Both the position numbers and the translations under genes were made by a program. From Frigoribacterium sp. PhB160 (GTDB lineage: Bacteria; Actinomycetota; Actinomycetes; Actinomycetales; Microbacteriaceae), in contig NZ_RKIE01000002.1 in assembly GCF_003751785.1 (NCBI RefSeq), positions 124,001 to 188,000 of the forward strand: a stretch of DNA of 64,000 nt, written 5' to 3'. Under the pieces are notes generated by a model. It was given only the letters and a program-made list of their open reading frames with translations. It had not been told where the DNA came from and made no database searches. Shown piece after piece: positions 1-64,000 of the stretch (positions are counted from its first letter, which is position 1; each line of letters opens with the position of its first letter).

Positions 1-516
<516 letters not shown>

Positions 517-584
517 GGCAGCCTGCACGGCAGGTCCGTCGACGGGCGTGCGCGACGGGACGAACGGTCACGACCGCTCGGCCC

Positions 585-646
585 GGCGGCACGCCCGTCG
601 TGGCGTCCGTGCGGTCCGAGGGGCGGCACGCCCGTCGTCGCGTCCG
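585..646. repeat. Direct repeat, 25 bp, period 37
   Basis: Two copies of a 25-base unit (585-609 and 622-646, one mismatch), beginning GGCGGCACGCCCGTCGT, lie between sucD and the next gene. No protein is evident here. It looks like a local duplication in the intergenic spacer; no function is proposed. Confidence 0.6.
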
Positions 647-695
647 CCCGGCCCGGAGGTCGGCGGGGCACGTCGGGCTCCCGGGCCGACGCCGG

Positions 696-701
696 TACAG
701 T
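696..701 (+). promoter_or_regulatory. -10 box TACAGT, leaderless start
   Basis: TACAGT fits the actinobacterial TANNNT -10 box and ends 8 bases before the ATG at 710. There is no Shine-Dalgarno sequence, so the transcript probably starts at or next to the start codon. Confidence 0.5.
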
Positions 702-709
702 CGTCCGCG

Positions 710-2491
710 ATGAACCGCCCAGTCACCGCCGTCTTCGCCGCGCTCGAGGCCCTGCTCGTCGTCGGCATCGGCGTGGGCATCCCCGTCGTGCTCCTCAGCC
801 TGCTCTGGGCGTTCCAGTACGGGCTCCAGCTCGACTGGCTGATCTTCTGGCGAGCGGCGGTCGACGTCTGGCTCGTCGGGCACGGGGCGGACCTGACCCT
901 CCAGCTCTCCGCCGACGCCGCGGCCGCCACGGGCGTGGCCGGCGCCGACGCGCCGATCCGCGTCTCCATCGCGGCCCTCGGCTTCTCGGTGCTGACGGTG
1001 CTGCTCGCGGTCCGTGCCGGGCGGGCCGTCGCCGAGACGCCGCACCGCGTGCTCGGCACCCTCGTCAGCATCGCGGCGTTCGCCGTGCTCGCCCTCGGCC
1101 TCACCGCCTCCGCGCAGCACGAGCTGGCCGCCCCGTCCCTCTGGCAGGGCACCCTGCTGCCGACCCTCGTCTACGCCGTACCGCTCGCGACGATGGCCGA
1201 GGTCACGCGACGTCGCCGCGGCGGGCCCGCCGACCCCGCGACCGACCTCGTGCTCGACCTCGTCGCGCGCATCCCGCACGTCGGTCGTGCCGTCGTCGGC
1301 TCTGCCCTGCGCCTCGGCGTCGGCAGCCTGGCGGTCGTGCTGGCCGTCGCGTCGGTCGTCGTGGCCCTGCTGCTGCTCACGAGCTACGCCGAGCTCATCA
1401 CGCTCTACGAAGGCGCGCACGCCGGGTTGCTCGGGGGCCTGGCCCTGACGATCGGCCAGCTGGCGTTGCTGCCCGACCTCGTCGTCTGGGCGGTCTCGTG
1501 GTTCGTCGGGCCGGGCTTCGCCCTCGGCACCGGGTCGCAGGTGTCGCCGCTCGGCACGAACGTCGGGCCGCTGCCGGCCGTGCCCTTCCTCGGAGCGCTG
1601 CCGACGGGCGACCCGGCCTTCGCCTTCCTCGGACTGCTGGTGCCGGTCGTCGCGGGCTTCGTCGTCGCCACCGTCCTGCGACCGCGCGTCGAGCGCGTGC
1701 TCGCGGAGTCGGGCGTCGACGACCTGCTCCGCCGCGCCCTGGTCGGCCTGGCAGGCGGGGTCGTCGCCGGCGTCGCGGTCGGCCTGCTCGCCTGGGCCGC
1801 CTCGGGCTCGGCGGGCCCGGGCCGCCTCGCGCAGGTCGGCCCCGACCCGCTCGCCGTCGGGGGCTTCGCCGCGCTCGAGGTGGGAGTGCCTGCCGCCCTC
1901 GCACTCGTCGTCTCCGTGCGCCGCTTCCTCGGGCACGACGACGAGGCGTCGTCGTCCGACGAGAGCCGGGGAGGCGCGGACCGGGTGACCGAGGCCGCCC
2001 CCGCCCCGAGCGGCGCCGCACGGCAGCAGGCCGGCGGCGGCGACGCGGACGCGACGGGGCCCATCGCGGTGGCCGCGCCTCCGGAGCGGTCGTCGTGGAG
2101 GTCAGTGCTCGAGCGGGTGCCGTTCGGCGCGGGACGCTCCGCCGCGAGGGGCGAGAGCACCACGAGCGACCGGGCGACCACGGGGGAGGCCACGGCCGCC
2201 CCGGCGTCGAGCCGCCCGGCCGACGCCGCTCCGTCGGTCGCGGCGCACGAGGACGCGCCGTCCGTCGGCGAGCCGGGGAGGCCGTCGTGGATGCCCGCGC
2301 CCCGCGAGCGGACGCCCGAACCGGCGAGCCCGTGGTGGGTGCGGTCGGGCGGCACGAGCGCCGCGGGCGCGAGCCCCTCCCACGAGAGCGCCCACGCCCC
2401 GACCCGCGACACCGACACCGACACCGACCGCGGCGGCCGCGGCGAGGACGGCGACGACGTGACCGAGCCGATCGACGACGTCCGCCGCTGA
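710..2491 (+). CDS. DUF6350 family polytopic membrane protein
   Basis: A 593-residue membrane protein of the actinobacterial DUF6350 family, whose genes often lie between sucD and purN. The ATG at 710 is chosen because it begins the first hydrophobic segment (MNRPVTAVFAALEALLVVG) and has a -10 box 8 bases upstream; the frame is open further upstream but that part looks non-coding. Residues 1 to about 410 hold about nine or ten hydrophobic segments. The last 180 residues are hydrophilic, rich in Ala, Ser, Arg and Glu, and probably disordered and cytoplasmic. No catalytic motif is visible and the biochemical role is not known to me. The family call rests on context and overall shape, without a search. 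Confidence 0.75.
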   Translation: MNRPVTAVFAALEALLVVGIGVGIPVVLLSLLWAFQYGLQLDWLIFWRAAVDVWLVGHGADLTLQLSADAAAATGVAGADAPIRVSIAALGFSVLTVLLAVRAGRAVAETPHRVLGTLVSIAAFAVLALGLTASAQHELAAPSLWQGTLLPTLVYAVPLATMAEVTRRRRGGPADPATDLVLDLVARIPHVGRAVVGSALRLGVGSLAVVLAVASVVVALLLLTSYAELITLYEGAHAGLLGGLALTIGQLALLPDLVVWAVSWFVGPGFALGTGSQVSPLGTNVGPLPAVPFLGALPTGDPAFAFLGLLVPVVAGFVVATVLRPRVERVLAESGVDDLLRRALVGLAGGVVAGVAVGLLAWAASGSAGPGRLAQVGPDPLAVGGFAALEVGVPAALALVVSVRRFLGHDDEASSSDESRGGADRVTEAAPAPSGAARQQAGGGDADATGPIAVAAPPERSSWRSVLERVPFGAGRSAARGESTTSDRATTGEATAAPASSRPADAAPSVAAHEDAPSVGEPGRPSWMPAPRERTPEPASPWWVRSGGTSAAGASPSHESAHAPTRDTDTDTDRGGRGEDGDDVTEPIDDVRR

Positions 2492-2589
2492 CCGCGCTCC
2501 GTGACTCTCCGACGGCGTCCACGGGCGGGCCTGCCGACGGGGTCCGCCGACGGTCGTCGGTCGCCGCCGGGGCGCCGCGCCCGGGCCGC

Positions 2590-2595
2590 TAGGCT
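2590..2595 (+). promoter_or_regulatory. -10 box TAGGCT, leaderless purN
   Basis: TAGGCT ends 6 bases before the GTG start of purN at 2602, and no ribosome binding site is present. This points to a leaderless purN-purH message. Confidence 0.55.
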
Positions 2596-2601
2596 TGCCC
2601 G

Positions 2602-3195
2602 GTGCTGAAGCTCGTGGTGCTCATCTCCGGTGGCGGCTCGAACCTGCGCGCCCTGCTCGAGGCGGCGTACGACGCCGAGTACCCCGCCCGCGTGGTCGCC
2701 GTCGGCGCCGACCGCGACGCCGACGGCCTCGAGCACGCGGAGGCGTACGGCATCCCCACCTTCTCGGTGCCGTTCACGAGCTTCCCCGACCGGGCCGCCT
2801 GGGGCGACGAGCTGCTCGCCCAGGTGCTCGGGTGGCAGCCCGACCTCGTCGTCCTCAGCGGCTTCATGCGGCTCGTGCCGCCGCGGGTCGTCCAGGCGCT
2901 GAGCCCCCACCTCATCAACACGCACCCCGCGTACCTGCCCGAGTTCCCCGGCGCCCACGGCGTGCGGGACGCGCTCGCAGCCGGCGTCGACCAGACCGGG
3001 GCGAGCGTCATCGTCGTCGACGACGGCGTCGACAGCGGGCCGATCCTGGCGCAGCGCCGCATCCCGGTGCTGCCCGGCGACGACGAGTCGTCGCTCCACG
3101 ACCGCATCAAGCTCGTCGAGCGGGAGCTGCTCGTGCAGACCGTGCTCGACGTCGCGAACGGAACGATCGACCTCGAACAGGAGAGCCACGCATGA
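2602..3195 (+). CDS. purN: Phosphoribosylglycinamide formyltransferase
   Basis: PurN (GAR transformylase) uses 10-formyltetrahydrofolate to formylate glycinamide ribonucleotide, step 3 of de novo purine synthesis in the cytoplasm. The 197-residue length is normal for the family. The catalytic residues sit at the canonical numbers: Asn106 and His108 in [11 protein letters not shown], and Asp144 in [10 protein letters not shown]. The N-terminal SGGGSNL phosphate-binding loop is present. The start is GTG at 2602, right after a TAGGCT -10 box. The stop codon overlaps the purH start (ATGA at 3192-3195), so the two are co-transcribed and probably translationally coupled. Confidence 0.97.
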
Positions 3196-4823
3196 GCGGC
3201 CACACCATCGACCCCTCCCTCTACCGCGACCGCGACGTGGTCCCGGTCACGCGGGCCCTGATCAGCGTGAGCGACAAGACGGGCCTGCTCGACCTCGCGG
3301 CGGCGCTGGCGCAGGCCGACGTCGAGATCGTGTCGACGGGCTCGACCGCCTCGACCATCCGCGAGGCCGGCCACGCGGTCACCGACGTGAGCGAGGTGAC
3401 CGGCTTCCCCGAGTCGCTCGACGGTCGGGTCAAGACCCTGCACCCGGGCATCCACGCGGGCGTGCTCGCCGACCTGCGCCTCGAGTCGCACGAGCGCCAG
3501 CTCGCCGACCTCGGCATCGCCGCCTTCGACCTCGTCGTCGTCAACCTGTACCCGTTCGTCGAGACCGTCGCGTCGGGTGCCGAGGCCCCGGCCGTCATCG
3601 AGAACATCGACATCGGCGGGCCCGCCCTCGTGCGCGCCGCGGCGAAGAACCACGCGAACGTCGCGATCGCCGTGTCGCCGGCCAGCTACCCCCTCGTCGT
3701 GAAGTCGCTCGCCCTCGGGGGCACCACCCTCGCCCAGCGTCAGCGCCTCGCCGGCGAGGCGTTCGCGCACACGGCGGCCTACGACTCGGCCGTCGCGTCG
3801 TGGTTCACGTCGCACCTGGGGGCCCGGGCCGAGCACGACGCGGCCGCCGCCCCGGAGGCGCGGGTCGGCCTCCCCGACGAGGTCACCCTCGCCGGCACCC
3901 GCCAGGCCGTCCTCCGCTACGGCGAGAACGCGCACCAGTCGGCGGCGATCTACGCGACCGCCGACGGCGCGGGCATCGCCCAGGCGCAGCAGCTGCACGG
4001 CAAGGAGATGTCGTACAACAACTACGTCGACGCCGACGCCGCCCTCCGCGCCGCCTACGACTTCGACCAGCCGGCCGTCGCGATCATCAAGCACGCCAAC
4101 CCGTGCGGCATCGCCGTCGCCTCGCCCGACGCCGCCGACCCCGTCGCCGACGCCCACCGTCGCGCGCACGCCTGCGACCCGGTGTCGGCGTACGGCGGGG
4201 TCATCGCCACGAACCGCCCCGTCACGCTCGCGATGGCCGAGACGGTCAAGGACATCTTCACCGAGGTGGTCATCGCCCCGGGCTTCGACCCCGACGCGCT
4301 CGACGTGCTGCAGTCGAAGAAGAACATCCGGCTGCTCGCGCTGCCCGGCGACTTCGCCCGGGCCGCGACCGAGGCGAAGCAGATCTCGGGCGGCCTCCTC
4401 GTGCAGGAGGTCGACTCCTTCGAGGGCTGGTCGTCCGACGCCTGGACCCTCGTGGCGGGCGACGAGGCCGACGCGGCCACGCGGGCCGACCTCGAGTTCG
4501 CCTGGCGGGCGTGCCGCTCGGTGAAGTCGAACGCGATCCTGCTGGCCGACCAGGGCGCCTCCGTCGGGGTCGGCATGGGCCAGGTCAACCGCGTCGACTC
4601 GTGCCAGCTGGCCGTGACGCGGGCAGGGGAGCGGGCCCGTGGCTCGGTCGCCGCCTCCGACGCGTTCTTCCCGTTCGCCGACGGCCTGCAGGTGCTGCTC
4701 GACGCGGGGGTCCGCGCCGTGGTGCAGCCGGGCGGGTCCATCCGCGACGAGGAGGTCGTCGCGGCCGCGACCGCCGCCGGCGTGACGATGTACTTCACCG
4801 GCGAGCGCCACTTCTTCCACTGA
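3192..4823 (+). CDS. purH: Bifunctional AICAR transformylase / IMP cyclohydrolase
   Basis: PurH carries out the last two steps of purine synthesis: formylation of AICAR with 10-formyl-THF, then ring closure to IMP. The 543-residue protein has an N-terminal MGS-like cyclohydrolase domain (about residues 15-145, with SVSDKTGL and STGST) and a C-terminal AICARFT domain with the Lys300-His301 pair in IIKHANPCG. It ends in the typical [11 protein letters not shown]. The ATG at 3192 overlaps the purN stop by four bases; the open frame upstream lies inside purN and is not used. A strong hairpin follows the stop. Confidence 0.97.
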
Positions 4824-4849
4824 TCGACGCGGCGGGCGCCGCCGAGCGG

Positions 4850-4884
4850 GAGAGGGGCAGGACGCCCGGCGTCCGGCCCCTCTC
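4850..4884 (+). terminator. Hairpin terminator after purH
   Basis: GAGAGGGGC (4850-4858) and GGACGC (4860-4865) pair with GCGTCC (4869-4874) and GCCCCTCTC (4876-4884). This makes a 15-bp stem with one A/G mismatch and a 3-base loop, 26 bases after the purH stop. There is no U tract, which is common in high-GC actinobacteria. Confidence 0.7.
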
Positions 4885-4941
4885 GCCGTGCCCGGGCCTG
4901 GCGACGGCGCGGCGGGACGGCGGCGACCGGACCGGACGGTC

Positions 4942-4971
4942 TTGCGCGGGGCGCGCCTCCGGACATATCCT
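4942..4971 (+). promoter_or_regulatory. Sigma-70-type promoter TTGCGC-18-TATCCT
   Basis: A -35 box TTGCGC (4942-4947), an 18-base spacer and a -10 box TATCCT (4966-4971) lie about 65 bases upstream of a well-positioned AGGAGG and the ATG at 5036. It probably drives the small ORF and the ABC exporter genes. Confidence 0.5.
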
Positions 4972-5035
4972 GCAAGGCTGTCCGCAGCCGGCCGCGAGGC
5001 CGTCCGGACGAACGACGACGACGCAGGAGGACACG

Positions 5036-5146
5036 ATGAACTCGACGACACGGACCACGGTGGCCACGTCCGCCTCCGGTGCCCTCGCGCTCCGCGCCTC
5101 CTCGGCGACCGCCGCCCCGGCCTCGACCCCGGCGCGGCGCGGATAG
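5036..5146 (+). CDS. 36-residue small ORF before the exporter (leader peptide or remnant)
   Basis: The ATG at 5036 has a textbook ribosome site, AGGAGG at 5025-5030 with 5 bases of spacing, and a promoter upstream. It reads [20 protein letters not shown] and continues to a stop at 5146. The product resembles the front of a secreted-protein signal peptide, with a short hydrophobic stretch and an ATAAPA cleavage-like site, but stops at 36 residues. It may be the remnant of a secreted protein deleted after its signal peptide, or a leader ORF for the exporter genes 157 bases downstream. Nothing else identifies it. Confidence 0.35.
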
Positions 5147-5250
5147 CCCGACCGGCCCCGCCACCCGCTCGACCACGCCGTCGCAGGCCCGCGCCCGCGA
5201 CGTGTCGAGAGCCCTCCCCAGGCGGAGGCGCTGCTCGCCTCTCCCCACTC

Positions 5251-5275
5251 GGGAGCACCTCCCTGCGGTGCTCCC
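5251..5275 (+). promoter_or_regulatory. Leader hairpin before the ABC exporter genes
   Basis: GGGAGCAC (5251-5258) pairs perfectly with GTGCTCCC (5268-5275) around a 9-base loop. It lies between the 36-residue ORF and the exporter start at 5303. It could end transcription of the small ORF or act as an attenuator; no U tract follows. Confidence 0.45.
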
Positions 5276-5302
5276 CGTCAGATCACGACACTTGGATCAC
5301 CC

Positions 5303-7132
5303 ATGCCCCAGCCCACCGTCCCTCCGCGCACCCCGCCGGGTCGTCCCTCGACGACCCGGGCCCTGGCGCGCCTCCTCCCGTACGCCCGCCCCGCGCTGCC
5401 GCGCCTCGTGCTCGGCATGGTCGTCGCGCTCGTGGCCGCCGTCGTCGCCCTGCTGATCCCGCTCGTGCTGCAGCGCCTCGTCGACGGCCCGCTCTCCGGC
5501 GGCGACGCGTCGCAGGTGTGGCCGGCCTTCGCGGTCGTGCTCGGGCTCGGCCTCGTCGAGGCGGCCATGATCGCGGCCCGGCGCCGGCTCGTGCTGACCC
5601 CCAGCACGCACGTCGAGGCGAGCATGCGCAACTCGCTCTACGCGAAGCTGCAAGACCTGCCCGTCGCCTTCCACGACCGCTGGCAGAGCGGTCAGCTGCT
5701 CAGCCGGTCGGTGAGCGACCTGTCGCTGATCCGCCGCTGGCTGGCGTTCGGCCTCGTGCTGCTCGTCGTCAACGTGCTGACGATCGTCGTCGGCTTCGTC
5801 GTGCTCTTCTTCTACAGCTGGGTGCTGGCGCTCATCTTCGTCGTCGCCTCGGTGCCCGTGTTCGTCGTCAGCCTGGCGTTCGAGAAGCGGTACTCCGTCG
5901 TCGCCCGTCGCAGCCAGGACCAGGTCGGCGACCTCGCGACCAGCGTGGAGGAGAGCGTGCACGGCATCCGCGTGCTCAAGGCCTTCGGCCGCGGCGCCCA
6001 CTCGCTGCGCGAGTTCGCCAAGCAGGCCGAAGAGCTGCGCGGCACCGAGATCGAGAAGGCGAAGGCCATCTCGAAGCTCTGGCTGTGGCTGCTGCTCGTG
6101 CCCGACGTCGCCTTCGCGCTCTGCCTCCTCGGGGGCATCGCCCTCGCCGCCGACGGCCAGCTCACCGTCGGCCAGCTGTTCGCCTTCTTCGCCACGGCGA
6201 CCGTGCTGCGCTGGCCGGTCGAGTCGATCGGGTTCCTGCTGTCGATGACGTTCGACACGCGCACCGCGGCCGACCGCTTCTTCGAGGTGATGGACAGCGT
6301 CAACACCGTCACCGACCCCGACGAGCCGGCCACCATCGACGAGCCGCGCGGTCGCCTCGTCTTCGAGTCGACGCACTTCCGCTACCAGGACAGCCCCGCG
6401 CAGTACCCCGACCTCGTCAACGGCGTCGACCTGGCGATCGAGCCGGGCGAGACGATGGCGCTCGTCGGGCTCACCGGCTCGGGCAAGACGACGCTGCTCG
6501 CCCTCGTGCCGCGGCTGTACGACGTGACGGGCGGTCGCGTGACGCTCGACGGCGTCGACGTGCGCGACCTCACGCGCGCCGAGCTGCGTCGGCACGTGGG
6601 CATGGCGTTCGAGGACGCCACCCTGTTCAGCGCCTCCGTGCGGGAGAACGTCCTGCTCGGTCGGCCCGACCTCGTCGACGACCCGGTCGAGGCCGACCGC
6701 GTGCTGCGCGAGGCGCTCGACATCGCTCAGGCCGACTTCGTCGACCGCCTGCCCGAGGGCGTCGACAGCCGGGTCGGAGAAGAGGGGCTCAGCCTCTCGG
6801 GCGGCCAGCGACAGCGGCTCGCGCTCGCCCGGGCCGTCGCGGCCCGCCCCGCGGTGCTCGTGCTCGACGACCCCCTGTCGGCGCTCGACGTCGACACCGA
6901 GGCGCGCGTCGAGGCGGGGCTCCGCCGCGTGCTCGCCTCGACCACGTCCCTGATCGTCGCGCACCGTCCGTCGACGGTGACGCTCGCCGACCGGGTGGCG
7001 CTGCTCGAGAACGGCACCGTGACCGCCGTCGGCACCCACTCCGACCTGCTCGCCACCAACGAGCACTACCGCTACGTGATCTCGTCGCTCGACGACGACA
7101 CCGCCCCCCGCCGAGAAGAGGTGCTCGCGTGA
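5303..7132 (+). CDS. ABC exporter half-transporter, degenerate-site subunit
   Basis: A 609-residue ABC exporter half-transporter with an N-terminal transmembrane domain (six hydrophobic segments, about residues 25-310) and a C-terminal ATPase. Walker A is GLTGSGKT with Lys395, the signature is a canonical LSGGQ at 498-502, and Walker B ends in Asp522. The next residue, normally the catalytic Glu, is Asp523. With the altered signature of its partner this predicts an asymmetric heterodimer with one weak ATP site, as in TM287/288 and BmrCD. The start follows TTGGATCACCC without a ribosome site. The stop overlaps the next start (GTGA at 7129-7132). The exported substrate is unknown; drug or lipid export is the usual guess. 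Confidence 0.9.
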
Positions 7133-9003
7133 GCGACCAGCGCGACGACGTCCTCGACGGACGTACCCCCGCCGAGAAGCGGGCCGAGCAGGGCTCGAGC
7201 ACGGAGGGCGTCCGGGGCGAGGAGCGCAGCGACTTCACCACGGCCGAGAGCAAGCGGCTGCGGGGTCGCTCGCTGCGCCTCCTCGGCTCGCTCGTGCGCC
7301 CGCTGCGCTGGCGGCTCGCCGTCATGGCGCTCGTCGTCGTGGTCAGCACGGCGTGCCAGGTGGCCGGTCCGGCGCTGATCGCGTACGGCATCGACAACGC
7401 CCTGCCGGCCCTCATGGACCGGCAGGACTGGGCTCCGGCGATCTTCGTCGTCTCGGTGTACCTGGTGACCGGGGTGCTCGGGGCCGTGCTCATGGCGCAG
7501 TACACCGTGCTGTCGGCGCGCATCAGCCAGGCGATCCTCATCGACCTGCGCAAGCGGCTGTTCCTCCACACGCAGGCGCTGAGCCTCGAGTTCCACGAGA
7601 CCTACACCTCGGGCCGCATCATCTCGCGGCAGACGAGCGACCTCGACTCGATCCGCGAGCTGCTCGACTCGGGCATCAACCAGCTCGTGCAGGGGCTGCT
7701 CTACATGCTCTTCACGGCGATCGCGCTCGTGAGCCTCGACGCCCCCAGCGGGCTCGTGCTCGCCGTGGCGCTCGTGCCCCTCGTGGCGCTGACGCGCTGG
7801 TTCCAGGTGCGGTCGCAGAAGCTCTTCCGCGCCACGCGCGTGACGAGCGCGCGGGTCATCGTGCACTTCGTCGAGACGATGACGGGCATGCGGGCGGTGC
7901 AGGCCTTCCGCAAGGAGGCGCGCAACGAGGAGGAGTACGCCGGCCAGGTCGAGGGCAACCGCACCGCGAACTCGCGCGTGTTCACCCTCTTCGGCACGTT
8001 CGACCCGGGCCTCGTGCTGATCGGCAACGCGACCCTCGCGGCCGTCGTGCTCTTCGGCGGCTTCCGCGTCATCGGCGGCACGCTCGAGATCGGCGCCCTG
8101 CTCGCCGTGGCCCTCTACGCCAAGCGCTTCTTCGACCCCGCGGAGGAGATGGCGATGTTCTACAACAGCTACCAGTCGGCCTCGGCGGCGCTGGAGAAGA
8201 TCTCGGGCGTGCTCGAAGAGCGGCCGAGCGTGCCCGACCCGACTCGGCCGGTCGAGCTGCGCCACGCGAAGGGCACCGTCGAGTTCGACGACGTCGAGTT
8301 CGCGTACGCCGCCGACAGCGTCGTGCTGCCGCAGTTCGACCTCACGATGCCGGCCGGGCAGACCATCGCCCTCGTCGGGTCGACCGGGGCGGGCAAGTCG
8401 ACGCTCGCCAAGCTCATCTCGCGGTTCTACGACCCCACCCGCGGCAGCATCTCGCTCGACGGCGTCGACCTGCGCGACCTCCACCCGAACGACCTCCGTC
8501 GGGCGATCGTCATGGTCACCCAGGAGGCGTACCTGTTCTCGGGCACGGTCGCCGACAACATCGGGCTCGGCAAGCCCGACGCCTCGCGGGAGGAGATCGA
8601 GCGGGCCGCCCGGGCCGTCGGGGCGCACGAGTTCGTCGTGGCCCTGCCCGACGGGTACGACACCGACGTCAACAAGCGTGGCGGCCGCGTCTCCGCGGGG
8701 CAGCGCCAGCTGCTCTCGTTCGCGCGGGCGTTCATCGCCGACCCGGCGGTGCTCATCCTCGACGAGGCGACGGCGTCGCTCGACATCCCGTCGGAGCGCA
8801 TGGTGCAGGAGGCGCTGCAGACCCTGCTCGCCGACCGGACGGCGGTCATCATCGCCCACCGCCTGTCGACGGTCGCGATCGCCGACCGGGTGCTCGTCAT
8901 GGAGCACGGCCGCGTCGTCGAGGACGGCACGCCCGCCGACCTGATCTCCGGCACGGGCCGCTTCGCGCAGCTGCACGCCGCCTGGCGCGACTCGCTCGTC
9001 TAG
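7129..9003 (+). CDS. ABC exporter half-transporter, catalytic-site subunit
   Basis: The 624-residue partner of the preceding gene. A hydrophilic N-terminal extension of about 55 residues comes before the six-helix transmembrane domain (about 60-350) and the ATPase. Walker A is GSTGAGKS with Lys423 and Walker B is followed by the proper catalytic Glu (Asp545-Glu546), but the signature reads VSAGQ (521-525) instead of LSGGQ. In the heterodimer its signature faces the Asp523 site of the partner, so both changes fall in the same composite ATP site. The GTG at 7129 overlaps the upstream stop by four bases. The gene converges on the lipoprotein gene at 9014. Confidence 0.9.
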
Positions 9004-9013
9004 GGCGGGCTCG

Positions 9014-9436
9014 TCAGCCCGCGTGGCGCCAGGCCCACACCTGGCCGCCGTCCGCGACGACGGCCCAGTCGCCGCAGGCGTACCCGGCCGTCGGCAGGTC
9101 GTCGGGCAGCCACTCGGGGGCGAGCGACGGGGTCGTCGGGACCGGGTCGGCGGGGGCGCACCCGGCCATGTCGGCGGGGGAGGTCGCGGTGCGGAGCGTG
9201 AGCACCGCCTCCTCGTGGTCGTGGCGGAGGGTGTCGACGCGGATGTCGGTGGCGTCGGAGGGCATCCACCCGTCGAGCACGAACGAGCGCGTGCCCGTCT
9301 TCGGCGCGTCGCCCCAGCGGGCGAACTCGTAGCTCTTCTCGGGCGGCACGAGGGAGGGGATCGAGCAGCCGACCGCGGTCACGGCGACGGAGCAGGCGAG
9401 GGCGACGGCGGTGACGAGGCGGCGGGTCGAGGGCAT
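9014..9436 (-). CDS. Small lipoprotein of unknown function
   Basis: A 140-residue protein with a clear lipoprotein signal: MPSTRRLVTAVALACSVAV leads to the lipobox TAVGC, then a mature part with three further cysteines (AGCAP, YACGD). I do not recognise the family. The ATG at 9436 is chosen over a TTG four codons upstream because a TTGCAT box lies 6 bases before the ATG. The same TTGCAT-6-ATG layout recurs at the DUF3253 gene (61501). The gene ends 10 bases from the exporter stop (convergent). Confidence 0.7.
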   Translation of the reverse strand: MPSTRRLVTAVALACSVAVTAVGCSIPSLVPPEKSYEFARWGDAPKTGTRSFVLDGWMPSDATDIRVDTLRHDHEEAVLTLRTATSPADMAGCAPADPVPTTPSLAPEWLPDDLPTAGYACGDWAVVADGGQVWAWRHAG

Positions 9437-9573
9437 GGTCCGATGCAAGCGGGCCGGCGCCCGGGCCGGATCAGCCGGAGGGCGCGACCTGCTCGGCCGG
9501 GAGGCTGATCACCGGGGGCCGAGTCCCGTGCCGACCTCGCCGGCCGGGGCCGACGGCGACCGTCGGACTCGGC

Positions 9574-9885
9574 TCAGGGGCTCCAGGCGGCGCGCTCGAG
9601 GTCGACCCGCAGCACGCCCGTCCGCCCCTGCCGCAGCGGGGTGCCCTCGACCCGGTAATGCTCGAGGGCGCGCTGCTCGTGACGTTCCGGCGGCAGGCCC
9701 GACGCCCGCACCACGCGCCACCACGGCAGGTCCGACCCGGCCCAGGCCATGACCTGGCCGACCCCGCGGGACGAGCGGGAGCCGATGGCCGCCGCGACGG
9801 AGCCGTAGGTCATGACCCGGCCCGGCGGGATCGTCTCGACGACGGCGACCACGCGCGAGGCGAAGTCGTCACCCGCCGGGCTCAC
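9574..9885 (-). CDS. Alkyltransferase-like protein (MGMT family, no active Cys)
   Basis: A 103-residue protein matching the DNA-binding domain of O6-alkylguanine-DNA alkyltransferase (IPPGRVMTYGSVAAAIG, then GVGQVMA). The catalytic PCHR motif is replaced by Pro54-Trp55-Trp56-Arg57, so it cannot accept an alkyl group. This is the mark of alkyltransferase-like (ATL) proteins, which bind alkylated guanine and hand the lesion to nucleotide excision repair. In the ATLs I know the motif reads PWHR, so the second Trp is a further change. Its ATG overlaps the stop of the acetyltransferase gene by four bases, so the two form one transcript. Confidence 0.85.
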   Translation of the reverse strand: MSPAGDDFASRVVAVVETIPPGRVMTYGSVAAAIGSRSSRGVGQVMAWAGSDLPWWRVVRASGLPPERHEQRALEHYRVEGTPLRQGRTGVLRVDLERAAWSP

Positions 9886-10355
9886 TCGGCCGGGGTCGAC
9901 GGGGCGATGGTCAGCGCGGCGAGGTGCTCGCCGTAGGGCGTCTCGCCGACGACGGTGAAGCCGATGTGGGCGAAGAAGTCCTCGGGGCCGTCGTCGCCGG
10001 GCTCGTACATGACCGTGAGGCGGTCGAAGCCGCGCGAGCGGGCCTCGTCGGCGAGGGCGTGCACGGCGAAGCGCCCGATTCCCTGGCCCTGGTGGTCGGC
10101 CGACACGTTCATGCGCCAGATGCAGCTGCGCAGGGCCGGGTCGTCGCTCTCGGCGTCGAAGTTGCCCATGATGAAGCCGACGACCTCGTCGCCCTGCAGC
10201 ACGACGCGGGGCCAGGCCGTGGTCGGGTTGACGTAGGCCTCCGCGATGGAGTGCGAGACGGGGGCGACGTACTGTTCCTGACCCGGCTTGAGCGTCAGGT
10301 TGTTGGCCGCGACGACGGTGGCGGCGGACAGTTCTTCGAGGCGCAGGTCGGACAT
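9882..10355 (-). CDS. GNAT family N-acetyltransferase
   Basis: A 157-residue acetyltransferase starting MSDLRLEELSA. The acetyl-CoA-binding segment is clear (HQGQGIGRFAVHALADEARS, about residues 94-113). It resembles spermine/spermidine-type GNATs, but the substrate cannot be read from sequence. The ATG at 10355 is preferred over a start seven codons upstream because a perfect TACCCT -10 box ends 6 bases before it. It is followed by the ATL gene with a four-base overlap. Confidence 0.85.
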   Translation of the reverse strand: MSDLRLEELSAATVVAANNLTLKPGQEQYVAPVSHSIAEAYVNPTTAWPRVVLQGDEVVGFIMGNFDAESDDPALRSCIWRMNVSADHQGQGIGRFAVHALADEARSRGFDRLTVMYEPGDDGPEDFFAHIGFTVVGETPYGEHLAALTIAPSTPAE

Positions 10356-10361
10356 GCGCTC

Positions 10362-10367
10362 AGGGTA
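10362..10367 (-). promoter_or_regulatory. -10 box TACCCT, leaderless GNAT start
   Basis: On the minus strand TACCCT ends 6 bases before the ATG at 10355, with no ribosome site. Confidence 0.5.
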
Positions 10368-10429
10368 GCGGCGCACCGGCGCCCGGCACCACCGTCGCGC
10401 CGACGACGTCGTGGTGGGAGGATCGGCCC

Positions 10430-10927
10430 ATGCACACCGAGCCCGCGGGCGACGACGACCTCGACGCCTGCGAGACCGTCTGGCTGGCGGCGCTCGCCGC
10501 GCGCGACGGGCACGAGCCGGCGGCGGGGACGGCCGAGCGGTTCCGCACGAAGGCCCGGGCCCAGCGGGTGGCGCTGCGGGCCCTGCGGGAGGCGAGCGGC
10601 GACGGCGGGGCCGACCCGCGCCTCCTCGGCTTCGGCCTCGTGACGGCCCCGGGCACGGGCTACCCGACCGACCCGCCCGACGCGGCCTACCTGGCTCTGC
10701 TCGCCGTCGACCCGGCCGAGCAGGGACGAGGAGGCGGCGGTCGCCTCCTCGACGACCTCACCGACGACGCGCGGGCCGCCGGGCACGACCGCCTCGTGCT
10801 GCACGTCCTCCGCGAGAACGGCGGCGCCGTGGCGCTCTATCGCTCGCGGGGCTGGGCACCGTGGGGCGAGCCCCTCGCACACGCGCTGACCGGACAGGCG
10901 ACGCAGACCTTCGTGCTCGGCGCCTGA
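10430..10927 (+). CDS. GNAT family N-acetyltransferase
   Basis: A 165-residue acetyltransferase. The CoA-binding motif is EQGRGGGGRLLDDL (about residues 98-111), followed by a C-terminal VALYRSRGWAPWGEP, typical of GNATs. The substrate is unknown. The ATG at 10430 has GGGAGG 8 bases upstream, and the same stretch also reads GAGGAT 6 bases before the ATG, so it could be a Shine-Dalgarno or a -10 box. The gene is divergent from the preceding minus-strand acetyltransferase and monocistronic. Confidence 0.85.
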   Translation: MHTEPAGDDDLDACETVWLAALAARDGHEPAAGTAERFRTKARAQRVALRALREASGDGGADPRLLGFGLVTAPGTGYPTDPPDAAYLALLAVDPAEQGRGGGGRLLDDLTDDARAAGHDRLVLHVLRENGGAVALYRSRGWAPWGEPLAHALTGQATQTFVLGA

Positions 10928-10978
10928 GGCCGCGGCCCGTCGGCGCCGGGCCGTCCGCTCATCGGCCATGATCGTCGG

Positions 10979-12256
10979 ATGACGAGAGGCACGAACCTGC
11001 CCGCGATCGGCGGGTACAACCGCTCCGTGGTGCTCGACGCCGTGCGGCGCGAGCGGGCCGGGCTCAGCCGCACCGAGATCGCGGCGCGCACCGGGCTGAG
11101 CCCGCAGGCCGTGACGAACGTGTCGCGGCGCCTGCTCGAGGCCGGGCTCATCCGCGAGAGCGGCACGGTCATCAGCGGGCCGGGCAAGCCCCGCACGATG
11201 CTGCAGCTCGAGGCGCGCGGCCGCTACGCCGTCGGTGTGCACGTCGACCCCGCGGTGGTCACCTACGTGCTGCTCGACCTCGAGGGCTCCGTCGTCGCGC
11301 ACACCCGGACGCCCACCCCGTCGGCCTCCGACCCCGACGACGTGGTCGGGCTCGTGGCGCGGACGGTGGACGCGCTCGTGGCGGGCTCCGGGGTCGACCG
11401 CGCGCGCCTCCTCGGGGTGGGCATCGCCTCGCCGGGCCCGATCGACGTCGAGGGCGGCGTCGTGCTCGACCCGCCGATGCTGCCGCTCTGGCGGCACGTG
11501 ACGCTGCGGCGCTCGCTGAGCGCGGCGACCGGGCTGCCCGTGCTGCTGGAGAAGGACGTGACGGCGGCCGCCGTCGCCGAGCTCTGGTTCCGCGACGGGG
11601 CGGCGTCGGGCACGCGCGGCGACTTCGCCTTCGTCTACTACGGCACGGGCTTCGGCATGGGGCTCGTGCTCGGCCGCGAGGTGCTGCGCGGGGCGAGCGC
11701 CAACGCCGGCGACTCGGGCCACATCACCGTCGACCACGAGGGGCGGCGCTGCACCTGCGGCCGCGTCGGCTGCGTCGGCGAGCTCGTGACGCCGCACGCG
11801 CTGTCGCGCCAGGCGGTCGAGGCGGGCGTGCTCGGGCCCGGCGACGTCGACGAGGCGGTGCTGGCGGCCGCGCTCGCCGACAGCGACCCGGTCGACCTGC
11901 ACCTGATCGAGGAGGCGCTGGTCGCCCTGGCCGCCAAGGCGCGCGCCGGCGAGGCGGGCGCGCTGGGCGTGCTGCGGGGCGCGGCGTCGCACCTGGCCCG
12001 GGCCGTCGTCGTCGTCGTCAACCTGCTCGACCTCGACGAGGTCGTGTTCGGCGGCCCGTTCTGGGAGGTCATCGCGCCGTACGTGCTGGCCGAGCTGCCC
12101 GACGAGGTGCGGTCGTCGGAGGCGCTGGTGGCGCGGCACCCGATCGCGATCGTCACCTCGTCGATCGGCGAGGACGTGGCCGCCGTGGGGGCGGCCTGCC
12201 TCGTGCTCGACCACGCGTTCTCGCCCCGCCCGTCGGCGCTGCTCATCTCGGCCTGA
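10979..12256 (+). CDS. ROK-family transcriptional regulator (glycan locus 1)
   Basis: A 425-residue regulator with an N-terminal winged helix (LSRTEIAARTGLSPQAVTN, about residues 26-44) and a ROK sugar-binding domain. The zinc motif is present as CTCGRVGC, but the next conserved Glu is shifted (GCVGEL). The kinase catalytic Asp region reads LEKDVTAAA and no ATP-binding DxGGT is present, so this is a sensor and not a kinase. It probably represses or activates the mannoside import operon starting at 12386. A CATGAT box 6 bases before the ATG suggests a leaderless start. It is similar in layout to the ROK regulator at 20260. Confidence 0.9.
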   Translation: MTRGTNLPAIGGYNRSVVLDAVRRERAGLSRTEIAARTGLSPQAVTNVSRRLLEAGLIRESGTVISGPGKPRTMLQLEARGRYAVGVHVDPAVVTYVLLDLEGSVVAHTRTPTPSASDPDDVVGLVARTVDALVAGSGVDRARLLGVGIASPGPIDVEGGVVLDPPMLPLWRHVTLRRSLSAATGLPVLLEKDVTAAAVAELWFRDGAASGTRGDFAFVYYGTGFGMGLVLGREVLRGASANAGDSGHITVDHEGRRCTCGRVGCVGELVTPHALSRQAVEAGVLGPGDVDEAVLAAALADSDPVDLHLIEEALVALAAKARAGEAGALGVLRGAASHLARAVVVVVNLLDLDEVVFGGPFWEVIAPYVLAELPDEVRSSEALVARHPIAIVTSSIGEDVAAVGAACLVLDHAFSPRPSALLISA

Positions 12257-12296
12257 GCCGGACGCGCGGACCGGGTCACGACTCGGTCACGACGTC

Positions 12297-12325
12297 TTGA
12301 CACGAATAACTCCAGACGGTGTAGT
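12297..12325 (+). promoter_or_regulatory. Promoter of glycan locus 1 with TAACT direct repeat
   Basis: TTGACA (12297-12302), a 17-base spacer and TGTAGT (12320-12325) precede the binding-protein gene. An unusually AT-rich patch inside it carries the direct repeat TAACT at 12307-12311 and 12325-12329, 18 bases apart. This is a good candidate site for the ROK regulator encoded next door. Confidence 0.55.
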
Positions 12326-12385
12326 AACTGCAACGCCCCCGGCACCGTCGCCGGGGATGCGCCGATGGAGCAAAGGAGCACCATG

Positions 12386-13771
12386 ATGACCCGAACGACC
12401 TCATCGACCCGCCGACGCGTGCTGGCGATCGCCGCGGCAGCGGCCGCGACCGCCCTCGTCGTCTCCGGGTGCTCCGCCGGCGGAGGCGGAGGCGGCGACG
12501 ACAAGACCATCAAGGTCGCGTACCAGAAGTTCGGCACGTTCACGCAGATGGACGCCCACATGAAGGAGACCGCGAAGACCTTCGAGGCCGACAACCCCGG
12601 CATGAAGGTCGAGTTCGTCCCGATCGCGGCCCAGAACGACGACTACTTCACCAAGCTCGCGCTGATGAACCGCTCGGCCGCGACCGCCCCCGACGTCATG
12701 TACGAGGACACCTTCAAGGTCAAGAGCGACGCGGCGGCGGGCTACCTGCTGCCCCTCGACGACTACACCGCCGAGTGGGACGACTGGGACATGTTCTACG
12801 ACAACGCGAAGGAGGCGGGGGTCGGCGAGGACGGGAAGACCTACGGGATCCCCATGGGCACCGACACCCGTGCCCTCTGGTACAACAAGGACCTCTTCGC
12901 GCAGGCCGGGCTGCCCGTGCCGTGGGAGCCGAAGACCTGGCAGGACGTGCTCGACGCGGCCGACACGATCAAGTCGGAGCTGCCCGACGTCGTCCCGATG
13001 AACGTCTACTCGGGCAAGCCGCAGGGCGAGGGCGCGACCATGCAGGGCTTCGAGATGCTGCTCTACGGCACGCCCACCGGCACCCTCTACGACGACGACA
13101 GCGGCAAGTGGCTGACCGACTCGCAGGGCTTCGTCGACTCCCTCGGCTTCATCGAGGACGTCTACCAGGGCGGCGTCGGCCCGAAGCCCGAGGAGGCGCT
13201 CGACACGAACATCGGCACCATCGTCGCGGGCGAGTGGCTGCCGCAGGGCAAGCTCGCCATCGACCTCGACGGCTCGTGGCTGAGCGGCACGTGGCTCGAG
13301 ACGGGCACGAACCCCTGGCCCGAGTGGAACGACGTGATGGGGCAGGCCGCGATGCCGACGCAGGACGGCGACGCCCCGGGCGCCACGAGCATGTCGGGCG
13401 GCTGGACCCTCGCGGCCGGCGCGAACACGAAGAACCCCGACATGGCCTTCGAGTTCATCGCCGACGCCCTCGACAAGGAGGGGTCGCAGTCGTACGACAT
13501 CGCGGCCAGCCAGATCGCGGTGCGCAGGGACGTCGCGGAGGACCCGGAGTACGTCTCGAGCAACCCGACCTTCGAGTTCTTCTCGTCGATCGTGCCCGTG
13601 ACGCACTTCCGTCCCGCCACCACCGACTACAGCCGCATCTCGAACGAGATCACCGTCGCGATGGAGGCCGTCATGACCGGGCAGCAGAGCCCCGAGGAGG
13701 CGGCCGCCGCCTTCGACGAGCAGCTCGTCGGCATCGTCGGCGAGGACGCGACGCAGAAGGCGAAGGACTAG
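12386..13771 (+). CDS. Sugar ABC transporter binding lipoprotein (locus 1)
   Basis: A family-1 extracellular solute-binding protein of 461 residues anchored as a lipoprotein: signal RRRVLAIAAAAAATALVV, then lipobox VSGC and a Gly-rich linker. The mature part has the usual YEDTFKVKS and WYNKDLFAQAG blocks of CUT1 carbohydrate receptors. Neighbouring permeases and a GH38 enzyme suggest an alpha-mannoside ligand. Two adjacent ATGs exist (12383 and 12386); the second lies 7 bases from AAGGAG and is preferred. The open frame upstream to 12365 is not used. There are four bases to the next gene. Confidence 0.92.
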   Translation: MTRTTSSTRRRVLAIAAAAAATALVVSGCSAGGGGGGDDKTIKVAYQKFGTFTQMDAHMKETAKTFEADNPGMKVEFVPIAAQNDDYFTKLALMNRSAATAPDVMYEDTFKVKSDAAAGYLLPLDDYTAEWDDWDMFYDNAKEAGVGEDGKTYGIPMGTDTRALWYNKDLFAQAGLPVPWEPKTWQDVLDAADTIKSELPDVVPMNVYSGKPQGEGATMQGFEMLLYGTPTGTLYDDDSGKWLTDSQGFVDSLGFIEDVYQGGVGPKPEEALDTNIGTIVAGEWLPQGKLAIDLDGSWLSGTWLETGTNPWPEWNDVMGQAAMPTQDGDAPGATSMSGGWTLAAGANTKNPDMAFEFIADALDKEGSQSYDIAASQIAVRRDVAEDPEYVSSNPTFEFFSSIVPVTHFRPATTDYSRISNEITVAMEAVMTGQQSPEEAAAAFDEQLVGIVGEDATQKAKD

Positions 13772-13775
13772 CCGG

Positions 13776-14756
13776 ATGGCGACCATCGCCCCCGCCCCGG
13801 TCGGCCGTGGGAGCGGTCGGCCGGGGGGCCCGGGGCCGGGACCGGGAGGTGAGGAGCCCGGTCGCCGGGCCGGAGCCTCCAAGGCTCGTGCCCTGCGCAC
13901 CGGCGCGCGCACCCTGCCGCTCGTGCCGGCCATGGTGCTGCTCGCGCTGTTCCTGCTCGGGCCCGTCGTGTCGAGCCTCTACGGCTCGTTCACGAACGCC
14001 TCGTTGACCGGCTACGCGGCCGGCGGGGCCGAGTTCGTCGGGTTCCAGAACTACACCGACCTCTTCGTCGACCGCGACTTCCCGAAGTCGGTGCTGCTGA
14101 CGCTCGCCTTCGTCTTCTTCTCGGCCGTGATCGGCCAGAACGTCGTCGGCCTCGGGCTCGCCCTGCTCATGCGGAACGGCACGAAGGTCGTCCGGTCGGT
14201 CGTCGGCACGTTCGTCATCGCCGCCTGGGTGCTGCCCGAGATCGTCGCCGCGTTCGCGGCGTACGCGTTCTTCAACGACTCGGGCACGCTCAACACGGTG
14301 CTGTCGTGGTTCGGCGTCACCGGGGCGAACTGGCTCTACGAGCTGCCGATGCTCTCGGTGGTGCTGGCCAACATCTGGCGCGGTGCCGCCTTCTCGATGC
14401 TCGTGTACTCGGCGGCCGTGCAGGAGGTGCCGCCCGAGATCACGGAGTCGGCGGAGGTCGACGGCGCCACCGGCTGGCAGCGGCTCGTCTACATCACGCT
14501 GCCGGTCATCCGCCGCAGCATCTCGACGAACCTCATGCTGACGACCCTGCAGACGCTGTCGGTGTTCACCCTCATCTACGTGATGACGGGAGGCGGGCCG
14601 GGCACGAACAGCACGACGCTGCCGATCCTCGCCTACCAGGAGGCCTTCCAGTTCTCGCAGCTCGGCTTCGGCACCGCGATCGCGACGATCATGCTGCTCG
14701 TCGGCGCCGTCTTCTCGATCATCTACATCAGGGCCCTCAAGCCGGAGGTCGACTGA
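13776..14756 (+). CDS. Sugar ABC transporter permease, MalF type (locus 1)
   Basis: A 326-residue inner-membrane permease with six predicted helices after a hydrophilic N-terminus of about 45 residues. The cytoplasmic coupling loop reads ESAEVDGATGWQRL, the EAA motif that docks on an ATPase (the usual first Ala is Ser here). It belongs to the CUT1 family with the preceding receptor and following permease. No ATPase gene is present in the locus. The start is four bases after the receptor stop. Confidence 0.92.
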   Translation: MATIAPAPVGRGSGRPGGPGPGPGGEEPGRRAGASKARALRTGARTLPLVPAMVLLALFLLGPVVSSLYGSFTNASLTGYAAGGAEFVGFQNYTDLFVDRDFPKSVLLTLAFVFFSAVIGQNVVGLGLALLMRNGTKVVRSVVGTFVIAAWVLPEIVAAFAAYAFFNDSGTLNTVLSWFGVTGANWLYELPMLSVVLANIWRGAAFSMLVYSAAVQEVPPEITESAEVDGATGWQRLVYITLPVIRRSISTNLMLTTLQTLSVFTLIYVMTGGGPGTNSTTLPILAYQEAFQFSQLGFGTAIATIMLLVGAVFSIIYIRALKPEVD

Positions 14757-14758
14757 CC

Positions 14759-15595
14759 ATGGCCATGACCTCACCCAGCGGCCGCACCATGAAGGCCGTC
14801 TCGAACGTCGTGCTGCTCGTCATCGCGATCTGCTTCGCCGTGCCCCTCGTCTGGCTGCTGCTCGCGTCGGTCGACCCGTCGGCCACCCTCTCGGCGAAGG
14901 TGCCGTCGCGGTTCACGCTCGACAACTTCACCGCGGTGCTGACCCCCGAGATCTCGTTCGTGCCGCTGTTCAACAGCCTCGTCGTGTCGGGCGGCTGCGC
15001 GCTCGTGACGGTCGTCGTCGCCATCCTCGCGGCGTACCCGTTGTCGCGGTACCGGATGCGGATCAACAAGCCGTTCCTCTACGGCATCCTCTTCGGGACG
15101 GGGCTGCCCATCACCGCCATGATGGTGCCGGTCTACAGCCTCTTCGTCTCGTTGAACCTCATCGACTCGGTCGGCGGGACGGTCTTCTTCCTCGCCGCGA
15201 CGAGCCTGCCGATGGCGATCTGGATGGCGAAGAACTTCATGGACTCGGTGCCCATCTCGCTCGAGGAGGCCGCCTGGACCGACGGGGCGTCGATGTTCTC
15301 GACGCTGACGCGCATCGTCGTGCCGCTCATGCGGCCCGGCATCGCGGTGGTGTTCATCTTCGTGTTCATCCAGGCCTGGGGGAACTTCTTCGTGCCCTTC
15401 GTGCTGCTGCTCAGCCCCGACAAGCAGCCCGCCGCCGTCAGCATCTTCAACTTCTTCGGGCAGTACGGGTCGGTCGCCTACGGCCAGCTCGCCGCGTTCT
15501 CGATCGTCTACTCGGTGCCCGTCATCGCGCTCTACGTGCTCGTGTCGCGGACGCTGGGCGGCTCGAACGCCCTGGCCGGCGCCGTGAAGGGGTGA
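14759..15595 (+). CDS. Sugar ABC transporter permease, MalG type (locus 1)
   Basis: A 278-residue second permease with six helices and the coupling loop EEAAWTDGASMFSTL. The ATG at 14759 lies 2 bases after the preceding stop; a second ATG two codons on is possible. The open frame further upstream is the shadow of the MalF-type gene. It pairs with the preceding permease to form the membrane channel for the locus 1 sugar. Confidence 0.92.
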   Translation: MAMTSPSGRTMKAVSNVVLLVIAICFAVPLVWLLLASVDPSATLSAKVPSRFTLDNFTAVLTPEISFVPLFNSLVVSGGCALVTVVVAILAAYPLSRYRMRINKPFLYGILFGTGLPITAMMVPVYSLFVSLNLIDSVGGTVFFLAATSLPMAIWMAKNFMDSVPISLEEAAWTDGASMFSTLTRIVVPLMRPGIAVVFIFVFIQAWGNFFVPFVLLLSPDKQPAAVSIFNFFGQYGSVAYGQLAAFSIVYSVPVIALYVLVSRTLGGSNALAGAVKG

Positions 15596-15692
15596 TGCGG
15601 CCGGTCCTCCCCACCCCCTGCCCTGCCCGTCCCGTCCACCGGGGCGACCCCATCGCCGCGCGTCCGCGCGCGCCCGTCAGGAGACTGATCCC

Positions 15693-18600
15693 ATGCACGA
15701 CAACATCGCCCTCGTCGAGGCCCGCATCGACCGATTCGTCCGCGACCGCATCACGCCGGCCGTCTACCGGCGCAGCGTCCCGCTGACCCTCGAGGCGTGG
15801 GAGGCGCCGGGCGAGCCGGTGCCGTTCGCCGAGGCCGTCGCGCAGCCGTTCACGCCCTTCGTGCCCGGCCAGGCGTGGAGCAGGCCGTGGGGCACGACCT
15901 GGTTCCACGTCACGGGCGTCGTGCCCGACGACTTCGGCGTCGACGGCGCCACCTCGCTCGAGCTCGTCGTCGACCTCGGCTTCACGATCCGCCAGGCGGG
16001 CTTCCAGGCCGAGGGGCTCGTGTGGCGCCCCGACGGCACGATCGTCAAGGCGCTCGAGCCCTACAACGGCTACGTGCCGCTCACCACGATCGGGGCGGGC
16101 ACGGCGCCCGGCACGACGATCGACCTCTACGTCGAGGCCGCGTCGAACCCCGACATCGGCGGCGACGACTTCCACGGCGTGACGCCGCTGGGCGACCTCG
16201 CCACGGCGGGCACCGAACCGATCTACTCCCTCCGGCGCATCGACCTCGCCGAGCGCGACGACGTCGTCGCCGAGCTCGACCGCGACGTCTGGACCCTCGT
16301 GGGCCTCATGCGCACGCTCGACCCCGGCACGCCGCGACGGCACGAGGTGCTGCGCGCCCTCGAGCGCATGTGCGACGTCGTCGACCACGACGACGTGGCC
16401 GGCACGGCGGCCCTCGGCCGCGACGAGCTCGCCGCCGTCCTCGCGTCGCCGGCCGCGGCCAGCGCCCACCGCGTCGTGGCGACCGGCCACGCGCACATCG
16501 ACTCGGCCTGGCTCTGGCCGGTCCGCGAGACGCAGCGCAAGGTCGCCCGCACCTTCTCGAACGTCGTCGCGCTGCTCGACGACGACCCCGACTTCGTCTT
16601 CGCGGCGTCGAGCGCCCAGCAGTACGCCTGGCTCAAGGAGAAGTACCCCGAGCTGTTCGAGCGCGTCAAGGCCGCCGTGGCCTCGGGCCGGTTCGCGCCG
16701 GTCGGCGGCATGTGGGTCGAGTCCGACACGAACATGCCCGGCGGCGAGGCGCTCGCGCGGCAGTTCGTCGCGGGCAAGGGCTTCTTCCTGCGCGAGTTCG
16801 GCATCGACAACGACGAGGTCTGGCTGCCCGACTCGTTCGGCTACACCGGCGCCATGCCGCAGATCGCCCGGGCCGCCGGCGCGAGCTCGTTCTTCACCCA
16901 GAAGGAGTCGTGGAACGAGACCAACCGACTGCCGCACCACACCTTCCTCTGGGAGGGCATCGACGGCTCCCGCGTCTTCACTCACTTCCCGCCCGTCGAC
17001 ACGTACAACTCCGACCTGTCGCCGGCCGAGCTGGCGCACGCCGAGCGCGAGTACCGCGAGAAGGGCGCGTCGAACGTGTCGCTCGTGCCCTTCGGCTGGG
17101 GCGACGGCGGCGGCGGGCCGACCCGCGAGATGATGGCGGCCGCGCACCGGGCCGCCGACCTCGAGGGCTCGCCGCGCGTGACCGTCGGCACCCCCGCCTC
17201 CTTCTTCGCCGAGGCCCGTGCCGAGCTCGCCGACCCGGCGGTGTGGTCGGGCGAGATGTACCTCGAGTTCCATCGGGGCACCTACACCTCGCAGGCCCGC
17301 ACCAAGCAGGGCAACCGGCGCAGCGAGCACCTGCTGCGGGAGGCCGAGCTCTGGAGCGCCACGGCGGCCTCGCGCGGGCTGCTCGACTACCCCTACGACG
17401 CGCTCGAGCAGATCTGGCACGTCGTGCTGCTGCAGCAGTTCCACGACATCCTCCCCGGGTCGTCGATCGCCTGGGTGCACCAGGAGGCCGAGCGGCACTA
17501 CGCCCGCGTCGCCCTCGAGCTCGAGGCGATCATCGGCGAGGCGCAGCGCGCCCTCGCCGGGCAGGGCGAGGCGCTCGTCACGTTCAACGCGGCGCCGGTG
17601 ACGGCCGCGGGGGTGCCCGCCTCCGCGGGCGCGCTCGTCGACGTCGACCGGTCCCTGCCGGAGGCGCGGGGCGCGTCGGTCACGCCGGTCGCCACCGACG
17701 GCGGCCACGTCCTCGACAACGGCCTCGTGCGGGTGGCCTTCGACGGCGACGGCCTCGTCACGTCGATGGTGGACGCCGCGAGCGGCCGCGACGTCGTCGC
17801 GCCCGGCGGGCGGCTCGGGCTGCTGCAGCTCTTCCGCGACACCCCGAACCAGTGGGACGCGTGGGACATCGACGCGGCCTACAAGAAGGTGCGCACCGAC
17901 CTGGTCGAGGCCGACTCGGTCGTCGTCGAGGGCGGCACCCTCGTCGCCACGCGACGCACGGGCGGCTCGACGATCGTCCAGCGGTGGTGGCTCGACGAGG
18001 GCGACGCCGAGCTGCACGTCGAGACCGACGTCGACTGGCACGAGAAGCAGAAGCTGCTGAAGCTCGCGTTCCCGCTCGACGTGCACGCCGACCGTGCCGC
18101 GTCGGAGGTGCAGTTCGGGCACGTGCAGCGGCCGACCCACCAGAACACCTCGTGGGACTTCGCGCGCTTCGAGACCGTCGCCCACCGCTGGGTGCACGTC
18201 GCCGAGCCCGGCTTCGGCGTCGCCGTCGCCAACGACGCGACCTACGGTCACGACGTCACCCGGTCGACCCGCGACGGCGAGGGCGGCGACGGGGGCACGA
18301 CCACGCTCGTCCGCCAGTCGCTGCTGCGGGCGCCGACCTTCCCCGACCCGCACGCCGACCAGGGCCGCCACGTGCTCCGGTCGTCGGTTCGGATCGCGCC
18401 CGACGTGCTCGAGGCCGCCACGGCGGGCTACCGGCTGAACCTGCCCGTGCGCACGGTGCGGGGAGCCTCGCGGGTCGAGCCCCTCGTGACGTCGTCGTCG
18501 CCCGCCGTGCTGATCGAGGCCGTCAAGCTCGCCGAGGACCGCTCCGGCGACCTGGTCGTGCGGCTGTACGAGGCCCGGGGCGCCCGCGCGACGACGGCGG

Positions 18601-18767
18601 TCGTCGTCGACGCCGGCTCGGACTTCGGCGACGCCTGGCGGACCGACCTCATCGAGCGGGAGCTGCCGGAGGGGCAGCCCGGCTCCGGTCGCTGGGGCGC
18701 CGGCGAGGCGGTCGAGCTCACCGTGAGGCCGTTCGAGATCGTCACGCTGCGGGTGCGTCGCCGGTAG
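15693..18767 (+). CDS. GH38 alpha-mannosidase
   Basis: A 1024-residue glycoside hydrolase of family 38, a zinc-dependent retaining alpha-mannosidase. The metal-binding HAHIDSAWLWP starts at about residue 266, the nucleophile is Asp380 in LPDSFGY, and a further metal-binding His584 lies in QFHDILPG. The C-terminal half is the beta-rich GH38 domain. No signal peptide is seen, so it should act in the cytoplasm on imported oligomannosides. The ATG at 15693 has AGGAGA 10 bases upstream. It is the last gene of locus 1, 97 bases after the permease. Confidence 0.95.
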   Translation: MHDNIALVEARIDRFVRDRITPAVYRRSVPLTLEAWEAPGEPVPFAEAVAQPFTPFVPGQAWSRPWGTTWFHVTGVVPDDFGVDGATSLELVVDLGFTIRQAGFQAEGLVWRPDGTIVKALEPYNGYVPLTTIGAGTAPGTTIDLYVEAASNPDIGGDDFHGVTPLGDLATAGTEPIYSLRRIDLAERDDVVAELDRDVWTLVGLMRTLDPGTPRRHEVLRALERMCDVVDHDDVAGTAALGRDELAAVLASPAAASAHRVVATGHAHIDSAWLWPVRETQRKVARTFSNVVALLDDDPDFVFAASSAQQYAWLKEKYPELFERVKAAVASGRFAPVGGMWVESDTNMPGGEALARQFVAGKGFFLREFGIDNDEVWLPDSFGYTGAMPQIARAAGASSFFTQKESWNETNRLPHHTFLWEGIDGSRVFTHFPPVDTYNSDLSPAELAHAEREYREKGASNVSLVPFGWGDGGGGPTREMMAAAHRAADLEGSPRVTVGTPASFFAEARAELADPAVWSGEMYLEFHRGTYTSQARTKQGNRRSEHLLREAELWSATAASRGLLDYPYDALEQIWHVVLLQQFHDILPGSSIAWVHQEAERHYARVALELEAIIGEAQRALAGQGEALVTFNAAPVTAAGVPASAGALVDVDRSLPEARGASVTPVATDGGHVLDNGLVRVAFDGDGLVTSMVDAASGRDVVAPGGRLGLLQLFRDTPNQWDAWDIDAAYKKVRTDLVEADSVVVEGGTLVATRRTGGSTIVQRWWLDEGDAELHVETDVDWHEKQKLLKLAFPLDVHADRAASEVQFGHVQRPTHQNTSWDFARFETVAHRWVHVAEPGFGVAVANDATYGHDVTRSTRDGEGGDGGTTTLVRQSLLRAPTFPDPHADQGRHVLRSSVRIAPDVLEAATAGYRLNLPVRTVRGASRVEPLVTSSSPAVLIEAVKLAEDRSGDLVVRLYEARGARATTAVVVDAGSDFGDAWRTDLIERELPEGQPGSGRWGAGEAVELTVRPFEIVTLRVRRR

Positions 18768-18823
18768 CGCGTCCGAGCGGAGGGCGGGCGTCGATCCGGG
18801 TGCATCGGGTCGACGTCCGTCCG

Positions 18824-18950
18824 CTGTCGTCCGCCGAGCTGTCGTCCGCCGAGCGGGCGTCCGCCGACCACGCGTCCGCGCGGGAGCACGTCCGCGCGGG
18901 CGCGCGGCCGCGAGAGTGCGCGGCCGCGAGGGTGCGCGCGGCCGCGGGCG
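18824..18950. repeat. Low-complexity tandem repeats with three NotI sites
   Basis: The spacer between the convergent GH38 and ROK kinase genes has a 15-bp tandem repeat (18824-18838 and 18839-18853), then degenerate CGTCCGCGCGGG units, then three GCGGCCGC octamers at 18904, 18920 and 18938. No gene is seen. Confidence 0.6.
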
Positions 18951-18953
18951 GCC

Positions 18954-19940
18954 TCAGCCGACGGCGACGACCGAGGGGTCGACGGGCGCGCCGGCCATCG
19001 CGGCGCCGACGGCCGCGACGGGCGGCGCTCCGGCGGGCAGCAGCACCACGCGCGAGGGCAGGTCGAGCGACGCGACGAACGGCGAGGCGTGTCCCGCTCG
19101 GCCGAGCGACGCGCGCACCTGCTCGAGCAGCGGCTCGCCGAGGGCGCTCAGCCCGCCGCCGACGACGATCGTCTCGACGTCGACCGTGAGCACGAGGAGG
19201 CGCACGGCGGCGGCCACCCCGTCGGCGAGCACCGTGCGCGCGGCGACCGCGGCCGGGTCGCCGTGGTCGGCCGCCGTGAAGAGGGCCCGCGCGGGGTGGG
19301 GCACGTCCGTCGGCCACAGCCGGGCGGCGGCGGTGCCGGACGCCACGGTCTCGAGGCAGCCGCGCTGCCCGCAGGTGCAGAGCACCCCGGCGGGGTCGAC
19401 CGGCACGTGCCCGATCTCGCCGACGGCCCCACGGGAGCCGCGGCTCAGCACGCCGTCGACGACGATGCCGGCGGCGAGCCCGGTGCCGAGGTTGAGGTAC
19501 GCCATCGAGCCGCGCAGCCCGAGGGCGTGCCAGGTGCCGAGCGCGGCGGCGTTGACGTCGTTCTCGACGGCGACGGGGACGCCGACGAGACGGGAGAGCG
19601 CGTCGGCGAAGGCGACGTCGGCGAACCCGAGGTTGACGGCGTGGCTGACGCGTCCCGTGACGGGGTCGACGACGCCGGGGATGCCCACGCCGACAGAGCG
19701 GGGGACGAGGGCCGGGGACGAGCCGGGGGCCGGGGTGCCGAGCACCCGGGCGACGGCGCTCGCGGCGTTGGCCACGACCTCGTCGGCGCCGAAGCCGGAG
19801 GGGAGGCGCGTCCGGGCGAGGACGAGGCCGTCGTCGTCGACCGCGACGGCGTCGATCTTCGTGCCGCCGACGTCGAGCCCCACGCGGACGGGCAGGTCGG
19901 TCCGCACGGGACGGCCGACGACGCCGGCCAGCGCCGTCAT
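18954..19940 (-). CDS. ROK-family sugar kinase
   Basis: A 328-residue ROK kinase. The phosphate-binding DVGGTK is at residues 23-28, the catalytic Asp lies in VENDVNAAAL, and the zinc motif is CTCGQRGCLE. It lacks a helix-turn-helix, so it is an enzyme. From its neighbours (GH38, GH20, nagB) it probably phosphorylates GlcNAc or mannose at the 6-hydroxyl, but glucose or fructose cannot be excluded. The ATG at 19940 begins the first block that resembles the family; the frame stays open to 20132 but that part covers promoter DNA. It is divergent from the ROK regulator at 20260. Confidence 0.88.
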   Translation of the reverse strand: MTALAGVVGRPVRTDLPVRVGLDVGGTKIDAVAVDDDGLVLARTRLPSGFGADEVVANAASAVARVLGTPAPGSSPALVPRSVGVGIPGVVDPVTGRVSHAVNLGFADVAFADALSRLVGVPVAVENDVNAAALGTWHALGLRGSMAYLNLGTGLAAGIVVDGVLSRGSRGAVGEIGHVPVDPAGVLCTCGQRGCLETVASGTAAARLWPTDVPHPARALFTAADHGDPAAVAARTVLADGVAAAVRLLVLTVDVETIVVGGGLSALGEPLLEQVRASLGRAGHASPFVASLDLPSRVVLLPAGAPPVAAVGAAMAGAPVDPSVVAVG

Positions 19941-20013
19941 GACGGGCTCGCGGAGGCGCCGGAGGCGCGGGGGACGGCGCCGGGGACGCGGTCGACGGGC
20001 GTGCACATGTTTG

Positions 20014-20030
20014 TTAGTAAAGCTTACGAA
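20014..20030. promoter_or_regulatory. Operator-like dyad O1 (kinase side)
   Basis: TTAGTAAAGCTTACGAA is a 17-bp imperfect dyad (TTnGTAA and TTACnAA arms) in an AT-rich island. It covers the minus-strand -10 box TTTACT (20016-20021); the matching -35 is TTGCGG (20040-20045), 18 bases away. It is a likely binding site for the ROK regulator encoded at 20260, repressing the kinase. Confidence 0.6.
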
Positions 20031-20045
20031 ATCGACCATCCGCAA
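20016..20045 (-). promoter_or_regulatory. Promoter of the ROK kinase gene
   Basis: On the minus strand TTGCGG (20045-20040), an 18-base spacer and TTTACT (20021-20016). The -10 lies inside dyad O1. The leader to the ATG at 19940 is about 70 bases. Confidence 0.45.
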
Positions 20046-20125
20046 GGGTCGTGCCCCGAGAATCCGGGCGCATTTCGGGTATTGACCAGCCGTGTTTCGT
20101 CCTCGTAAACTCGGCGCCACCGGCC

Positions 20126-20155
20126 TTGACACCCAGTTTGTAAGGCCGCTTCACT
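20126..20155 (+). promoter_or_regulatory. Promoter of the ROK regulator gene
   Basis: TTGACA (20126-20131), an 18-base spacer and TTCACT (20150-20155). Spacing and -10 mirror the divergent kinase promoter, and the -10 lies inside dyad O2. Confidence 0.5.
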
Positions 20156-20157
20156 AA
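20137..20157. promoter_or_regulatory. Operator-like dyad O2 (regulator side)
   Basis: A 21-bp imperfect dyad with left arm TTTGTAAGG and right arm TTCACTAA, of the same TTnGTnA...TnACnAA type as O1 and overlapping the -10 of the regulator promoter. This suggests autoregulation. Confidence 0.55.
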
Positions 20158-20259
20158 CGGCAACGCTGCCGGAGCCGCACCGCCCTCCTCGAGGGCGACG
20201 CGGCACCTCGATCCTCGAGGGCCCGTCCGGCGTCCGCCCGAGACCACGAGGAGGGGACC

Positions 20260-21438
20260 GTGCCCCGAGCCACCGCCGACCGCACGTCGGCCCCGCCCCG
20301 CCCCTCGGGCACGCCCACGACGAAGTCGCTGCCGCAGCACGCCCGCACGCACAACCGGTCGCTCGTGCTGCAGACCCTCTTCCGTCGGGGCTCCATGAGC
20401 CGCGCCGACCTGGCCCGCGAGTCGGGGCTCACGCGCCCGACCGTCTCGGGCATCGTGCAGGAGCTCACGGCCGACGGCATCGTCGTCGACCTCGGCCTCC
20501 GCGAGGACGCCCGCGTCGGCAAGCCCGCGACCCTCGTGGGGGTCCGCGCCGACGCCTTCCACATCCTCGCCCTCGACCTCTCGAGCGCCGAGCGCTTCGT
20601 CGGCGCCGTCGTCGACCTGCGGGGCACCGTCGTCCGCCGCACGACCGTCGACATCGACGGCGCGAGCGGCGAGGCGGCCGTCGCCCTCGCCGAGCGCCTC
20701 GTCGACGAGCTCGCCGCGAGCACCCGCCAGCCCCTGCTCGGCGTCGGCGTCGGCACCCCCGGCATCGTCGACCACGACGGCGTCGTCCGCACCGCGGTGC
20801 ACCTCGGCTGGTACGACCTGCCGCTGGCCGCCCGCCTCTCGGCCCACGCGGGCGTGCCGGTGCACGTCGGCAACGACGCCAACCTCGCCGCGCTCGCCGT
20901 CCACACCTACGACGACGCCCGCCGCGACGACGGGCGCCGCGACGAGCCGCGCAGCCTCATGGTCGTCACGATCGAGAACGGCGTCGGCGTCGGCCTCGTG
21001 CTCGGCGGCGCGCTCGTCGAGGGCGACCAGTTCTCGGCCGGCGAGATCGGGCACGTGACGGTCGACGAGGACGGCGACGTCTGCGCGTGCGGGCGACGCG
21101 GGTGCCTCGAGGTGTCGCTGGCGGCCCCGGGTCTGCACGCGCGCCTCCTCGACCACGACGCCGGGTCGCGCGGCGCGGTGCTGCACGAGGCGGGCCGGGC
21201 CCTGGGCATCGTGCTCGCCCCCGTCGTGAGCGTGCTCGCCCTCGACGAGGTCGTGCTGTCGGGGCCGCGCGACCTGCTCGACGGGGCGCTGCTGCGGGCC
21301 GCGGCCGAGACGGTGCGGGCGCGGACGCTCTCGGCCGTCAGCACCGGCCTGACGATGCGGTACGCCGGCGACGACCGCGACCTGGCCGCCCTCGGCGCCG
21401 CGTCGCTCGTCCTGAGCGCCGAGCTGGGCATCTCGTGA
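20260..21438 (+). CDS. ROK-family transcriptional regulator (locus 2)
   Basis: A 392-residue regulator with an N-terminal winged helix (SRADLARESGLTRPTVSGIV, about residues 47-66) and a ROK sugar domain with the zinc motif CACGRRGCLE. GNDANLAAL keeps the catalytic-type Asp, but the ATP-binding DxGGT is absent (LALDLSSAE), so it senses sugar and does not phosphorylate it. The GTG at 20260 has GAGGAGG 4 bases upstream. It is divergent from the ROK kinase and precedes the locus 2 importer. It is a NagC-like candidate regulator of GlcNAc use. Confidence 0.9.
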   Translation: MPRATADRTSAPPRPSGTPTTKSLPQHARTHNRSLVLQTLFRRGSMSRADLARESGLTRPTVSGIVQELTADGIVVDLGLREDARVGKPATLVGVRADAFHILALDLSSAERFVGAVVDLRGTVVRRTTVDIDGASGEAAVALAERLVDELAASTRQPLLGVGVGTPGIVDHDGVVRTAVHLGWYDLPLAARLSAHAGVPVHVGNDANLAALAVHTYDDARRDDGRRDEPRSLMVVTIENGVGVGLVLGGALVEGDQFSAGEIGHVTVDEDGDVCACGRRGCLEVSLAAPGLHARLLDHDAGSRGAVLHEAGRALGIVLAPVVSVLALDEVVLSGPRDLLDGALLRAAAETVRARTLSAVSTGLTMRYAGDDRDLAALGAASLVLSAELGIS

Positions 21439-21671
21439 GCGAGCCGGGCGAGCCGAGCGTGCCGAGCGAGCCGCGCGCGACGCCCGACGCGACCGCGACC
21501 GGCCGCGCACGACGGGGACGAGCCGGCGCCCCCACACGGACCACTGGGATCAGAGCCCAGCGGCGGCAGGGGCCCCGGCCCCCGTCGCACCCCCGAGACG
21601 ACGCCCTGGCAGGCGTCGGCCGGGACCACCACGGCGATGCGGCCACCCCGCGTCGGACACGAGGAGACGAA

Positions 21672-22994
21672 TTGCGAAACTCACGGTACACGGCGGTCGG
21701 CGCCCTCGGCCTGGCCGCCGCCCTGGCACTAACGGCCTGCTCGAGCTCCGGCTCGGCGGGCGGCACCGACGACGGCCCCCAGGCCGTCCCGACCTCGGGG
21801 GGCGACGGGAAGACGCTGACGGTCTGGGTCATGACCGGCGACTACACCGACGCCACGATCACGGCGATCAACGACGAGTTCACCGAGCAGACCGGGGCGG
21901 AGGTCGACGTCCAGATCCAGCAGTGGGACGGCATCACGACGAAGATCAGCACGGCCCTCGCGACGAGCACGCCGCCCGACGTGCTCGACCTCGGCAACAC
22001 CCAGGTGGCCAGCTACGCGGCCAACGGCGCGCTGCTCGACCTCACCTCGTACGCCGACGACCTGCGCCAGGGGCAGACCTGGCTGGCCGGCCTCGAGGAC
22101 CCCGCGACGGTCGACGACCGGCTCTACGCCGTGCCCGGCTTCGCGGGCGCCCGCGCCGTCATCTACAACAAGACGATGTGGGCCGAGGCGGGCGTCACCG
22201 AGGCGCCGACCACCTACGACGAGCTGACGGCCGACCTCGACGCGGTCGCCGCGGCGAACCCCGAGCAGGACTTCTCGCCGTTCTACCTGCCGGGCGAGTA
22301 CTGGTACGCCGGCATGCAGTTCGTCTGGGACGCCGGCGGCGAGATCGCCACCGACGACGACGGCACGTGGGCCGGCGGCTTCGAGAGCGACGAGGCGCAG
22401 CAGGGCCTCGCCGACTTCGCCGAGTTCCAGAACGAGTACTCGACGCCCGCGTCGCAGACGCTCGACACCGACGAGCCGAACCAGGACCAGATCTTCGCCG
22501 ACGGCAAGACCAGCGCGATCCTGCACACGAACGGCGCGATCGCCCTCATCAAGGAGGCCAACCCGGCCCTGACCGACGACGACTTCGGCACCTTCCCGCT
22601 GCCGGGCAAGTCGGGCGAGACGCAGCCCGTCATGCTGGGCGGCTCCGACTGGGGCATCGCGGCGAAGAGCCAGAACGCCGACCTGGCGCTGCAGTGGACC
22701 AAGATCGCCACCAGCCCCGACGTGCAGCAGGAGTGGGTCGTCGGCAACGACGGCTGGATCCCCAACAGCGAGGACGCCATCGAGGTGGCGACCGACACCG
22801 TCTCCGAGATCGAGCGCGGCTTCTTCCAGGCCGCCCTCAACTCGAAGGCGACGCCGTCGAGCGCCGACTGGGCCGCCCTCGAGGGCGACCGCAGCATCAA
22901 CTCGTTCTTCTCGTCGGTCGTCTCCGGCTCGAAGACGCCGGAGGAGGCCGCGAAGGGCTTCGACTCCACCGTCGACGACGCCCTCAACGGCTGA
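21672..22994 (+). CDS. Sugar ABC transporter binding lipoprotein (locus 2)
   Basis: A 440-residue family-1 solute-binding lipoprotein: signal NSRYTAVGALGLAAALAL, then lipobox LTAC and a Ser/Gly linker. The start is a rare TTG at 21672 with GAGGAG 7 bases upstream; the frame is open upstream but reads as non-coding. The signal region uses a rare CTA leucine codon inside the 10-mer CACTAACGGC (21727-21736), which also occurs in operator dyad O2. GH20 and nagB neighbours suggest a GlcNAc-containing oligosaccharide as ligand. Confidence 0.9.
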   Translation: MRNSRYTAVGALGLAAALALTACSSSGSAGGTDDGPQAVPTSGGDGKTLTVWVMTGDYTDATITAINDEFTEQTGAEVDVQIQQWDGITTKISTALATSTPPDVLDLGNTQVASYAANGALLDLTSYADDLRQGQTWLAGLEDPATVDDRLYAVPGFAGARAVIYNKTMWAEAGVTEAPTTYDELTADLDAVAAANPEQDFSPFYLPGEYWYAGMQFVWDAGGEIATDDDGTWAGGFESDEAQQGLADFAEFQNEYSTPASQTLDTDEPNQDQIFADGKTSAILHTNGAIALIKEANPALTDDDFGTFPLPGKSGETQPVMLGGSDWGIAAKSQNADLALQWTKIATSPDVQQEWVVGNDGWIPNSEDAIEVATDTVSEIERGFFQAALNSKATPSSADWAALEGDRSINSFFSSVVSGSKTPEEAAKGFDSTVDDALNG

Positions 22995-22999
22995 CCCGG

Positions 23000-23039
23000 G
23001 GAGGCGGTGGGCGCGTCCCGGGACGCGCCCACCGCCTCC
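23000..23039 (+). terminator. Perfect 40-nt palindrome between receptor and permease genes
   Basis: Bases 23000-23019 are the exact reverse complement of 23020-23039, beginning GGAGGCGGTGGGCGCG. The transcript can fold a hairpin of up to about 18 bp with a minimal loop, 6 bases after the receptor stop. It probably stops most transcripts or protects the receptor message, so that receptor is made in excess over permeases. Confidence 0.75.
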
Positions 23040-23080
23040 TGCCCCCTCCGTCCTGCACCGCTGGCCCGAAGGAGCCGTCC

Positions 23081-24052
23081 ATGGCCACCACGACCGCGCC
23101 TCCCCGCGCCGGAGCGCCCGTCGGCGCCCCGCCCGTCGCCGCCCCGCCCGCCCGCCCACGCCGGAGGCGGCAGCTCGCGCCCCTCTGGCTGATCTCGCCC
23201 GCCGGCGTCGTCATCCTCGCCGTCACGGTGGCGCCCATCGTCTTCCTGGTCTTCACCTCGTTCACCGACTACGACCAGCGCAGCCTCTTCACCGGCGCGT
23301 ACGACTCGGTGGGCCTCGGGCAGTACCAGGCCCTGCTCGCCGACGCCGAGTTCTGGCGGTCGCTGCTGCGCACGGTGCTCTTCACCGCCGCCATGGTCGG
23401 CGGCAGCGTCGTCATCGGCATGGGGGTCTCGCACCTGCTGACGCGCTTGTCGGTGGGCATGCGCTACACGGTCACGGTCGTGCTGATCTTCGCCTGGGCG
23501 ATGCCGAACGTGGCGTCGTCGATCGTCTGGAAGTGGATGTTCCAGCCCGGCTACGGCGTCGTCAACTGGCTGCTCACCCAGGTCGGCGTCTTCGGCGACA
23601 TGACGAACGTCGACTGGGGCAACGACGCGGGCCTCGCCTACACGAGCATCTGGATGCTCATCGTCTGGCAGGCCGTGCCCTTCATCGCGCTGACGCTCTA
23701 CGCCGCCGAGACCCAGATCCCCCTCGAGTACAAGGAGGCCGCGCGGCTGGACGGCGCGAGCGAGCTGCGCGTCTACCGGCAGGTGACGCTCGTATTCCTG
23801 CGCCCGACGCTGCTGCTCGTGACGATCCTCTCGGTCATCTGGGACTTCAACGTCTTCAACCAGATCTGGCTCGTCTCGGCCGGCGGCCCGGACGGCGCGA
23901 CCTCGACGCTCGGCGTCTTCACCTACGTGACCGCGTTCGTCGGCTTCGACATCGGGCGCGGCTCGGCGATCTCGGTCGTGACGACGGCGCTGCTGGCGCT
24001 CCTCACCGCCTTCTACATCCGCAACCTCGTCCGGTCGGGAGAAGACCTGTGA
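23081..24052 (+). CDS. Sugar ABC transporter permease, MalF type (locus 2)
   Basis: A 323-residue permease: a Pro/Ala/Arg-rich N-terminal tail of about 35 residues, six membrane helices, and the coupling loop YKEAARLDGASELRVY. The ATG at 23081 has AAGGAG 7 bases upstream. The open frame before it is the shadow of the receptor gene. Its stop overlaps the next start (GTGA at 24049). Confidence 0.92.
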   Translation: MATTTAPPRAGAPVGAPPVAAPPARPRRRRQLAPLWLISPAGVVILAVTVAPIVFLVFTSFTDYDQRSLFTGAYDSVGLGQYQALLADAEFWRSLLRTVLFTAAMVGGSVVIGMGVSHLLTRLSVGMRYTVTVVLIFAWAMPNVASSIVWKWMFQPGYGVVNWLLTQVGVFGDMTNVDWGNDAGLAYTSIWMLIVWQAVPFIALTLYAAETQIPLEYKEAARLDGASELRVYRQVTLVFLRPTLLLVTILSVIWDFNVFNQIWLVSAGGPDGATSTLGVFTYVTAFVGFDIGRGSAISVVTTALLALLTAFYIRNLVRSGEDL

Positions 24053-24990
24053 CCACGACAGCCCCCGCCGGCAGCGGCGCCCTCACCGCCCAGACCGAGG
24101 CGACCCCGTCCGCGGGCGACGCCGCCACGCTCGCCGGCGGCGTCCCCGCCCGACCGCCCCGCCGTCGCCGTCGGCGTCGCTGGGTCAGCACGACCATCGC
24201 GGTCGTCTTCAGCGTCGTCTGGATCTTCCCCGTCTACTGGATGGTCAACACGGCGTTCAAGCCGCGGCCCGAGGTGATGACGAGCACGCCGCTCTTCCTC
24301 CCGTCGAGCCCCACCTTCCACAACTTCGTCGTCGCGGCCACGCAGTCGGGGTTCCTCGTCAACCTCCGCAACAGCGCGATCGTCGTGACGGGCGCGGTCG
24401 TCTTCTCCATCCTGCTCGGGCTGTTCGCGGCCGCGGCGCTCTCGCGGTTCCGCTTCCGCGGGCGCCGCACGATCATGGTGTTCATCCTGATCGTGCAGAT
24501 GCTGCCGGCCACGGCGCTCCTCATCCCGCAGTTCCTGATCTTCAACAGCGTCGGGCTGCTCGGCAACTACGGCGGCCTGATCCTCGCCTACGTCGCGACG
24601 ACCCTGCCCTTCTCGATCTGGGTCATGCGCGGCTTCTTCGTCGCGATCCCGGTCGAGATCGAGGAGGCCGCCCAGCTCGACGGCGCGTCCACCTGGCAGG
24701 TGCTGACGCGGGTGCTCTTCCCGCTCGTGCTGCCGGGCGTCATCGCGACGAGCATCTTCGCCTTCATCGCCGCGTGGAACGACTACCTCGTCGCCTACAC
24801 GTTCATGAAGGACCAGTCGATGTACACGCTGCCCGTCTGGCTCGCGTCCTTCAGCACGCCGAACAGCGGCACCGACTTCGGCGGGCAGATGGCGGCCTCC
24901 GTGCTGTTCTCGCTGCCGGTCGTCGTCTTCTTCATGATCATCCAACGCAACCTGGTGACCGGCATGAGCGCCGGCGCCGTGAAGGGCTAG
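24049..24990 (+). CDS. Sugar ABC transporter permease, MalG type (locus 2)
   Basis: A 313-residue permease: a hydrophilic N-terminus of about 45 residues, six helices and the coupling loop IEEAAQLDGASTWQVL. The GTG at 24049 overlaps the preceding stop by four bases. Again no ATPase follows; the next gene is an intracellular hexosaminidase. Confidence 0.92.
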   Translation: MTTTAPAGSGALTAQTEATPSAGDAATLAGGVPARPPRRRRRRRWVSTTIAVVFSVVWIFPVYWMVNTAFKPRPEVMTSTPLFLPSSPTFHNFVVAATQSGFLVNLRNSAIVVTGAVVFSILLGLFAAAALSRFRFRGRRTIMVFILIVQMLPATALLIPQFLIFNSVGLLGNYGGLILAYVATTLPFSIWVMRGFFVAIPVEIEEAAQLDGASTWQVLTRVLFPLVLPGVIATSIFAFIAAWNDYLVAYTFMKDQSMYTLPVWLASFSTPNSGTDFGGQMAASVLFSLPVVVFFMIIQRNLVTGMSAGAVKG

Positions 24991-24994
24991 AGCC

Positions 24995-26662
24995 ATGACC
25001 GACCCGATGCTGGTGCCCCGCGTCGACGAGCTGACCCGCGCCTCCGGGGCGTTCGTCCTCGACCCCGCCACGCGCGTCTCGGCGCCCGACGAGCTGGCCG
25101 GCGAGCTGGCCTGGCTGCAGGGGGCGCTGCGGCCGGCGACCGGCCTGCCGCTCCGAGAGGGGCCGGCCGACGGGTCGGGGATCACCCTCGACCTCGACCC
25201 GTCGATCGGGGCCGAGGGCTACCGGCTGGAGGCGCGGCCCGCCGGGGTGCGCATCACCGGCGGCGACCCGGCGGGGGTGTTCTGGGGCATGCAGGTGCTG
25301 CGGCAGCTGCTGCCCGCGCAGGTCATGCGCACCGCCCTCGTCGAGGGCGTCGAGTGGACCGTGCCCTCCGTCGACGTCGTCGACTCGCCGCGCTTCGGCT
25401 GGCGCGGCACGCACCTCGACGTCGCGCGGCACTTCATGCCGAAGCACGACGTCATGCGCTTCGTCGACCTCATGGCGATGCACCGGCTGAACACGCTGCA
25501 CTGGCACCTCACGGAGGACCAGGGCTGGCGCATCGAGATCCGCGCGTACCCCCTGCTGACCTCGGTCGGCGGCTGGCGCGCCTCGACGCAGGTCGGCGCC
25601 GGGCCGGACGCGACGCAGGACGGCCGGCCGCACGGCGGCTTCTACACGCAGGACGACATCCGCGAGGTCGTCGCCTACGCCGCCGCCCGCCACGTGCGCG
25701 TCGTGCCCGAGGTCGACGTGCCCGGGCACTCGATGGCGGCGATCACCGCCTACCCGCGCCTCGGCGTCGGCGCGGTCGAGGTCGGCGGCACGCCCGTGCC
25801 CGAGCCGCGGCAGATCGCGGTCGGCACCGAGTGGGGCATCTTCGACGACGTGCTCAACACCGAGCAGTCGACGGTCGACTTCTACAAGGACGTGCTGACC
25901 GAGGTGATGGAGCTCTTCCCCGGGGAGTTCATCGGCGTCGGGGGCGACGAGTGCCCGAAGACCCAGTGGCGCTCCGACCCGCGCACCCAGGAGCTGATGC
26001 GCGAGCGCGGCCTCGCCGACGAGGACGAGCTGCAGGCCTGGTTCATCGGCCAGCTCGACGACCACGTCACCGCCGCCGGGCGTCGCACCTTCGGCTGGGA
26101 CGAGATCCTCGAGGGGTCGCGGCCCATGTCGTCCGGCACCACGGTCGCGTCGTGGCGCGGGCTCTTCGGCGCGGTCGCCGCCGCACGGCTCGGCTACGAC
26201 GTCGTGGCCTGCCCCGACGACCAGGTCTACCTCGACTACCGGCAGAGCGAGCTGCCGAACGAGCCGATCCCGGTGTCGATCCCCCTCACGCTCGCCGACG
26301 TCTACGACTTCGAGCCCGTGCCGCCGCAGCTGACCGACGAGGAGGCGCGGCACGTCCTGGGCGGACAGGCCAACCTCTGGACCGAGCACATGGACTCGCC
26401 CCGCACCGTCGACTTCTTCGCCTTCCCGCGGCTCTGTGCCGTGGCCGACGTGCTCTGGTCGGACGCCCCCCGCGACTTCGGCGCGTTCTCGGAGCGCCTC
26501 GCCGCCCACCTCGCCCGGCTCGACGCCGCGGGGGTCGAGTACCGTCGCGAGGGCGGGCCGCTGCCGTGGCAGGAGCGTCCCGGAGTCCCGGGTCGTCCGT
26601 CGACCCGGGAGGAGCGCTCGGCCTACATCGCGGAGATCGTCGCCAACATCGCGGTCGAGTAG
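24995..26662 (+). CDS. GH20 beta-N-acetylhexosaminidase
   Basis: A 555-residue GH20 enzyme that releases terminal beta-linked GlcNAc (or GalNAc) by substrate-assisted catalysis. An N-terminal GH20b-like domain (about residues 1-130) precedes the TIM barrel, which has LHWHLTEDQGWRIEI and the catalytic pair Asp318-Glu319 in GVGGDECPK. No signal peptide is present, so it acts on sugars already imported. It starts four bases after the permease stop and is followed by nagB 69 bases later, after a small hairpin at 26667-26682. Confidence 0.95.
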   Translation: MTDPMLVPRVDELTRASGAFVLDPATRVSAPDELAGELAWLQGALRPATGLPLREGPADGSGITLDLDPSIGAEGYRLEARPAGVRITGGDPAGVFWGMQVLRQLLPAQVMRTALVEGVEWTVPSVDVVDSPRFGWRGTHLDVARHFMPKHDVMRFVDLMAMHRLNTLHWHLTEDQGWRIEIRAYPLLTSVGGWRASTQVGAGPDATQDGRPHGGFYTQDDIREVVAYAAARHVRVVPEVDVPGHSMAAITAYPRLGVGAVEVGGTPVPEPRQIAVGTEWGIFDDVLNTEQSTVDFYKDVLTEVMELFPGEFIGVGGDECPKTQWRSDPRTQELMRERGLADEDELQAWFIGQLDDHVTAAGRRTFGWDEILEGSRPMSSGTTVASWRGLFGAVAAARLGYDVVACPDDQVYLDYRQSELPNEPIPVSIPLTLADVYDFEPVPPQLTDEEARHVLGGQANLWTEHMDSPRTVDFFAFPRLCAVADVLWSDAPRDFGAFSERLAAHLARLDAAGVEYRREGGPLPWQERPGVPGRPSTREERSAYIAEIVANIAVE

Positions 26663-26731
26663 CGGGCGGGGCGACCGCCCCGTCCTGCCCGTCCGTCCTG
26701 ACATCCCGTCCCGTCCCCGAGGAGGCACCCC

Positions 26732-27517
26732 GTGGAGATCATCGTCCTGCCCGACGCCGCCGAGGTCGGCCGCGTCGCCGCCCTCAAGATCGCGCAGGTC
26801 GTCGAGAGACGGCCCGAGGCCGTCCTCGGGCTCGCGACGGGCTCGTCGCCGACCGACATCTACGCGTCCCTGGCCCGCCGGGTGGCGGCCGGCGAGCTCG
26901 ACTTCTCGCGTGCCTCCGGGTTCGCGCTCGACGAGTACGTGGGGATCCCGCTCGAGCACCCCGAGTCGTACGCGTCGGTCATCCGGCGCGACGTCGTCGA
27001 GCCCCTCGGCATGGACCCCGCCCGCGTGCGCGTGCCCGACGGGCGCGCGGCCGACGTCGAGGCCGCGGCGGAGGAGTACGACGCGGCCATCGCGGCGGCG
27101 GGCGGCATCGACGTGCAGATCCTCGGGATCGGGGCCAACGGGCACATCGGCTTCAACGAGCCGACCTCGTCGTTCGCCTCGCGCACCCGCATCAAGACGC
27201 TCGCCCCGCAGACCCGCGCCGACAACGCGCGCTTCTTCGACGACCCCGACCAGGTGCCGACGCACTGCCTCACGCAGGGGCTCGGCACGATCCTCGACGC
27301 GCACGAGGTCGTGCTCGTGGCGCAGGGAGAGCGCAAGGCCGCGGCGGTCGCGGGCATGGTCGAGGGGCCGCTGAGCGCGATGTGCCCGGGCAGCGCGCTG
27401 CAGCTGCACCGGCACGCCACGATCGTCGTCGACGAGGCCGCCGCCTCCCGGCTGACGCTCGTCGACTACTACCGCCACACCTACGAGAACAAGCCGGCCT
27501 GGCAGCGGTTCGCGTGA
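26732..27517 (+). CDS. nagB: Glucosamine-6-phosphate deaminase
   Basis: NagB converts glucosamine-6-phosphate to fructose-6-phosphate and ammonia. The 261-residue length is typical. LDEYVGIP holds the catalytic Asp67 and GANGHIGFNEP holds His138 and Glu143. The residue aligned with Asp141 of the E. coli enzyme is Asn136, a change I believe is common outside enterobacteria. The GTG at 26732 has GAGGAGG upstream. Its stop overlaps the start of the D-aminoacylase gene (GTGA at 27514). Confidence 0.95.
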   Translation: MEIIVLPDAAEVGRVAALKIAQVVERRPEAVLGLATGSSPTDIYASLARRVAAGELDFSRASGFALDEYVGIPLEHPESYASVIRRDVVEPLGMDPARVRVPDGRAADVEAAAEEYDAAIAAAGGIDVQILGIGANGHIGFNEPTSSFASRTRIKTLAPQTRADNARFFDDPDQVPTHCLTQGLGTILDAHEVVLVAQGERKAAAVAGMVEGPLSAMCPGSALQLHRHATIVVDEAAASRLTLVDYYRHTYENKPAWQRFA

Positions 27518-29214
27518 GCCGGGGGCCTGCCCCGCGCGGGCTCGTGGTGCTCGGTGCGACGGTCCACGACGGGTCCGGAGGCGCGGCGCGGGTCGCCGAC
27601 GTCGTCGTGCGCGACGGGGTGGTCGTCGCGGTGGGCGCCGGGGCCGCCGCGGGGACCGCGACGGCGGGCGTCGCCGGAGCCGGAGCCGGAGCCTGGTCGG
27701 GAGCCGGGCCCGACGGAGGACGGTCGGCGGACGGCGCCGAGGTCGTCGACGGGCGCGGTCTCGAGCTGCTGCCGGGCTTCGTCGACGTGCACGCCCACGA
27801 CGACGCGGCGCTGTTCCGCCCCGGGGGAGTGTCGCCGAAGACCGCCCAGGGCGTGACGACGACGATCGTCGGCAACTGCGGCCAGGGGGTCGCGCCGTCG
27901 CCGCGCGACCCGGCCGACCGGTCGCTCGCGGAGTACTCGCGGCCGGTGCTGGGGGAGTTCCCCGAGCGCCGGTGGGCGTCGTTCCGCGACTACGTCGAGA
28001 CGCTCCGCACCGAGCCCCTCGACCTGCACGCGGGGACGCTCGTGCCCCACGCGCCGATGCGTGCGGTCGTGCTGGGCACGGCCCGGCGCCCCGCCGGCGC
28101 CCGCGAGACGGCGACGATCGCCGGGTCCGTCGGCGACGCCCTCGACGCCGGCGCGCTCGGCGTCTCGCTGGGCCTCATGTACGCGCCCGGCGACGCCGCC
28201 GAGCGTCCGGAGCTCGTCGCGCTGGCCCGCGAGGTCGCGGCCCGCGGCCGGCTGCTCGTGGCGCACGTGCGGAACGAGGCCGACGGGCTCGACGACTCGA
28301 TCGAGGAGCTCGCCTCGCTCGCGCGTGAGACCGGCGCCGCGGTGCACCTGAGCCACCTCAAGGTCACCGGCCCGCGCAACGTCGGGCACATGGCGGCCGT
28401 CGTCGACCGGCTCGACGCCCTCCGCGACGAGGGCGTCGACGTCTCGGCCGACGTCTACCCGTACGACGCCGGCAGCACGACGGTCGCCTCGCTCTTCCCG
28501 CCCGCGACCGCCGACCGCGGCATCGACAGCCTGCTGGAGGCGCTGGCCGGCCCCCGCTCCCGGGCGGAGGTGCTGGCCGGGCTCGACCGCCCCTGGCCCG
28601 GCACCCTCCTCGAGAACCAGTGGGCGGCGATCGGTCCCGCCCGCATCGTGCTGGCCGGGTTCGCCCGCCCCGAGCACGCGGCCCTCGAGGGCCGGAGCGT
28701 CGCCGACATCGCGTCCGAGCTCGGCGGCGACCCCCGTGAGGTGCTCGCGGACCTCGTCCTCGCGGAGCGCGGCGCCCTCACCGTCATCGTCTTCCACACC
28801 GACCACGAGGGCATGCGCACCGCCCTCGCCTGGCCGCACGCCCTCGTCGGCTCCGACGGCCTGCCGCGGGAGTCGGGCACGGTGCACCCCCGGCTCTACG
28901 GGACGTTCTCGCGCGTGCTCGACGTCTACGCGGGCGCCACGGGCGCCGCCGTCGGGGCCGTCACGGGCGCCGGGGACGGCCTCGGCGAGGCCGTGCTGAC
29001 CCGCGAGGACGCCGTCCGCCGCATGTCGGTCGGGGCGACGCGACGCTTCGGCCTCGTGCCGCCCGGGCAGCCCGTCGGCGTCGTGCCGGGCGCCGTCGCC
29101 GACCTGCAGCTCGTCGACCCCGCGACCTACGCCGACCGGGCCACGTACGCGGCGCCGCGCTCGTCGCCCTCCGGCGTGCGCGGTGTCTGGCTGGCCGGTC
29201 GACGCGTCGCCTGA
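27514..29214 (+). CDS. D-aminoacylase / N-acyl-D-amino-acid deacylase family amidohydrolase
   Basis: A 566-residue metal-dependent amidohydrolase of the D-aminoacylase family, which hydrolyses N-acyl-D-amino acids. The family ligands are visible: His93 and His95 (VHAHDD), Cys122 (GNCGQG), HVRNE, HLSHLK and Asp448 (GSDGLP). An Ala/Gly-rich insert (about residues 47-80) is low-complexity. The GTG at 27514 overlaps the nagB stop by four bases, so expression is coupled to amino-sugar breakdown. Possible substrates are N-acyl-D-amino acids from cell walls, or an acetylated amino sugar if the enzyme doubles as a deacetylase. The substrate is uncertain. Confidence 0.85.
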   Translation: MSRGPAPRGLVVLGATVHDGSGGAARVADVVVRDGVVVAVGAGAAAGTATAGVAGAGAGAWSGAGPDGGRSADGAEVVDGRGLELLPGFVDVHAHDDAALFRPGGVSPKTAQGVTTTIVGNCGQGVAPSPRDPADRSLAEYSRPVLGEFPERRWASFRDYVETLRTEPLDLHAGTLVPHAPMRAVVLGTARRPAGARETATIAGSVGDALDAGALGVSLGLMYAPGDAAERPELVALAREVAARGRLLVAHVRNEADGLDDSIEELASLARETGAAVHLSHLKVTGPRNVGHMAAVVDRLDALRDEGVDVSADVYPYDAGSTTVASLFPPATADRGIDSLLEALAGPRSRAEVLAGLDRPWPGTLLENQWAAIGPARIVLAGFARPEHAALEGRSVADIASELGGDPREVLADLVLAERGALTVIVFHTDHEGMRTALAWPHALVGSDGLPRESGTVHPRLYGTFSRVLDVYAGATGAAVGAVTGAGDGLGEAVLTREDAVRRMSVGATRRFGLVPPGQPVGVVPGAVADLQLVDPATYADRATYAAPRSSPSGVRGVWLAGRRVA

Positions 29215-29328
29215 GGCCGCGGCGGCGGGGGACGCGGGGGCCGCGTCGGCGTCGGTGCAGGGACCACGGGGTGCGGGGCGACCCGGCGGGGGAGGCGACA
29301 GGCGGGCGGTCGGGGGCCGCGCCTCCTC

Positions 29329-29353
29329 GGGGGTGGGGCGGGGTGCCCCGGGG
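29329..29353 (+). other. G-quadruplex-capable run
   Basis: The pattern G5-T-G4-C-G4-TGCCCC-G5 on the plus strand meets the four-run rule for an intramolecular G-quadruplex. It lies in the 247-base spacer before the gene at 29462. The rest of that spacer is GC-rich and holds no convincing gene. Confidence 0.4.
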
Positions 29354-29461
29354 GACGACGGGGGTGAGGTCCGGGTGGCGTCGGCGGGCTCACGGCGACT
29401 TCGGGGCGGACAGCGAGTTGTGTTGCGGGGACGGCCGTGGTGGCCGACACGAGGAGGCGCG

Positions 29462-30082
29462 GTGAAGGTCCTGCTGCTGGGCGCGACCGGGGGCGTCGGC
29501 TCCCACCTGATGAGGGCCGGTCTGTCGGCCGGTCACGACGTGACCGTGCTGGTGCGCGACGAGGCCGCCCTCGACGTCCGGGACGGCGCGCGGGTGCTCG
29601 TCGGCGACGCCACGTCGGCCGACGACGTGCGCGCGGCGGTCGCCGGGCAGGACGCCGTGCTCAACGCCGTCGGGTCGCGGAAGCTCCGGCACCCCGTCGA
29701 GGTGCCCGTCGGCGCGGCCCTGCTGCCGGCCATGACCGAGGCCGGAGTCCGGCGCCTCGTGGTGTGCTCGGCCTTCGGGGTGGGGGCCTCGCGGGAGGAC
29801 GCGGGCACGTTCCAGAAGCTCTTCTTCGACACGGTGCTCGGCAAGGTCTACGAGGCGAAGGAGGAGGCGGACGACGCGGTGCGCGCCTCCGGCCTGGACT
29901 GGACGCTCGTCTACCCGACCCGGCTCACCGACGAGCCCGCGACCGGCGACGTCGTCGCCGCCGAGCGCCTCGCCGACGGTGCGTCGATCAAGGTCACCCG
30001 CGCGGACGTCGCCCGGTTCATGCTCGCGCAGCTCGGCGACGACGCCTGGCTGCGACGCACGGCGGTGCTCACCGGTCGCTGA
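29462..30082 (+). CDS. NAD(P)-binding protein, atypical SDR (NAD(P)H-dehydratase/BVR-like)
   Basis: A 206-residue single-domain Rossmann protein: LLGATGGVGSHL gives the dinucleotide-binding GxxGxxG at residues 6-12, then YPTRLTDEP near residue 157. It belongs to the NAD(P)H-binding (NmrA-like) atypical short-chain dehydrogenases that act as flavin or biliverdin reductases or redox sensors. The GTG at 29462 has GAGGAGG 5 bases upstream; the frame upstream is open but low-complexity. The substrate is unknown. Confidence 0.8.
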   Translation: MKVLLLGATGGVGSHLMRAGLSAGHDVTVLVRDEAALDVRDGARVLVGDATSADDVRAAVAGQDAVLNAVGSRKLRHPVEVPVGAALLPAMTEAGVRRLVVCSAFGVGASREDAGTFQKLFFDTVLGKVYEAKEEADDAVRASGLDWTLVYPTRLTDEPATGDVVAAERLADGASIKVTRADVARFMLAQLGDDAWLRRTAVLTGR

Positions 30083-30095
30083 GGCCGAGGTGCGG

Positions 30096-30500
30096 TCAGC
30101 CGACGATCGCGAGGGCGTCGATCTCGACGAGCATGGCCTCGTTCGGCAGCTCGACGAAGATCGTCGTGCGGGTCGGGAAGACGCCGTCGGTGACGTTCTG
30201 CGTGACGAAGGCCTCGTAGGCGGCGTTCATCTCGGCGAAGTCGCTGCGCTGCGTGAGGAAGACCCGCAGCGAGAGGACGTCGTCGAAGGTGCCCCCTGAG
30301 CCCTCCACGACCGCCTTGACGTTCTCGAGCGTGCGGAGCGTCTGGGCCGTCAGGTCGCCGCGGTGCAGGTACTCGCCGGTCGCCGGGTCCTGCGGGCCCT
30401 GGCCCGACACGGCGAGGAACCCGTTCTTCAGCACGCCCTGCGAGAAGATCGGCATCGGGGTGGGGGCTCCGGTCGTGGTCACCTTCGTCTTGTCGCTCAC
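30096..30500 (-). CDS. RidA family protein (enamine/imine deaminase)
   Basis: A 134-residue RidA/YjgF/UK114 protein. These trimers hydrolyse the reactive enamine or imine intermediates released by PLP-dependent dehydratases. The substrate-binding Arg111 is present in FPTRTTIFVELP, so deaminase activity is likely. It is divergent from a PLP enzyme of the D-serine-dehydratase/D-threonine-aldolase fold, exactly the kind of enzyme that makes such intermediates. A minus-strand TAGCTT box at 30575-30570 may be its -10. Confidence 0.9.
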   Translation of the reverse strand: MSDKTKVTTTGAPTPMPIFSQGVLKNGFLAVSGQGPQDPATGEYLHRGDLTAQTLRTLENVKAVVEGSGGTFDDVLSLRVFLTQRSDFAEMNAAYEAFVTQNVTDGVFPTRTTIFVELPNEAMLVEIDALAIVG

Positions 30501-30659
30501 AGGTCGCTTCTCTCGTCTCGTCGCGGGGCAGGGCCGGGGAGGACGCGCGGTGCGCCTCCGCCGCCTGCAAAGCTAGCGGAGCGACCGCCTCCCCTCCGCC
30601 GCGAGGGCGCGACGACCCGCAGCACGACGACGACCCGCACGACACGACGAGAGGGCACC

Positions 30660-32054
30660 ATGACCACGAGCCACCCGCACGCCGCGTCCGACCGCCGCGC
30701 CGCCGCCCCGCGCCCTGCCGACGCGCGGCCCGCCTCGAAGGCCACCTTCAGCCGCGCCGACCGGCCCGTCCCGCTCGTCGAGCTGCCCACGCCGCTGCTG
30801 ACTCTCGACCTCGACGCCCTCGACCACAACGTCGCGACGATGGCGGCCTGGTGCCGCGCCGCCGGGGTCGACCTCGCGCCGCACGGCAAGACGACGATGT
30901 CGCCCGACGTCTGGCGGCGCCAGCTCGACGCGGGCGCCTGGGGCATCACCGTGGCGACGGCGTTCCAGGCCTCCGTCGCCCGCGAGGCCGGGGTCGCGCG
31001 CGTCGTGCTGGCGGGCACGACCTTCCACGAGGAGGCGCTGGTCGCCCTCGCCTCCCGCCCCCGGGCCACCCGCGTGATGATGTGGGTCGACTCGGTCGAC
31101 GCCGTCCGCCTCGCCGACGAGGCGCTCGCGCGGGCCGCCGCGGCCTCGGCCGTCCTCGGCGACGGCGACGTCGAGCCGGCGGAGCCCCTCGCGGTGCTGG
31201 TCGAGCTGGGCTCGCCGCTCGGCCGGACCGGGGCCCGCACCCTCGCGGAGGCGCAGCGCGTCGCCGACGCCGTCTCGTCCGCGGAGCACCTCGTGCTCGC
31301 CGGCGTCGCGGGCTACGAGGGCGCGCTCACCCACGACGTCGACGCCGCGGGCATCCAGGTCGTCGACGACTACCTCGGCACCTTGCTCGAGCTGCTCGAC
31401 GCCGTCGGGCCCGAGGCCTTCGACGACTGGCTCGCCGCGGGCGAGGACGTGGTGCTGACCGCCGGCGGCAGCGTCTACTTCGAGCGCGTGGTGGCCGTCC
31501 TCGGCGCACGGCACGACCCGAGGGGCGACCGTGGGCCGCGCCTCCGGGTGGTCCTGCGATCGGGGTCGTACGTCGCGCACGACCACGACCTGTACCGGAG
31601 GCTCACGCCCTTCGCCCGCGACACGACGCCCGGCTCGGCCCACGCCGACGGGTCGGAGTCGTTCCGGCCGGCGCTCGAGCTGTGGGCGACGGTCGTCTCG
31701 AGGCCGGAGCCGGGGCTGGCCCTGCTGAACGCCGGTCGCCGCGACACCGCCGACGACGAGGGGACGCCCGTGCCGCTCGACGCCTGGCGGACGTCGGACG
31801 CCGTCGCGGGCGCCGCCCGCGGACCGCTCGCGGGCGCGCTCGACGGGGCCTCGGTCTCGGCGCTCAACGACCAGCACGCCTTCCTGCGGCTGCGGGACGA
31901 CTCGACGCTGGCCGTCGGCGACCTCGTGCGGCTCGGCGTCTCGCACCCCTGCACGACCATCTCGCAGTGGAGCGAGCTGTCGACGGTGCGCGGCGGCACG
32001 GAGGCGCGGGTGCTGCCGCCCACGGTCGTCGGGACGTTCGCCACGCGGTTCTGA
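30660..32054 (+). CDS. D-threonine aldolase / D-serine dehydratase-like PLP enzyme
   Basis: A 464-residue fold-type III PLP protein, often annotated as amino acid deaminase. The alanine-racemase-type N-terminal barrel carries the PLP lysine Lys77 in PHGKTTM. The C-terminal domain ends with His429-Pro-Cys431 in GVSHPCTT, the HPC pair that binds zinc in eukaryotic-type D-serine dehydratase. This argues for D-serine or D-threonine breakdown. The ATG at 30660 starts the segment before the barrel; the open frame upstream is non-coding. It is divergent from the RidA-family gene. Confidence 0.82.
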   Translation: MTTSHPHAASDRRAAAPRPADARPASKATFSRADRPVPLVELPTPLLTLDLDALDHNVATMAAWCRAAGVDLAPHGKTTMSPDVWRRQLDAGAWGITVATAFQASVAREAGVARVVLAGTTFHEEALVALASRPRATRVMMWVDSVDAVRLADEALARAAAASAVLGDGDVEPAEPLAVLVELGSPLGRTGARTLAEAQRVADAVSSAEHLVLAGVAGYEGALTHDVDAAGIQVVDDYLGTLLELLDAVGPEAFDDWLAAGEDVVLTAGGSVYFERVVAVLGARHDPRGDRGPRLRVVLRSGSYVAHDHDLYRRLTPFARDTTPGSAHADGSESFRPALELWATVVSRPEPGLALLNAGRRDTADDEGTPVPLDAWRTSDAVAGAARGPLAGALDGASVSALNDQHAFLRLRDDSTLAVGDLVRLGVSHPCTTISQWSELSTVRGGTEARVLPPTVVGTFATRF

Positions 32055-32081
32055 CGCGGCCGGCGGGCCCGCGGTCAGGCT

Positions 32082-32105
32082 GTCAGCCGGTCAGCCGGTC
32101 AGCCG
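32082..32105. repeat. 8-bp tandem repeat GTCAGCCG x3
   Basis: Three exact copies of GTCAGCCG lie across the end of the epimerase gene. The 8-base period puts TGA stops in successive minus-strand frames. Confidence 0.6.
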
Positions 32106-33068
32106 GTCGTAGAGGGCGTCGGCCTCGGGGTCGACCACCCGGCGGGCGTCGTCGGCGTCGTGCCAGGCGACGATCTGCCGGGCCCCCTCGGCGAAGGGCA
32201 CCCGCGGGGCCCATGCCGGCACGATCCCCCGGATCTTCGACGTGTCGAAGACGGCCGGGTGGCTGCGGTCGCCGCGCAGCTCCGGGTCCCACGCGGGCAC
32301 CTGCTCGACGAGGTCACGGGTGGTGCGGTGCACGAGGTGCAGGCTGCCGCCCGCGGCGTCGGCGAGGCAGCGGGCGATCTCGTTCCAGGTGAGCAGCTCG
32401 GGGGCCGTGATGCCGAACGCCTCGCCGATCGCCCGCTCGTCGCCCAGCAGGGGCACGAACGCGTCGGCGAGGTCGTCGGCGTGGGTCAGCGCCCAGAGCG
32501 AGGTCCCGTCGCCGTGCACGACGACGGGCTCGCCGCGCCGCATGCGGTCGACGACGGTCCACCCGCCGAGCAGCGGCACGTGCGTGCGGTCGTAGGTGTG
32601 CGAGGGCCGCACGACGGTGGCGCGGACGCGGCCGGCCTGGTGCTCGTCGCGGAGGAGGCGCTCGCAGGCGATCTTGTCGCGGGCGTAGCGCGACCACGGG
32701 TTGAACAGCGGCGTCGCCTCCGTGATCGGCAGCGCGGCGGGCGGCTTCTGGTACGTCGAGGCCGAGCCGACGAAGACGTACTGCCCCGTGCGGCCGCCCA
32801 CGACGCGGAGGGTCGCGGCCAGGTCGTCGGGCGTGAAGGTCAGGAAGTCGGCCACGGCGTCGAAGCGACGGTCGCCCAGGGCGGCGGCCAGCGCCTCCTC
32901 GTCGCGGACGTCGGCGACGACGTGCTCGACCCCGTCGGGCAGCGGGCGGACCGTGGTGCTGCCGCGGTTGACCACCGTCACCTCGTGGCCCGCGCGCAGG
33001 GCGGTGCGCACGCACGCGGCGCTGATCTGGCCGGTGCCGCCGAGCACGAGGACGGAGGTCTGCGTCAT
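32091..33068 (-). CDS. NAD-dependent epimerase/dehydratase family protein
   Basis: A 325-residue extended short-chain dehydrogenase. The N-terminus VLVLGGTGQISAACVR holds the GxxGxxxxA-type nucleotide loop, and a YARDKIACE segment (about residue 130) supplies the YxxxK active site. It resembles the NAD-dependent epimerase-like reductases near CSP41-type proteins; the substrate is unknown. The ATG at 33068 is preferred over a GTG five codons upstream because CACAGT lies 6 bases before it, like other leaderless starts here. It is convergent with the PLP enzyme gene. Confidence 0.82.
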   Translation of the reverse strand: MTQTSVLVLGGTGQISAACVRTALRAGHEVTVVNRGSTTVRPLPDGVEHVVADVRDEEALAAALGDRRFDAVADFLTFTPDDLAATLRVVGGRTGQYVFVGSASTYQKPPAALPITEATPLFNPWSRYARDKIACERLLRDEHQAGRVRATVVRPSHTYDRTHVPLLGGWTVVDRMRRGEPVVVHGDGTSLWALTHADDLADAFVPLLGDERAIGEAFGITAPELLTWNEIARCLADAAGGSLHLVHRTTRDLVEQVPAWDPELRGDRSHPAVFDTSKIRGIVPAWAPRVPFAEGARQIVAWHDADDARRVVDPEADALYDRLTG

Positions 33069-33111
33069 CGCCCCACTGTGCACCCCGCGGGCAGGCCGCG
33101 GTCCGGGCGCC

Positions 33112-33954
33112 TCAGCCGAGCGCGTCGAGGGCCCGCCGGGCGGCCCGCACCCCCGCGAGGTCGGTCACCGGGTGCGAGTCGGACGCGGCCGAGCCGAGCG
33201 AGACCGGTCGGCGCGCCTCGGCGGGCCCGCCGTCGTGGCCCGGCCCGACGAGCCGCGAGGCGGAGAGGTGGACGGCGGCGACCCCGGCGGACGCGAGCCC
33301 GGGCACGTCGTCGACGCGGACGCCCCCGCCCGCCATGACCTGCACGGGCCCCGCGGCGCGCACCATCGCGGCGATCGTGCCCGCGGCGAGCCCGTCGGCG
33401 ACGCGGGACGCCCCGCCCGACGTGAGGACGCGGTGCACGCCGAGGGCCGCCAGGCGCGCCACGGACGCCACCGGGTCGGCCGACCGGTCGACCGCGCGGT
33501 GCACGGTGACCTCGACGGAGGGGCCGGCGGCGTCGCGGAGGCGGGCCAGCGCCTCCTCGTCGAGGGACCCTTCGGGCCGCAACGCGCCCACGACCACCCC
33601 CGCCACGCCGGTCGCGACGAGCGCCCGCACCTCGCGGAGCATCACGGCGAGCTCGTCGGCGTCGAAGTCGAAGCCGCCGGCACGGCAGCGGACGAGCGCG
33701 TGCACGGGCAGGCCGGCACCGACGACGAGGTCGGCGAGGCCCTGGGACGGCGTCACCCCGCCGAGCTCGAGCGCGCTGCAGAGCTCGACGCGGTCGGCGC
33801 CGCCCTCGAGCGCGACCCGGGCGCCGGCGAGCGACGTCACCGCGACCTCGAGCGCGGGACGCGGCCGCGACGGTGCCCCCGCGCCCACCGCAGCGCCCAC
33901 CCGCGCGGTCGTCGCTGGGGCGTCGGTCGAGGAGGCGCGGGCCGGGTCGGTCAT
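33112..33954 (-). CDS. cutC: CutC family protein (copper homeostasis)
   Basis: A 280-residue CutC TIM-barrel protein. The family pattern LEVAVTSLAGARVALEGGAD followed by RVELCSALELGG is present, with VHALVRCRAGGF and VLTSGGA further on. CutC has been linked to copper tolerance, though its biochemical role is disputed. About 35 extra residues precede the barrel. The ATG at 33954 has GAGGAT 6 bases upstream (a -10-like box, or part of a GGGAGG ribosome site). It is divergent from the acyl-CoA synthetase gene. Confidence 0.9.
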   Translation of the reverse strand: MTDPARASSTDAPATTARVGAAVGAGAPSRPRPALEVAVTSLAGARVALEGGADRVELCSALELGGVTPSQGLADLVVGAGLPVHALVRCRAGGFDFDADELAVMLREVRALVATGVAGVVVGALRPEGSLDEEALARLRDAAGPSVEVTVHRAVDRSADPVASVARLAALGVHRVLTSGGASRVADGLAAGTIAAMVRAAGPVQVMAGGGVRVDDVPGLASAGVAAVHLSASRLVGPGHDGGPAEARRPVSLGSAASDSHPVTDLAGVRAARRALDALG

Positions 33955-34001
33955 GCCCCGATCCTCCCAGAGGCGGTCGCCGCCGAGCCCGACCCCGGCC
34001 A

Positions 34002-34019
34002 CATGCCGGGCCCGGCATG
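34002..34019. promoter_or_regulatory. Perfect 18-bp palindrome in a divergent promoter
   Basis: CATGCCGGGCCCGGCATG lies between the divergent cutC and acyl-CoA synthetase genes, over the -35 position of the rightward promoter (-10 CATCAT at 34030-34035). A second inverted repeat, ATGCTC (34017-34022) with GAGCAT (34027-34032), touches the -10. It is a candidate repressor site; the regulator is unknown. Confidence 0.5.
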
Positions 34020-34041
34020 CTCGGCGGAGCATCATGGGCGG

Positions 34042-35880
34042 ATGGTCGACCACGCGAGCACCCCCGACGCTCCCTCCGACGGCGTCTCCGCCCCCTCCTC
34101 CGACGCCCCTGCCTCCGCCTCCGCCGCTGCGTCCGGCGCTGCGGCCGGCGCGACCGCGCCGCCCTGGACGGGCCCGCGCGACCCCGCGGCGACGGACGCC
34201 TTCCGCGCGGCCCGCGACGTGCTCATCGGCTCCGGTCACGACCACGCCGCGGCCCGCGCGGCGTTCCGCTGGCCCGACGTCGGCGACTCGTTCAACTGGG
34301 CCGTCGACTGGTTCGACGTGATCGCCGCCGGCAACGACCGCACCGCCCTGTGGATCGTCGCCGAGGACGGCACCGAGACGAAGGTCAGCTTCGACGAGAT
34401 GCGCCGCCGCTCCGACCAGGTGGCGGCCTGGTTCGTGGAGCGCGGCGTGCGGCACGGCGACCACGTCATGCTCATGCTCGGCAACCGGGTCGAGCTGTGG
34501 GAGGCGATGCTCGCGATCATGAAGATCGGCGCGGTCATCCTGCCCACGTCGGTCATGCTCGCCCCGCACGACGTCGAGGACCGCGTGCTCCGCGGCGGCG
34601 TCCGCCACGTGCTCGCCGACGCCGCCGACGCCCCGAAGTTCGCCGGCGTCGACCCGGGCGTCGGCCGCGTGGTCGTGGGCGGCCGCCTCGAGGGGTGGGC
34701 GTCGTACGAGGACTCGCACCGCGCCTCCCCGGCCCGACCGGAGGTGGCGACCGCCACCGACGACCCCTGCCTCGTCTACTTCACCTCGGGCACGACGAGC
34801 AAGCCGAAGATGGTCGTGCACACCCACGCCTCGTACCCGGTCGGGCACCTCTCGACGACGTACTGGCTCGGCCTGCGCCCGGGCGACGTGCACCTGACCA
34901 TCTCGTCGCCGGGCTGGGGCAAGCACGCGTGGAGCTGCTTCTTCGCCCCGTGGATCGCCGAGGCCACCGTGTTCGTGCACGAGCAGGCGCGGTTCTCGGC
35001 GGCGGCGCTCCGCGAGCAGCTCGACCGGGCCGAGGTGACGTCGTTCTGCGCGCCGCCGACCGTGTGGCGCATGCTGATCCAGTCGTCGCTCGGCGGTCGG
35101 CCGGTCGCGCTCCGCGAGGCGCTGTCGGCGGGGGAGCCGCTCAACCCCGAGGTCATCTCGCAGGTGCAGCGCTCGTGGGGGCTCGACATCCGCGACGGCT
35201 ACGGGCAGACCGAGACCACAGCCATCGTCGCCAACCCGCCGGGCAGCAGCGTGGTCGCGGGCTCGATGGGCCTGCCCCTGCCGGGCGTCGAGGTCGTGCT
35301 CGTCGACCCGCTCACCGGCGAGCTCGCCGACGAGGGCGAGATCTGCCTCGACCTGTCGACCCGCCCGGTGAACCTCATGACCGGCTACCTCGGCGACCCC
35401 GGGCGGACGGCCGCGTCGCAGCGCGACGGCCTGTTCCACACCGGCGACGTCGCCACCCGCGACGCCGCCGGCATGATCACCTTCGTGGGGCGCACCGACG
35501 ACGTGTTCAAGTCGTCCGACTACAAGGTCTCGCCGTTCGAGGTCGAGAGCGTGCTGATCGAGCACCCCGCGGTGGCCGAGTCGGCCGTCGTCCCCGCCCC
35601 CGACCCCGTGCGGCTCGCCGTCGTCAAGGCCTACGTCGTTCTCGCGGCCGGGGTCGAGCCGGACGACGCGACGGCGCTCGCCGTGCTGCGCCACGCCCGC
35701 GAGGGGCTGCCGCCCTACGAGCGCGTGCGCCGCGTCGAGTTCGTGGCCGAGCTGCCGAAGACGATCTCGGGCAAGATCCGGCGCGTCGAGCTGCGGGACC
35801 GCGAGGAGGCGCTGGCCGCCGCCGGGGAGCGTGCCCCGGGCGAGCGCCGCGACGACGAGTTCCCCGGGCTGCGCCGCTGA
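34042..35880 (+). CDS. Acyl-CoA synthetase (AMP-binding)
   Basis: A 612-residue adenylate-forming enzyme that joins a carboxylic acid to CoA via an acyl-AMP. The ATP-binding SGTTSKPKMVVHTH (about residues 250-263), YGQTET and TGDVATRD blocks are present, and the C-terminal catalytic lysine lies in TISGKIRRVEL. Its layout is closest to short/medium-chain (ACSM-like) synthetases. The N-terminal 50 residues are Ala/Ser/Pro-rich linker. The ATG at 34042 lies 6 bases after CATCAT. The frame is open upstream but runs antisense through cutC. Confidence 0.9.
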   Translation: MVDHASTPDAPSDGVSAPSSDAPASASAAASGAAAGATAPPWTGPRDPAATDAFRAARDVLIGSGHDHAAARAAFRWPDVGDSFNWAVDWFDVIAAGNDRTALWIVAEDGTETKVSFDEMRRRSDQVAAWFVERGVRHGDHVMLMLGNRVELWEAMLAIMKIGAVILPTSVMLAPHDVEDRVLRGGVRHVLADAADAPKFAGVDPGVGRVVVGGRLEGWASYEDSHRASPARPEVATATDDPCLVYFTSGTTSKPKMVVHTHASYPVGHLSTTYWLGLRPGDVHLTISSPGWGKHAWSCFFAPWIAEATVFVHEQARFSAAALREQLDRAEVTSFCAPPTVWRMLIQSSLGGRPVALREALSAGEPLNPEVISQVQRSWGLDIRDGYGQTETTAIVANPPGSSVVAGSMGLPLPGVEVVLVDPLTGELADEGEICLDLSTRPVNLMTGYLGDPGRTAASQRDGLFHTGDVATRDAAGMITFVGRTDDVFKSSDYKVSPFEVESVLIEHPAVAESAVVPAPDPVRLAVVKAYVVLAAGVEPDDATALAVLRHAREGLPPYERVRRVEFVAELPKTISGKIRRVELRDREEALAAAGERAPGERRDDEFPGLRR

Positions 35881-36032
35881 CGGTCGCCCGGGCGGCGTGC
35901 CCGTCCCGCGCCGCGGGGGCCCGTCTCCCGCTCGCGCGGCTGACGCGTCGGTCGAGGCGCGGTGGCGAGGGGACCGGACCGGGCGGGGCGTGACGCGCGT
36001 TCGGGGTCCTTACCGACGCGGCGGGCGACGCC

Positions 36033-36038
36033 TAGGAT
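36033..36038 (+). promoter_or_regulatory. -10 box TAGGAT before the M23 peptidase
   Basis: TAGGAT lies upstream of a GAGGAG ribosome site (36056-36061) and the short leader ORF at 36066. The rest of the 220-base spacer from 35881 holds nothing recognisable. Confidence 0.45.
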
Positions 36039-36065
36039 CGAGGGCACCGCCCGACGAGGAGACCC

Positions 36066-36104
36066 GTGACGACCAGCGACCGCACGACGACGACCCGCTC
36101 GTGA
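36066..36104 (+). CDS. 12-residue leader ORF overlapping the M23 peptidase gene
   Basis: A GTG at 36066, 4 bases after GAGGAG, opens a 12-codon frame reading MTTSDRTTTTRS. It ends at TGA 36102-36104 and overlaps the peptidase GTG (36101) by four bases. The only good ribosome site in the region belongs to this ORF, so the peptidase is probably translated by coupling. A frameshift joining the two frames is an alternative reading. Confidence 0.45.
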   Translation: MTTSDRTTTTRS

Positions 36105-37270
36105 GCGCGCCCGCCGAACGGCCCGAGTCCGACGCGCGCACCGAGACCGTCGCCCCTCCCCTCACGCGCCGCGAAGCGCTCGCCCGCGAACGGGCTGCTG
36201 CGGCGGCTGCCGCTGCCGCGCCCGACGCGGTGGTCGAGCCGTCTCCCGCGCCGACGGTCGTCGACCCCGAGCCTGTCGCACAGGCGCCCGTGCCCACGCC
36301 TCCGGTCGCTCCCGTCGCGCCGACGCTCGTCGTGCCCGCGCCCGCGCCGGGACCCGCACCTGTCCGGGCTCCCGCCTCGCGCGGCCGGGCGACCGCCTCG
36401 ACGGGGCGCCCGATCTCGGGGGCCGACCCGCGCCTCCCCGGGTCGCGGCCCGTCGCCCGGGCCTCGTGGTCGCGTCCGACCCCGACGGTCGCGGTCGAGC
36501 CGCGGCGGTCCCTCGTCGCAGGGCGCCTGCGCGCCGCGGGCGTCCCGGCGCTGGCGATGGTCGCGGCGACCCTGTTCTTCTCGTCGAACGTGACCCCGGC
36601 GTCGGCCACCGACCTCGGCGGCGGCGGCGTGCAGACGACCGTCACCACGCCGATCCCCGGGCAGACGCTGGCGGCGTCGCTCGTGGTGCTGACCGTGTCG
36701 GAGCGAGACGCCTACGGGGTCACCGACCCGCCGCCTCCGCCCCCGCCGCCGCCCGCGCCGGAGGAGGAGCCGTCGTCGAAGGCCGGGAAGACGGGCACGT
36801 CGACGTCCACGCACCGCGGATCGATCGTCAACGACGGGACGGGCGACATCCGCTGGCCGTTCCCGGGACGCGTCGTGCTGAGCTCGGGCTTCGGCCCGCG
36901 GACGGCTCCCTGCGCGGCGTGCTCGAGCATGCACATGGGGCTCGACATGACCCCCGGCGCCGGCAAGCCCATCGGCGCCGTGGCCGCCGGCACGGTGCGG
37001 AAATCGGGCATCCACGCCCAGTTCGGCCAGTACGTCGTCATCGACCACGTCATCGACGGCGAGGCGGTCAGCACCATGTACGCGCACATGCGGCTCGGCT
37101 CGAGCCCGCTCGTCGCGGGCGACGACGTCTCGGTCGGCGAGCTCGTCGGCCTCGTCGGCCGCACGGGCGTCGCGACGGGCGACCACCTGCACTTCGAGGT
37201 GCTGCTCGACGGGTCGACCCAGATCGACCCCGAGGAGTGGCTGGACGAGAACGCCGGACGCACGCTGTAG
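36101..37270 (+). CDS. M23 family metallopeptidase (LytM domain)
   Basis: A 389-residue cell-wall peptidase of the M23/LytM type, which cuts peptidoglycan cross-bridges or controls other hydrolases. Order: a cytoplasmic Ala/Pro-rich tail (1-145) with LTRREALARE near residue 20, one membrane segment (about 146-170, VPALAMVAATLFFSS), a Pro-rich linker, and the peptidase domain (about 245-385). Zinc ligands are His278 and Asp282 (HMGLD) and His364, with His362 (HLHFE). It is a signal-anchored exported enzyme. The GTG at 36101 overlaps the leader ORF. Confidence 0.88.
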   Translation: MSAPAERPESDARTETVAPPLTRREALARERAAAAAAAAAPDAVVEPSPAPTVVDPEPVAQAPVPTPPVAPVAPTLVVPAPAPGPAPVRAPASRGRATASTGRPISGADPRLPGSRPVARASWSRPTPTVAVEPRRSLVAGRLRAAGVPALAMVAATLFFSSNVTPASATDLGGGGVQTTVTTPIPGQTLAASLVVLTVSERDAYGVTDPPPPPPPPPAPEEEPSSKAGKTGTSTSTHRGSIVNDGTGDIRWPFPGRVVLSSGFGPRTAPCAACSSMHMGLDMTPGAGKPIGAVAAGTVRKSGIHAQFGQYVVIDHVIDGEAVSTMYAHMRLGSSPLVAGDDVSVGELVGLVGRTGVATGDHLHFEVLLDGSTQIDPEEWLDENAGRTL

Positions 37271-37283
37271 CGCGCGCCGGCAC

Positions 37284-37461
37284 GGTCGCGTCGTGTCTCG
37301 CGCGTCACGTCGCGAAAGAACGTGACGCGCTGCGCGATCCGTGACGCGGGGCGTGGGTCGCCGCGCCGGCCCGGTCGCGTCGCGTCACGTCTCGCGCATC
37401 ACGTCGTGGCGGATCGTGACGCGCTGCGCAGACTGTGACGCGGGGCGTGGGTCGCCGCGCC
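37284..37461. repeat. GCGTCACG-type palindromic repeat, tandem copies A1 and A2
   Basis: Two head-to-tail copies (37284-37367 and 37373-37461) that differ by one 5-base gap and about a dozen substitutions. Each has GCGTCACG-like and CGTGACGC arms and ends GGCGTGGGTCGCCGCGCC. Related single copies lie at 59368 and 60065. No gene is seen in 37271-37513. Confidence 0.75.
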
Positions 37462-37513
37462 CGAACGCGACCTGCAGCCGCGACGGAGCCCAGCCACGCC
37501 GCCGCGACAGCCG

Positions 37514-38020
37514 TCAGGAGGCGCGCCCCGCCTCCCCGACGGAGCGCCGTGGCCAGCCGCGCACCGCCCGCGCCACCGCGTCCTCGAGCCGCTCGGCCGT
37601 GGCCTCGGCGCTCTCGTCGCAGGCGTCGCAGCCGCAGGCCGGGAAGCCCTCGGTCACCGCCGAGCCGGTCGCCGTGAGCACCCCGGGGAAGTCGCTGAGC
37701 CCGATCGTCAGCGACCCGCGCCGCGGGCCCGGCGACAGGCGCCAGCCCTCGACCAGGCGCTGACCGTCGCCGCCCGGGGGGCCCAGGCGGTCGACGGGGG
37801 TCGCCTCGACCTCGTACGTGTCGACGACGTGGGCGACCAGCGCCCGTCCGACGTCGTGGAGGCCCGCGAAGCGCTCGGGGTGGCTCACGTGCGAGTAGGC
37901 GTCGTCGGCGGGGCCGTCGTCCCAGCGTCGTCCGTACGTGAACGCGACCCCGTCGTCGCCGACCGCGTCGAGGTCGGGAAGCGGCGGCCGCTCCGGCAGC
38001 GGTGGCACCCCCGCGCTCAC
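37514..38020 (-). CDS. DUF6226 family protein
   Basis: A 168-residue protein with FTYGRRWDDGPADDAYS, a HPERFAGLH block and a C-terminal CGCDACDE cysteine cluster that could bind a metal. It looks like the actinobacterial DUF6226 family, whose function is unknown to me. The GTG start overlaps the nagA stop by three bases, so it is the last gene of the yrdB-nagA-DUF6226 transcript. Confidence 0.65.
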   Translation of the reverse strand: MSAGVPPLPERPPLPDLDAVGDDGVAFTYGRRWDDGPADDAYSHVSHPERFAGLHDVGRALVAHVVDTYEVEATPVDRLGPPGGDGQRLVEGWRLSPGPRRGSLTIGLSDFPGVLTATGSAVTEGFPACGCDACDESAEATAERLEDAVARAVRGWPRRSVGEAGRAS

Positions 38021-39237
38021 GACCGCACCGCCACGCCGTCGACGAGCTCACGTCCGGCCGCCCACACCCGCGACACGTGCCAGTCGTCCGTCCACGCGAC
38101 CGCGTCGGCCAGGTGGCCGGGGGCGAGCAGGCCGATCTCGTGGTCGACGCCGATCGCCCGGGCCGGGGTCGCGGTGAGGGCCGTGACCGCGGCCACGGAG
38201 CCCTGGCGGGCGGCGTCCATCGCCCGACGCAGCGCGGCGTCCTGGGTGAGGGTCGAGCCCGCGATCGTGTCCGTGCCGGCGAGCGTCGCGACGCCGCCCG
38301 CGACGGTCACCGCGAGCTCGCCGAGCAGGTAGTCGCCGTCGGCCGAGCCCGCCGCCGCCATCGCGTCCGTCACGAGCGCCACGCGACCCTGCGCCGAGGC
38401 GAACATCATGGCGACGACCTCCGGGTGCACGTGCACCCCGTCGAGGATCAGCTCGATCGTCACGCGGTCGTCGCTCACGGCCGCGACGACCGGACCGGGT
38501 TCGCGGTGCCCGATGCCGGCGATCGCGTTGAACGCGTGCGTCACGAGCGAGGCGCCGCGGTCGAACGCCGCGACCGCGAGGTCGTGGTCGGCCTCGGTGT
38601 GGCCGACGGCGACGACGACGCCCGCGGCGACGAGGCGCTCGACCGCCTCGAGCCCGCCGGGCAGCTCGGGCGCCAGGGTCACCTGCCGCACCGTGCCCGG
38701 CGCCGCGTCGAGCAGGGCGTGCACGGTCTCGGCCGTCGGCTCGGCGAGGTGCTCGAGCGCGTGCGCGCCCTTCCGCGCCGGCGAGAGGAACGGCCCCTCG
38801 AGGTGCGCCCCGAGCACGAGCGGGTCGCGGGTGCGCAGCTCGGCGATCGCCTCGAGCGACGTCCGGAGGCGCGCGACCGGGTTCGCGACGAGGCTCACGA
38901 GCGAGCGGGTGGTGCCGTGGGCACGGTGCACGGCGAGGCCCCGCGCGATCTCGTCGGCGTCGCCGTCGTAGGAGGCGCCGCCGCCGCCGTGGACGTGCAG
39001 GTCGACCAGCCCGGGCGTGAGGCGGGCACCGGCCAGGTCGACGGTGGCGTCGGGGACCCGGCCCGCGCCTCCTGCACCGGAGGGGTCGCCGGCGGGAGGC
39101 GCCACGGGCGGCCGGCCCGGGGCCTCGACCGTGCTGCCGGTCGCGGTGATGCGGTCGCCGTCGACGAGCATCCAGAAGCCGTCGACCTCGCCGGCCGCGT
39201 CGACCTTGCGGGCGTTCGTGAAGAGCGTGGTGCTCAT
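38017..39237 (-). CDS. nagA: N-acetylglucosamine-6-phosphate deacetylase
   Basis: NagA removes acetate from GlcNAc-6-phosphate to give the NagB substrate. The 406-residue amidohydrolase has the metal motif LHVHGGGG (His81 and His83), the metal-binding Glu in HLEGPFLSP, VGHTEADH, and the catalytic Asp in VTDAMAAAG. It lies 10.5 kb from nagB and so is not in the same operon. The ATG at 39237 overlaps the YrdB-like stop; the frame stays open further upstream inside that gene. Confidence 0.95.
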   Translation of the reverse strand: MSTTLFTNARKVDAAGEVDGFWMLVDGDRITATGSTVEAPGRPPVAPPAGDPSGAGGAGRVPDATVDLAGARLTPGLVDLHVHGGGGASYDGDADEIARGLAVHRAHGTTRSLVSLVANPVARLRTSLEAIAELRTRDPLVLGAHLEGPFLSPARKGAHALEHLAEPTAETVHALLDAAPGTVRQVTLAPELPGGLEAVERLVAAGVVVAVGHTEADHDLAVAAFDRGASLVTHAFNAIAGIGHREPGPVVAAVSDDRVTIELILDGVHVHPEVVAMMFASAQGRVALVTDAMAAAGSADGDYLLGELAVTVAGGVATLAGTDTIAGSTLTQDAALRRAMDAARQGSVAAVTALTATPARAIGVDHEIGLLAPGHLADAVAWTDDWHVSRVWAAGRELVDGVAVRS

Positions 39238-39632
39238 CGCGGTGCCGTCGCCGACGAGGCGCCGCGGCGGCCGACCAGCACGCCGACGACGAGGGCGACC
39301 ACGGCGAAGGCCCCCGCCACGGCGGGGTGGCCGAGCTGCAGCCAGGCGACCGCGACCGCGCCCATGACGGCGATCTCGACGAGGGCCTTGCCGACCGCGT
39401 CGGTCTGCACGAGGGCCCGCGGCGAGCGGAAGAGTGCCCAGACCACCACGGCGAAGAGCGGCGCCCCGACCATGAAGACGATCGACGGCCACGGGAACGG
39501 CCACGCGAGGTAGCCCCAGAAGGCGAGGCTGAAGAGGGCGAAGACGAGGGTCGCCGCCCGCAGCACGTCGAGGGCGGTGACGGGGAGGCCTCGGGCCGGG
39601 GACGGCGGGGGCGCGGTGTCGGTCGGGGTCAC
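39234..39632 (-). CDS. YrdB family (DUF2568) membrane protein
   Basis: A 132-residue protein with four hydrophobic helices (starting LRAATLVFALFSLAFW) and the DUF2568 signature FMVGAPLFAVVVWALF. The function is unknown. The GTG at 39632 lies 6 bases after a TACGCT -10 box. The stop overlaps the nagA start (ATGA), making it the first gene of the nagA transcript. Confidence 0.82.
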   Translation of the reverse strand: MTPTDTAPPPSPARGLPVTALDVLRAATLVFALFSLAFWGYLAWPFPWPSIVFMVGAPLFAVVVWALFRSPRALVQTDAVGKALVEIAVMGAVAVAWLQLGHPAVAGAFAVVALVVGVLVGRRGASSATAPR

Positions 39633-39638
39633 CCCGCC

Positions 39639-39644
39639 AGCGTA
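39639..39644 (-). promoter_or_regulatory. -10 box TACGCT, leaderless yrdB-nagA start
   Basis: Minus-strand TACGCT ends 6 bases before the GTG at 39632, with no ribosome site. Confidence 0.5.
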
Positions 39645-39660
39645 CGTCCCGCCCCCGGCG

Positions 39661-40554
39661 TCAGCGGAAGACGATCGTGCGGGCCCCGTCGAGCAGCACG
39701 CGGTCCTCCGCGAACCAGCGGACCGCCTGCGTGAGGGTGCGGCTCTCCTCGTCCTGGCCGATCGCCATCAGCTCGGGCGCGCCGCGGGTGTGGTCGACGC
39801 GGACGACGTTCTGCTCGATGATCGGTCCCTCGTCGAGGTCGCTCGTGACGAAGTGGGCGGTCGCGCCGATCAGCTTGACGCCGCGGGCGTGCGCCTGCCG
39901 GTAGGGGTTCGCGCCCTTGAACCCGGGCAGGAACGAGTGATGGATGTTGATGGCCCGGCCCTCGAGCGCGGCGCAGAGCTCCGGGCTGAGGATCTGCATG
40001 TAGCGGGCGAGCACGACGAGCTCGACGTCGTAGCGGTCGACGACCTGCAGCACGCGGGCCTCGAACGCGGCCTTCGACGCGGCGTCGGTGACGGGGTGGT
40101 GCTCGAAGCGCTTGCCGTAGAAGTCGGCGAGGCCGGCGAGGTCGGGGTGGTTCGCGAGGATCAGCGGCACCTCGATCGGCAGCTGCCCGGCCCGCTGCCG
40201 GAAGAGCAGGTCGTTGACGCAGTGCGCGGCCGTGCTCGCGAGCACGAGAGTGCGGGTGGGGCGGCCGACGACGTCGAGCCGGTGCTGCATCTCGTACCGG
40301 GCGACGACCGGGGCGAGCTGGGCCTCGAACGCGTCGCGCTCGCCGGGGGCCTCGACCTGGAGGCGCATGAAGAAGGTGCCGGTGTCGTGGCTCGAGAACT
40401 GCGCCGACTCGGTGATGTTGCCGCCGGCCTCCACGACGGCGCCGCTGATCGCGTGGACGATGCCGGGGCGGTCCTCGCAGACGAGCGTCAGCGTCCAGTG
40501 CGTGGTGGCGGGGGCCTCGAGGGTGGCGGGGGAGGCGCTGGTCGGGTCGGTCAC
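39661..40554 (-). CDS. purU: Formyltetrahydrofolate deformylase
   Basis: PurU hydrolyses 10-formyl-THF to formate and THF, balancing the one-carbon pool used by PurN and PurH. The 297-residue protein has an N-terminal ACT domain (about residues 20-100, CEDRPGIVHAISG) and a formyltransferase-like domain with Asn203, His205 (INIHHSFLPGF) and Asp241 (LDEGPI). The GTG at 40554 lies 6 bases after a TACCCT box. Confidence 0.95.
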   Translation of the reverse strand: MTDPTSASPATLEAPATTHWTLTLVCEDRPGIVHAISGAVVEAGGNITESAQFSSHDTGTFFMRLQVEAPGERDAFEAQLAPVVARYEMQHRLDVVGRPTRTLVLASTAAHCVNDLLFRQRAGQLPIEVPLILANHPDLAGLADFYGKRFEHHPVTDAASKAAFEARVLQVVDRYDVELVVLARYMQILSPELCAALEGRAINIHHSFLPGFKGANPYRQAHARGVKLIGATAHFVTSDLDEGPIIEQNVVRVDHTRGAPELMAIGQDEESRTLTQAVRWFAEDRVLLDGARTIVFR

Positions 40555-40560
40555 GAGCCC

Positions 40561-40566
40561 AGGGTA
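40561..40566 (-). promoter_or_regulatory. -10 box TACCCT, leaderless purU
   Basis: Minus-strand TACCCT ends 6 bases before the GTG at 40554. Confidence 0.5.
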
Positions 40567-40584
40567 GTGCGCGGTGCGGCCCCG

Positions 40585-40992
40585 CTACGCGACCGCGGAG
40601 ACGAGCAGCGCCGCCAGCGCCACGAGGGGGAACAGCCCCTGCGTCGCCGCGGCCCGGGCCTTCGTGCGGTCGGAGACGACGAGCACGAGCGCCGCGGCCA
40701 GCATCGACCCCGTGCCGGCGACGAGGAGGGCGAGGTCGGCGGGGGAGGCGTCGGGTGCCGGAGCCGCGCCTCCGGCGGCCACGAGGGCCACGCCGACGAT
40801 CGTGACGATCGCGAGGAACAGGTTGTAGAAGCCTTGGTTGAGGGCGAGCGGCCTCGTGTGCTCGGCCTGCGCGTCGCTCGTGATGCCGAACGTCGCGCGG
40901 ACGCGGGGCGTCGTCCAGAGCACGGACTCCATGACGAAGATGTAGACGTGCAGCAGGGCCGCGAGGGAGGCGGCGACGAGGGCGACGATCAT
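40585..40992 (-). CDS. DUF1304 family membrane protein
   Basis: A 135-residue four-helix membrane protein. It has the DUF1304 features HVYIFVMESVLW near the N-terminus and NQGFYNLFLA in the middle. The function is unknown. The ATG at 40992 lies 7 bases after a TAGAGT box. Confidence 0.88.
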   Translation of the reverse strand: MIVALVAASLAALLHVYIFVMESVLWTTPRVRATFGITSDAQAEHTRPLALNQGFYNLFLAIVTIVGVALVAAGGAAPAPDASPADLALLVAGTGSMLAAALVLVVSDRTKARAAATQGLFPLVALAALLVSAVA

Positions 40993-40999
40993 GGTCGCG

Positions 41000-41005
41000 A
41001 CTCTA
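41000..41005 (-). promoter_or_regulatory. -10 box TAGAGT, leaderless DUF1304 gene
   Basis: Minus-strand TAGAGT ends 7 bases before the ATG at 40992. Confidence 0.5.
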
Positions 41006-41035
41006 CGGCGGGGGCGCCCCCGCGGCGACGTCCCC

Positions 41036-42283
41036 TCAGGGCGCGGCCGGCGGCGTGCCGTCGACCGCCGCCGGGCCCTCGCGCACGGCGCGCCAGCGGC
41101 CCGACGCGACGTGCTTGACCATGACGTTGACGGTCGCGGCGGTGGGGACCGCGAACAGGGCGCCGGGCACCCCGGCCACGAGCGAGCCCGCCGCGACGGC
41201 GAAGACGACGGCCAGGGGGTGGACCTTCACCGCGCCTCCCATGACGAGGGGCTGCAGCACGTGCGCCTCGAGCAGGTGCACCAGCAGCACGCCGCCGAGC
41301 ATGACGAGCGCCTGCACCGGGCCGGCCACGACGAGCGCGAGCACGACGGCGAGGGCGCCCGTGACGATCGCCCCGAGCACGGGGATGAACGAGGCGAGGA
41401 AGACGAGGATCGCGATCGGCACCGCCAGCGGCAGCCCGAGGAAGAACGCGAACAGCCCGATGCCCACGCCGTTCGCGGCCGCGACGACGACCTGCACCTT
41501 GACGAACGAGGTGAGCGTCTGCCAGCCCGCGAGCCCCGCGCCGTCGACGGCCGGACGGGCCGCCTTCGGGAAGAGGCGCACGACCCAGTGCCAGACGCCC
41601 CGGCCGTCGATCAGCAGGAAGATCGTCGCGAAGAGCGTCAGCAGCCCGCCCGCGACGAGGTGCCCCGCCGCCGACCCGACCGCGGCCACGCCGCTGAGGA
41701 TCTGCTGGCTCGCGTCCTTGATCGCCGTCCCGGCCTGGCCGAGGTACTGGTCGAACTCGCCGTCGGTCAGCTGGAGCGGCGACGTCCGCAGGAAGCTGCG
41801 CAGGCTCTCGTACGCCGCCATGCCCTTGTCGCTGAGGTCGCCGGCACCCGCCCGCACCTGCGTGACGACGAGCACGAGCAGCCCGCCGACCACGACCACG
41901 AGGGCGAGCAGCGCGACGACGATGGCCACCCAGTGCGGCACCCGTCGCCGCGTCAGCAGGCGTACGACCGGCTGCAGCAGCGCGCAGACCAGGATCGCGA
42001 TGAGCAGCGGGACGACGATCTCCTCGAGCCGCGAGATCAGCCAGCCGGTCGCCGCCAGGCAGCCGGCCACGACGAGCAGCCGCCAGCCCCAGGCGCCGGC
42101 CACGACCATGCCCGGCGGGACCGCCCCGGGTGCCGGGGGCAGGGCGGGCGAGCCGGCCCGCGCCTCCGGCGCTCCCGTCGCGGGGCGGGGACGAGGAGGC
42201 GCGCCGGGCTCGCCGAGGTCGGTCACGGTGGTCGGGGCGGTCGCGTCGGTCGCCGCGGGGCGGCGGCGCCAGGGAAGGTGCAT
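41036..42283 (-). CDS. AI-2E family transporter
   Basis: A 415-residue membrane protein of the AI-2E (YdiK/PerM-like) exporter family: about eight helices, a hydrophilic stretch around residues 165-220 (LSDKGMAAYE, LGQAGTAIKD), and the late FLASFIPVLGAIVTG block that marks the family. The N-terminal 60 residues are a Pro/Ala-rich cytoplasmic tail. Substrates vary in this family; autoinducer export should not be assumed. It is divergent from the LacI gene. Confidence 0.88.
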   Translation of the reverse strand: MHLPWRRRPAATDATAPTTVTDLGEPGAPPRPRPATGAPEARAGSPALPPAPGAVPPGMVVAGAWGWRLLVVAGCLAATGWLISRLEEIVVPLLIAILVCALLQPVVRLLTRRRVPHWVAIVVALLALVVVVGGLLVLVVTQVRAGAGDLSDKGMAAYESLRSFLRTSPLQLTDGEFDQYLGQAGTAIKDASQQILSGVAAVGSAAGHLVAGGLLTLFATIFLLIDGRGVWHWVVRLFPKAARPAVDGAGLAGWQTLTSFVKVQVVVAAANGVGIGLFAFFLGLPLAVPIAILVFLASFIPVLGAIVTGALAVVLALVVAGPVQALVMLGGVLLVHLLEAHVLQPLVMGGAVKVHPLAVVFAVAAGSLVAGVPGALFAVPTAATVNVMVKHVASGRWRAVREGPAAVDGTPPAAP

Positions 42284-42420
42284 GCACGGAGTCTCCGGTC
42301 AGACGGCTATCAGTGGGCTGTGACTCCGCCGATCCGTACGTGGGCGCTCGCTGAGCGGCCGGAGCCCTGTGCGGGACGGTCGTCGACGACCGGCATCCGG
42401 GGCCGGCCCGGGGGCTGCCG

Positions 42421-42426
42421 TAGCAT
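42421..42426 (+). promoter_or_regulatory. -10 box TAGCAT of the LacI gene
   Basis: TAGCAT lies 59 bases before the GTG at 42486, which has its own GAGGAGG ribosome site, so this transcript has a real leader. Confidence 0.4.
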
Positions 42427-42485
42427 CGACGGGTCCGCGGCCGTCGCCGCGCGACGACGGGAGAACCGGCTCGAGGAGGCGCGAC

Positions 42486-43577
42486 GTGGCGGACAGGGTC
42501 ACCATCGTCGAGGTCGCCGCACGGGCGGGCGTCGCGATCAGCTCGGTGTCGAGCGCGCTCAACGACCGGCCCGGCGTCTCCGACCGCACCCGCGCCCGCA
42601 TCAAGCAGGCCGCCGACGACCTCGGCTTCGTGCCGAGCGTGCGGGGGCGCTCGCTCAGCGCCAAGCGCGCCTTCGCCGTCGGGCTCGTCGTGCACCGCGA
42701 CCCGTTCGTGCTCGAGTCCGACCCGTTCTTCGGCAGCTTCATCGGCGGGCTCGAGTCGGTGCTCGACCCGCGCGGCTACGCGCTCATCCTGCAGATGGGG
42801 ACGGCCGCCGACGAGACCCTCGACCGCTACCGACGGCTCGCGGCGGGGCGTCGGGTCGACGGCGTCGTCCTCAACGAGCTCGCGGTCGACGACCCGCGCG
42901 TGCCGCTCGTGCAGCAGCTCGGGCTGCCCGCCGTGGGCGTCAACCCGGCGCCGGGCTTCCCGCTGCCGGCCGTGCGGCAGGACGTCTCGGCGGGCGTCCG
43001 CGAGCTCGTCGAGCACCTCGTCTCGCTCGGCCACCGGCGGTTCGCCCACGTGGCCGGGCCGTCGCGGTTCGTCCACGCCGTGCACCGCGTGGAGGCCTGG
43101 CGGGAGGCGCTGATCGCCTCCGACCGCGACCCCGGCCTCGTCGTCGAGGCCGACTTCACCTACGAGGGCGGGCGCCGGGCCGCGGTCGACCTGCTGGGCC
43201 GCTCCGACCGGCCGACCGCCGTCTTCTGCGCGAACGACCTCGCCGCCATCGGCTTCATGACCGAGGCCGACCGCCTCGGGGTGCGCGTGCCGGAGGAGAT
43301 CAGCGTCGCCGGGTTCGACGGCATCGAGCTCGGCGGGTACGTGCGTCCGGCGCTGACCACGATGACGACCTCCCCTCGGCTGCTCGGGGCGGAGGCGGCG
43401 CGGCTGCTGCTCGCCGCGGTCGAGGGCGGCGGGGCCGCGGCCGGCGGTGCGAGCGTGGGCGACGGGGCCGAGGTAGGGGCCGGGGTCGATGTCGTCGCGG
43501 CCACGGGCGGCGGCGGGACCGAGATCGAGCCGGCGCGGCTGCTGGTCCGCGCCTCCACGGGAGCCGTGCCCGGCTGA
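42486..43577 (+). CDS. LacI family transcriptional regulator (locus 3)
   Basis: A 363-residue LacI/GalR repressor: helix-turn-helix and hinge at residues 3-60 (VTIVEVAARAGVAISSVSSA), then a periplasmic-binding-protein-like sugar domain. A Gly/Ala-rich insert (about residues 312-345) lies near the C-terminus. It probably binds the perfect 18-bp palindrome at 43716-43733 and controls the mannoside operon downstream. The GTG at 42486 has GAGGAGG 7 bases upstream, part of a GGAGGCGCG copy. Confidence 0.93.
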   Translation: MADRVTIVEVAARAGVAISSVSSALNDRPGVSDRTRARIKQAADDLGFVPSVRGRSLSAKRAFAVGLVVHRDPFVLESDPFFGSFIGGLESVLDPRGYALILQMGTAADETLDRYRRLAAGRRVDGVVLNELAVDDPRVPLVQQLGLPAVGVNPAPGFPLPAVRQDVSAGVRELVEHLVSLGHRRFAHVAGPSRFVHAVHRVEAWREALIASDRDPGLVVEADFTYEGGRRAAVDLLGRSDRPTAVFCANDLAAIGFMTEADRLGVRVPEEISVAGFDGIELGGYVRPALTTMTTSPRLLGAEAARLLLAAVEGGGAAAGGASVGDGAEVGAGVDVVAATGGGGTEIEPARLLVRASTGAVPG

Positions 43578-43596
43578 CGGGTCTCGCCGCGCCTCG

Positions 43597-43656
43597 GAAC
43601 CCCGTTCCGTTCGGAGAACCACGAAGCTTCGTGGTTCTGTGAACGGAACGGGGTTC
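43597..43656. repeat. 60-bp palindromic element, copy 1
   Basis: Outer arms GAACCCCGTTCCGTTC (43597-43612) and its reverse complement (43641-43656); inner perfect arms AGAACCACGAAG and CTTCGTGGTTCT (43615-43638). It lies 20 bases after the lacI stop, where it can end that transcript. About 90% identical to copy 2 at 51686, with all outer-arm bases conserved. Confidence 0.85.
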
Positions 43657-43680
43657 TCCGCGGTGTGGGCCCGGCGGGCC

Positions 43681-43709
43681 TTCCGCTCCGGGGGAGGGCG
43701 TGCTAGCTT
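43681..43709 (+). promoter_or_regulatory. Promoter of glycan locus 3
   Basis: TTCCGC (43681-43686), a 17-base spacer and TAGCTT (43704-43709) with a preceding TGC (extended -10). The operator starts 7 bases downstream, over the likely transcription start. Confidence 0.55.
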
Positions 43710-43715
43710 CCTGGT

Positions 43716-43733
43716 TACCGAAACGTTTCGGTA
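43716..43733. promoter_or_regulatory. LacI-type operator, perfect 18-bp palindrome
   Basis: TACCGAAACGTTTCGGTA is a perfect palindrome with the central CG typical of LacI-family operators, placed across the start of transcription of the locus 3 operon. The regulator gene is adjacent. Confidence 0.88.
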
Positions 43734-43769
43734 GATCACGACAGCCGCACGACGACGAAGTTGGTGCCC

Positions 43770-45011
43770 ATGGACCCCGCGACCACGACTGCCGCGCACG
43801 CCCTCGCGAGCGCCGCCGCCTCGAGCACCCCGACCGGAACCGCCGCGAGCACCCCGAGCGCGTCCGCCGCGTCGCCCGCCCTCGTCCCGCACCTCGTGCG
43901 GCTGACGCGCGAGCGGCTCCGGCAGGTGCTCGCCGACGCGCTCGCCCACGACGACCCGCTGACGAGCGCCCTCGCGCAGCTCGACTTCTCCGCGGCCGAG
44001 GCCTACGGCGCCGACCGTCCCGACTGGGCCGTCGGGCCCTTCGCCCCCGACCCGGCGCTGACCTTCACCCTCGACGGCCAGTGGGCCGACCCCGACGACG
44101 TCGGCTGGACCAGCTCGTCGCTCTACAACCCGTCGATGATCGAGCACGACGGCACCCTGCACCTCTTCTACCGGGCCTCGCCCCGCAAGGAGAGCCTCGG
44201 CAGCCGCATCGGCCACGCGACGCGCGACCTCTCCGACCCCGACGCCGCCTGGGTCGACGACCCGGCGAACCCCGTGGTGCGCCCGCTCGACGACCTCGAG
44301 CTGCTCGGCGTCGAGGACCCCAAGGTCTACCGCGCCGACGGTCGCTTCTGGCTCTTCTGGAACGGCATCTGGCCGATCACCGAGGAGGCGCGGGCCGCGT
44401 TCCCGAGCACCGGGTACCCCGTCGAGGCGGTCGGCTGCGACATGATGCTCGCCGTCAGCGACGACCTCGTGACGTGGGAGCGCCTCGGGCCGATCGCCCC
44501 GCCCGAGCAGACCCGGCTGTGGGCCAAGGGCGCCGTCGTGCCGCGCGACGAGCACGGCGAGGCCGTCCGGATCGGCGGCGAGTACCTCATGTTCGTCAGC
44601 GAGGGCTTCGACGGCGTGCTGCACGTCGGCCGGTCGGACGACATGCGTCGTTGGACCTTCGAGCCCACGCCGTACCTCGACCTGTCGAGCGTCGGCGGGC
44701 ACCTGCACGAGGTCGCCGCCGCGATCGTGACCGGCGACGGGCACCTCGTGCTCGACGTCTTCCACGACGACGCCGACGGCCGCTTCGCCGCCAGCCAGGC
44801 GCTCTACGACCTCGACCGCCCGACCGACCAGCTCGCCCTCACGCCCGGCGGGTCGCTCAGCTGGGGCGGGCTCGGCCGGGTGGACGGCCGCTGGACCTTC
44901 GCGCAGGGCTGGGACGCGCCTCCCGGGCACCGCGACCTCTACGTCTACCGCGAGGCACCCGACGCGACCGCACCCGACGCGACCGCACCCGCCGCCGTCC
45001 CCACGACCTGA
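43770..45011 (+). CDS. GH130-like glycosidase / mannoside phosphorylase
   Basis: A 413-residue five-bladed beta-propeller enzyme. YNPSMIEHDGTLHLFYRAS and the GVEDPKV motif (Glu182, Asp183) match GH130, whose Asp is the proton donor in phosphorolysis of beta-mannosides; GH43-like hydrolysis is the alternative. A Ser/Thr/Ala-rich tail of about 30 residues precedes the fold, without a signal peptide. The ATG at 43770 is preferred over a TTG three codons earlier. It is the first gene after the operator. Confidence 0.75.
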   Translation: MDPATTTAAHALASAAASSTPTGTAASTPSASAASPALVPHLVRLTRERLRQVLADALAHDDPLTSALAQLDFSAAEAYGADRPDWAVGPFAPDPALTFTLDGQWADPDDVGWTSSSLYNPSMIEHDGTLHLFYRASPRKESLGSRIGHATRDLSDPDAAWVDDPANPVVRPLDDLELLGVEDPKVYRADGRFWLFWNGIWPITEEARAAFPSTGYPVEAVGCDMMLAVSDDLVTWERLGPIAPPEQTRLWAKGAVVPRDEHGEAVRIGGEYLMFVSEGFDGVLHVGRSDDMRRWTFEPTPYLDLSSVGGHLHEVAAAIVTGDGHLVLDVFHDDADGRFAASQALYDLDRPTDQLALTPGGSLSWGGLGRVDGRWTFAQGWDAPPGHRDLYVYREAPDATAPDATAPAAVPTT

Positions 45012-45051
45012 CCCGCACCGCAGCGCACCACCCGAACCCAAGGAGAACATC

Positions 45052-46338
45052 GTGCAACGTCGCACAGCACTCATCGGAGCCACCGTCCTGCTCGCCGGCC
45101 TCGGCCTCACCGCCTGTTCCGGCGGAGGAGGCGGCGGCGGCGACGCCCTCACCGCGAAGGGCCCCATCACGATCTGGTACTCGAACAACGAGTCCGAGGT
45201 CGCCTGGGGCAAGGCCACGGTCGAGGCATGGAACGCCGACCACCCCGACGAGCAGGTCAAGGGCCAGGAGATCCCGGCCGGCAAGTCGAGCGAAGAGGTC
45301 ATCGGGGCCGCCATCACGGCCGGCAACGCGCCCTGCCTCGTCTACAACACGGCGCCGAGCGCGGTGGGCCAGTTCCAGAAGCAGGGCGGCCTCGTCGACC
45401 TGTCGAGCTTCAGCGACGGGGCGAAGTACATCGAGGACCGCAGCGGAGACCTCGCCGAGCAGTACCAGGACGCCGACGGCAAGTACTACCAGCTGCCCTG
45501 GAAGTCGAACCCCGTCATGATCTTCTACAACAAGGACCTCTTCACGAAGGCCGGCCTCGACGCCGAGTCGCCCGCCCTGTCGACCTACGACGACTTCCTC
45601 GCGACGAGCAAGACGCTCGTCGACGCAGGCGTCTCCGACTACGCGATCCACCCGGCCCCGACGAGCGAGTTCTTCCAGTCGCAGTTCGACTTCATGCCGC
45701 TCTACGCGGCCGAGACGGGCGGCACCGGCCTCGTCGAGGACGGCAAGGCCACCTTCGCCGACGGCGCCGGCGAGGACGTCGCGACCTTCTGGCGCGACCT
45801 CTACGACCAGGGCCTGGCCGGTCAGGAGCAGTACACCGGAGACAGCTTCGCCGACGGCGAGGCCGCCATGTCGATCGTCGGCCCGTGGGCCGTCAACGTC
45901 TACAAGGACGTGAACTGGGGCGCCGTGCCGGTGCCGACCAAGGACGGCACGAGCCCGGAGGACACCTACACGTTCAGCGACGCGAAGAACGTCGGCATGT
46001 ACACGGCCTGCGAGAACCAGGGCACCGCGTGGGACTTCCTGAAGTACTCGACCAGCGAGGACTCCGACCGGGCCCTGCTCGAGACGACCGGCCAGATGCC
46101 GATCCGCACCGACCTCGCCACGACCTACGCCGACTACTTCGACGCCAACCCGTCGTACGCGCTCTTCGGCGACCAGGCGGCCCGCACCATCGAGGTGCCG
46201 TCCGGCCCGAACACCGTGGCCGAGCTGCAGGCGTTCCGCGACGCGTGGTCGAGCAGCGTGATCTTCGGCAAGGGCGACGTCGACTCGTCGCTGAAGGACG
46301 CCGCGTCGAAGATCGACGAGCTCGCGGCCCAGGACTGA
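45052..46338 (+). CDS. Sugar ABC transporter binding lipoprotein (locus 3)
   Basis: A 428-residue family-1 solute-binding lipoprotein: MQRRTALIGATVLLAGLGL, lipobox LTAC, then a Gly-rich linker. The ligand is probably a beta-mannoside or manno-oligosaccharide, given the GH130 genes on both sides. The GTG at 45052 has AAGGAG 7 bases upstream. The next gene starts three bases after the stop. Confidence 0.92.
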   Translation: MQRRTALIGATVLLAGLGLTACSGGGGGGGDALTAKGPITIWYSNNESEVAWGKATVEAWNADHPDEQVKGQEIPAGKSSEEVIGAAITAGNAPCLVYNTAPSAVGQFQKQGGLVDLSSFSDGAKYIEDRSGDLAEQYQDADGKYYQLPWKSNPVMIFYNKDLFTKAGLDAESPALSTYDDFLATSKTLVDAGVSDYAIHPAPTSEFFQSQFDFMPLYAAETGGTGLVEDGKATFADGAGEDVATFWRDLYDQGLAGQEQYTGDSFADGEAAMSIVGPWAVNVYKDVNWGAVPVPTKDGTSPEDTYTFSDAKNVGMYTACENQGTAWDFLKYSTSEDSDRALLETTGQMPIRTDLATTYADYFDANPSYALFGDQAARTIEVPSGPNTVAELQAFRDAWSSSVIFGKGDVDSSLKDAASKIDELAAQD

Positions 46339-46341
46339 CCC

Positions 46342-47355
46342 GTGTCCACCCTCAGCGCGGGGCCTGCCACCCCGGCCGCCGGCGGGGGACCCGAAGAGGC
46401 GCACCGCGCCTCCTCGGGTCGCCCCCGCCCCGGCACGGCCGGCTCGCCCGGCCCCGGCCGTCAGCCCCGCGGACGCCGCGGCCTGCTCGGCAAGAACCCC
46501 CTCGGCCTGCTGTTCAGCGCGCCGTACCTCGTGTTCGTGCTCGCGGTCTTCGCGTACCCGCTCGTCTACGCGGTGTACATCGCCTTCCACGACTACTTCT
46601 TCACGGCGCCCGGCGCGGTCGTCGACCGGCCGTTCGTCGGCCTGGACAACTTCGTCACGGCGTTCACCGACCCGGCCGTGATCCGGTCGTTCGGCAACGT
46701 CGGCGTGTTCCTCGTGATCAACGTGCCGCTCACCGTCGTGCTGAGCATGGTGCTCGCGACGGCGCTCGACAAGGTCGCGCACTTCCGCGGGTTCCTCCGC
46801 GTGGCGTTCTACGTGCCCTACCTCACGGCGAGCGTCGCGGTCGTCGCCGTGTGGCTCTTCCTCTTCAACGGCAGCGGCCTCGTCAACCAGGTGCTCGGCC
46901 CGCTGGCGCCGACGCCGTCGTGGCTGATCAACTCGGCGTGGGCGATGCCCTCGATCGCGCTGTTCGTCACGTGGAAGCAGCTCGGCTTCTACATCCTGCT
47001 GTACCTCGCGGCGCTGCAGAACGTGCCGAAAGAGCTGTACGAGGCGGCGTCGAGCGACGGCGCCGGCCCGATCCGGTCGTTCTTCGCCGTGACCGTGCCG
47101 GGGGTTCGCCCGGCGACCGTGCTGGTGCTGCTCGTCTCGACCGTCACCGGCGCGAACCTCTTCACCGAGCCGTACCTGCTCACCGGCGGAGGGGGGCCGA
47201 ACGGCGCCTCCACGTCGCCGGTGCTGCTCATGTACCAGAAGGGCATCGAGCAGGGGAACCCCGACCAGGCCGCCGCCATCGGCGTCGTGCTCGTGATCCT
47301 CGTGCTGGTCATCGCCCTGCTGCAGAACCGGTTCGCCGGCGGGAAGGAGTCCTGA
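46342..47355 (+). CDS. Sugar ABC transporter permease, MalF type (locus 3)
   Basis: A 337-residue permease: a Gly/Pro/Arg-rich cytoplasmic tail of about 50 residues, six helices and the coupling loop YEAASSDGAGPIRSFF. The GTG at 46342 lies three bases after the receptor stop. It is paired with the following MalG-type gene; no ATPase is encoded nearby. Confidence 0.92.
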   Translation: MSTLSAGPATPAAGGGPEEAHRASSGRPRPGTAGSPGPGRQPRGRRGLLGKNPLGLLFSAPYLVFVLAVFAYPLVYAVYIAFHDYFFTAPGAVVDRPFVGLDNFVTAFTDPAVIRSFGNVGVFLVINVPLTVVLSMVLATALDKVAHFRGFLRVAFYVPYLTASVAVVAVWLFLFNGSGLVNQVLGPLAPTPSWLINSAWAMPSIALFVTWKQLGFYILLYLAALQNVPKELYEAASSDGAGPIRSFFAVTVPGVRPATVLVLLVSTVTGANLFTEPYLLTGGGGPNGASTSPVLLMYQKGIEQGNPDQAAAIGVVLVILVLVIALLQNRFAGGKES

Positions 47356-47356
47356 G

Positions 47357-48190
47357 ATGTCGAAGGCCCAGACCACGCTGCGAGGCGTCGTGCTCGCGAT
47401 CGGGGCGCTCGCGTTCCTGTTCCCCTTCTACTACATGGTCATCGGGTCGCTGCAGACGCGGCCCGACCCGACCGTGGCGGGCGCCTTCCCGCACCCGTCG
47501 AACATCACGGTCGAGAACTACGCCGCGATCGACAGCCGCATCGGGCTGCTGACCGGCCTCGCGAACTCGGGCATCTTCACCGTGGGCGTGCTCGCCTGCA
47601 CGCTCGTCTTCGGGGTGCTCGTCGGCTACGCGCTGGCCGTGCTGCAGTGGCGCGGCCGCGGGGTCACGTTCGCGCTGGCGCTGCTCGTGCAGGTCGTGCC
47701 GTTCCAGCTGCTGATCATCCCGCTGTACGTGCTCATCGCGCGCAACTACGGGCTGAGCGACAACTACCTCGGCATGATCCTGCCGTTCGCGATCAACTCG
47801 ACGGCGGTGATCGTCTTCCGGCAGTACTTCCTGCAGCTGCCCAAGGAGCTCTTCGAGGCGGCGCGCATCGACGGCACCGGCGAGTTCCGGCTGCTGTGGG
47901 ACATCGCCCTCCCGCTCGTCCGCCCCGCGCTCGTCACGGCCCTGCTGCTGACCTTCATCGGGCCGTGGAACGAGTTCCTCTGGCCGTTCCTCATCACGAA
48001 AGAGGCGTCGATGCAGCCGCTCGCCGTGTCGCTCGCCAACTACATCAGCAACGTGGCGGCGACCGCGGCGAACCCGTTCGGCGCGACCCTCGCGGGCGCC
48101 GTCGTGCTGGCCGCGCCGGTCGTGCTGCTGTTCATCGTGTTCCAGCGGTACTTCATCTCGACCGACGTCGGCTCGAGCGTGAAGGGCTGA
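47357..48190 (+). CDS. Sugar ABC transporter permease, MalG type (locus 3)
   Basis: A 277-residue permease with six helices and the coupling loop FEAARIDGTGEFRLLW. It starts one base after the preceding stop. It is followed by a 178-base spacer with two similar hairpins before the next GH130 gene. Confidence 0.92.
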   Translation: MSKAQTTLRGVVLAIGALAFLFPFYYMVIGSLQTRPDPTVAGAFPHPSNITVENYAAIDSRIGLLTGLANSGIFTVGVLACTLVFGVLVGYALAVLQWRGRGVTFALALLVQVVPFQLLIIPLYVLIARNYGLSDNYLGMILPFAINSTAVIVFRQYFLQLPKELFEAARIDGTGEFRLLWDIALPLVRPALVTALLLTFIGPWNEFLWPFLITKEASMQPLAVSLANYISNVAATAANPFGATLAGAVVLAAPVVLLFIVFQRYFISTDVGSSVKG

Positions 48191-48205
48191 GCCGCCCCCG
48201 GACCC

Positions 48206-48246
48206 GGGGAGGCGCGGGGTGCGCCCGTCGCGCACCGCGTCTCCCG
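48206..48246 (+). other. Intercistronic hairpin 1 (locus 3)
   Basis: GGGGAGGCGCGGGGTGCGC folds on GCGCACCGCGTCTCCC with one bulge and a G-U pair around a 5-base loop. It sits in the permease-GH130 spacer and is a likely processing, attenuation or partial termination signal. Confidence 0.5.
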
Positions 48247-48287
48247 AGGGCCCCCACCCGACCGGGTCGACGACGACCCCCTCCGCA

Positions 48288-48324
48288 GGAGGCGCGGTGC
48301 CTGCCCCCCTCGCACCGCGTCTCC
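48288..48324 (+). other. Intercistronic hairpin 2 (locus 3)
   Basis: GGAGGCGCGGTGC (48288-48300) pairs with GCACCGCGTCTCC (48312-48324), 13 bp with one G-U pair and an 11-base loop. Its arms are nearly the same as hairpin 1, as if the unit were duplicated. Confidence 0.55.
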
Positions 48325-48368
48325 GCCGCACCTGCCCCTGCTCCCGCACCCCTCCCGAGAGGCTCGCC

Positions 48369-49469
48369 ATGACCCACCTGACCGAGACGGACGAGGTCGC
48401 CGACGCGACCGACGCCCCCGGCTTCCCCTACCGCCTGACCCGCCTCGGCGTGGTCATGACGCCCGACCCCGACGAGCCGCTCGAGGCCGAGGGCGTGCTG
48501 AACCCCGGATCCGGCCGCGGCCCGGACGGCGAGCTCTACCTGCTGCCGCGGCTCGTCGCCGCCGGCAACGTCTCGCGGGTCGGCCTCGCCCGCGTCGTCG
48601 TCGACTACGGCGTGCCGGTCGGCGTCGAGCGGCAGGGCGTCGTGCTCGCCCCCGACCGCGGCTGGGAGCGCGGCGCCACGCACTCCGGCGTCGAGGACCC
48701 GCGCGTCACGTGGGTCGGCGAGCTCGGCCTGCACGTCATGACGTACGTCGCGTACGGCCCGCTCGGACCGCGGACGGCCGTCGCCGTGAGCGACGACCTC
48801 CGCGACTGGCGCCGGCTCGGCCCCGTCACGTTCGACTACGTCGACGAGCTCGACACCGACCTCGGCCTCTTCCACAACAAGGACACGACCTTCTTCCCGG
48901 AGGCCGTCACCGCTCCCGACGGCGTGCGGAGCTTCGCCGTGCTGCACCGGCCGATGTGGCACATCGGCGCCACGGTGCCGGGGGAGGGCAGCCCGCTGCC
49001 GGCCGGCGTGACCGACGGCCGCCACTCGATCTGGATCAGCTACGTGCCGGTCGCCGCGGTCGCCGCCGACCCGCGGGCCCTCGCCCGTTGGGGGCAGCAC
49101 CGCCCGGTCGCCGGGCCGGCCTTCCCGTTCGAGGAGCTCAAGATCGGCGGCGGCCCGCCCCCGCGCCGCGTGCCGGAGGGCTGGCTGCTGCTGCACCACG
49201 GTGTGACCGGCGTCATCGAGGACGCCTTCGCCCAGCAGCAGAACGTCAACTACGCGGCGGGCGGCATGATCCTCGACGCCGACGACCCGTCGCGCGTCGT
49301 CACCCGCTCGGCCGTGCCGCTGCTCGAGGCCGAGACCGACGACGAGCGCGACGGCATCGTGCCGAACGTCGTCTTCCCGACGGCGATCGAGGAGGTCGAC
49401 GGGGTGCCCTTCGTCTTCTACGGCATGGCCGACTCCAAGATCGGCGTCGCCCGGCTCGACCGCGCCTGA
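48369..49469 (+). CDS. GH130 family beta-mannoside phosphorylase or mannosidase
   Basis: A 366-residue GH130 protein. LNPGSGRGPDGELYLLPRL, the GVEDPRV motif (Glu109, Asp110), HNKDTTFFPE and HRPMWHIG are typical of the family. Members split beta-1,4- or beta-1,2-linked mannosides with phosphate, including the Man-GlcNAc core of N-glycans, to give mannose-1-phosphate; some are hydrolases. No signal peptide, so cytoplasmic. The ATG at 48369 follows GAGAGG by 7 bases; the open frame upstream covers the two hairpins. Confidence 0.85.
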   Translation: MTHLTETDEVADATDAPGFPYRLTRLGVVMTPDPDEPLEAEGVLNPGSGRGPDGELYLLPRLVAAGNVSRVGLARVVVDYGVPVGVERQGVVLAPDRGWERGATHSGVEDPRVTWVGELGLHVMTYVAYGPLGPRTAVAVSDDLRDWRRLGPVTFDYVDELDTDLGLFHNKDTTFFPEAVTAPDGVRSFAVLHRPMWHIGATVPGEGSPLPAGVTDGRHSIWISYVPVAAVAADPRALARWGQHRPVAGPAFPFEELKIGGGPPPRRVPEGWLLLHHGVTGVIEDAFAQQQNVNYAAGGMILDADDPSRVVTRSAVPLLEAETDDERDGIVPNVVFPTAIEEVDGVPFVFYGMADSKIGVARLDRA

Positions 49470-49549
49470 CCCGGTCCGTCCACGGCCTCGGCCGCCCGCA
49501 CGACCATCCCGCTCCACCCGACCGACGAGACAGAAGGAGGCGGTCGACG

Positions 49550-51625
49550 ATGACCGCACGCACCGCACGATGGGCCGGGCTCGCCCTGGCCGCCACGACC
49601 GCGATCGCGCTGGGGGTGACGGGAGCCCTGCCGGCGTCCGCCGCGCCTCCGTCGGCCCCGGCCCGGCCCGGGACGGCCGCGCCGGTCGCCGCCGCCGCGG
49701 CACCGCTGACCAACCTCGCGCACCTCGACTTCCTGCTCGACGAGACGACGCCCGCGGCCGAGGAGGGCCACACGTCGTACCGCCTCGACAGCGAGCCGAC
49801 GCTGACCCTGCCGTGGACCTACGCCGACGCCCGCGACGGCGGCACCTTCGCCCGCGTGGGCGGCGGGCCGCTCGACCCGGCCACCGGGTACTGGGGCCAG
49901 GGCGCCTACAACTCCGACGACGTCTCGCGCGCCGCAGTGGTCTACCTGCGCGACTGGCAGCAGACCGGGTCGCCGGAGAGCCGCACGAAGGCCTACGAGC
50001 TGCTGCGCTCGACGGCGTACTTCCAGACGACGACCGGGCCCGCCGCGGGCAACGTCGTGCTCTGGATGCAGCCCGACGGCACGTTCAACCGCAGCCCGGT
50101 GCCGGTGGAGCTGCCCGATCCGTCCGACAGCGGCAACAGCTACTGGCTGGCCCGCAGCATCTGGGCCTTCGGCGAGGGCTACGCGGCCTTCCGCGACGAC
50201 GACCCGGAGTTCGCGGCCTTCCTGCAGCAGCGCCTCCAGCTCGGGGTCACGGCGCTCCAGCGCGAGTCGCTCGCGAAGTACGGCCAGTACGAGGTCGCCG
50301 ACGGGGCGACGGTGCCCGCGTGGCTCGTCGTCGACGTCGACGGCGCCGACGCCTCGGCCGAGGCCGTGCTCGGGCTGACCTCGTACGTCGAGGCCGCCCC
50401 CGGCGACGCCGCCGCGCGCACCGCGGCGACCCAGCTCGCCGAGGGCATCGCCCGCATGTCGTCGGGCGACCCGCAGACCTGGCCCTACGGCGCCGTGCTG
50501 CCCTGGACGCACTCGCGCTCGATGTGGCACTCGTGGTCGTCGCAGATGCCGGTCGCCCTGGCACGCGCGTCGACGGTGCTCGGGCGGGCGGACCTCCTGA
50601 GGCCCGCCGTGACCGACACCACCTCGTTCACGACCACGCTGCTGACGGCCAGCGGACCCGACAACGCCTGGTACCCGACGCCGATCGACCAGACGCAGAT
50701 CGCCTACGGGGCCGACTCGCGACTCCAGTCCGCCCTCGCGGTGGCCGAGGCGTCGGGCGGGGCGGGCCTCCGCCAGGTGGCGGCGGTCGCCGGCAGCTGG
50801 TACTTCGGCACGAACCGCTCGGGGCGGGCCGTCTACGACCGCGCCACCGGCGTGACGTACGACGGGGTGCAGGCCGACGGCTCGGTGAACCGCAACTCGG
50901 GCGCCGAGAGCACCATCCACGGCCTGCTCTCGATGATCGCCCTCGACGGCGCCCCCGACGTGTCGGCGCTCGCGCAGGCGTCGACCACGGTCGCCTCGCG
51001 CGACGGGCTCACGACCGTCGAGGCCGAGGGCGCCACGGCGACCACGGGCACCGTCGTCACGCCCACCTCGGCGTGGACCGGCGAGGCGCAGTACAGCGGC
51101 GGCTCGGCGCTGACGCTGCAGCCCGGGCAGAGCGCCTCGATCACCGTGCCGGCGGGCTCCGGCCTCCGCCACGTGGAGCCCGTGCTGCTCGGCGCCGAAG
51201 GCCTCGCCTCGACCTCGACGTGGAAGGCCGGACGGCTGCCGCTCGGCACGCTGACGACGAAGGTCGGCGCTCAGGGGGTGACCGCCGCCTCCGGCGCGCT
51301 GCTGCCCCAGACCCTCTCGGTGCCGGTCGGGCCGGGCGCCACCGCCGTGACCGTCACGGCCCGCGGGTCGCAGCCGGTCACGATCGACGCGCTGATCGTC
51401 CGGCCGCTCGTGCAGCGCCTGGCGCTGACCGGGGCCGGCGGACGCTCGACCGAGCTCGTCTCGTCGACGTCCCGCCTGCCGCTGCCGACCACGGTCGGCG
51501 CCCGCGGGGTGCGCTCGACGGTCGCGAGCTACGACGCGAAGGGGCAGCTCGTCTCGCAGAAGACGGTGTCGGGCCGGTCGCTCGTGGCGGTGCGGGCCGG
51601 CGGGTTCGTGGTGGTCACCCGCTAG
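49550..51625 (+). CDS. Large secreted alpha/alpha-toroid protein with CBM-like C-terminus
   Basis: A 691-residue exported protein. A Sec signal (GLALAATTAIALGVTGALPA, cut after SAA near residue 33) leads to a helical region (about 55-470) with alternating helices and conserved Trp and Tyr (YWLARSIWAFGEGY, NRNSGAESTIHGLL), which resembles six-hairpin glycosidase folds. Then come a carbohydrate-binding-like beta region starting VEAEG (about 488-630) and a final beta-rich tail. I cannot place it in a GH family. Its position at the end of the mannoside operon suggests it cuts glycans outside the cell. The ATG at 49550 has AAGGAGG upstream. Copy 2 of the 60-bp palindrome follows. Confidence 0.75.
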   Translation: MTARTARWAGLALAATTAIALGVTGALPASAAPPSAPARPGTAAPVAAAAAPLTNLAHLDFLLDETTPAAEEGHTSYRLDSEPTLTLPWTYADARDGGTFARVGGGPLDPATGYWGQGAYNSDDVSRAAVVYLRDWQQTGSPESRTKAYELLRSTAYFQTTTGPAAGNVVLWMQPDGTFNRSPVPVELPDPSDSGNSYWLARSIWAFGEGYAAFRDDDPEFAAFLQQRLQLGVTALQRESLAKYGQYEVADGATVPAWLVVDVDGADASAEAVLGLTSYVEAAPGDAAARTAATQLAEGIARMSSGDPQTWPYGAVLPWTHSRSMWHSWSSQMPVALARASTVLGRADLLRPAVTDTTSFTTTLLTASGPDNAWYPTPIDQTQIAYGADSRLQSALAVAEASGGAGLRQVAAVAGSWYFGTNRSGRAVYDRATGVTYDGVQADGSVNRNSGAESTIHGLLSMIALDGAPDVSALAQASTTVASRDGLTTVEAEGATATTGTVVTPTSAWTGEAQYSGGSALTLQPGQSASITVPAGSGLRHVEPVLLGAEGLASTSTWKAGRLPLGTLTTKVGAQGVTAASGALLPQTLSVPVGPGATAVTVTARGSQPVTIDALIVRPLVQRLALTGAGGRSTELVSSTSRLPLPTTVGARGVRSTVASYDAKGQLVSQKTVSGRSLVAVRAGGFVVVTR

Positions 51626-51685
51626 GGCGCGCCGCTCAGCGCCCTCGCCGTCCCGGCCCGGCCCGCGCCCCGCCTCGTGCGCGAA

Positions 51686-51745
51686 GAACCCCGTTCCGTT
51701 CGAAGAACCACGTTGCTTCGTGGTTCATCGAACGGAACGGGGTTC
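51686..51745. repeat. 60-bp palindromic element, copy 2
   Basis: Outer arms GAACCCCGTTCCGTTC (51686-51701) and reverse complement (51730-51745), inner arms GAACCACG and CGTGGTTC. It lies between the convergent toroid-protein and reductase genes, where it could end transcription from both sides. Same length as copy 1 and about 90% identical; the differences are in the inner loop and the joint between arms. Confidence 0.85.
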
Positions 51746-51798
51746 CGTGCTGTGCAGGCCCCCGGAGGCGCGGCTCGCGTCCCCGGGGAGGGCCGGCC

Positions 51799-52476
51799 CT
51801 ACGCCTCGTCGGCGTGCGGCGCGGGCGCCTCGGTCGCCGTGGCGCGGGTCGCCTTCGCGAGGTTGGCGACGAGCTCCGACCGGGTCTGCGACACGACGTA
51901 GGCGGGCTGGTCGCGCTCGACGCGCCAGCTCTCGCTCAGCGGGCCGACGTTGACGGTGTCGAAGCCGAGCTCGTCGTAGAGGCGCTGGACGTACTCGGCG
52001 GCCTCCTCGAAGTCGCTCGACGTGGCGAGGGCGCGACGGCCCTCCTCGCCGGCGGGCTTGCCGTCGGTCGTGATGTCCTTCGCCATGATGTGGTTGAAGC
52101 CCTTGGCGACCTTGCTCTCGGGCAGGTGCCGCTGCAGCATGCCCGAGACGGTGTCGAGGCCGTTGTCGAGCGCCGCGATGTGGCCGTCGCGCTCGAAGTA
52201 GTAGTTGTTCGTGTCGACGACGATCTTGCCGGCGAGGGGCTCGACGGGCACCTGCTCGTAGTTCTTGAGCGGCACGGTGACGACGACGACCTCGCCGGCG
52301 CTCGCCGCCTCGTCCGCGGTCGCTGCACGGGCCTTGTCGCCGAGGTCGGCGACGAGGTCGCCGAGCGTCTCGGGTCCGCGCGAGTTGCTGATCACGACGT
52401 CGTGTCCCTGGGCGATGACCGCCCGGGCGACCTGGCTGCCGATGTTGCCTGCTCCGATGATGCCGAATGTAGTCAT
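51799..52476 (-). CDS. NAD(P)-binding reductase, F420-dependent NADP oxidoreductase-like
   Basis: A 225-residue protein with the N-terminal FGIIGAGNIGSQVARAV dinucleotide-binding loop, NSRGPETLGDL for the NADP phosphate, and VDTNNYYFERDG. It belongs to the COG2085 group with F420H2:NADP+ oxidoreductase, but could use another partner. The ATG at 52476 is preferred because the fold starts there and a TTGGCT box lies 6 bases before it; the longer open frame runs over the HAD promoter. Confidence 0.82.
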   Translation of the reverse strand: MTTFGIIGAGNIGSQVARAVIAQGHDVVISNSRGPETLGDLVADLGDKARAATADEAASAGEVVVVTVPLKNYEQVPVEPLAGKIVVDTNNYYFERDGHIAALDNGLDTVSGMLQRHLPESKVAKGFNHIMAKDITTDGKPAGEEGRRALATSSDFEEAAEYVQRLYDELGFDTVNVGPLSESWRVERDQPAYVVSQTRSELVANLAKATRATATEAPAPHADEA

Positions 52477-52594
52477 GCCGTCAGCCAACGCCCGTCGCCT
52501 GGGCCGGTGTTCCCGTTCCCAGCCAGCTCGGAGGCGCCGGTCAGGGTGACGACCGGGGCGACCGCTGCACGCCGTGCAGTAATTGACTGGTGCG

Positions 52595-53293
52595 ATGACC
52601 GACTCGCCCCGCACCTCCTCGTCCGGCACCACCGCCGTCCTCTTCGACATCGACGGCACGCTCGTCGACTCGAACTACGCGCACGTCGACGCCTGGTCGA
52701 AGGCCTTCGCCGACATCGGCCACCCGGTCGACAGCTGGCGCGTCCACCGCGCGATCGGCATGGACTCGTCGCTGCTGCTCGCGGCCCTGCTGGGCGACGA
52801 GGTCGCGGAGGCGCGGGGCGACGAGGCGAAGGAGCGCCACTCCGCCCACTACCTGCCCCACGGCGACACCGACCTGCACGTCTTCGACGGGGTGCCCGAG
52901 CTGCTCGCGGAGATCGCCCGGCGCGGGCACCGCGTCGTGCTCGCGACCAGCGCCCCGGAGGGGGAGCTGACGGTGCTGCGCGGCCTGCTCGACGTCGAGG
53001 GCGCGCTCTGGGCCGTCACGTCGTCGGAGGACGCCGACACGGCGAAGCCCGACCCGGGCATCGTCGAGGGCGCGCTCGAGAAGGCCGGCGTCGACGCCGC
53101 GCACGCGGTCATGGTCGGCGACGCCCGGTGGGACGTCGAGGCCGCCGGGCGCGCGGGCGTCACCTGCGTCGGAGTGCTGACCGGCGGGCTGTCGCGGGCC
53201 GAGCTCGAGGAGGCCGGGGCGGCGGAGGTGTGGGACGACGTCGCGGCGCTGCTCGCCGGGCTCGACGGCAGCGTGATCGGGCGTCTCGGCTGA
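52595..53293 (+). CDS. HAD family hydrolase (phosphatase)
   Basis: A 232-residue haloacid-dehalogenase phosphatase of the phosphoglycolate-phosphatase/beta-phosphoglucomutase subgroup. Motif I is FDIDGTLVDSN, motif II TSAPEG, motif III lysine in AKPDPG, motif IV VGDARWDVEAA; an alpha-helical cap lies between residues 30 and 95. The substrate is unknown. The ATG at 52595 lies 6 bases after TTGACT; a TTG four codons earlier falls inside that box. Confidence 0.9.
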   Translation: MTDSPRTSSSGTTAVLFDIDGTLVDSNYAHVDAWSKAFADIGHPVDSWRVHRAIGMDSSLLLAALLGDEVAEARGDEAKERHSAHYLPHGDTDLHVFDGVPELLAEIARRGHRVVLATSAPEGELTVLRGLLDVEGALWAVTSSEDADTAKPDPGIVEGALEKAGVDAAHAVMVGDARWDVEAAGRAGVTCVGVLTGGLSRAELEEAGAAEVWDDVAALLAGLDGSVIGRLG

Positions 53294-53325
53294 GCGCGTC
53301 GGGCGTCGCGCGGCCGCGGGCGGCG

Positions 53326-53634
53326 TCAGCGCCGGAAGAGCCCGCGGAAGCCCCGTCGTCGGGCCGGGCCCGGGGTCTCGCGGGACGGCCTGGGGCGCGG
53401 CACGAAGATCGACGTGCGGCACGCCGTGCAGGTGAGCACGTGCGGGTGGAGCGAGAGTCCCACTCCGTAGTACGGGTTCGCGATCAGCCGTGCCGGGCCG
53501 CCGCACGTGGGGCAGGGCACCACCTCGGACGCGGGCGTCCCGGGTGAGCCGGGGCCGCCGCCCGCGTGCCTGCGCGGGGTCGCGCCGAGCCCTGCCGGGT
53601 CGTCCCGGTCTCGTCGTCCGTCCATGGTCTGCAC
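53326..53634 (-). CDS. Small zinc-ribbon protein
   Basis: A 102-residue basic protein with two knuckles, CPTC and CTAC, 28 residues apart, which could bind one zinc as a zinc ribbon. The C-terminus is Arg/Pro-rich. I do not recognise a family; such proteins often bind nucleic acid or a partner protein. The GTG at 53634 is chosen because GGAGG lies 5 bases upstream; an ATG three codons later is possible. Confidence 0.6.
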   Translation of the reverse strand: MQTMDGRRDRDDPAGLGATPRRHAGGGPGSPGTPASEVVPCPTCGGPARLIANPYYGVGLSLHPHVLTCTACRTSIFVPRPRPSRETPGPARRRGFRGLFRR

Positions 53635-53799
53635 CGCATCCTCCGTGGTCGCGTCGCCGGGTGTTCGGGGCGGCCCGGTCGCGGGACGGGGTGCGACGTG
53701 GCCCCAGATCGGGCGGCGCCCGTCCCGGGGGAGCGCGCCGCGCCTCCGATGGTCGGTGCCGCGCCCTCGGCGGCCGGGCCGGGCCGGGCGCGGGACGCA

Positions 53800-53846
53800 C
53801 GGAGGCCCCGCCGACCCGTGCCTCCGAGGGATCGGGGGCGGCGGGG
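53800..53846 (-). terminator. Nested hairpins after the ohr gene
   Basis: CGGAGGC (53800-53806) can pair with GCCTCCG (53820-53826); alternatively CCCCGCCG near 53807 pairs with CGGCGGGG near 53838. Both lie in the 238-base spacer downstream of the minus-strand ohr gene. The rest of the spacer (53635-53799) is GC-rich and shows no gene. Confidence 0.5.
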
Positions 53847-53872
53847 CGGACGGGGCCTCGGGTGGTGCGTGC

Positions 53873-54313
53873 CTAGCTCTCGAAAGTCGCGTCGAGCGTG
53901 ATCTCGACGCCGGTGAGGGCCTTGCTGACCGGGCAGGTCTCCTTGGCGTCCTGCGCGGCGGCCTGGAAGGCGGCCTCGTCGATGCCGGAGACCTCGCCGC
54001 GGACGGTGAGGGCGATGCCGGTGAGCTTGAAGCCGCCGGCCGAGTCCGGGCCGAGCGAGACGTCGGCCTTGACGTCGAGCGCCTCGACGGTGCCGCCGGC
54101 CTGGCCGAGGACGGCGCTGAACTGCATGGCGTAGCAGGCGGAGTGGGCCGCGGCGAGCAGCTCTTCGGGGCTCGTCGAGCCGTTCGCCTCGTCGGCGGCG
54201 CGCTTGGGGAACGACACGTCGTAGGTGCCGACCTTCGAGCTGGTCATCTCGACCTGGCCCTCGCCGGTCTCGAGGCTGCCGTTCCAGGCGGTGCGTGCGG
54301 TGCGAGTGGGCAT
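53873..54313 (-). CDS. ohr: OsmC/Ohr family peroxidase
   Basis: A 146-residue thiol peroxidase of the OsmC/Ohr superfamily that reduces organic hydroperoxides. The peroxidatic and resolving cysteines are Cys60 (HSACYAMQ) and Cys127 (ETCPVSKAL). The protein is longer on the OsmC pattern, so OsmC would also be a fair name. It lies 51 bases downstream of an OhrR-like gene on the same strand. Confidence 0.9.
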   Translation of the reverse strand: MPTRTARTAWNGSLETGEGQVEMTSSKVGTYDVSFPKRAADEANGSTSPEELLAAAHSACYAMQFSAVLGQAGGTVEALDVKADVSLGPDSAGGFKLTGIALTVRGEVSGIDEAAFQAAAQDAKETCPVSKALTGVEITLDATFES

Positions 54314-54364
54314 GGTGTCTCTCTTTCGTTGGGGGGTGGGACGGGTCGAGCGGGACGGTGGGGA

Positions 54365-54826
54365 CTAGGAGGCGCGGCGCACGGTGTCGGCGAGGCCGCC
54401 GACGGCCTCGGTGAGGGCCGCGATGTCGGCGAGGCCGAGGCCGGTCGCCTCGCAGATGCTCGCGGGGATGCGGGCCGCGTCGGCACGTAGGGCCTCGCCG
54501 GCGGGCGTCGCGCTGACGAGCACGCTGCGCTCGTCGCCCGCGACCCGCTCACGGGTCACGACGCCGAGGGCCTCGAGTCGCCGCAGCAGCGGGGAGAGCG
54601 TGCCGGAGTCGAGGCTGAGGCGCTCGCCGAGGCCGGAGACGCCGGTCGGGCCCTGCTCCCAGAGGACGAGCATGACGAGGTACTGCGGGTAGGTCAGGCC
54701 GAGCGGGGCGAGCAGGTCGCGGTACCGGGCGGTCAGGGCGCGCGACGCGGAGTAGAGCGCGAAGCAGATCTGCTCGTCGAGCAGCGGCGCGGGGGCCGAG
54801 GTCGAGGCGGTGCTGGTCGGGCTCAT
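54365..54826 (-). CDS. ohrR: MarR-family organic-peroxide sensor, OhrR-like
   Basis: A 153-residue MarR repressor. The N-terminal [18 protein letters not shown] is the OhrR signature, with the peroxide-sensing Cys21. The winged helix follows ([19 protein letters not shown]). Oxidation of the Cys should release it from DNA. The ATG at 54826 lies 7 bases after a TACGCT box, and two operator-like palindromes lie just upstream, so it represses itself and ohr. Confidence 0.93.
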
Positions 54827-54833
54827 GGTGGCG

Positions 54834-54839
54834 AGCGTA
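54834..54839 (-). promoter_or_regulatory. -10 box TACGCT, leaderless ohrR
   Basis: Minus-strand TACGCT ends 7 bases before the ATG at 54826. Confidence 0.5.
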
Positions 54840-54844
54840 ACACA

Positions 54845-54869
54845 TTGTGCGCAACTCGGTTGCGTGCAA
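54845..54869. promoter_or_regulatory. Tandem OhrR operator
   Basis: TTGTGCGCAA (54845-54854) and TTGCGTGCAA (54860-54869) are two near-palindromes 15 bases apart, covering the spacer and -35 region of the ohrR promoter. The spacing (about 1.5 helix turns) would put two dimers on nearly opposite faces. Confidence 0.7.
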
Positions 54870-54920
54870 CTCGGGGGCGCGGCCGGTGCGCGGCGCGGGA
54901 GGGCCGCGGTGCGCGGTCGC

Positions 54921-55748
54921 TCAGGAGGCGACCCGCGCCTCCTTCGCCCTCTTCCAGAAGCCGGAGAACGTGATGCGGTCCTTCGGGACGCCGAGGCGAC
55001 GCAGGTGGCGGCGACCGCCGGTCGCGAGCGCGCTCTCGCCGACGACGAAGCCGTAGGCGAGAGGGTCGACCGCGATGCGGCGGGTCAGCTCGGCGAGGGC
55101 TCCGGCCCCGGCGGGGTGCGCGTCGTCGCGGACGACCCACCGCACGTCCACCCCTCGCGGAGCGTCGAGCTCGCGGCGGTCGGCCGCGGTCGGCACCTCC
55201 TGGATGACGGTGCCGACGGCGTCGTCCGGCAGCGACCGCAGCACGCCGCAGACCGCGGGCAGGCCGCTCTCGTCGGCGACGATCACCGTCTCGGTCGCGT
55301 CGTCCGGGCGGTCGAAGATCAGCCCCTGGTCGAGCACGCCGATCGCGTCGCCCGGTCTTGCCGAGCAGGCCCAGACGGCCGCGCCGCCCTCGAGCTCGCC
55401 GTCGGGCCCGCGGTGCACGACGAAGTCGATGTCGAGCTCGGCGCCGCCGTGGGTGGTCGCGGGGCGGAACTCGGCCACCGTGTAGTTCGCCAGGTGCGGC
55501 CGCTCGTCGGCCGGCACCGCGAGGTGCTGCGGCCACCACGTCGCGCCGGTGGATCGCGGGAGGCGCAGCTCGGCCTGGTGGGGCAGCTGCAGGAAGAGGC
55601 GGAACCAGTGGTCGTACCCCATGAAGTCGAACCGGTCGAGCTCGGGCCCCGCCACGGTCACCCGCTGGAAGCTCGGCGTCAGACGCTCGGTGCGGGTCAC
55701 CGCCGCACGGTAGATGCCGGGAGTCGTGGGTGCGGTGCGGCTGGGCAT
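54921..55748 (-). CDS. Siderophore-interacting protein (ferric-siderophore reductase)
   Basis: A 275-residue SIP-family flavoprotein that reduces Fe(III)-siderophores to release iron in the cytoplasm. An N-terminal FAD domain ([10 protein letters not shown]; the family R-x-Y-T/S block appears as LANYTVAEF) precedes an NAD(P)H-binding domain ([14 protein letters not shown]) and a C-terminal FVVGESA and SGFWKR. The ATG at 55748 lies 6 bases after a TATCCT -10 that is overlapped by an iron box. Confidence 0.92.
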
Positions 55749-55752
55749 GAAG

Positions 55753-55771
55753 TAAGGATAGCCTCACCTCA
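55753..55771 (-). promoter_or_regulatory. DtxR/IdeR-type iron box
   Basis: On the minus strand TGAGGTGAGGCTATCCTTA matches 15 of 19 positions of the DtxR/IdeR consensus TTAGGTTAGSCTAACCTAA. It covers the -10 box TATCCT (55760-55755) of the SIP gene, so iron-loaded repressor would block RNA polymerase. Confidence 0.82.
55755..55760 (-). promoter_or_regulatory. -10 box TATCCT, leaderless SIP gene
   Basis: Minus-strand TATCCT ends 6 bases before the ATG at 55748, within the iron box. Confidence 0.55.
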
Positions 55772-55876
55772 CTCGCGCGTCGAGCAGGTCTGCCGAGCGG
55801 GCCGGTGTCCGCGGATGGTCGCTCACGGCCCGGGCGACCGACGAGTCGTGGACACGCGTGAGCCCGTGGGCCCGAC

Positions 55877-55882
55877 TAGCGT
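55877..55882 (+). promoter_or_regulatory. -10 box TAGCGT of a 71-residue gene
   Basis: TAGCGT ends 7 bases before the ATG at 55890. The same box precedes the DUF805 gene at 61608. Confidence 0.5.
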
Positions 55883-55889
55883 CGGGGGC

Positions 55890-56105
55890 ATGACCGATGC
55901 CGAGAAGGACGCCGACCGCGACGACGTGACCGGGATGACCGCGGACGAGAAGCGCCACGACCAGCTCACGCGGGCCCCGAAGTCGGACGAGAGCGACGCC
56001 GCTCCGCGCATCACGACCGAGGACCGCGGCGACGGCGTCACCCGCATCGACGTCGCCGACACCGCGAAGGTGCGCCCGGGCGGCGGCGAGGCCCGTCCCG
56101 AGTAG
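55890..56105 (+). CDS. 71-residue highly charged protein, unknown function
   Basis: A short, strongly acidic and hydrophilic protein (MTDAEKDADRDDVTGMTADE at the start, DGVTRIDVADTAKVRPGGG near the end) with no hydrophobic core or signal. It is probably disordered. Support comes from the ATG placed exactly 7 bases after TAGCGT and a codon pattern like its neighbours. The longer open frame around it is antisense to the SIP gene. I do not recognise a family. Confidence 0.6.
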   Translation: MTDAEKDADRDDVTGMTADEKRHDQLTRAPKSDESDAAPRITTEDRGDGVTRIDVADTAKVRPGGGEARPE

Positions 56106-56152
56106 GGCCGCGCCCGCGCCCCGACACCGCACCGCAGCGCCCGGGTGCCGGC

Positions 56153-57190
56153 TCAGCGGTGGATCGCGTCCGTCCGGTCGCGCAGCCGTCCTCCGGTCGC
56201 CCCGGCCCGCACCGCGAGCACCTCCGCGAGGATCGAGACGGCCGTCTCCTCCGGCGTGCTCGCGCCGAGGTCGAGCCCGATGGGCGAGTGCAGCCGCGCG
56301 ATCGCCTCGTCGCCCACCCCGAGCGCGCGCAGCTGCCGCACCCGTCGCTCGTGCGTGACGCGCGACCCCATGGCCCCGACGTAGACCGCCGGCGAGGCGA
56401 GCGCCGCCGCGACGAGCTCGGCGTCGAACCGGTCGTCGTGCGAGAGCACCGCGACGACGCTGCGGTCGTCGAGCTCGGTGCGGGCCAGGTAGGCGGGCGG
56501 CCACTCGACGACGACCTCGTCGGCCGAGCGGAACCGGCCCGGCGTCATGAACACGGGTCGCGGGTCGCACACCGTCACCCGCCAGCCGAGCGCCGCGCCC
56601 GCGTCGCAGAGCGCGACCGCGAACTCGACGGCACCGAAGACGAGGAGGCGCGGGGCCGGCTCCGACCGCTCCGTGAACAGCCGCAGCCCGGTGCAGGCGT
56701 CGACGTCGGACGGGTCGACGACGTCGCCGAGGCGTCCGCCCGCGTCGCGCCCCGCGGCGTCGGCCTCGTCGTCGGCCGGGGCGCCGCCGGGGGTGGGAGC
56801 CGCGCCGACGACCGTGGTGAGGGAGGCGGGTCGGCCGGCCCGCGCCTCCTCGAGCTGGTGGACGACGGTCGCGTCCGCGGCCGTCAGCGCCCGCACGACG
56901 ACCTCGATCGTGCCGCCGCAGCTGAGGCCGACCTCGAAGCCGGCCTCGTCGCTGAAGCCGAACGACTCGACGACCGGCCGCCCGTCGGCGAGCACCTGCT
57001 GGCAGGTCTCGTAGAGGGCTCCCTCGACGCAGCCGCCGGAGATGCTGCCGATCACCGTGCCGTCGGCGCCGACCACCATCGAGGTGCCGACGGTGCGGGG
57101 GGCGCTGCCGACGACCGAGACGGCGGTCGCGACGGCGACTCGCTCGCCGGCGCGCAGCCGGTCGAGCAGGCGGTCGGCGATCTCGAACAC
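56153..57190 (-). CDS. XdhC/CoxI family protein
   Basis: A 345-residue XdhC-type protein, a chaperone that sulfurates and inserts molybdenum cofactor into xanthine dehydrogenase-like enzymes. The N-terminal XdhC domain (SVVGSAPRTVGTSMVVG, GSISGGCVEG) is followed by an acidic linker (about residues 140-180) and a Rossmann C-terminal domain (AVYVGAMGSRVTHERR). The GTG at 57190 has GGAGG 4 bases upstream. No molybdenum hydroxylase gene lies in the window; a MOSC gene is 2.3 kb away. Confidence 0.88.
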   Translation of the reverse strand: MFEIADRLLDRLRAGERVAVATAVSVVGSAPRTVGTSMVVGADGTVIGSISGGCVEGALYETCQQVLADGRPVVESFGFSDEAGFEVGLSCGGTIEVVVRALTAADATVVHQLEEARAGRPASLTTVVGAAPTPGGAPADDEADAAGRDAGGRLGDVVDPSDVDACTGLRLFTERSEPAPRLLVFGAVEFAVALCDAGAALGWRVTVCDPRPVFMTPGRFRSADEVVVEWPPAYLARTELDDRSVVAVLSHDDRFDAELVAAALASPAVYVGAMGSRVTHERRVRQLRALGVGDEAIARLHSPIGLDLGASTPEETAVSILAEVLAVRAGATGGRLRDRTDAIHR

Positions 57191-57354
57191 GGGTCCTCCG
57201 GGGCGGGTGGGGCGGCATGGGTCGCGCGGCGGGAGGCCGACGGCGGGCGTCGGGGAGTCGGGCGAGGGGCCGCGCGGGCGGCGGTGGACGTCGTCGGCCG
57301 GGAGCACCGATCGTACCGACCGCCGGGGCGTGCCCGCGCTGGCATGCTCGGGGG

Positions 57355-58236
57355 ATGACCGATGCGCTCGACCGTCACCGCGCCTCCTCGGGGGCGTCGG
57401 CCTCCGACCCCGGCGACCCGGGCGGGGCGAGCGACCCGCGCGCCTCGTCGCTCGAGCCGCTCGTCGCCGACTGGGTCGAGGGCTGGACCGCCTCGCGCGG
57501 GCTCAGCGCGACCCGGCGCGGGGGGACGTGGCGCGTGCCGATCGGGCTGCCCGACCGCTGGGCCGAGTTCGTCGTGCCGTTGGGCGCCGGGGCCGGCCTC
57601 GACGACCGCGCGGCGGACGCCGACCACGCGGCGTCGCCCGACCTCCCCGCCGCCGAGGCCGAGCTGCTCGACACGACGCTCGCCGAGGCCGTCGACGCGG
57701 GCTCGTTCGGCGACGCGGTCTGGGTCACGGTCGTCGTGCCTCCCGCCCGGGTCGACGCCGTCGTGCGGGCCGGCCTCGCCGCGGGGCTCGTCGTGCGCAG
57801 CGCCGAGGAGTCGTTCATGGCCGTCGAGCTCCACCACCAGGCGGCCCGGGCCGTGCCGGCGGGCTACGTCGTCGACGTCGCCGAGGCCCGGGCGGCCCGG
57901 GGGACGGTGCTGCGCGCGGTCGCCAGCCCCGACGTCGGCGGCGCCGAGGACCTCGACGCCGCCGTGGGCCTCGCCCCCGACGTCGACCCCGTCGACGCCG
58001 CCTCCGGACGCGCCGGCCTCACCGCCGCCGGGACCGCCGTGCCCGACAAGATCCAGACCTCCGAGGCGCACCGTCGGCGCGGCCTGGGCGGCGCCGTCAT
58101 GCACGCGCTCGTCGACGAGTGCCGGAGGCGCGGTGCCGCCCACGGCCTCCTCGTCGCGTCCGTCGACGGTGCGGGCCTGTACGCCGCGCTCGGCTGGCGC
58201 AGGGTCGCCTCGGTCGTCGTCCTCGCGACGCACTGA
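57355..58236 (+). CDS. GNAT family N-acetyltransferase, two-part
   Basis: A 293-residue acetyltransferase. The C-terminal part has the acetyl-CoA segment HRRRGLGGAVMHALVDE (about residues 241-257) and LYAALGWRRVASVVVLATH at the end. The N-terminal half (LVADWVEGWTASRGLSATRR) looks like the partner domain of double GNATs. The substrate is unknown. CATGCT lies 6 bases before the ATG at 57355, and the open frame upstream is antisense to xdhC. Confidence 0.82.
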   Translation: MTDALDRHRASSGASASDPGDPGGASDPRASSLEPLVADWVEGWTASRGLSATRRGGTWRVPIGLPDRWAEFVVPLGAGAGLDDRAADADHAASPDLPAAEAELLDTTLAEAVDAGSFGDAVWVTVVVPPARVDAVVRAGLAAGLVVRSAEESFMAVELHHQAARAVPAGYVVDVAEARAARGTVLRAVASPDVGGAEDLDAAVGLAPDVDPVDAASGRAGLTAAGTAVPDKIQTSEAHRRRGLGGAVMHALVDECRRRGAAHGLLVASVDGAGLYAALGWRRVASVVVLATH

Positions 58237-58357
58237 CCGGGCCCGGGCGTCCGCCCTGAGGCTGAGATGCGGGGCCGGGGCCGCGCCTCCGTGGCAGGGT
58301 CGGCGGGACGCGCCCGGACGCCGGGACGCCCGGGGCGTCGCGGCTCGACAGGCCATG

Positions 58358-58386
58358 ACCGACCACGACCGACCACGACCGACCCG
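58358..58386. repeat. 10-bp tandem repeat before the beta-lactamase gene
   Basis: About 2.6 copies of GACCGACCAC lie 15 bases upstream of the beta-lactamase ATG. The rest of the 164-base spacer shows only GC-rich inverted repeats. Confidence 0.5.
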
Positions 58387-58400
58387 ATGAGGACCACCCG

Positions 58401-59363
58401 ATGACCCCCACCCGCCGACCGCACCACGCCGCCGTCCTCGCCCTCGCCCTGGCCGGCGTCACCGCCGTCGCCGGGTGCGCCGCCGGAGGAGCCCCCGCGG
58501 GGGCGGGCACGAGCGGGGCACCGGCGTCGGCGTCGGCGTCGGCGTCCCCCTCCGCCGCGCCCACGACCGACCCCGCTGCCCAGGCCCGGGTCGACGCGGC
58601 GCTCGCCGCCCTCGAGGCGGAGTTCGACGCGCGCGTCGGCGTCTCCGCCGTCGACACCGGCGACGGTCGGTCGATCGGGCACCGGGCGGACGAGCGGTTC
58701 CTCTACGCCTCGTCGCTCAAGGCGCTCGCGGCGGCGGCGCTGCTCGACGTGACGACGGCCGACGACCTCGCCGAGCGCGCGACGTGGACCTCGGCCGACG
58801 TCGCCGCCGCCGGGTACTCGCCCGTGACCGAGCTGCACGTCGTCGGCGGGCTCAGCTACGCCGAGCTCGCCGAGGCCGCCGTGCGGAAGAGCGACAACAC
58901 CGCGCTGAACCTCGTGCTCGACCGGGTCGGCGGACCGGCCGCGCTCGACGCCTGGCTGACCGACCTCGGCGACGACGAGACCGAGGTGGTCGACCAGGAG
59001 CCCGAGCTGAACCGGCCGACCGCCGGCAGCGACGCGAACACGACGACGCCCGCGGCGTCCACGGCCGACCTGCGGGCGGTCGCGGTCGGCGACGCCCTCG
59101 CGGCGGACGACCGGGCCCAGCTGCTCGACTGGATGAGCGGCAACGCCACCGGCGACGCCCTCGTGCGGGCCGGAGCGCCCGACGGCTGGGTCGTGGCCGA
59201 CAAGTCGGGCGGCGCCGGGGGCGTGCGGAACGACGTGGCCGTCGTGACCCCGCCCGGTCGCGAGCCGATCGTGCTCTCGGTCCTCACCGCGCGGAACGAC
59301 GCCGACTACGACGACGCGCTCGTCGCGCGGGCCGCGGCCGCGGTGCTGGCCGAGTTCGAGTAG
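58401..59363 (+). CDS. Class A beta-lactamase, lipoprotein
   Basis: A 320-residue class A serine beta-lactamase that hydrolyses beta-lactam rings outside the membrane. The lipobox is VAGC with Cys26, then an Ala/Ser linker to residue 57. The active-site set is complete: Ser104-xx-Lys107 (SSLK), Ser164-Asp165-Asn166 (SDN), Glu200 in EPELN, and Lys268-Ser-Gly (KSG). Its substrate range cannot be told from the sequence. The ATG at 58401 follows GAGG by 8 bases. A GCGTCACG-type repeat follows the stop. Confidence 0.92.
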   Translation: MTPTRRPHHAAVLALALAGVTAVAGCAAGGAPAGAGTSGAPASASASASPSAAPTTDPAAQARVDAALAALEAEFDARVGVSAVDTGDGRSIGHRADERFLYASSLKALAAAALLDVTTADDLAERATWTSADVAAAGYSPVTELHVVGGLSYAELAEAAVRKSDNTALNLVLDRVGGPAALDAWLTDLGDDETEVVDQEPELNRPTAGSDANTTTPAASTADLRAVAVGDALAADDRAQLLDWMSGNATGDALVRAGAPDGWVVADKSGGAGGVRNDVAVVTPPGREPIVLSVLTARNDADYDDALVARAAAAVLAEFE

Positions 59364-59367
59364 GGGC

Positions 59368-59445
59368 GTCGTGTCGCGTCACGTTCCGTGCGTCGCGTCG
59401 CGTCTTCTCGTGACGCCTCGCCCAGGACGTGACGCCGTGCGACCC
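59368..59445. repeat. GCGTCACG-type palindromic repeat, copy B
   Basis: It starts GTCGTGTCGCGTCACGTTC, has CGTGACGC twice and ends ACGTGACGCCGTGCGACCC. The ends match copy C at 60065 closely; the middle differs. It lies between the beta-lactamase and MOSC genes. Confidence 0.65.
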
Positions 59446-59490
59446 GAAGGTGCCCTGGTGGGACGCGGAGGCGCGGGGCAGGATGGCCTC

Positions 59491-60036
59491 ATGACCCGCG
59501 CCTCCGTCGTCTCCGTCAGCCGCGACGACCAGCACCGCTTCAGCAAGCCGGCCGTCGACGCGATCGAGCTCGTGGCAGGGCTCGGCGTGGCCGGCGACGC
59601 CCACGCCGGGACGACCGTCCAGCACCGCTCGCGCGTGGCGCGAGACCCGTCGCAGCCGAACCTGCGGCAGGTGCACCTGATCCACGACGAGCTGCTCGAC
59701 GAGGTGCGCGCGGCGGGCTTCGAGGTCGGACCCGGCCAGCTCGGCGAGAACGTCACCACCCACGGGGTCGACCTGCTCGGCCTGCCCGAGGGCACCGTGC
59801 TGCGGCTCGGGCCGGAGGCGTCGGTCGAGGTGACGGGGCTCCGGAACCCGTGCCTGCAGATCGACGGCTTCGAGGACGGCCTGCTGCGCCAGCTCGTCGG
59901 CCGCGACGCCGACGGCGCGGTCGTCCGGAAGGGCGGCGTGATGGGCGTGGTGCTCACGGGCGGTCGGATCGTGCCGGGCGACGAGGTCGTGGTCGAGCTG
60001 CCCGCCGGCGAGGCGCGGGCACTGCGTCCGGTCTGA
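59491..60036 (+). CDS. MOSC domain protein
   Basis: A 181-residue stand-alone MOSC protein (YiiM-like). GENVTTHGVDLLGLPEG and the conserved cysteine in LRNPCLQID are typical; the Cys is thought to carry sulfur or bind the molybdenum cofactor in this superfamily, which includes detoxifying N-hydroxyl reductase partners. CAGGAT lies 6 bases before the ATG at 59491. The gene is bracketed by copies B and C of the GCGTCACG repeat. Confidence 0.9.
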   Translation: MTRASVVSVSRDDQHRFSKPAVDAIELVAGLGVAGDAHAGTTVQHRSRVARDPSQPNLRQVHLIHDELLDEVRAAGFEVGPGQLGENVTTHGVDLLGLPEGTVLRLGPEASVEVTGLRNPCLQIDGFEDGLLRQLVGRDADGAVVRKGGVMGVVLTGGRIVPGDEVVVELPAGEARALRPV

Positions 60037-60064
60037 CCCGGGTGGGCGCGGCTCGACTCGGGCC

Positions 60065-60142
60065 GTCGCGTCGCGTCACGTTCTGCGCATCACGTCGCGA
60101 CGAAGCGTGACGCGGTGCCCGAGACGTGACGCCGTGCGGCCC
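60065..60142. repeat. GCGTCACG-type palindromic repeat, copy C
   Basis: It starts GTCGCGTCGCGTCACGTTC, then GCATCACGTCGCG facing CGTGACGCGG, and ends ACGTGACGCCGTGCGGCCC. It shares its middle with copy A2 and its ends with copy B. Confidence 0.7.
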
Positions 60143-60153
60143 GGAGGCGCTCC

Positions 60154-60630
60154 CTACCGGGGTGCAGCCGCCGAGGCCAGCACCACGACCAGGGCGACGA
60201 CGCCGGCCGCGAGCGTCAGCAGGGCCACGCCCGCGGGCAGGCCCCCGCCCGCACCCGCGGCCCCGGGCGCGACCGTGTCTGTGCCCGAAGGCGAAGGAGA
60301 TGGCGAACTCGAGCGCGACGGCGAGGCCGGCGACGTGAGGAGGCGATGCAGCCGTCGGTACCGCCGGTGCGCCGCCACGAGCACCCCGACCGACGCCGTG
60401 AGACCGACGGCCGCGAGCACCCAGGCCCCGCCGCCGAGCAGCTCGGGCAGCACGCGGAACGCGACGAGCGACGCGGCGGTCAGCGCCAGCGCCGTGCGGC
60501 GCCACGCCAGCGCGGTGCGCTCGGGTTGGAGCCCCTCGTCGAAGGGGTGGGTCGACGGGTCGAGGCGACCCGCGCCTCCGGCGCTGTCTCCGTCGTCGGC
60601 CCGGCCGGCCCGCGGGCCCGGGGCGGTCAC
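60154..60630 (-). CDS. DUF202 family membrane protein
   Basis: A 158-residue protein with the DUF202 signature LQPERTALAWRRTALAL (about residues 30-46), three hydrophobic helices, and a Ser/Pro-rich insert (PSRSSSPSPSPSGTD) before the last one. The function is unknown. The GTG at 60630 overlaps the stop of the preceding DUF202 gene by four bases. Confidence 0.82.
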   Translation of the reverse strand: MTAPGPRAGRADDGDSAGGAGRLDPSTHPFDEGLQPERTALAWRRTALALTAASLVAFRVLPELLGGGAWVLAAVGLTASVGVLVAAHRRYRRLHRLLTSPASPSRSSSPSPSPSGTDTVAPGAAGAGGGLPAGVALLTLAAGVVALVVVLASAAAPR

Positions 60631-60992
60631 GCGAGCACGACCGCCAGCAGCACGAGCACGCCGGCCACCGCGACGGCGACCCCGAGCGGCAGGGCGAGCA
60701 CGGCCGACGGCAGCGGCCGGTCGAGGCGGAGGGCCCGCTCGGCCCGCAGCCAGCCGACCCACGCCTGCACGGGCGTGGCGATGCCGGTGACGACGAGCAC
60801 GATCGAGGCCGCGAGGCGGAGCGTCGGCTGCAGCCCGAGGCCGAGCGCCTCGAGGGCGACGCCGGCCGCGAGGAGGGCGAGGCCGGTGCGGATCCACGCG
60901 AGGAAGGTGCGCTCGTTCGCGAGGCTGAACCGGACGTCGGGCTCGGTCCCCACGCCGTAGACGCTGCGGGGGCGTCGGTGGTCGGCGGTCAC
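60627..60992 (-). CDS. YidH-type DUF202 family membrane protein
   Basis: A 121-residue protein with the YidH/DUF202 pattern RFSLANERTFLAWIRTGLAL near residue 22 and three helices. The function is unknown; tandem DUF202 pairs of this kind are common. The GTG at 60992 lies 6 bases after a TACGGT box. The frame is open far upstream but only as antisense. Confidence 0.88.
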   Translation of the reverse strand: MTADHRRPRSVYGVGTEPDVRFSLANERTFLAWIRTGLALLAAGVALEALGLGLQPTLRLAASIVLVVTGIATPVQAWVGWLRAERALRLDRPLPSAVLALPLGVAVAVAGVLVLLAVVLA

Positions 60993-60998
60993 CCCTCG

Positions 60999-61004
60999 AC
61001 CGTA
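60999..61004 (-). promoter_or_regulatory. -10 box TACGGT, leaderless DUF202 operon
   Basis: Minus-strand TACGGT ends 6 bases before the GTG at 60992. Confidence 0.5.
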
Positions 61005-61016
61005 GCGCGACCAGTC

Positions 61017-61063
61017 GTCCACGGATCGTCGCCCGGGCGTCGTCGGCACGACGGACCGTGGAC
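61017..61063 (-). terminator. Inverted repeat after the DUF3253 gene
   Basis: GTCCACGGATCGTCG (61017-61031) pairs with CGACGGACCGTGGAC (61049-61063), 13 of 15 bases, around a 17-base loop. It lies between the minus-strand DUF3253 gene and the DUF202 promoter. Confidence 0.5.
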
Positions 61064-61117
61064 ACCCGACGCCCCCGGGGCGCGTCCGGGCCCCCCGGGG
61101 CGTGCCCGGGCCCGGGG

Positions 61118-61501
61118 TCAGGGCCGGTGGCGGCGGATGCGGATCGGGCCCTTCGCGGTCGACGGGTCGACGACCGACCCGCCCTGGGTGATGTCGACCT
61201 CGCCCGCGGCGACGAGGCGACGGGCGGCGCGGCGGACGGGCTCCATGAGGTCGCGCCAGGCGGCCTCGTCGTCGGGCGCGACGGCCCGGGCGACGTCCGA
61301 CGGGCAGATCGTCGAGGTGGCGGCCCGCGAGGCGAGCAGGCCCCGGATGCGCCCCTCGAGCTCGCGGTCGAGCGCGGTGACCTTGCGCTTGCGGCACGCG
61401 TCGCTGCAGTACGCGACCTCGTCCCAGTTCGCCGCCCACTTCTTGCGCCACTCGATGCGGCGCCCGCACGAGCGGCAGGTCTTCTCGTCGTGCTCGGTCA
61501 T
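61118..61501 (-). CDS. DUF2256-DUF3253 fusion protein
   Basis: A 127-residue protein. The N-terminal third has the zinc-knuckle pattern CRSCGRRIEWRKKW followed by YCSDACR (four Cys, DUF2256-like), and the rest is a winged-helix-like DUF3253 domain (LDRELEGRIRGLLASRA). It may bind nucleic acid, but the function is unknown. The ATG at 61501 is preferred over a TTG four codons upstream; TTGCAT lies 6 bases before it. Confidence 0.85.
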   Translation of the reverse strand: MTEHDEKTCRSCGRRIEWRKKWAANWDEVAYCSDACRKRKVTALDRELEGRIRGLLASRAATSTICPSDVARAVAPDDEAAWRDLMEPVRRAARRLVAAGEVDITQGGSVVDPSTAKGPIRIRRHRP

Positions 61502-61595
61502 GCGCCCATGCAACGCTCCTTCCCCGCACGTCCGGTGGACCGGGGTACCCGCGATGTGGGTCGAGCGGGGGATGGCGGCCGTCCCGAGCCCGCCC

Positions 61596-61601
61596 TAGCG
61601 T
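61596..61601 (+). promoter_or_regulatory. -10 box TAGCGT, leaderless DUF805 gene
   Basis: TAGCGT ends 6 bases before the ATG at 61608. Confidence 0.5.
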
Positions 61602-61607
61602 GTCGGG

Positions 61608-62279
61608 ATGACCGACCCCGGCGACGACCCCCGACCCGAGACCGGGCCGCCCCTCCGCCTCGAGAAGGCCCCGGCCGGAGGCGCGAGGCCGTCCCCGAGG
61701 CAGCTCCTGCACCTGCGCGGTCCCGTCCCGGTCCCGGGCCTCCGTCCGTGGATCGCCTGGGCCCGCGCCGCCACGCAGTGGAGCCGGTGGTCGGCCCGCG
61801 CGAGCCGCAGCGAGTTCTGGTGGACCTGGCTGCTGCAGGTCGCGGTCGCCGCGGTGTTCCTCGTGGCGATCCCGCTCGCGCTCGGGCAGGGGCGCGACCA
61901 CTCGCTGCCCGTCGGGCCCTTCGGCTCGGTCCTCGGCGACCTCGCGCTCTTCACCGGACGCGGCCCCGGTGACGACGACAAGTCCGGCGTGTACCTCGTC
62001 GTCTGGATGCTCTGGTGCGTCGGCACCTTCGTGCCGACGGTCACGCTGACCGTCCGGCGACTGCACGACGCGAACTTCTCGGCGGGGTGGGCCATCGCCT
62101 CGGTGTTCCTGCCCTTCCTGCAGCTGCCGGTGCTGATCATGCTGGCGCGGCCGTCGCAGCCGACGGGCGTCCGGTTCGAGTCGGTGCCCGACGGCGCGCT
62201 CGGCACCGGACGGGGGCCAGCCGGGTCGTCCGGAGCGGCCGGCCCGGCCGCGCCCGGGGCGCCCGCAGTCCGGCCGTAG
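61608..62279 (+). CDS. DUF805 family membrane protein
   Basis: A 223-residue membrane protein of the DUF805 (YhaH-like) family. ARASRSEFWWTWL opens the domain near residue 64 and TVRRLHDANFSAGW is the second hallmark; about four helices lie between residues 70 and 185. The N-terminal 60 and C-terminal 35 residues are hydrophilic and Pro/Gly-rich. The function is unknown. Confidence 0.9.
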   Translation: MTDPGDDPRPETGPPLRLEKAPAGGARPSPRQLLHLRGPVPVPGLRPWIAWARAATQWSRWSARASRSEFWWTWLLQVAVAAVFLVAIPLALGQGRDHSLPVGPFGSVLGDLALFTGRGPGDDDKSGVYLVVWMLWCVGTFVPTVTLTVRRLHDANFSAGWAIASVFLPFLQLPVLIMLARPSQPTGVRFESVPDGALGTGRGPAGSSGAAGPAAPGAPAVRP

Positions 62280-62458
62280 GCGGTCGGGGGCCTGGCGCCT
62301 CGCACGGGCGGCGCGTACCATCGACGGTGGTCGTGCGGCACGCGCGGCCCCGGGCGTGCACGACAGCGCGCAGTCGGGATCACCATCCTCCCCGAGCAGC
62401 GCGGCACCGCCGAGGCTCGGGTCGCAGGAACGGCGCCCGCCGACTGACCGAGACCCTC

Positions 62459-63811
62459 ATGACCATCGCACCCGTGCGTCCCTCGACGCCTCCCACCGTC
62501 CCTCCCCAGAAGTTCCCGCTCGCCGGCCTGCTGGCGCTCGCCGTGGCGACCTTCCTCTCGATCTCGGGCGAGATGCTGCCCACCGGGCTGCTGCCCGAGA
62601 TGAGCGCCGAGCTCGGCGTGACCGAGTCGGCCGTCGGCCTGCTCGTCAGCGTCTTCGCGTTCACCGTCGTCCTCACGAGCACGACCCTCACGCACCTCAC
62701 GCGCAACCTCCCGCGGCACCTGCTGGTCGTCGGCCTCGTCAGCGTGCTCGCCGTCAGCGCGGCCCTCACCGCCATCGCCCCGAGCTACGAGCTCGTCGTG
62801 GCGTCGCGGGTGCTCGGCGGCCTCGCGCACGGCATGTTCTGGGCGATCGGCGGCGCGTACGCCGCGCACCTGGTGCCGCGCGAGCAGGTCGGCCGGGCCC
62901 TCGCGGTCGCCATGAGCGGCGGCACGCTCGCCTTCGTGCTCGGCGTCCCCCTCGGCACCGCCCTCGGGCAGGCCCTCGGCTGGCGTGCCGCGTTCGGCGT
63001 GCTCGCCGGGGCGATGGCGCTCGGCGCCGTCCTCGTCTGGCGGCTGCTGCCCGCCGTCCCGCGGCACGAGCCGGCGGCGGCCGCGGCGGCGACCGCGACG
63101 GGGTCCGCCCCGGTCGGCGGCGACGTGGCCGGAGCCCCTGCCGGCGGCGACGAGGCGACCGAGCGGTCGGACGCGACGAGCGCAGGAGGCGCGGGGCGCG
63201 CCTCCTCGTCGCCCACGCCCTCGAGGCACCTGCCCCCGCCCTCGGTGCTCGGCGTCGTCTTCAGCTGCGTCGTCACCGCGGTCTTCATGGTCGGGCACTA
63301 CTCGTTCTTCACCTACATCGCGCCGTACCTCGTGCGGTCGACGGGCATCGCGGAGTCGTCGCTGAGCGCGGCCCTGTTCGCCTTCGGCATCGCGGGCGGG
63401 GTCGGGCTGCTGATGGTCGGGTGGTTCCTCGGCAGGCGGCCGCGCGTCAGCATCCCGGTGGGGATCGGCGTCGTCGTCGTGTCGGTCGTCGCGCTCGTGC
63501 TGCTCGAGGGGCAGCCGGGGCCGTCGATGATCGCGTTCGTCGTGTGGGGGGTGACCTTCGGGGCGCTGCCGCCGTTGTTCCAGACGAAGATGCTGCAGGT
63601 CGCGCCGGAACGCCTGCGCGACCTCGCGAGCGCGTTCTACACGACCGGGTTCAACGCCGGCATCGGCGGCGGTGCGCTCATCGGCGCGCTCGTGCTCGAC
63701 GGGTCGGGGCTCGACACGCTGCCGCTGCTGTACGTCGGGGTCGCCGCCGTGATGCTCGTCGTGGTCGTCGTGACCGACCGGGTGCTGGTGGCGCGGGGGC
63801 GTCGGGGCTGA
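62459..63811 (+). CDS. MFS transporter, DHA1 drug-efflux type
   Basis: A 450-residue proton-driven exporter with twelve predicted helices. Family features are SGEMLPTGLLPEMSAELGV in helix 1 and the RVLGGLAHGMFWA segment in helix 4, as in AraJ/PbuE-like members; sugar, nucleoside or drug export is possible. A low-complexity cytoplasmic loop of about 50 residues lies between helices 6 and 7 and contains an inverted pair of GGAGGCGCG motifs (63182-63203). The ATG at 62459 has no strong ribosome site; TACCAT at 62317-62322 may be the -10. Confidence 0.9.
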   Translation: MTIAPVRPSTPPTVPPQKFPLAGLLALAVATFLSISGEMLPTGLLPEMSAELGVTESAVGLLVSVFAFTVVLTSTTLTHLTRNLPRHLLVVGLVSVLAVSAALTAIAPSYELVVASRVLGGLAHGMFWAIGGAYAAHLVPREQVGRALAVAMSGGTLAFVLGVPLGTALGQALGWRAAFGVLAGAMALGAVLVWRLLPAVPRHEPAAAAAATATGSAPVGGDVAGAPAGGDEATERSDATSAGGAGRASSSPTPSRHLPPPSVLGVVFSCVVTAVFMVGHYSFFTYIAPYLVRSTGIAESSLSAALFAFGIAGGVGLLMVGWFLGRRPRVSIPVGIGVVVVSVVALVLLEGQPGPSMIAFVVWGVTFGALPPLFQTKMLQVAPERLRDLASAFYTTGFNAGIGGGALIGALVLDGSGLDTLPLLYVGVAAVMLVVVVVTDRVLVARGRRG

Positions 63812-63965
63812 GGCCGGCGCGCCCGCCAGCCCGCTCTGCCGTGGCCCGCACGTCGCGGGTGCGTGCGCACCCCGCGGACCCGCGCGCACCCTCGGGACCC
63901 GCAGGCACCCGTCGGCGCGCGGGAGGGTCCGTGCGGCTTCGTGGGGTGTCGTGGCCGTGACGCGG

Positions 63966-63995
63966 CGACGCCCGGCGCGGGTGCGCCGGGCGTCG
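63966..63995. terminator. Hairpin at the right end of the window
   Basis: CGACGCCCGGCGC (63966-63978) and GCGCCGGGCGTCG (63983-63995) form a perfect 13-bp stem with a GGGT loop. It could serve the MFS gene or a gene beyond the window. The stretch 63812-63965 shows no gene. Confidence 0.6.
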
Positions 63996-64000
63996 TGCGG

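Follow-up and report, generated by a model that had tools for sequence, protein, structure and literature searches.

Chito-oligosaccharide gene sets of the classical actinobacterial type combine an ABC importer, a GH20 enzyme and nag genes with a kinase and a regulator of the ROK family. They share importer, GH20, nagB and the ROK pair with the locus described here, and lack its additional arm of D-aminoacylase, RidA and dehydratase. Oxidised chitin ends inevitably arise from LPMO activity, and only in marine Gammaproteobacteria have the steps of their breakdown so far been worked out. The ong cluster, which encodes a GH20 enzyme, a D-aminoacylase, a deaminase, a RidA protein and KdgK, breaks down N-acetyl-glucosaminate, which forms the oxidised end of chitin cut by LPMOs, and was characterized genetically and biochemically in Pseudoalteromonas prydzensis ACAM 620 (PMC9537276). 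The route is completed by KdgK and, in some clusters, by KdgA as well, and in the genome survey of that report the full set is described only from Gammaproteobacteria and one Achromobacter (PMC9537276). In its deacetylase OngB, the residues given as determining specificity are Ser292 and Gln298 (PMC12017989). A literature search, judged mostly from listings, returned no report of an oxidised-chitin route in actinobacteria.

The window, i.e. the whole 64-kb stretch of DNA analysed here, derives from Frigoribacterium sp. PhB160; the host of the block is a leaf-dwelling, soil-type bacterium. Synteny across the genus genomes is fixed and runs from a ROK kinase, divergent from a ROK regulator, through an ABC importer, GH20, D-aminoacylase and an SDR-like protein to RidA, which is divergent from a dehydratase (Table 1). 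The downstream position and the opposite orientation of the last two genes confirm an earlier reading of the sequence. With somewhat better than even confidence, we regard this block as the actinobacterial counterpart of the ong cluster, with oxidised chito-oligosaccharides as its presumed substrates.

Table 1. Features of the block and associated elements (window positions).
Feature	Position	Strand	Evidence and remarks
ROK-family sugar kinase, predicted GlcNAc kinase	18954..20045	-	PF00480 (Pfam), synteny; divergent from operon; start uncertain
Operator-like palindrome TTAGTAAAGCTTACGAA	20014..20030		pattern search
Second operator-like palindrome TTTGTAAGG...TTCACTAA	20137..20157		pattern search
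ROK-family transcriptional regulator, winged helix + ROK, NagC/Mlc-like	20260..21438	+	
ABC sugar-binding lipoprotein	21672..22994	+	weak matches to chito-oligosaccharide binders NgcE, NagB1/NagB2
ABC permease 1	23081..24052	+	kept in block across genus
ABC permease 2	24049..24990	+	kept in block across genus
GH20 beta-N-acetylhexosaminidase	24995..26662	+	PF00728, 372 bits
nagB, glucosamine-6-phosphate deaminase	26732..27517	+	TIGR00502 260.9 bits, NF001684 402.4 bits, both above cut-off; optional block member
D-aminoacylase-family deacetylase, 566 aa	27514..29214	+	PF07969 51.5 bits, above cut-off; predicted N-acetyl-D-glucosaminate deacetylase
NmrA/SDR-like NAD(P)-binding protein	29462..30082	+	accessory
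RidA-family enamine/imine deaminase, OngD counterpart	30096..30500	-	PF01042
Fold-type III PLP D-serine-dehydratase-like enzyme	30660..32054	+	PF14031, PF01168; predicted D-glucosaminate dehydratase, OngC counterpart
Canonical nagA	38017..39237	-	outside block; needed for GlcNAc half

As in the ong cluster (PMC9537276), GH20, a D-aminoacylase-type deacetylase, a fold-type III PLP deaminase and RidA are clustered, and this match of the sets argues for the counterpart. The correspondence of GH20 to OngA and of the deaminase to OngC (PF14031, PF01168) holds at family level; the nearest solved relative of the latter enzyme, which carries Lys77 and His429-Pro-Cys431, is the D-serine deaminase PDB 3gwq (E 1.6e-54). 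The two systems differ in transport, since the window combines an ABC importer with a GH20 enzyme read as cytoplasmic from its N-terminus, where no signal sequence is visible, whereas the ong system uses a TonB receptor, periplasmic OngA and an SSS transporter. They also differ in control: a ROK regulator takes the place of the MurR/RpiR repressor (OngR), which is not found in the cluster and whose absence speaks against strict ong membership. Furthermore, unlike in the ong system, nagB lies in the operon, KdgK and KdgA are encoded elsewhere, the genome contains no LPMO and the host is an actinobacterium.

In the proposed route, the importer would take up chito-oligosaccharides ending in an aldonic acid, such as GlcNAc-GlcNAc1A (chitobionic acid), for cleavage by the cytoplasmic GH20. 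The GlcNAc half would be converted to fructose-6-phosphate by the ROK kinase, NagA and NagB. The other half, GlcNAc1A, is in chemical terms an N-acetyl-D-alpha-amino acid and would be deacetylated by the D-aminoacylase to D-glucosaminate, from which the PLP dehydratase, assisted by RidA in removing the enamine/imine, would form 2-keto-3-deoxygluconate (KDG) and ammonia. The last steps would fall to KDG kinase and KDPG aldolase, whose genes lie outside the block. We infer the substrate, the direction of flow, the role of the kinase and the regulation; the data directly establish the gene content and its synteny, the catalytic residues, and the placement of KDG genes alongside in relatives.

The unit from GH20 through aminoacylase and RidA to dehydratase is kept together in the genus and in Frondihabitans. 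In the clade of window-type aminoacylases, the dehydratase and RidA each lie within 5 kb in 13/13 fully flanked loci, which are not independent because many are closely related; for other canonical D-aminoacylases the figure is 0/9 for either gene. GH20 is part of the cluster in 11 of the 13. This association supports the view of the first-pass annotation that these genes and amino-sugar uptake make up a single functional set, in which dehydratase and RidA go with the aminoacylase, and it favours the ong counterpart. So does the genomic setting of the KDG genes: in two Leucobacter, an aminoacylase of the same clade adjoins those for KDG kinase and KDPG aldolase (kdgA-kdgK), both clusters being without GH20, and the host's own kdgA and kdgK form an overlapping operon away from the block, with a canonical nagA also present in the genome. 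Of 28 fully flanked loci in the distinct Asp-type aminoacylase branch, 17 contain kdgK and 15 contain kdgA. In one genome an aminoacylase is fused to GH20, and its cluster also contains nagB, ROK genes, a dehydratase and RidA; this likewise points to the counterpart, although the case is single and belongs to the Asp-type branch. The association counts leave out two loci of one genome with fragmented aminoacylase matches (L184 and L185, both G024); of 73 further loci, 12 were used, seven being dropped as duplicates of genus genomes and 54 (L090, L091, L094-L145) as weaker matches.

It had also been proposed that a translational tie between nagB and the aminoacylase links amino-sugar catabolism to D-amino-acid hydrolysis. 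The four-base overlap is there (GTGA, 27514-27517, comprising the aminoacylase GTG at 27514 and the nagB TGA) and hinges on start choice, since translation could also begin at in-frame GTGs lying +26 and +29 relative to the nagB stop. The homologous segments of the two genes are 2 nt apart here versus 45-99 nt in six other nagB-adjacent genus loci, and among those compared the tight overlap occurs in this genome only. The pair itself recurs inside the block in 7/11 genus genomes and in Frondihabitans; in the remaining 4/11, nagB is missing from that place and GH20 lies directly 5' of the aminoacylase. The tie is thus not the core of the locus, and we dropped it as a defining feature, since nagB comes and goes across the genus while the rest of the block stays; the stability of the GH20-to-dehydratase unit against this variation is a further argument for the ong counterpart.

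Key residues of the aminoacylase are Cys122, His251, His281, Lys283, Asp448 and Arg460, joined by the clade-specific Thr285 and His428. The Cys/His/His metal site (subtype V), the catalytic Asp and the carboxylate-binding residues of D-aminoacylases are all present, and the positions binding the N-acyl group and the alpha-carboxylate, with roles as described in PMC12017989, are conserved. In the pocket, polar Thr285 and His/Gln428 replace Met of the A. faecalis D-aminoacylase; the hydrophobic AfDam pocket (Phe191, Met254, Leu298, Met346) is not matched, with Met222, Thr285 and His428 at three positions and the fourth in an unalignable loop. Conserved binding residues and a polar pocket favour the ong counterpart. 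Two enzymes of the same amidohydrolase subtype, N-acyl-D-glutamate deacylase (3gip) and D-aminoacylase (1m7j), are 38.2% and 36.1% identical over the compared segments, and the window enzyme differs from them in its RidA, dehydratase and GH20 context and its less hydrophobic pocket. With OngB (PDB 9kb1, 9kb3; PMC12017989) it has in common the D-aminoacylase fold family, as judged by sequence, the Cys/His/His site, the catalytic Asp and the carboxylate-binding Lys/Tyr/Ser/Arg. However, Ser292 and Gln298 of OngB were not found, as Thr322 occupies the place of Ser292, the following loop has no Gln, and the polar Thr285 and His428 stand elsewhere; the OngB positions were set via PMC12017989 and AfDam/BbDam, with PpOngB itself outside the alignment and tree. 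The enzyme also scores higher to AfDam and BbDam, bit scores being 204.6 and 194.1 for known D-aminoacylases versus 160.5 for PpOngB. Both points weigh against the counterpart. An AlphaFold model from 11 sequences (mean pLDDT 47.5) was set aside.

Within the 64 kb, the operator-like pattern occurs only at 20014 and 20137, and both palindromes are kept in nine genus loci and in Frondihabitans L079. It has no match at RidA/dehydratase or at kdgA-kdgK, and a shared ROK operator at RidA/dehydratase was accordingly rejected. No AA10 LPMO was found in the host genome; 3/16 genus genomes have one, one of these without the aminoacylase, and AA10 does not track the block (2/11 aminoacylase-positive versus 1/5 aminoacylase-negative genomes). 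One Frigoribacterium species is described as showing no growth on chitin (PMC12823222). The lack of a host LPMO and of these ROK sites, a KDG kinase gene outside the block, the absence of growth on chitin in that species and the relatedness of the clade loci all weigh against the ong counterpart. A more specific version, which we propose tentatively and with somewhat less than even confidence, is that a separate D-aminoacylase lineage of terrestrial actinobacteria turned into a GlcNAc1A deacetylase via Thr285 and His/Gln428 instead of Ser292/Gln298, within a two-armed chitobionic-acid operon (nag and KDG routes). Its hosts, mostly without LPMOs, would feed on oxidised chitin that other organisms have cut. 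If the counterpart is real, the route would also operate on land and in another phylum, among actinobacteria associated with leaves and insects, where transport and control are different and the users may be scavengers and not LPMO producers. It would, moreover, provide a metabolic rationale for a large gene family annotated merely as D-aminoacylase, RidA and D-amino-acid deaminase.

The same chemistry might instead act on a different N-acetylated amino-sugar acid freed by GH20, e.g. a galactosamine-derived or uronate-type one, and end in a 2-keto-3-deoxy acid. The clustering of KDG-type genes with the aminoacylase-dehydratase pair in relatives, the pocket residues unlike OngB and the GH20-free Leucobacter clusters would fit, but nagB, which acts on glucosamine-6-phosphate and lies in the block in most genus genomes, points to GlcNAc as the partner sugar and makes this unlikely. 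The first-pass annotation favoured salvage of D-amino acids carried on GlcNAc compounds, for example fragments of peptidoglycan; a D-amino acid would be freed by the aminoacylase, and the dehydratase would deaminate D-serine or D-threonine. This accords with the family annotation of both enzymes, with Thr322, which is the same in true D-aminoacylases, and with the acceptance of D-serine and D-threonine by OngC (PMC9537276). Yet the block has no peptidoglycan-processing or muropeptide gene, and other canonical D-aminoacylases lack the dehydratase and RidA. Furthermore, D-serine and D-threonine yield pyruvate and 2-oxobutyrate, which require neither KDG kinase nor KDPG aldolase, and the genes for these two enzymes, present near the pair in relatives, would be superfluous for D-serine or D-alanine products. 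We therefore consider such salvage quite unlikely; N-acetyl-D-glucosaminate, the oxidised sugar itself, is the more likely D-amino-acid component.

Scavenging of N-glycans or glycoproteins, with a GH38 mannosidase, GH130 phosphorylases, GH20 and nag genes degrading mannose-GlcNAc2 cores beside an unrelated aminoacylase-RidA-dehydratase neighbour, appears improbable. GH38 with its own ABC genes does lie directly upstream (10979-18767), as it does beside the block in 7/10 other genus loci, and two GH130-like genes are in the window (43761-45011 and 48369-49469). However, the other 3/10 loci keep GH20, aminoacylase, RidA and dehydratase without adjacent GH38, and the fusion directly joins aminoacylase-type and GH20 domains. 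The placement of the amidohydrolase gene right after nagB had suggested a GlcNAc or GlcNAc-6-phosphate deacetylase replacing NagA, a role that we rejected as very improbable: Cys122 is part of a Cys/His/His site accompanied by carboxylate-binding residues, whereas CE9 enzymes have Glu/His/His (PMC12017989), no NagA profile was among the matches, and a canonical nagA is present in the window.

Between the aminoacylase and RidA genes, the NmrA/SDR-like gene, absent from the gene list of the first-pass annotation, was matched in nine of the ten loci that reach that far, the window included.

In the window (contig C2, 124001-188000, of a 3.34 Mb genome that, by sequence matches, is closest among named organisms to Frigoribacterium, Microbacteriaceae), the overlap of nagB with a D-aminoacylase gene and the nearby RidA and dehydratase genes, which the first-pass annotation had pointed out, are confirmed; two alternative GTG starts of the aminoacylase lie 26 or 29 nt past the nagB stop. 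Before nagB come genes for a ROK kinase (-) and a ROK regulator, then a sugar ABC importer made up of a binding protein and two permeases, and lastly a GH20 hexosaminidase, in which sequence inspection revealed no signal sequence. Past the aminoacylase lies an NmrA/SDR-like gene, followed by RidA (-) and a D-serine-dehydratase-like gene (+).

Coordinates of the features discussed (window positions unless a locus is named)
Feature	Position	Strand	Remark
ROK regulator, sugar ABC importer and GH38 alpha-mannosidase set	10979-18767		directly upstream of block
nagB	26732-27517	+	3' end overlaps amidohydrolase gene start by GTGA
amidohydrolase (D-aminoacylase) gene	27514-29214	+	start shares GTGA with nagB end
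canonical nagA	38017-39237		inside same window
LacI-like regulator (N-terminal sequence only), two GH130-like genes, sugar ABC importer	42486-49469		downstream of block
aminoacylase-GH20 fusion ORF	L153 7042-10515	-	genome G120

Among 16 genus genomes searched for block genes, 11 carry a full-length aminoacylase and 12 a dehydratase, including all 11 aminoacylase carriers, and nagB at 86% identity or more occurs in 12; a twelfth genome (G002) has an aminoacylase match of only 34 residues. The order ROK kinase, divergent ROK regulator, importer, GH20, (nagB), aminoacylase, (SDR), RidA and divergent dehydratase is common to the 10 sufficiently flanked loci (nine genus genomes and the window). 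The eleventh genus locus, a 5.3 kb contig, shows permease-GH20-nagB-aminoacylase only, and the SDR is unmatched in one locus (L024). nagB lies between GH20 and the aminoacylase in 7/11 genus loci and elsewhere in four (genomes G003, G011, G012 and G015). Frondihabitans sucicola has the same block, nagB included, but the RidA and dehydratase matches there fall in an ORF at a greater distance (2.7-3.9 kb). Because the block order is kept while the position of nagB varies, the dehydratase, RidA and GH20 count as the partners of the aminoacylase, with nagB an optional member. One dehydratase carrier without an aminoacylase match, G013, retains GH20, nagB, SDR, RidA and dehydratase; in its locus L198 (11617-13701) no aminoacylase match lies between nagB and SDR, with GH20, RidA and dehydratase present.

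The window enzyme has every metal and catalytic residue known from Cys/His/His D-aminoacylases (His93, His95, Cys122, His251, His281, Lys283, Tyr317, Ser321, Asp448, Arg460). The PDB entries that score highest against it are 3gip, an N-acyl-D-glutamate deacylase (204.6 bits), and 1m7j, a D-aminoacylase (194.1), followed by 9g5m (162.7) and PpOngB 9kb1 (160.5). A residue comparison of 61 loci and two PDB enzymes comprised a window clade of 14 loci (Frigoribacterium, Frondihabitans, Leucobacter), 16 other Cys/Lys enzymes and an Asp-type branch of 31, in which the metal Cys is replaced by Asp and Lys283 by His or Thr; in the tree, the window clade (support 100/100) and the Asp-type branch (100/99) each form one side of a branch. 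Markers of the window clade are Thr285 and His428 (the latter Gln in Leucobacter), and the hydrophobic-pocket reference AfDam, from A. faecalis, has Met at both positions. The Asp-type members (L086-L088 and 28/38 of loci L146-L183) form a large actinobacterial D-aminoacylase branch in which the carboxylate-binding Lys is changed, RidA and dehydratase nearly always adjoin, and KDG kinase and KDPG aldolase often do. The D-aminoacylase-like proteins of L083-L085, L092 and L093 (Nitrospirota/Nitrospinota, one unassigned MAG) have Asn at Ser321 and Cys at the His428 position.

Neighbours were counted up to 5 kb away, using loci flanked by 5 kb or more on each side. In the window clade, dehydratase (13/13), RidA (13/13) and GH20 (11/13) were found, counts which are not independent trials since many loci are close relatives. 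Dehydratase and RidA each occur in 0/9 flanked loci of other Cys/Lys D-aminoacylases, and both in one (L150) when all 16 are counted; Asp-type enzymes have dehydratase in 26/28, RidA in 23/28, a KDG kinase-like gene in 17/28 and KDPG aldolase in 15/28. The association with dehydratase and RidA is not a habit general to D-aminoacylases. In genome G120, a single continuous frame of 1157 codons joins an Asp-type aminoacylase domain to a GH20 domain after it, and its cluster also contains nagB, the dehydratase, RidA and genes for a ROK kinase and a ROK regulator; this predicted fusion ties the two activities together, as one case from the Asp-type and not the window branch.

The genes had previously been interpreted as one functional set, suggesting salvage of D-amino-acid-bearing GlcNAc compounds such as peptidoglycan fragments. 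The conserved block bears out the single set, but the clustering of KDG genes in relatives argues against that substrate. Dehydration of D-serine or D-threonine yields pyruvate or 2-oxobutyrate and requires neither KDG kinase nor KDPG aldolase; dehydration of D-glucosaminate yields KDG and requires both. In both Leucobacter species (aminoacylases 52.5-53.4% identical to the window enzyme), KDPG aldolase and a PfkB kinase come first, divergent from an ABC importer, and aminoacylase, IclR regulator, RidA and dehydratase end the cluster (identified by Pfam in L081; from called genes and kinase/aldolase matches in L080). Arthrobacter wenxiniae shows the order RidA-dehydratase-aminoacylase (Asp-type)-PfkB kinase-KDPG aldolase, and kdgA and kdgK of the window's genome overlap by 4 bases on contig C1.

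Jiang et al. (2022; PMC9537276) showed for the ong cluster of a marine bacterium that GH20 OngA cleaves GlcNAc-GlcNAc1A (GlcNAc1A, N-acetyl-D-glucosaminate), D-aminoacylase-like OngB deacetylates GlcNAc1A, the PLP enzyme OngC converts the product to KDG and ammonia, KdgK phosphorylates KDG, and the RidA protein OngD is required in vivo. The OngA, OngB, OngC and OngD families all stand together in the window block; however, it has no RpiR regulator, no KdgK within the cluster and no accompanying LPMO, and Ser292/Gln298 of OngB (residues given by Wang et al., 2025; PMC12017989) are missing from its aminoacylase. For this reason the block is called a counterpart of ong that probably works in a similar way, not a member.

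We lean modestly towards use of the GlcNAc1A route by the block. The importer would take in oxidised chito-oligosaccharides. GH20, whose family releases GlcNAc from the non-reducing end, would then cut off GlcNAc and leave GlcNAc1A. GlcNAc would be consumed via ROK kinase, NagA and NagB, and the action of NagB on this half would explain nagB in the operon; GlcNAc1A, judging from ong and gene context, would pass through the aminoacylase, the dehydratase with RidA, and then KdgK and KdgA. Two operator-like palindromes situated between the kinase gene and that of the ROK regulator are the regulator's probable sites of action; their pattern occurs nowhere else in the window, and both are conserved in Frondihabitans and in 9 genus loci. 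A pattern search found it neither at RidA/dehydratase nor at kdgA-kdgK, so the sequence gives no support for joint control of the whole route.

AA10 LPMOs number zero in the window's genome and occur in 3/16 genus genomes and 3/150 genomes of the family sample; given this rarity, most carriers must obtain oxidised chitin from others, if the substrate is right. G013, with its aminoacylase-less block, carries one. Frigoribacterium adelgis is reported to have secreted GH18 proteins and to use GlcNAc without growing on chitin (PMC12823222), a phenotype compatible with a scavenger life but no demonstration of one. N-glycans may supply part of the GlcNAc, since GH38 and its own importer lie upstream of the block and GH130-like genes downstream, the latter set possibly serving mannosyl-chitobiose use. 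GH38 adjoins the block in 7/10 other genus loci and is missing in 3/10. A 691-aa protein with no Pfam match and an export-signal-like start is encoded at 49550-51625.

Follow-up and report, generated by a model that had tools for sequence, protein, structure and literature searches.

Related systems

The closest described counterpart of the repeats analysed here is the REPIN-RAYT system, in which dispersed and mostly extragenic palindromes form several repeat-gene groups per genome, a distinct repeat group lies beside each distinct partner gene, and the partner gene shows no sign of moving itself (PMC3116915). The Frigoribacterium palindromes present the same arrangement beside another gene family. 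They differ from the REPIN-RAYT system in repeat structure, each palindrome measuring 60 bp and having a pair of boxes in each arm, spaced at a 19-bp step. They differ also in the identity of the partner: where the RAYT is a Y1/HUH transposase, here it is a winged-helix protein of AbiEi-like type that bears a PD-(D/E)XK-like motif.

PD-(D/E)XK proteins of the Vsr/DUF559 type carry motifs in an E...D...ExDGxxK-like order, as do the Frigoribacterium proteins; the latter, however, fail to match Pfam DUF559 at a threshold as loose as E = 10, and their putative assignment to a nuclease-like class is drawn from the motif. Their N-terminal domain is that of AbiEi, from the AbiE type IV toxin-antitoxin system; AbiEi itself binds two inverted repeats, and a single monomer has been proposed to occupy each 23-bp half-site (PMC3985639). 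Unlike the AbiE antitoxin (PMC3985639), the Frigoribacterium proteins add the nuclease-like motif at their C-terminus and, in contrast to the promoter-only repeats of AbiE, the palindromes associated with them are found to either side of the gene as well as scattered through the genome. The literature searched, whose coverage excludes most subscription journals, contained no paper linking AbiEi, DUF559 or COG5340 with dispersed palindromes. The pairing of palindromes with AbiEi-like genes points to an unreported repeat-and-enzyme partnership that resembles, and is unrelated to, REPIN-RAYT.

Palindromes in the analysed window

The window is a 64,000-nt stretch of the genome of Frigoribacterium sp. 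PhB160 (G000). The first-pass annotation had reported in it a pair of palindromes bracketing a LacI-controlled glycan operon. The analysis found both to be near-perfect palindromes and bore out their coordinates (43597-43656 and 51686-51745), their length of 60 bp each and their identity of ~90%, as well as the invariance of their 16-base outer arms (GAACCCCGTTCCGTTC) and the confinement of their differences to the joint (positions 17-19 and 42-44) or the loop. These are the strongest two short-gap palindromes in the window, with MFE values of -51.5 (z = -10.8) and -49.8 kcal/mol (z = -11.7), respectively, relative to 200 dinucleotide shuffles; a shuffled window contained zero comparable short-gap palindromes. 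The window contains four exact instances of the 16-base arm, all of them inside these two elements. Palindrome 1, which like the others discussed here has no assigned strand, is composed of a box (GAACCCCG), an 11-nt spacer, a second box (GAACCACG) and a 6-nt loop, followed by the mirror image.

The reported flanking of the operon also held. Palindrome 1 occupies the gap between the lacI stop and the operon promoter, starting 20 nt past the stop codon of the LacI-family regulator gene (42486-43577, plus strand) and lying ~113 nt 5' of the first operon gene. The bracketed sugar-use operon (43770-51625, plus strand) encodes a GH130 protein, a solute-binding protein, two permeases, a further GH130 protein and a 691-aa protein (49550-51625) with zero Pfam matches. 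Palindrome 2, which belongs to the same family, starts 61 nt past this last gene, in the convergent gap 3' of it, and beyond it lies a convergent F420-dependent oxidoreductase-like gene (51799-52476, minus strand).

A third 60-bp palindrome, more decayed and weaker and absent from the first-pass annotation, was identified at 59376-59435, 12 nt downstream of a stop codon. It is of the GCGTCACG type, and its box repeat reaches 8/8 on its minus strand. A palindrome resembling this type is also located 3' of an AbiEi-like gene elsewhere in the same genome (G000:C3:71394-72383; L110:4352).

A dispersed population with a two-box architecture

A covariance model of the palindrome family, built from 29 copies, identified ~24 copies in the window's genome (E < 0.01), nearly all of them of 60 bp. 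Searching the genome for the 16-base arm likewise returned arm pairs at many sites; the arms listed were all paired at 60-bp spacing save for one decayed half-copy, and among them no autonomous parent element, longer but with the same terminal arms, was seen. The copies follow unrelated genes, the outcome that the first-pass annotation had itself named as counting against its operon-linked reading. Matches to the model were obtained in all 16 Frigoribacterium genomes searched, with per-genome counts that are rough, 150 candidates having been scored in each. In two genomes with single-contig chromosomes, the copies concentrate in the oriC-proximal half (26/35, or 74%, in G015 and 34/43, or 79%, in G006). 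In a survey of the bacterial family, five of the 78 sampled genera, Frigoribacterium among them, presented matches at E < 1e-7. Some of the matches outside the genus (e.g. L153 and L157) keep the geometry with different letters, and no AbiEi-like gene was found within 1.5 kb of palindromes in other genera. Rfam returned just weak matches to microRNA models, below the gathering score.

Across 18 sequence-dissimilar families, defined as sharing <63% identity with one another, the palindromes present a common architecture: an 8-mer box, 11 nt, a similar 8-mer box, a 6-nt loop and the mirror image. The box repeat at a 19-bp step matches at 5.6/8 positions across these families, compared with 1.7-2.9 at other steps, and in gene-flanking copies it reaches 6.1/8, other steps giving overall roughly 1.6-3. 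Base-pair covariation (50 double-changed cells versus 17.4 in shuffles) supports pairing along the whole stem, a signal that could also come from palindrome perfecting during replication.

Palindromes of 62-74 bp with repeated GAGGGCGGGT boxes were observed at several other loci (L044:12259, L136:425, L138:1396, L142:8396, L143:1472 and L118:1554), and no partner gene was found for this family.

Association with AbiEi-like genes

In the window's genome, outside the window, two identical palindromes of the window-palindrome family bracket a gene encoding a 346-aa AbiEi-like protein (G000:C1:190472-191512; L042:7473-8513). Profile searches identified two to ten AbiEi-like relatives of this gene in every Frigoribacterium genome. 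The N-terminal part of the protein is AbiEi-like (winged-helix), all 41 aligned proteins matching the PADLOC AbiEi profile and 17 of them Pfam AbiEi_4. The C-terminal part contains a conserved, PD-(D/E)XK-like E...D...ExDGxxK motif, in which E217, D249, E260, D262 and K266 show little or no variation among the aligned proteins; this putatively nuclease-like domain, so designated from its motif, has no Pfam or PDB match. On reading the L042 locus by eye, no obvious AbiEii gene was seen beside the AbiEi-like gene and the flanking genes looked unrelated. The AbiEi-like nuclease-like protein was not found in the plasmids and viral contigs searched.

AbiEi-like genes typically have members of their own palindrome family as neighbours on one side or both. 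Of the 69 such genes whose neighbourhoods were scanned, 65 adjoin a palindrome of 50 bp or more, as do 46 of 172 control genes, and palindromes are present on both sides of 33/69 and 1/172, respectively (p about 3e-20). When the box repeat is required, 63 of the 69 AbiEi-like genes are flanked, 32 of them on both sides, against 34 and 0 of the 172 controls. When the copies on either side of a single gene are compared, a median of 49/60 positions match, whereas copies from different genes match at 26/60 (p 8e-19). Protein and palindrome divergence are correlated (rho 0.44, permutation p <= 5e-4), with a contribution from shared descent; because a gene is commonly inherited along with the palindromes beside it, neither the 69 genes nor the points of this correlation are independent observations.

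The association extends to copies away from these genes. Of 108 dispersed palindromes, taken from loci partly selected for resemblance to the GAACC family, single-linkage clustering assigned 97 to families that bracket an AbiEi-like gene as well, the largest cluster being broad and merging several subtypes. Strict one-gene-one-family matching within genomes gave a mixed outcome: dispersed copies belong to the type of an own-genome gene in 12/13 cases in G003 and 8/9 in G011, and in 1/10 in G015, while 12 of the 19 dispersed copies in G000 are nearest to the G011 type. In several genomes, GAACC-type copies are present but no gene clearly matches them. Overall, there is a family-specific association of two-box palindromes with AbiEi-like nuclease-like genes.

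Interpretation and alternative explanations

We consider it probable that the window palindromes are unexceptional representatives of a 60-bp two-box palindrome population that is dispersed in the genome and partnered with AbiEi-like PD-(D/E)XK-like proteins. As inverted-repeat binding is established for AbiEi (PMC3985639), it is natural to infer that the AbiEi-like protein would bind the palindrome arms, with approximately one subunit per 27-bp arm. The bound protein might then cut or nick the DNA at the palindrome, and repair or copying after the cut would spread and homogenise the palindromes, as proposed for RAYT proteins and their REPINs. Palindromes would persist at 3' ends, where they do no harm or serve as termination or 3'-end hairpins. 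Two genomes with ~98% identity (G005 and G006) have in common each of the ten sites at which they were compared, one copy carrying an internal deletion; since no empty site was seen, mobility is a property that we infer.

More tentatively, and with somewhat less than even confidence, AbiEi-like winged-helix nucleases may constitute an independent, non-RAYT class of repeat-and-enzyme dyads, in which every gene sustains and propagates a 60-bp two-box family of its own, and which have diversified to at least a dozen specificities in a single genus. If true, the REPIN-RAYT lifestyle, with palindromes dispersed and a single dedicated enzyme passed on vertically, has also evolved around an unrelated protein, and the palindromes offer a clue to what AbiEi-like nuclease-like genes do. 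The many diverged repeat-gene pairs in one genus make repeat-protein specificity directly testable.

A regulon without mobility, in which the AbiEi-like protein is a sequence-specific binder and its 3'-end sites, tracking the specificity of the protein, serve as roadblock terminators or topological barriers, appears rather unlikely. It would accommodate the inverted-repeat binding and autoregulation of AbiEi proteins (PMC3985639), the retention of slots between species even as their sequences change and the very slow turnover seen between G005 and G006, but not the inter-box spacer, which is also palindromic, with covariation, and would be needless in a two-box double-stranded DNA site. The conservation of the nuclease-like motif and the identical twin palindromes flanking the AbiEi-like gene in G000 also argue against it.

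The placement of the palindromes bears on a further alternative, whereby they are plain strong transcription terminators, as the first-pass annotation had suggested, and the link to AbiEi-like genes is due to chance. Using gene calls from a simple codon-usage finder written for this analysis, 120 palindromes (54-100 bp) were assigned to 60 convergent, 44 tandem and 8 divergent gaps, with 8 inside called genes, against a background, counted over gaps of 60 bp or longer, of 99 convergent, 249 tandem and 113 divergent. Palindromes at tandem sites lie a median of 42 nt downstream of the preceding stop codon and 120 nt short of the following start. This 3'-end placement fits a terminator role, which may hold as a secondary function but gives an incomplete account. 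The palindromes are not followed by a U-tract, however, T being enriched at the first two 3' positions only, and the two bracketing the operon gave no terminator-like match. G.U and A.C mismatches are about equally frequent (20 versus 21 at tandem sites, 30 versus 34 at convergent sites). With neither a G.U bias nor a U-tract, the data give no sign that base pairing is maintained in the RNA, and RNA-level selection on the stem was not retained as an explanation. Plain terminators would also leave unexplained the fixed 60-bp two-box geometry and the family-specific bracketing of one gene family, and we regard this reading as improbable.

Other hairpins were observed in the genus. A separate type of ~37-47 bp with GGAGGCGCGGTG arms, located mostly in convergent gaps (L042, L047, L053, L106, L112, L118, L140 and others), is possibly the usual terminator of the genus. 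In the window, a perfect 40-bp palindrome (GGAGGCGGTGGGCGCGTCCC/GGGACGCGCCCACCGCCTCC) directly 3' of a gene, at 23000-23039, is likely an ordinary terminator.

Canonical REPINs moved by RAYT would account for dispersed palindromes and a flanked partner gene, but the Y1_Tnp (PF01797) tyrosine transposase, detected in five known control genomes, gave no match in the 16 Frigoribacterium genomes, which speaks against RAYT as the partner and makes this explanation highly improbable.

Comparison of the operon locus

The operon and its flanks are common to related Frigoribacterium species, with other palindromes in the same slots, and operon-gene homologs are present in other genera with no such palindromes in their 20-kb loci. 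Because the slots hold differing palindrome families, the operon did not arrive as a unit between palindromes, and the proposal that they are the ends of a mobile cassette, suggested by the two similar flanking copies and put forward in the first-pass annotation as a unit that moved or was duplicated, is ruled out by the shared slots and can be virtually dismissed. That annotation's description of the elements as REP- or MITE-like pointed in the right direction as regards REP-like dispersal, and failed as regards cassette ends. In nearly all the Frigoribacterium loci examined, a ~60-bp palindrome fills the slot that separates lacI from the operon, but from differing sequence families: G011 and G015 carry two different subtypes there, and the slot of F. 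endophyticum (L090) has no palindrome.
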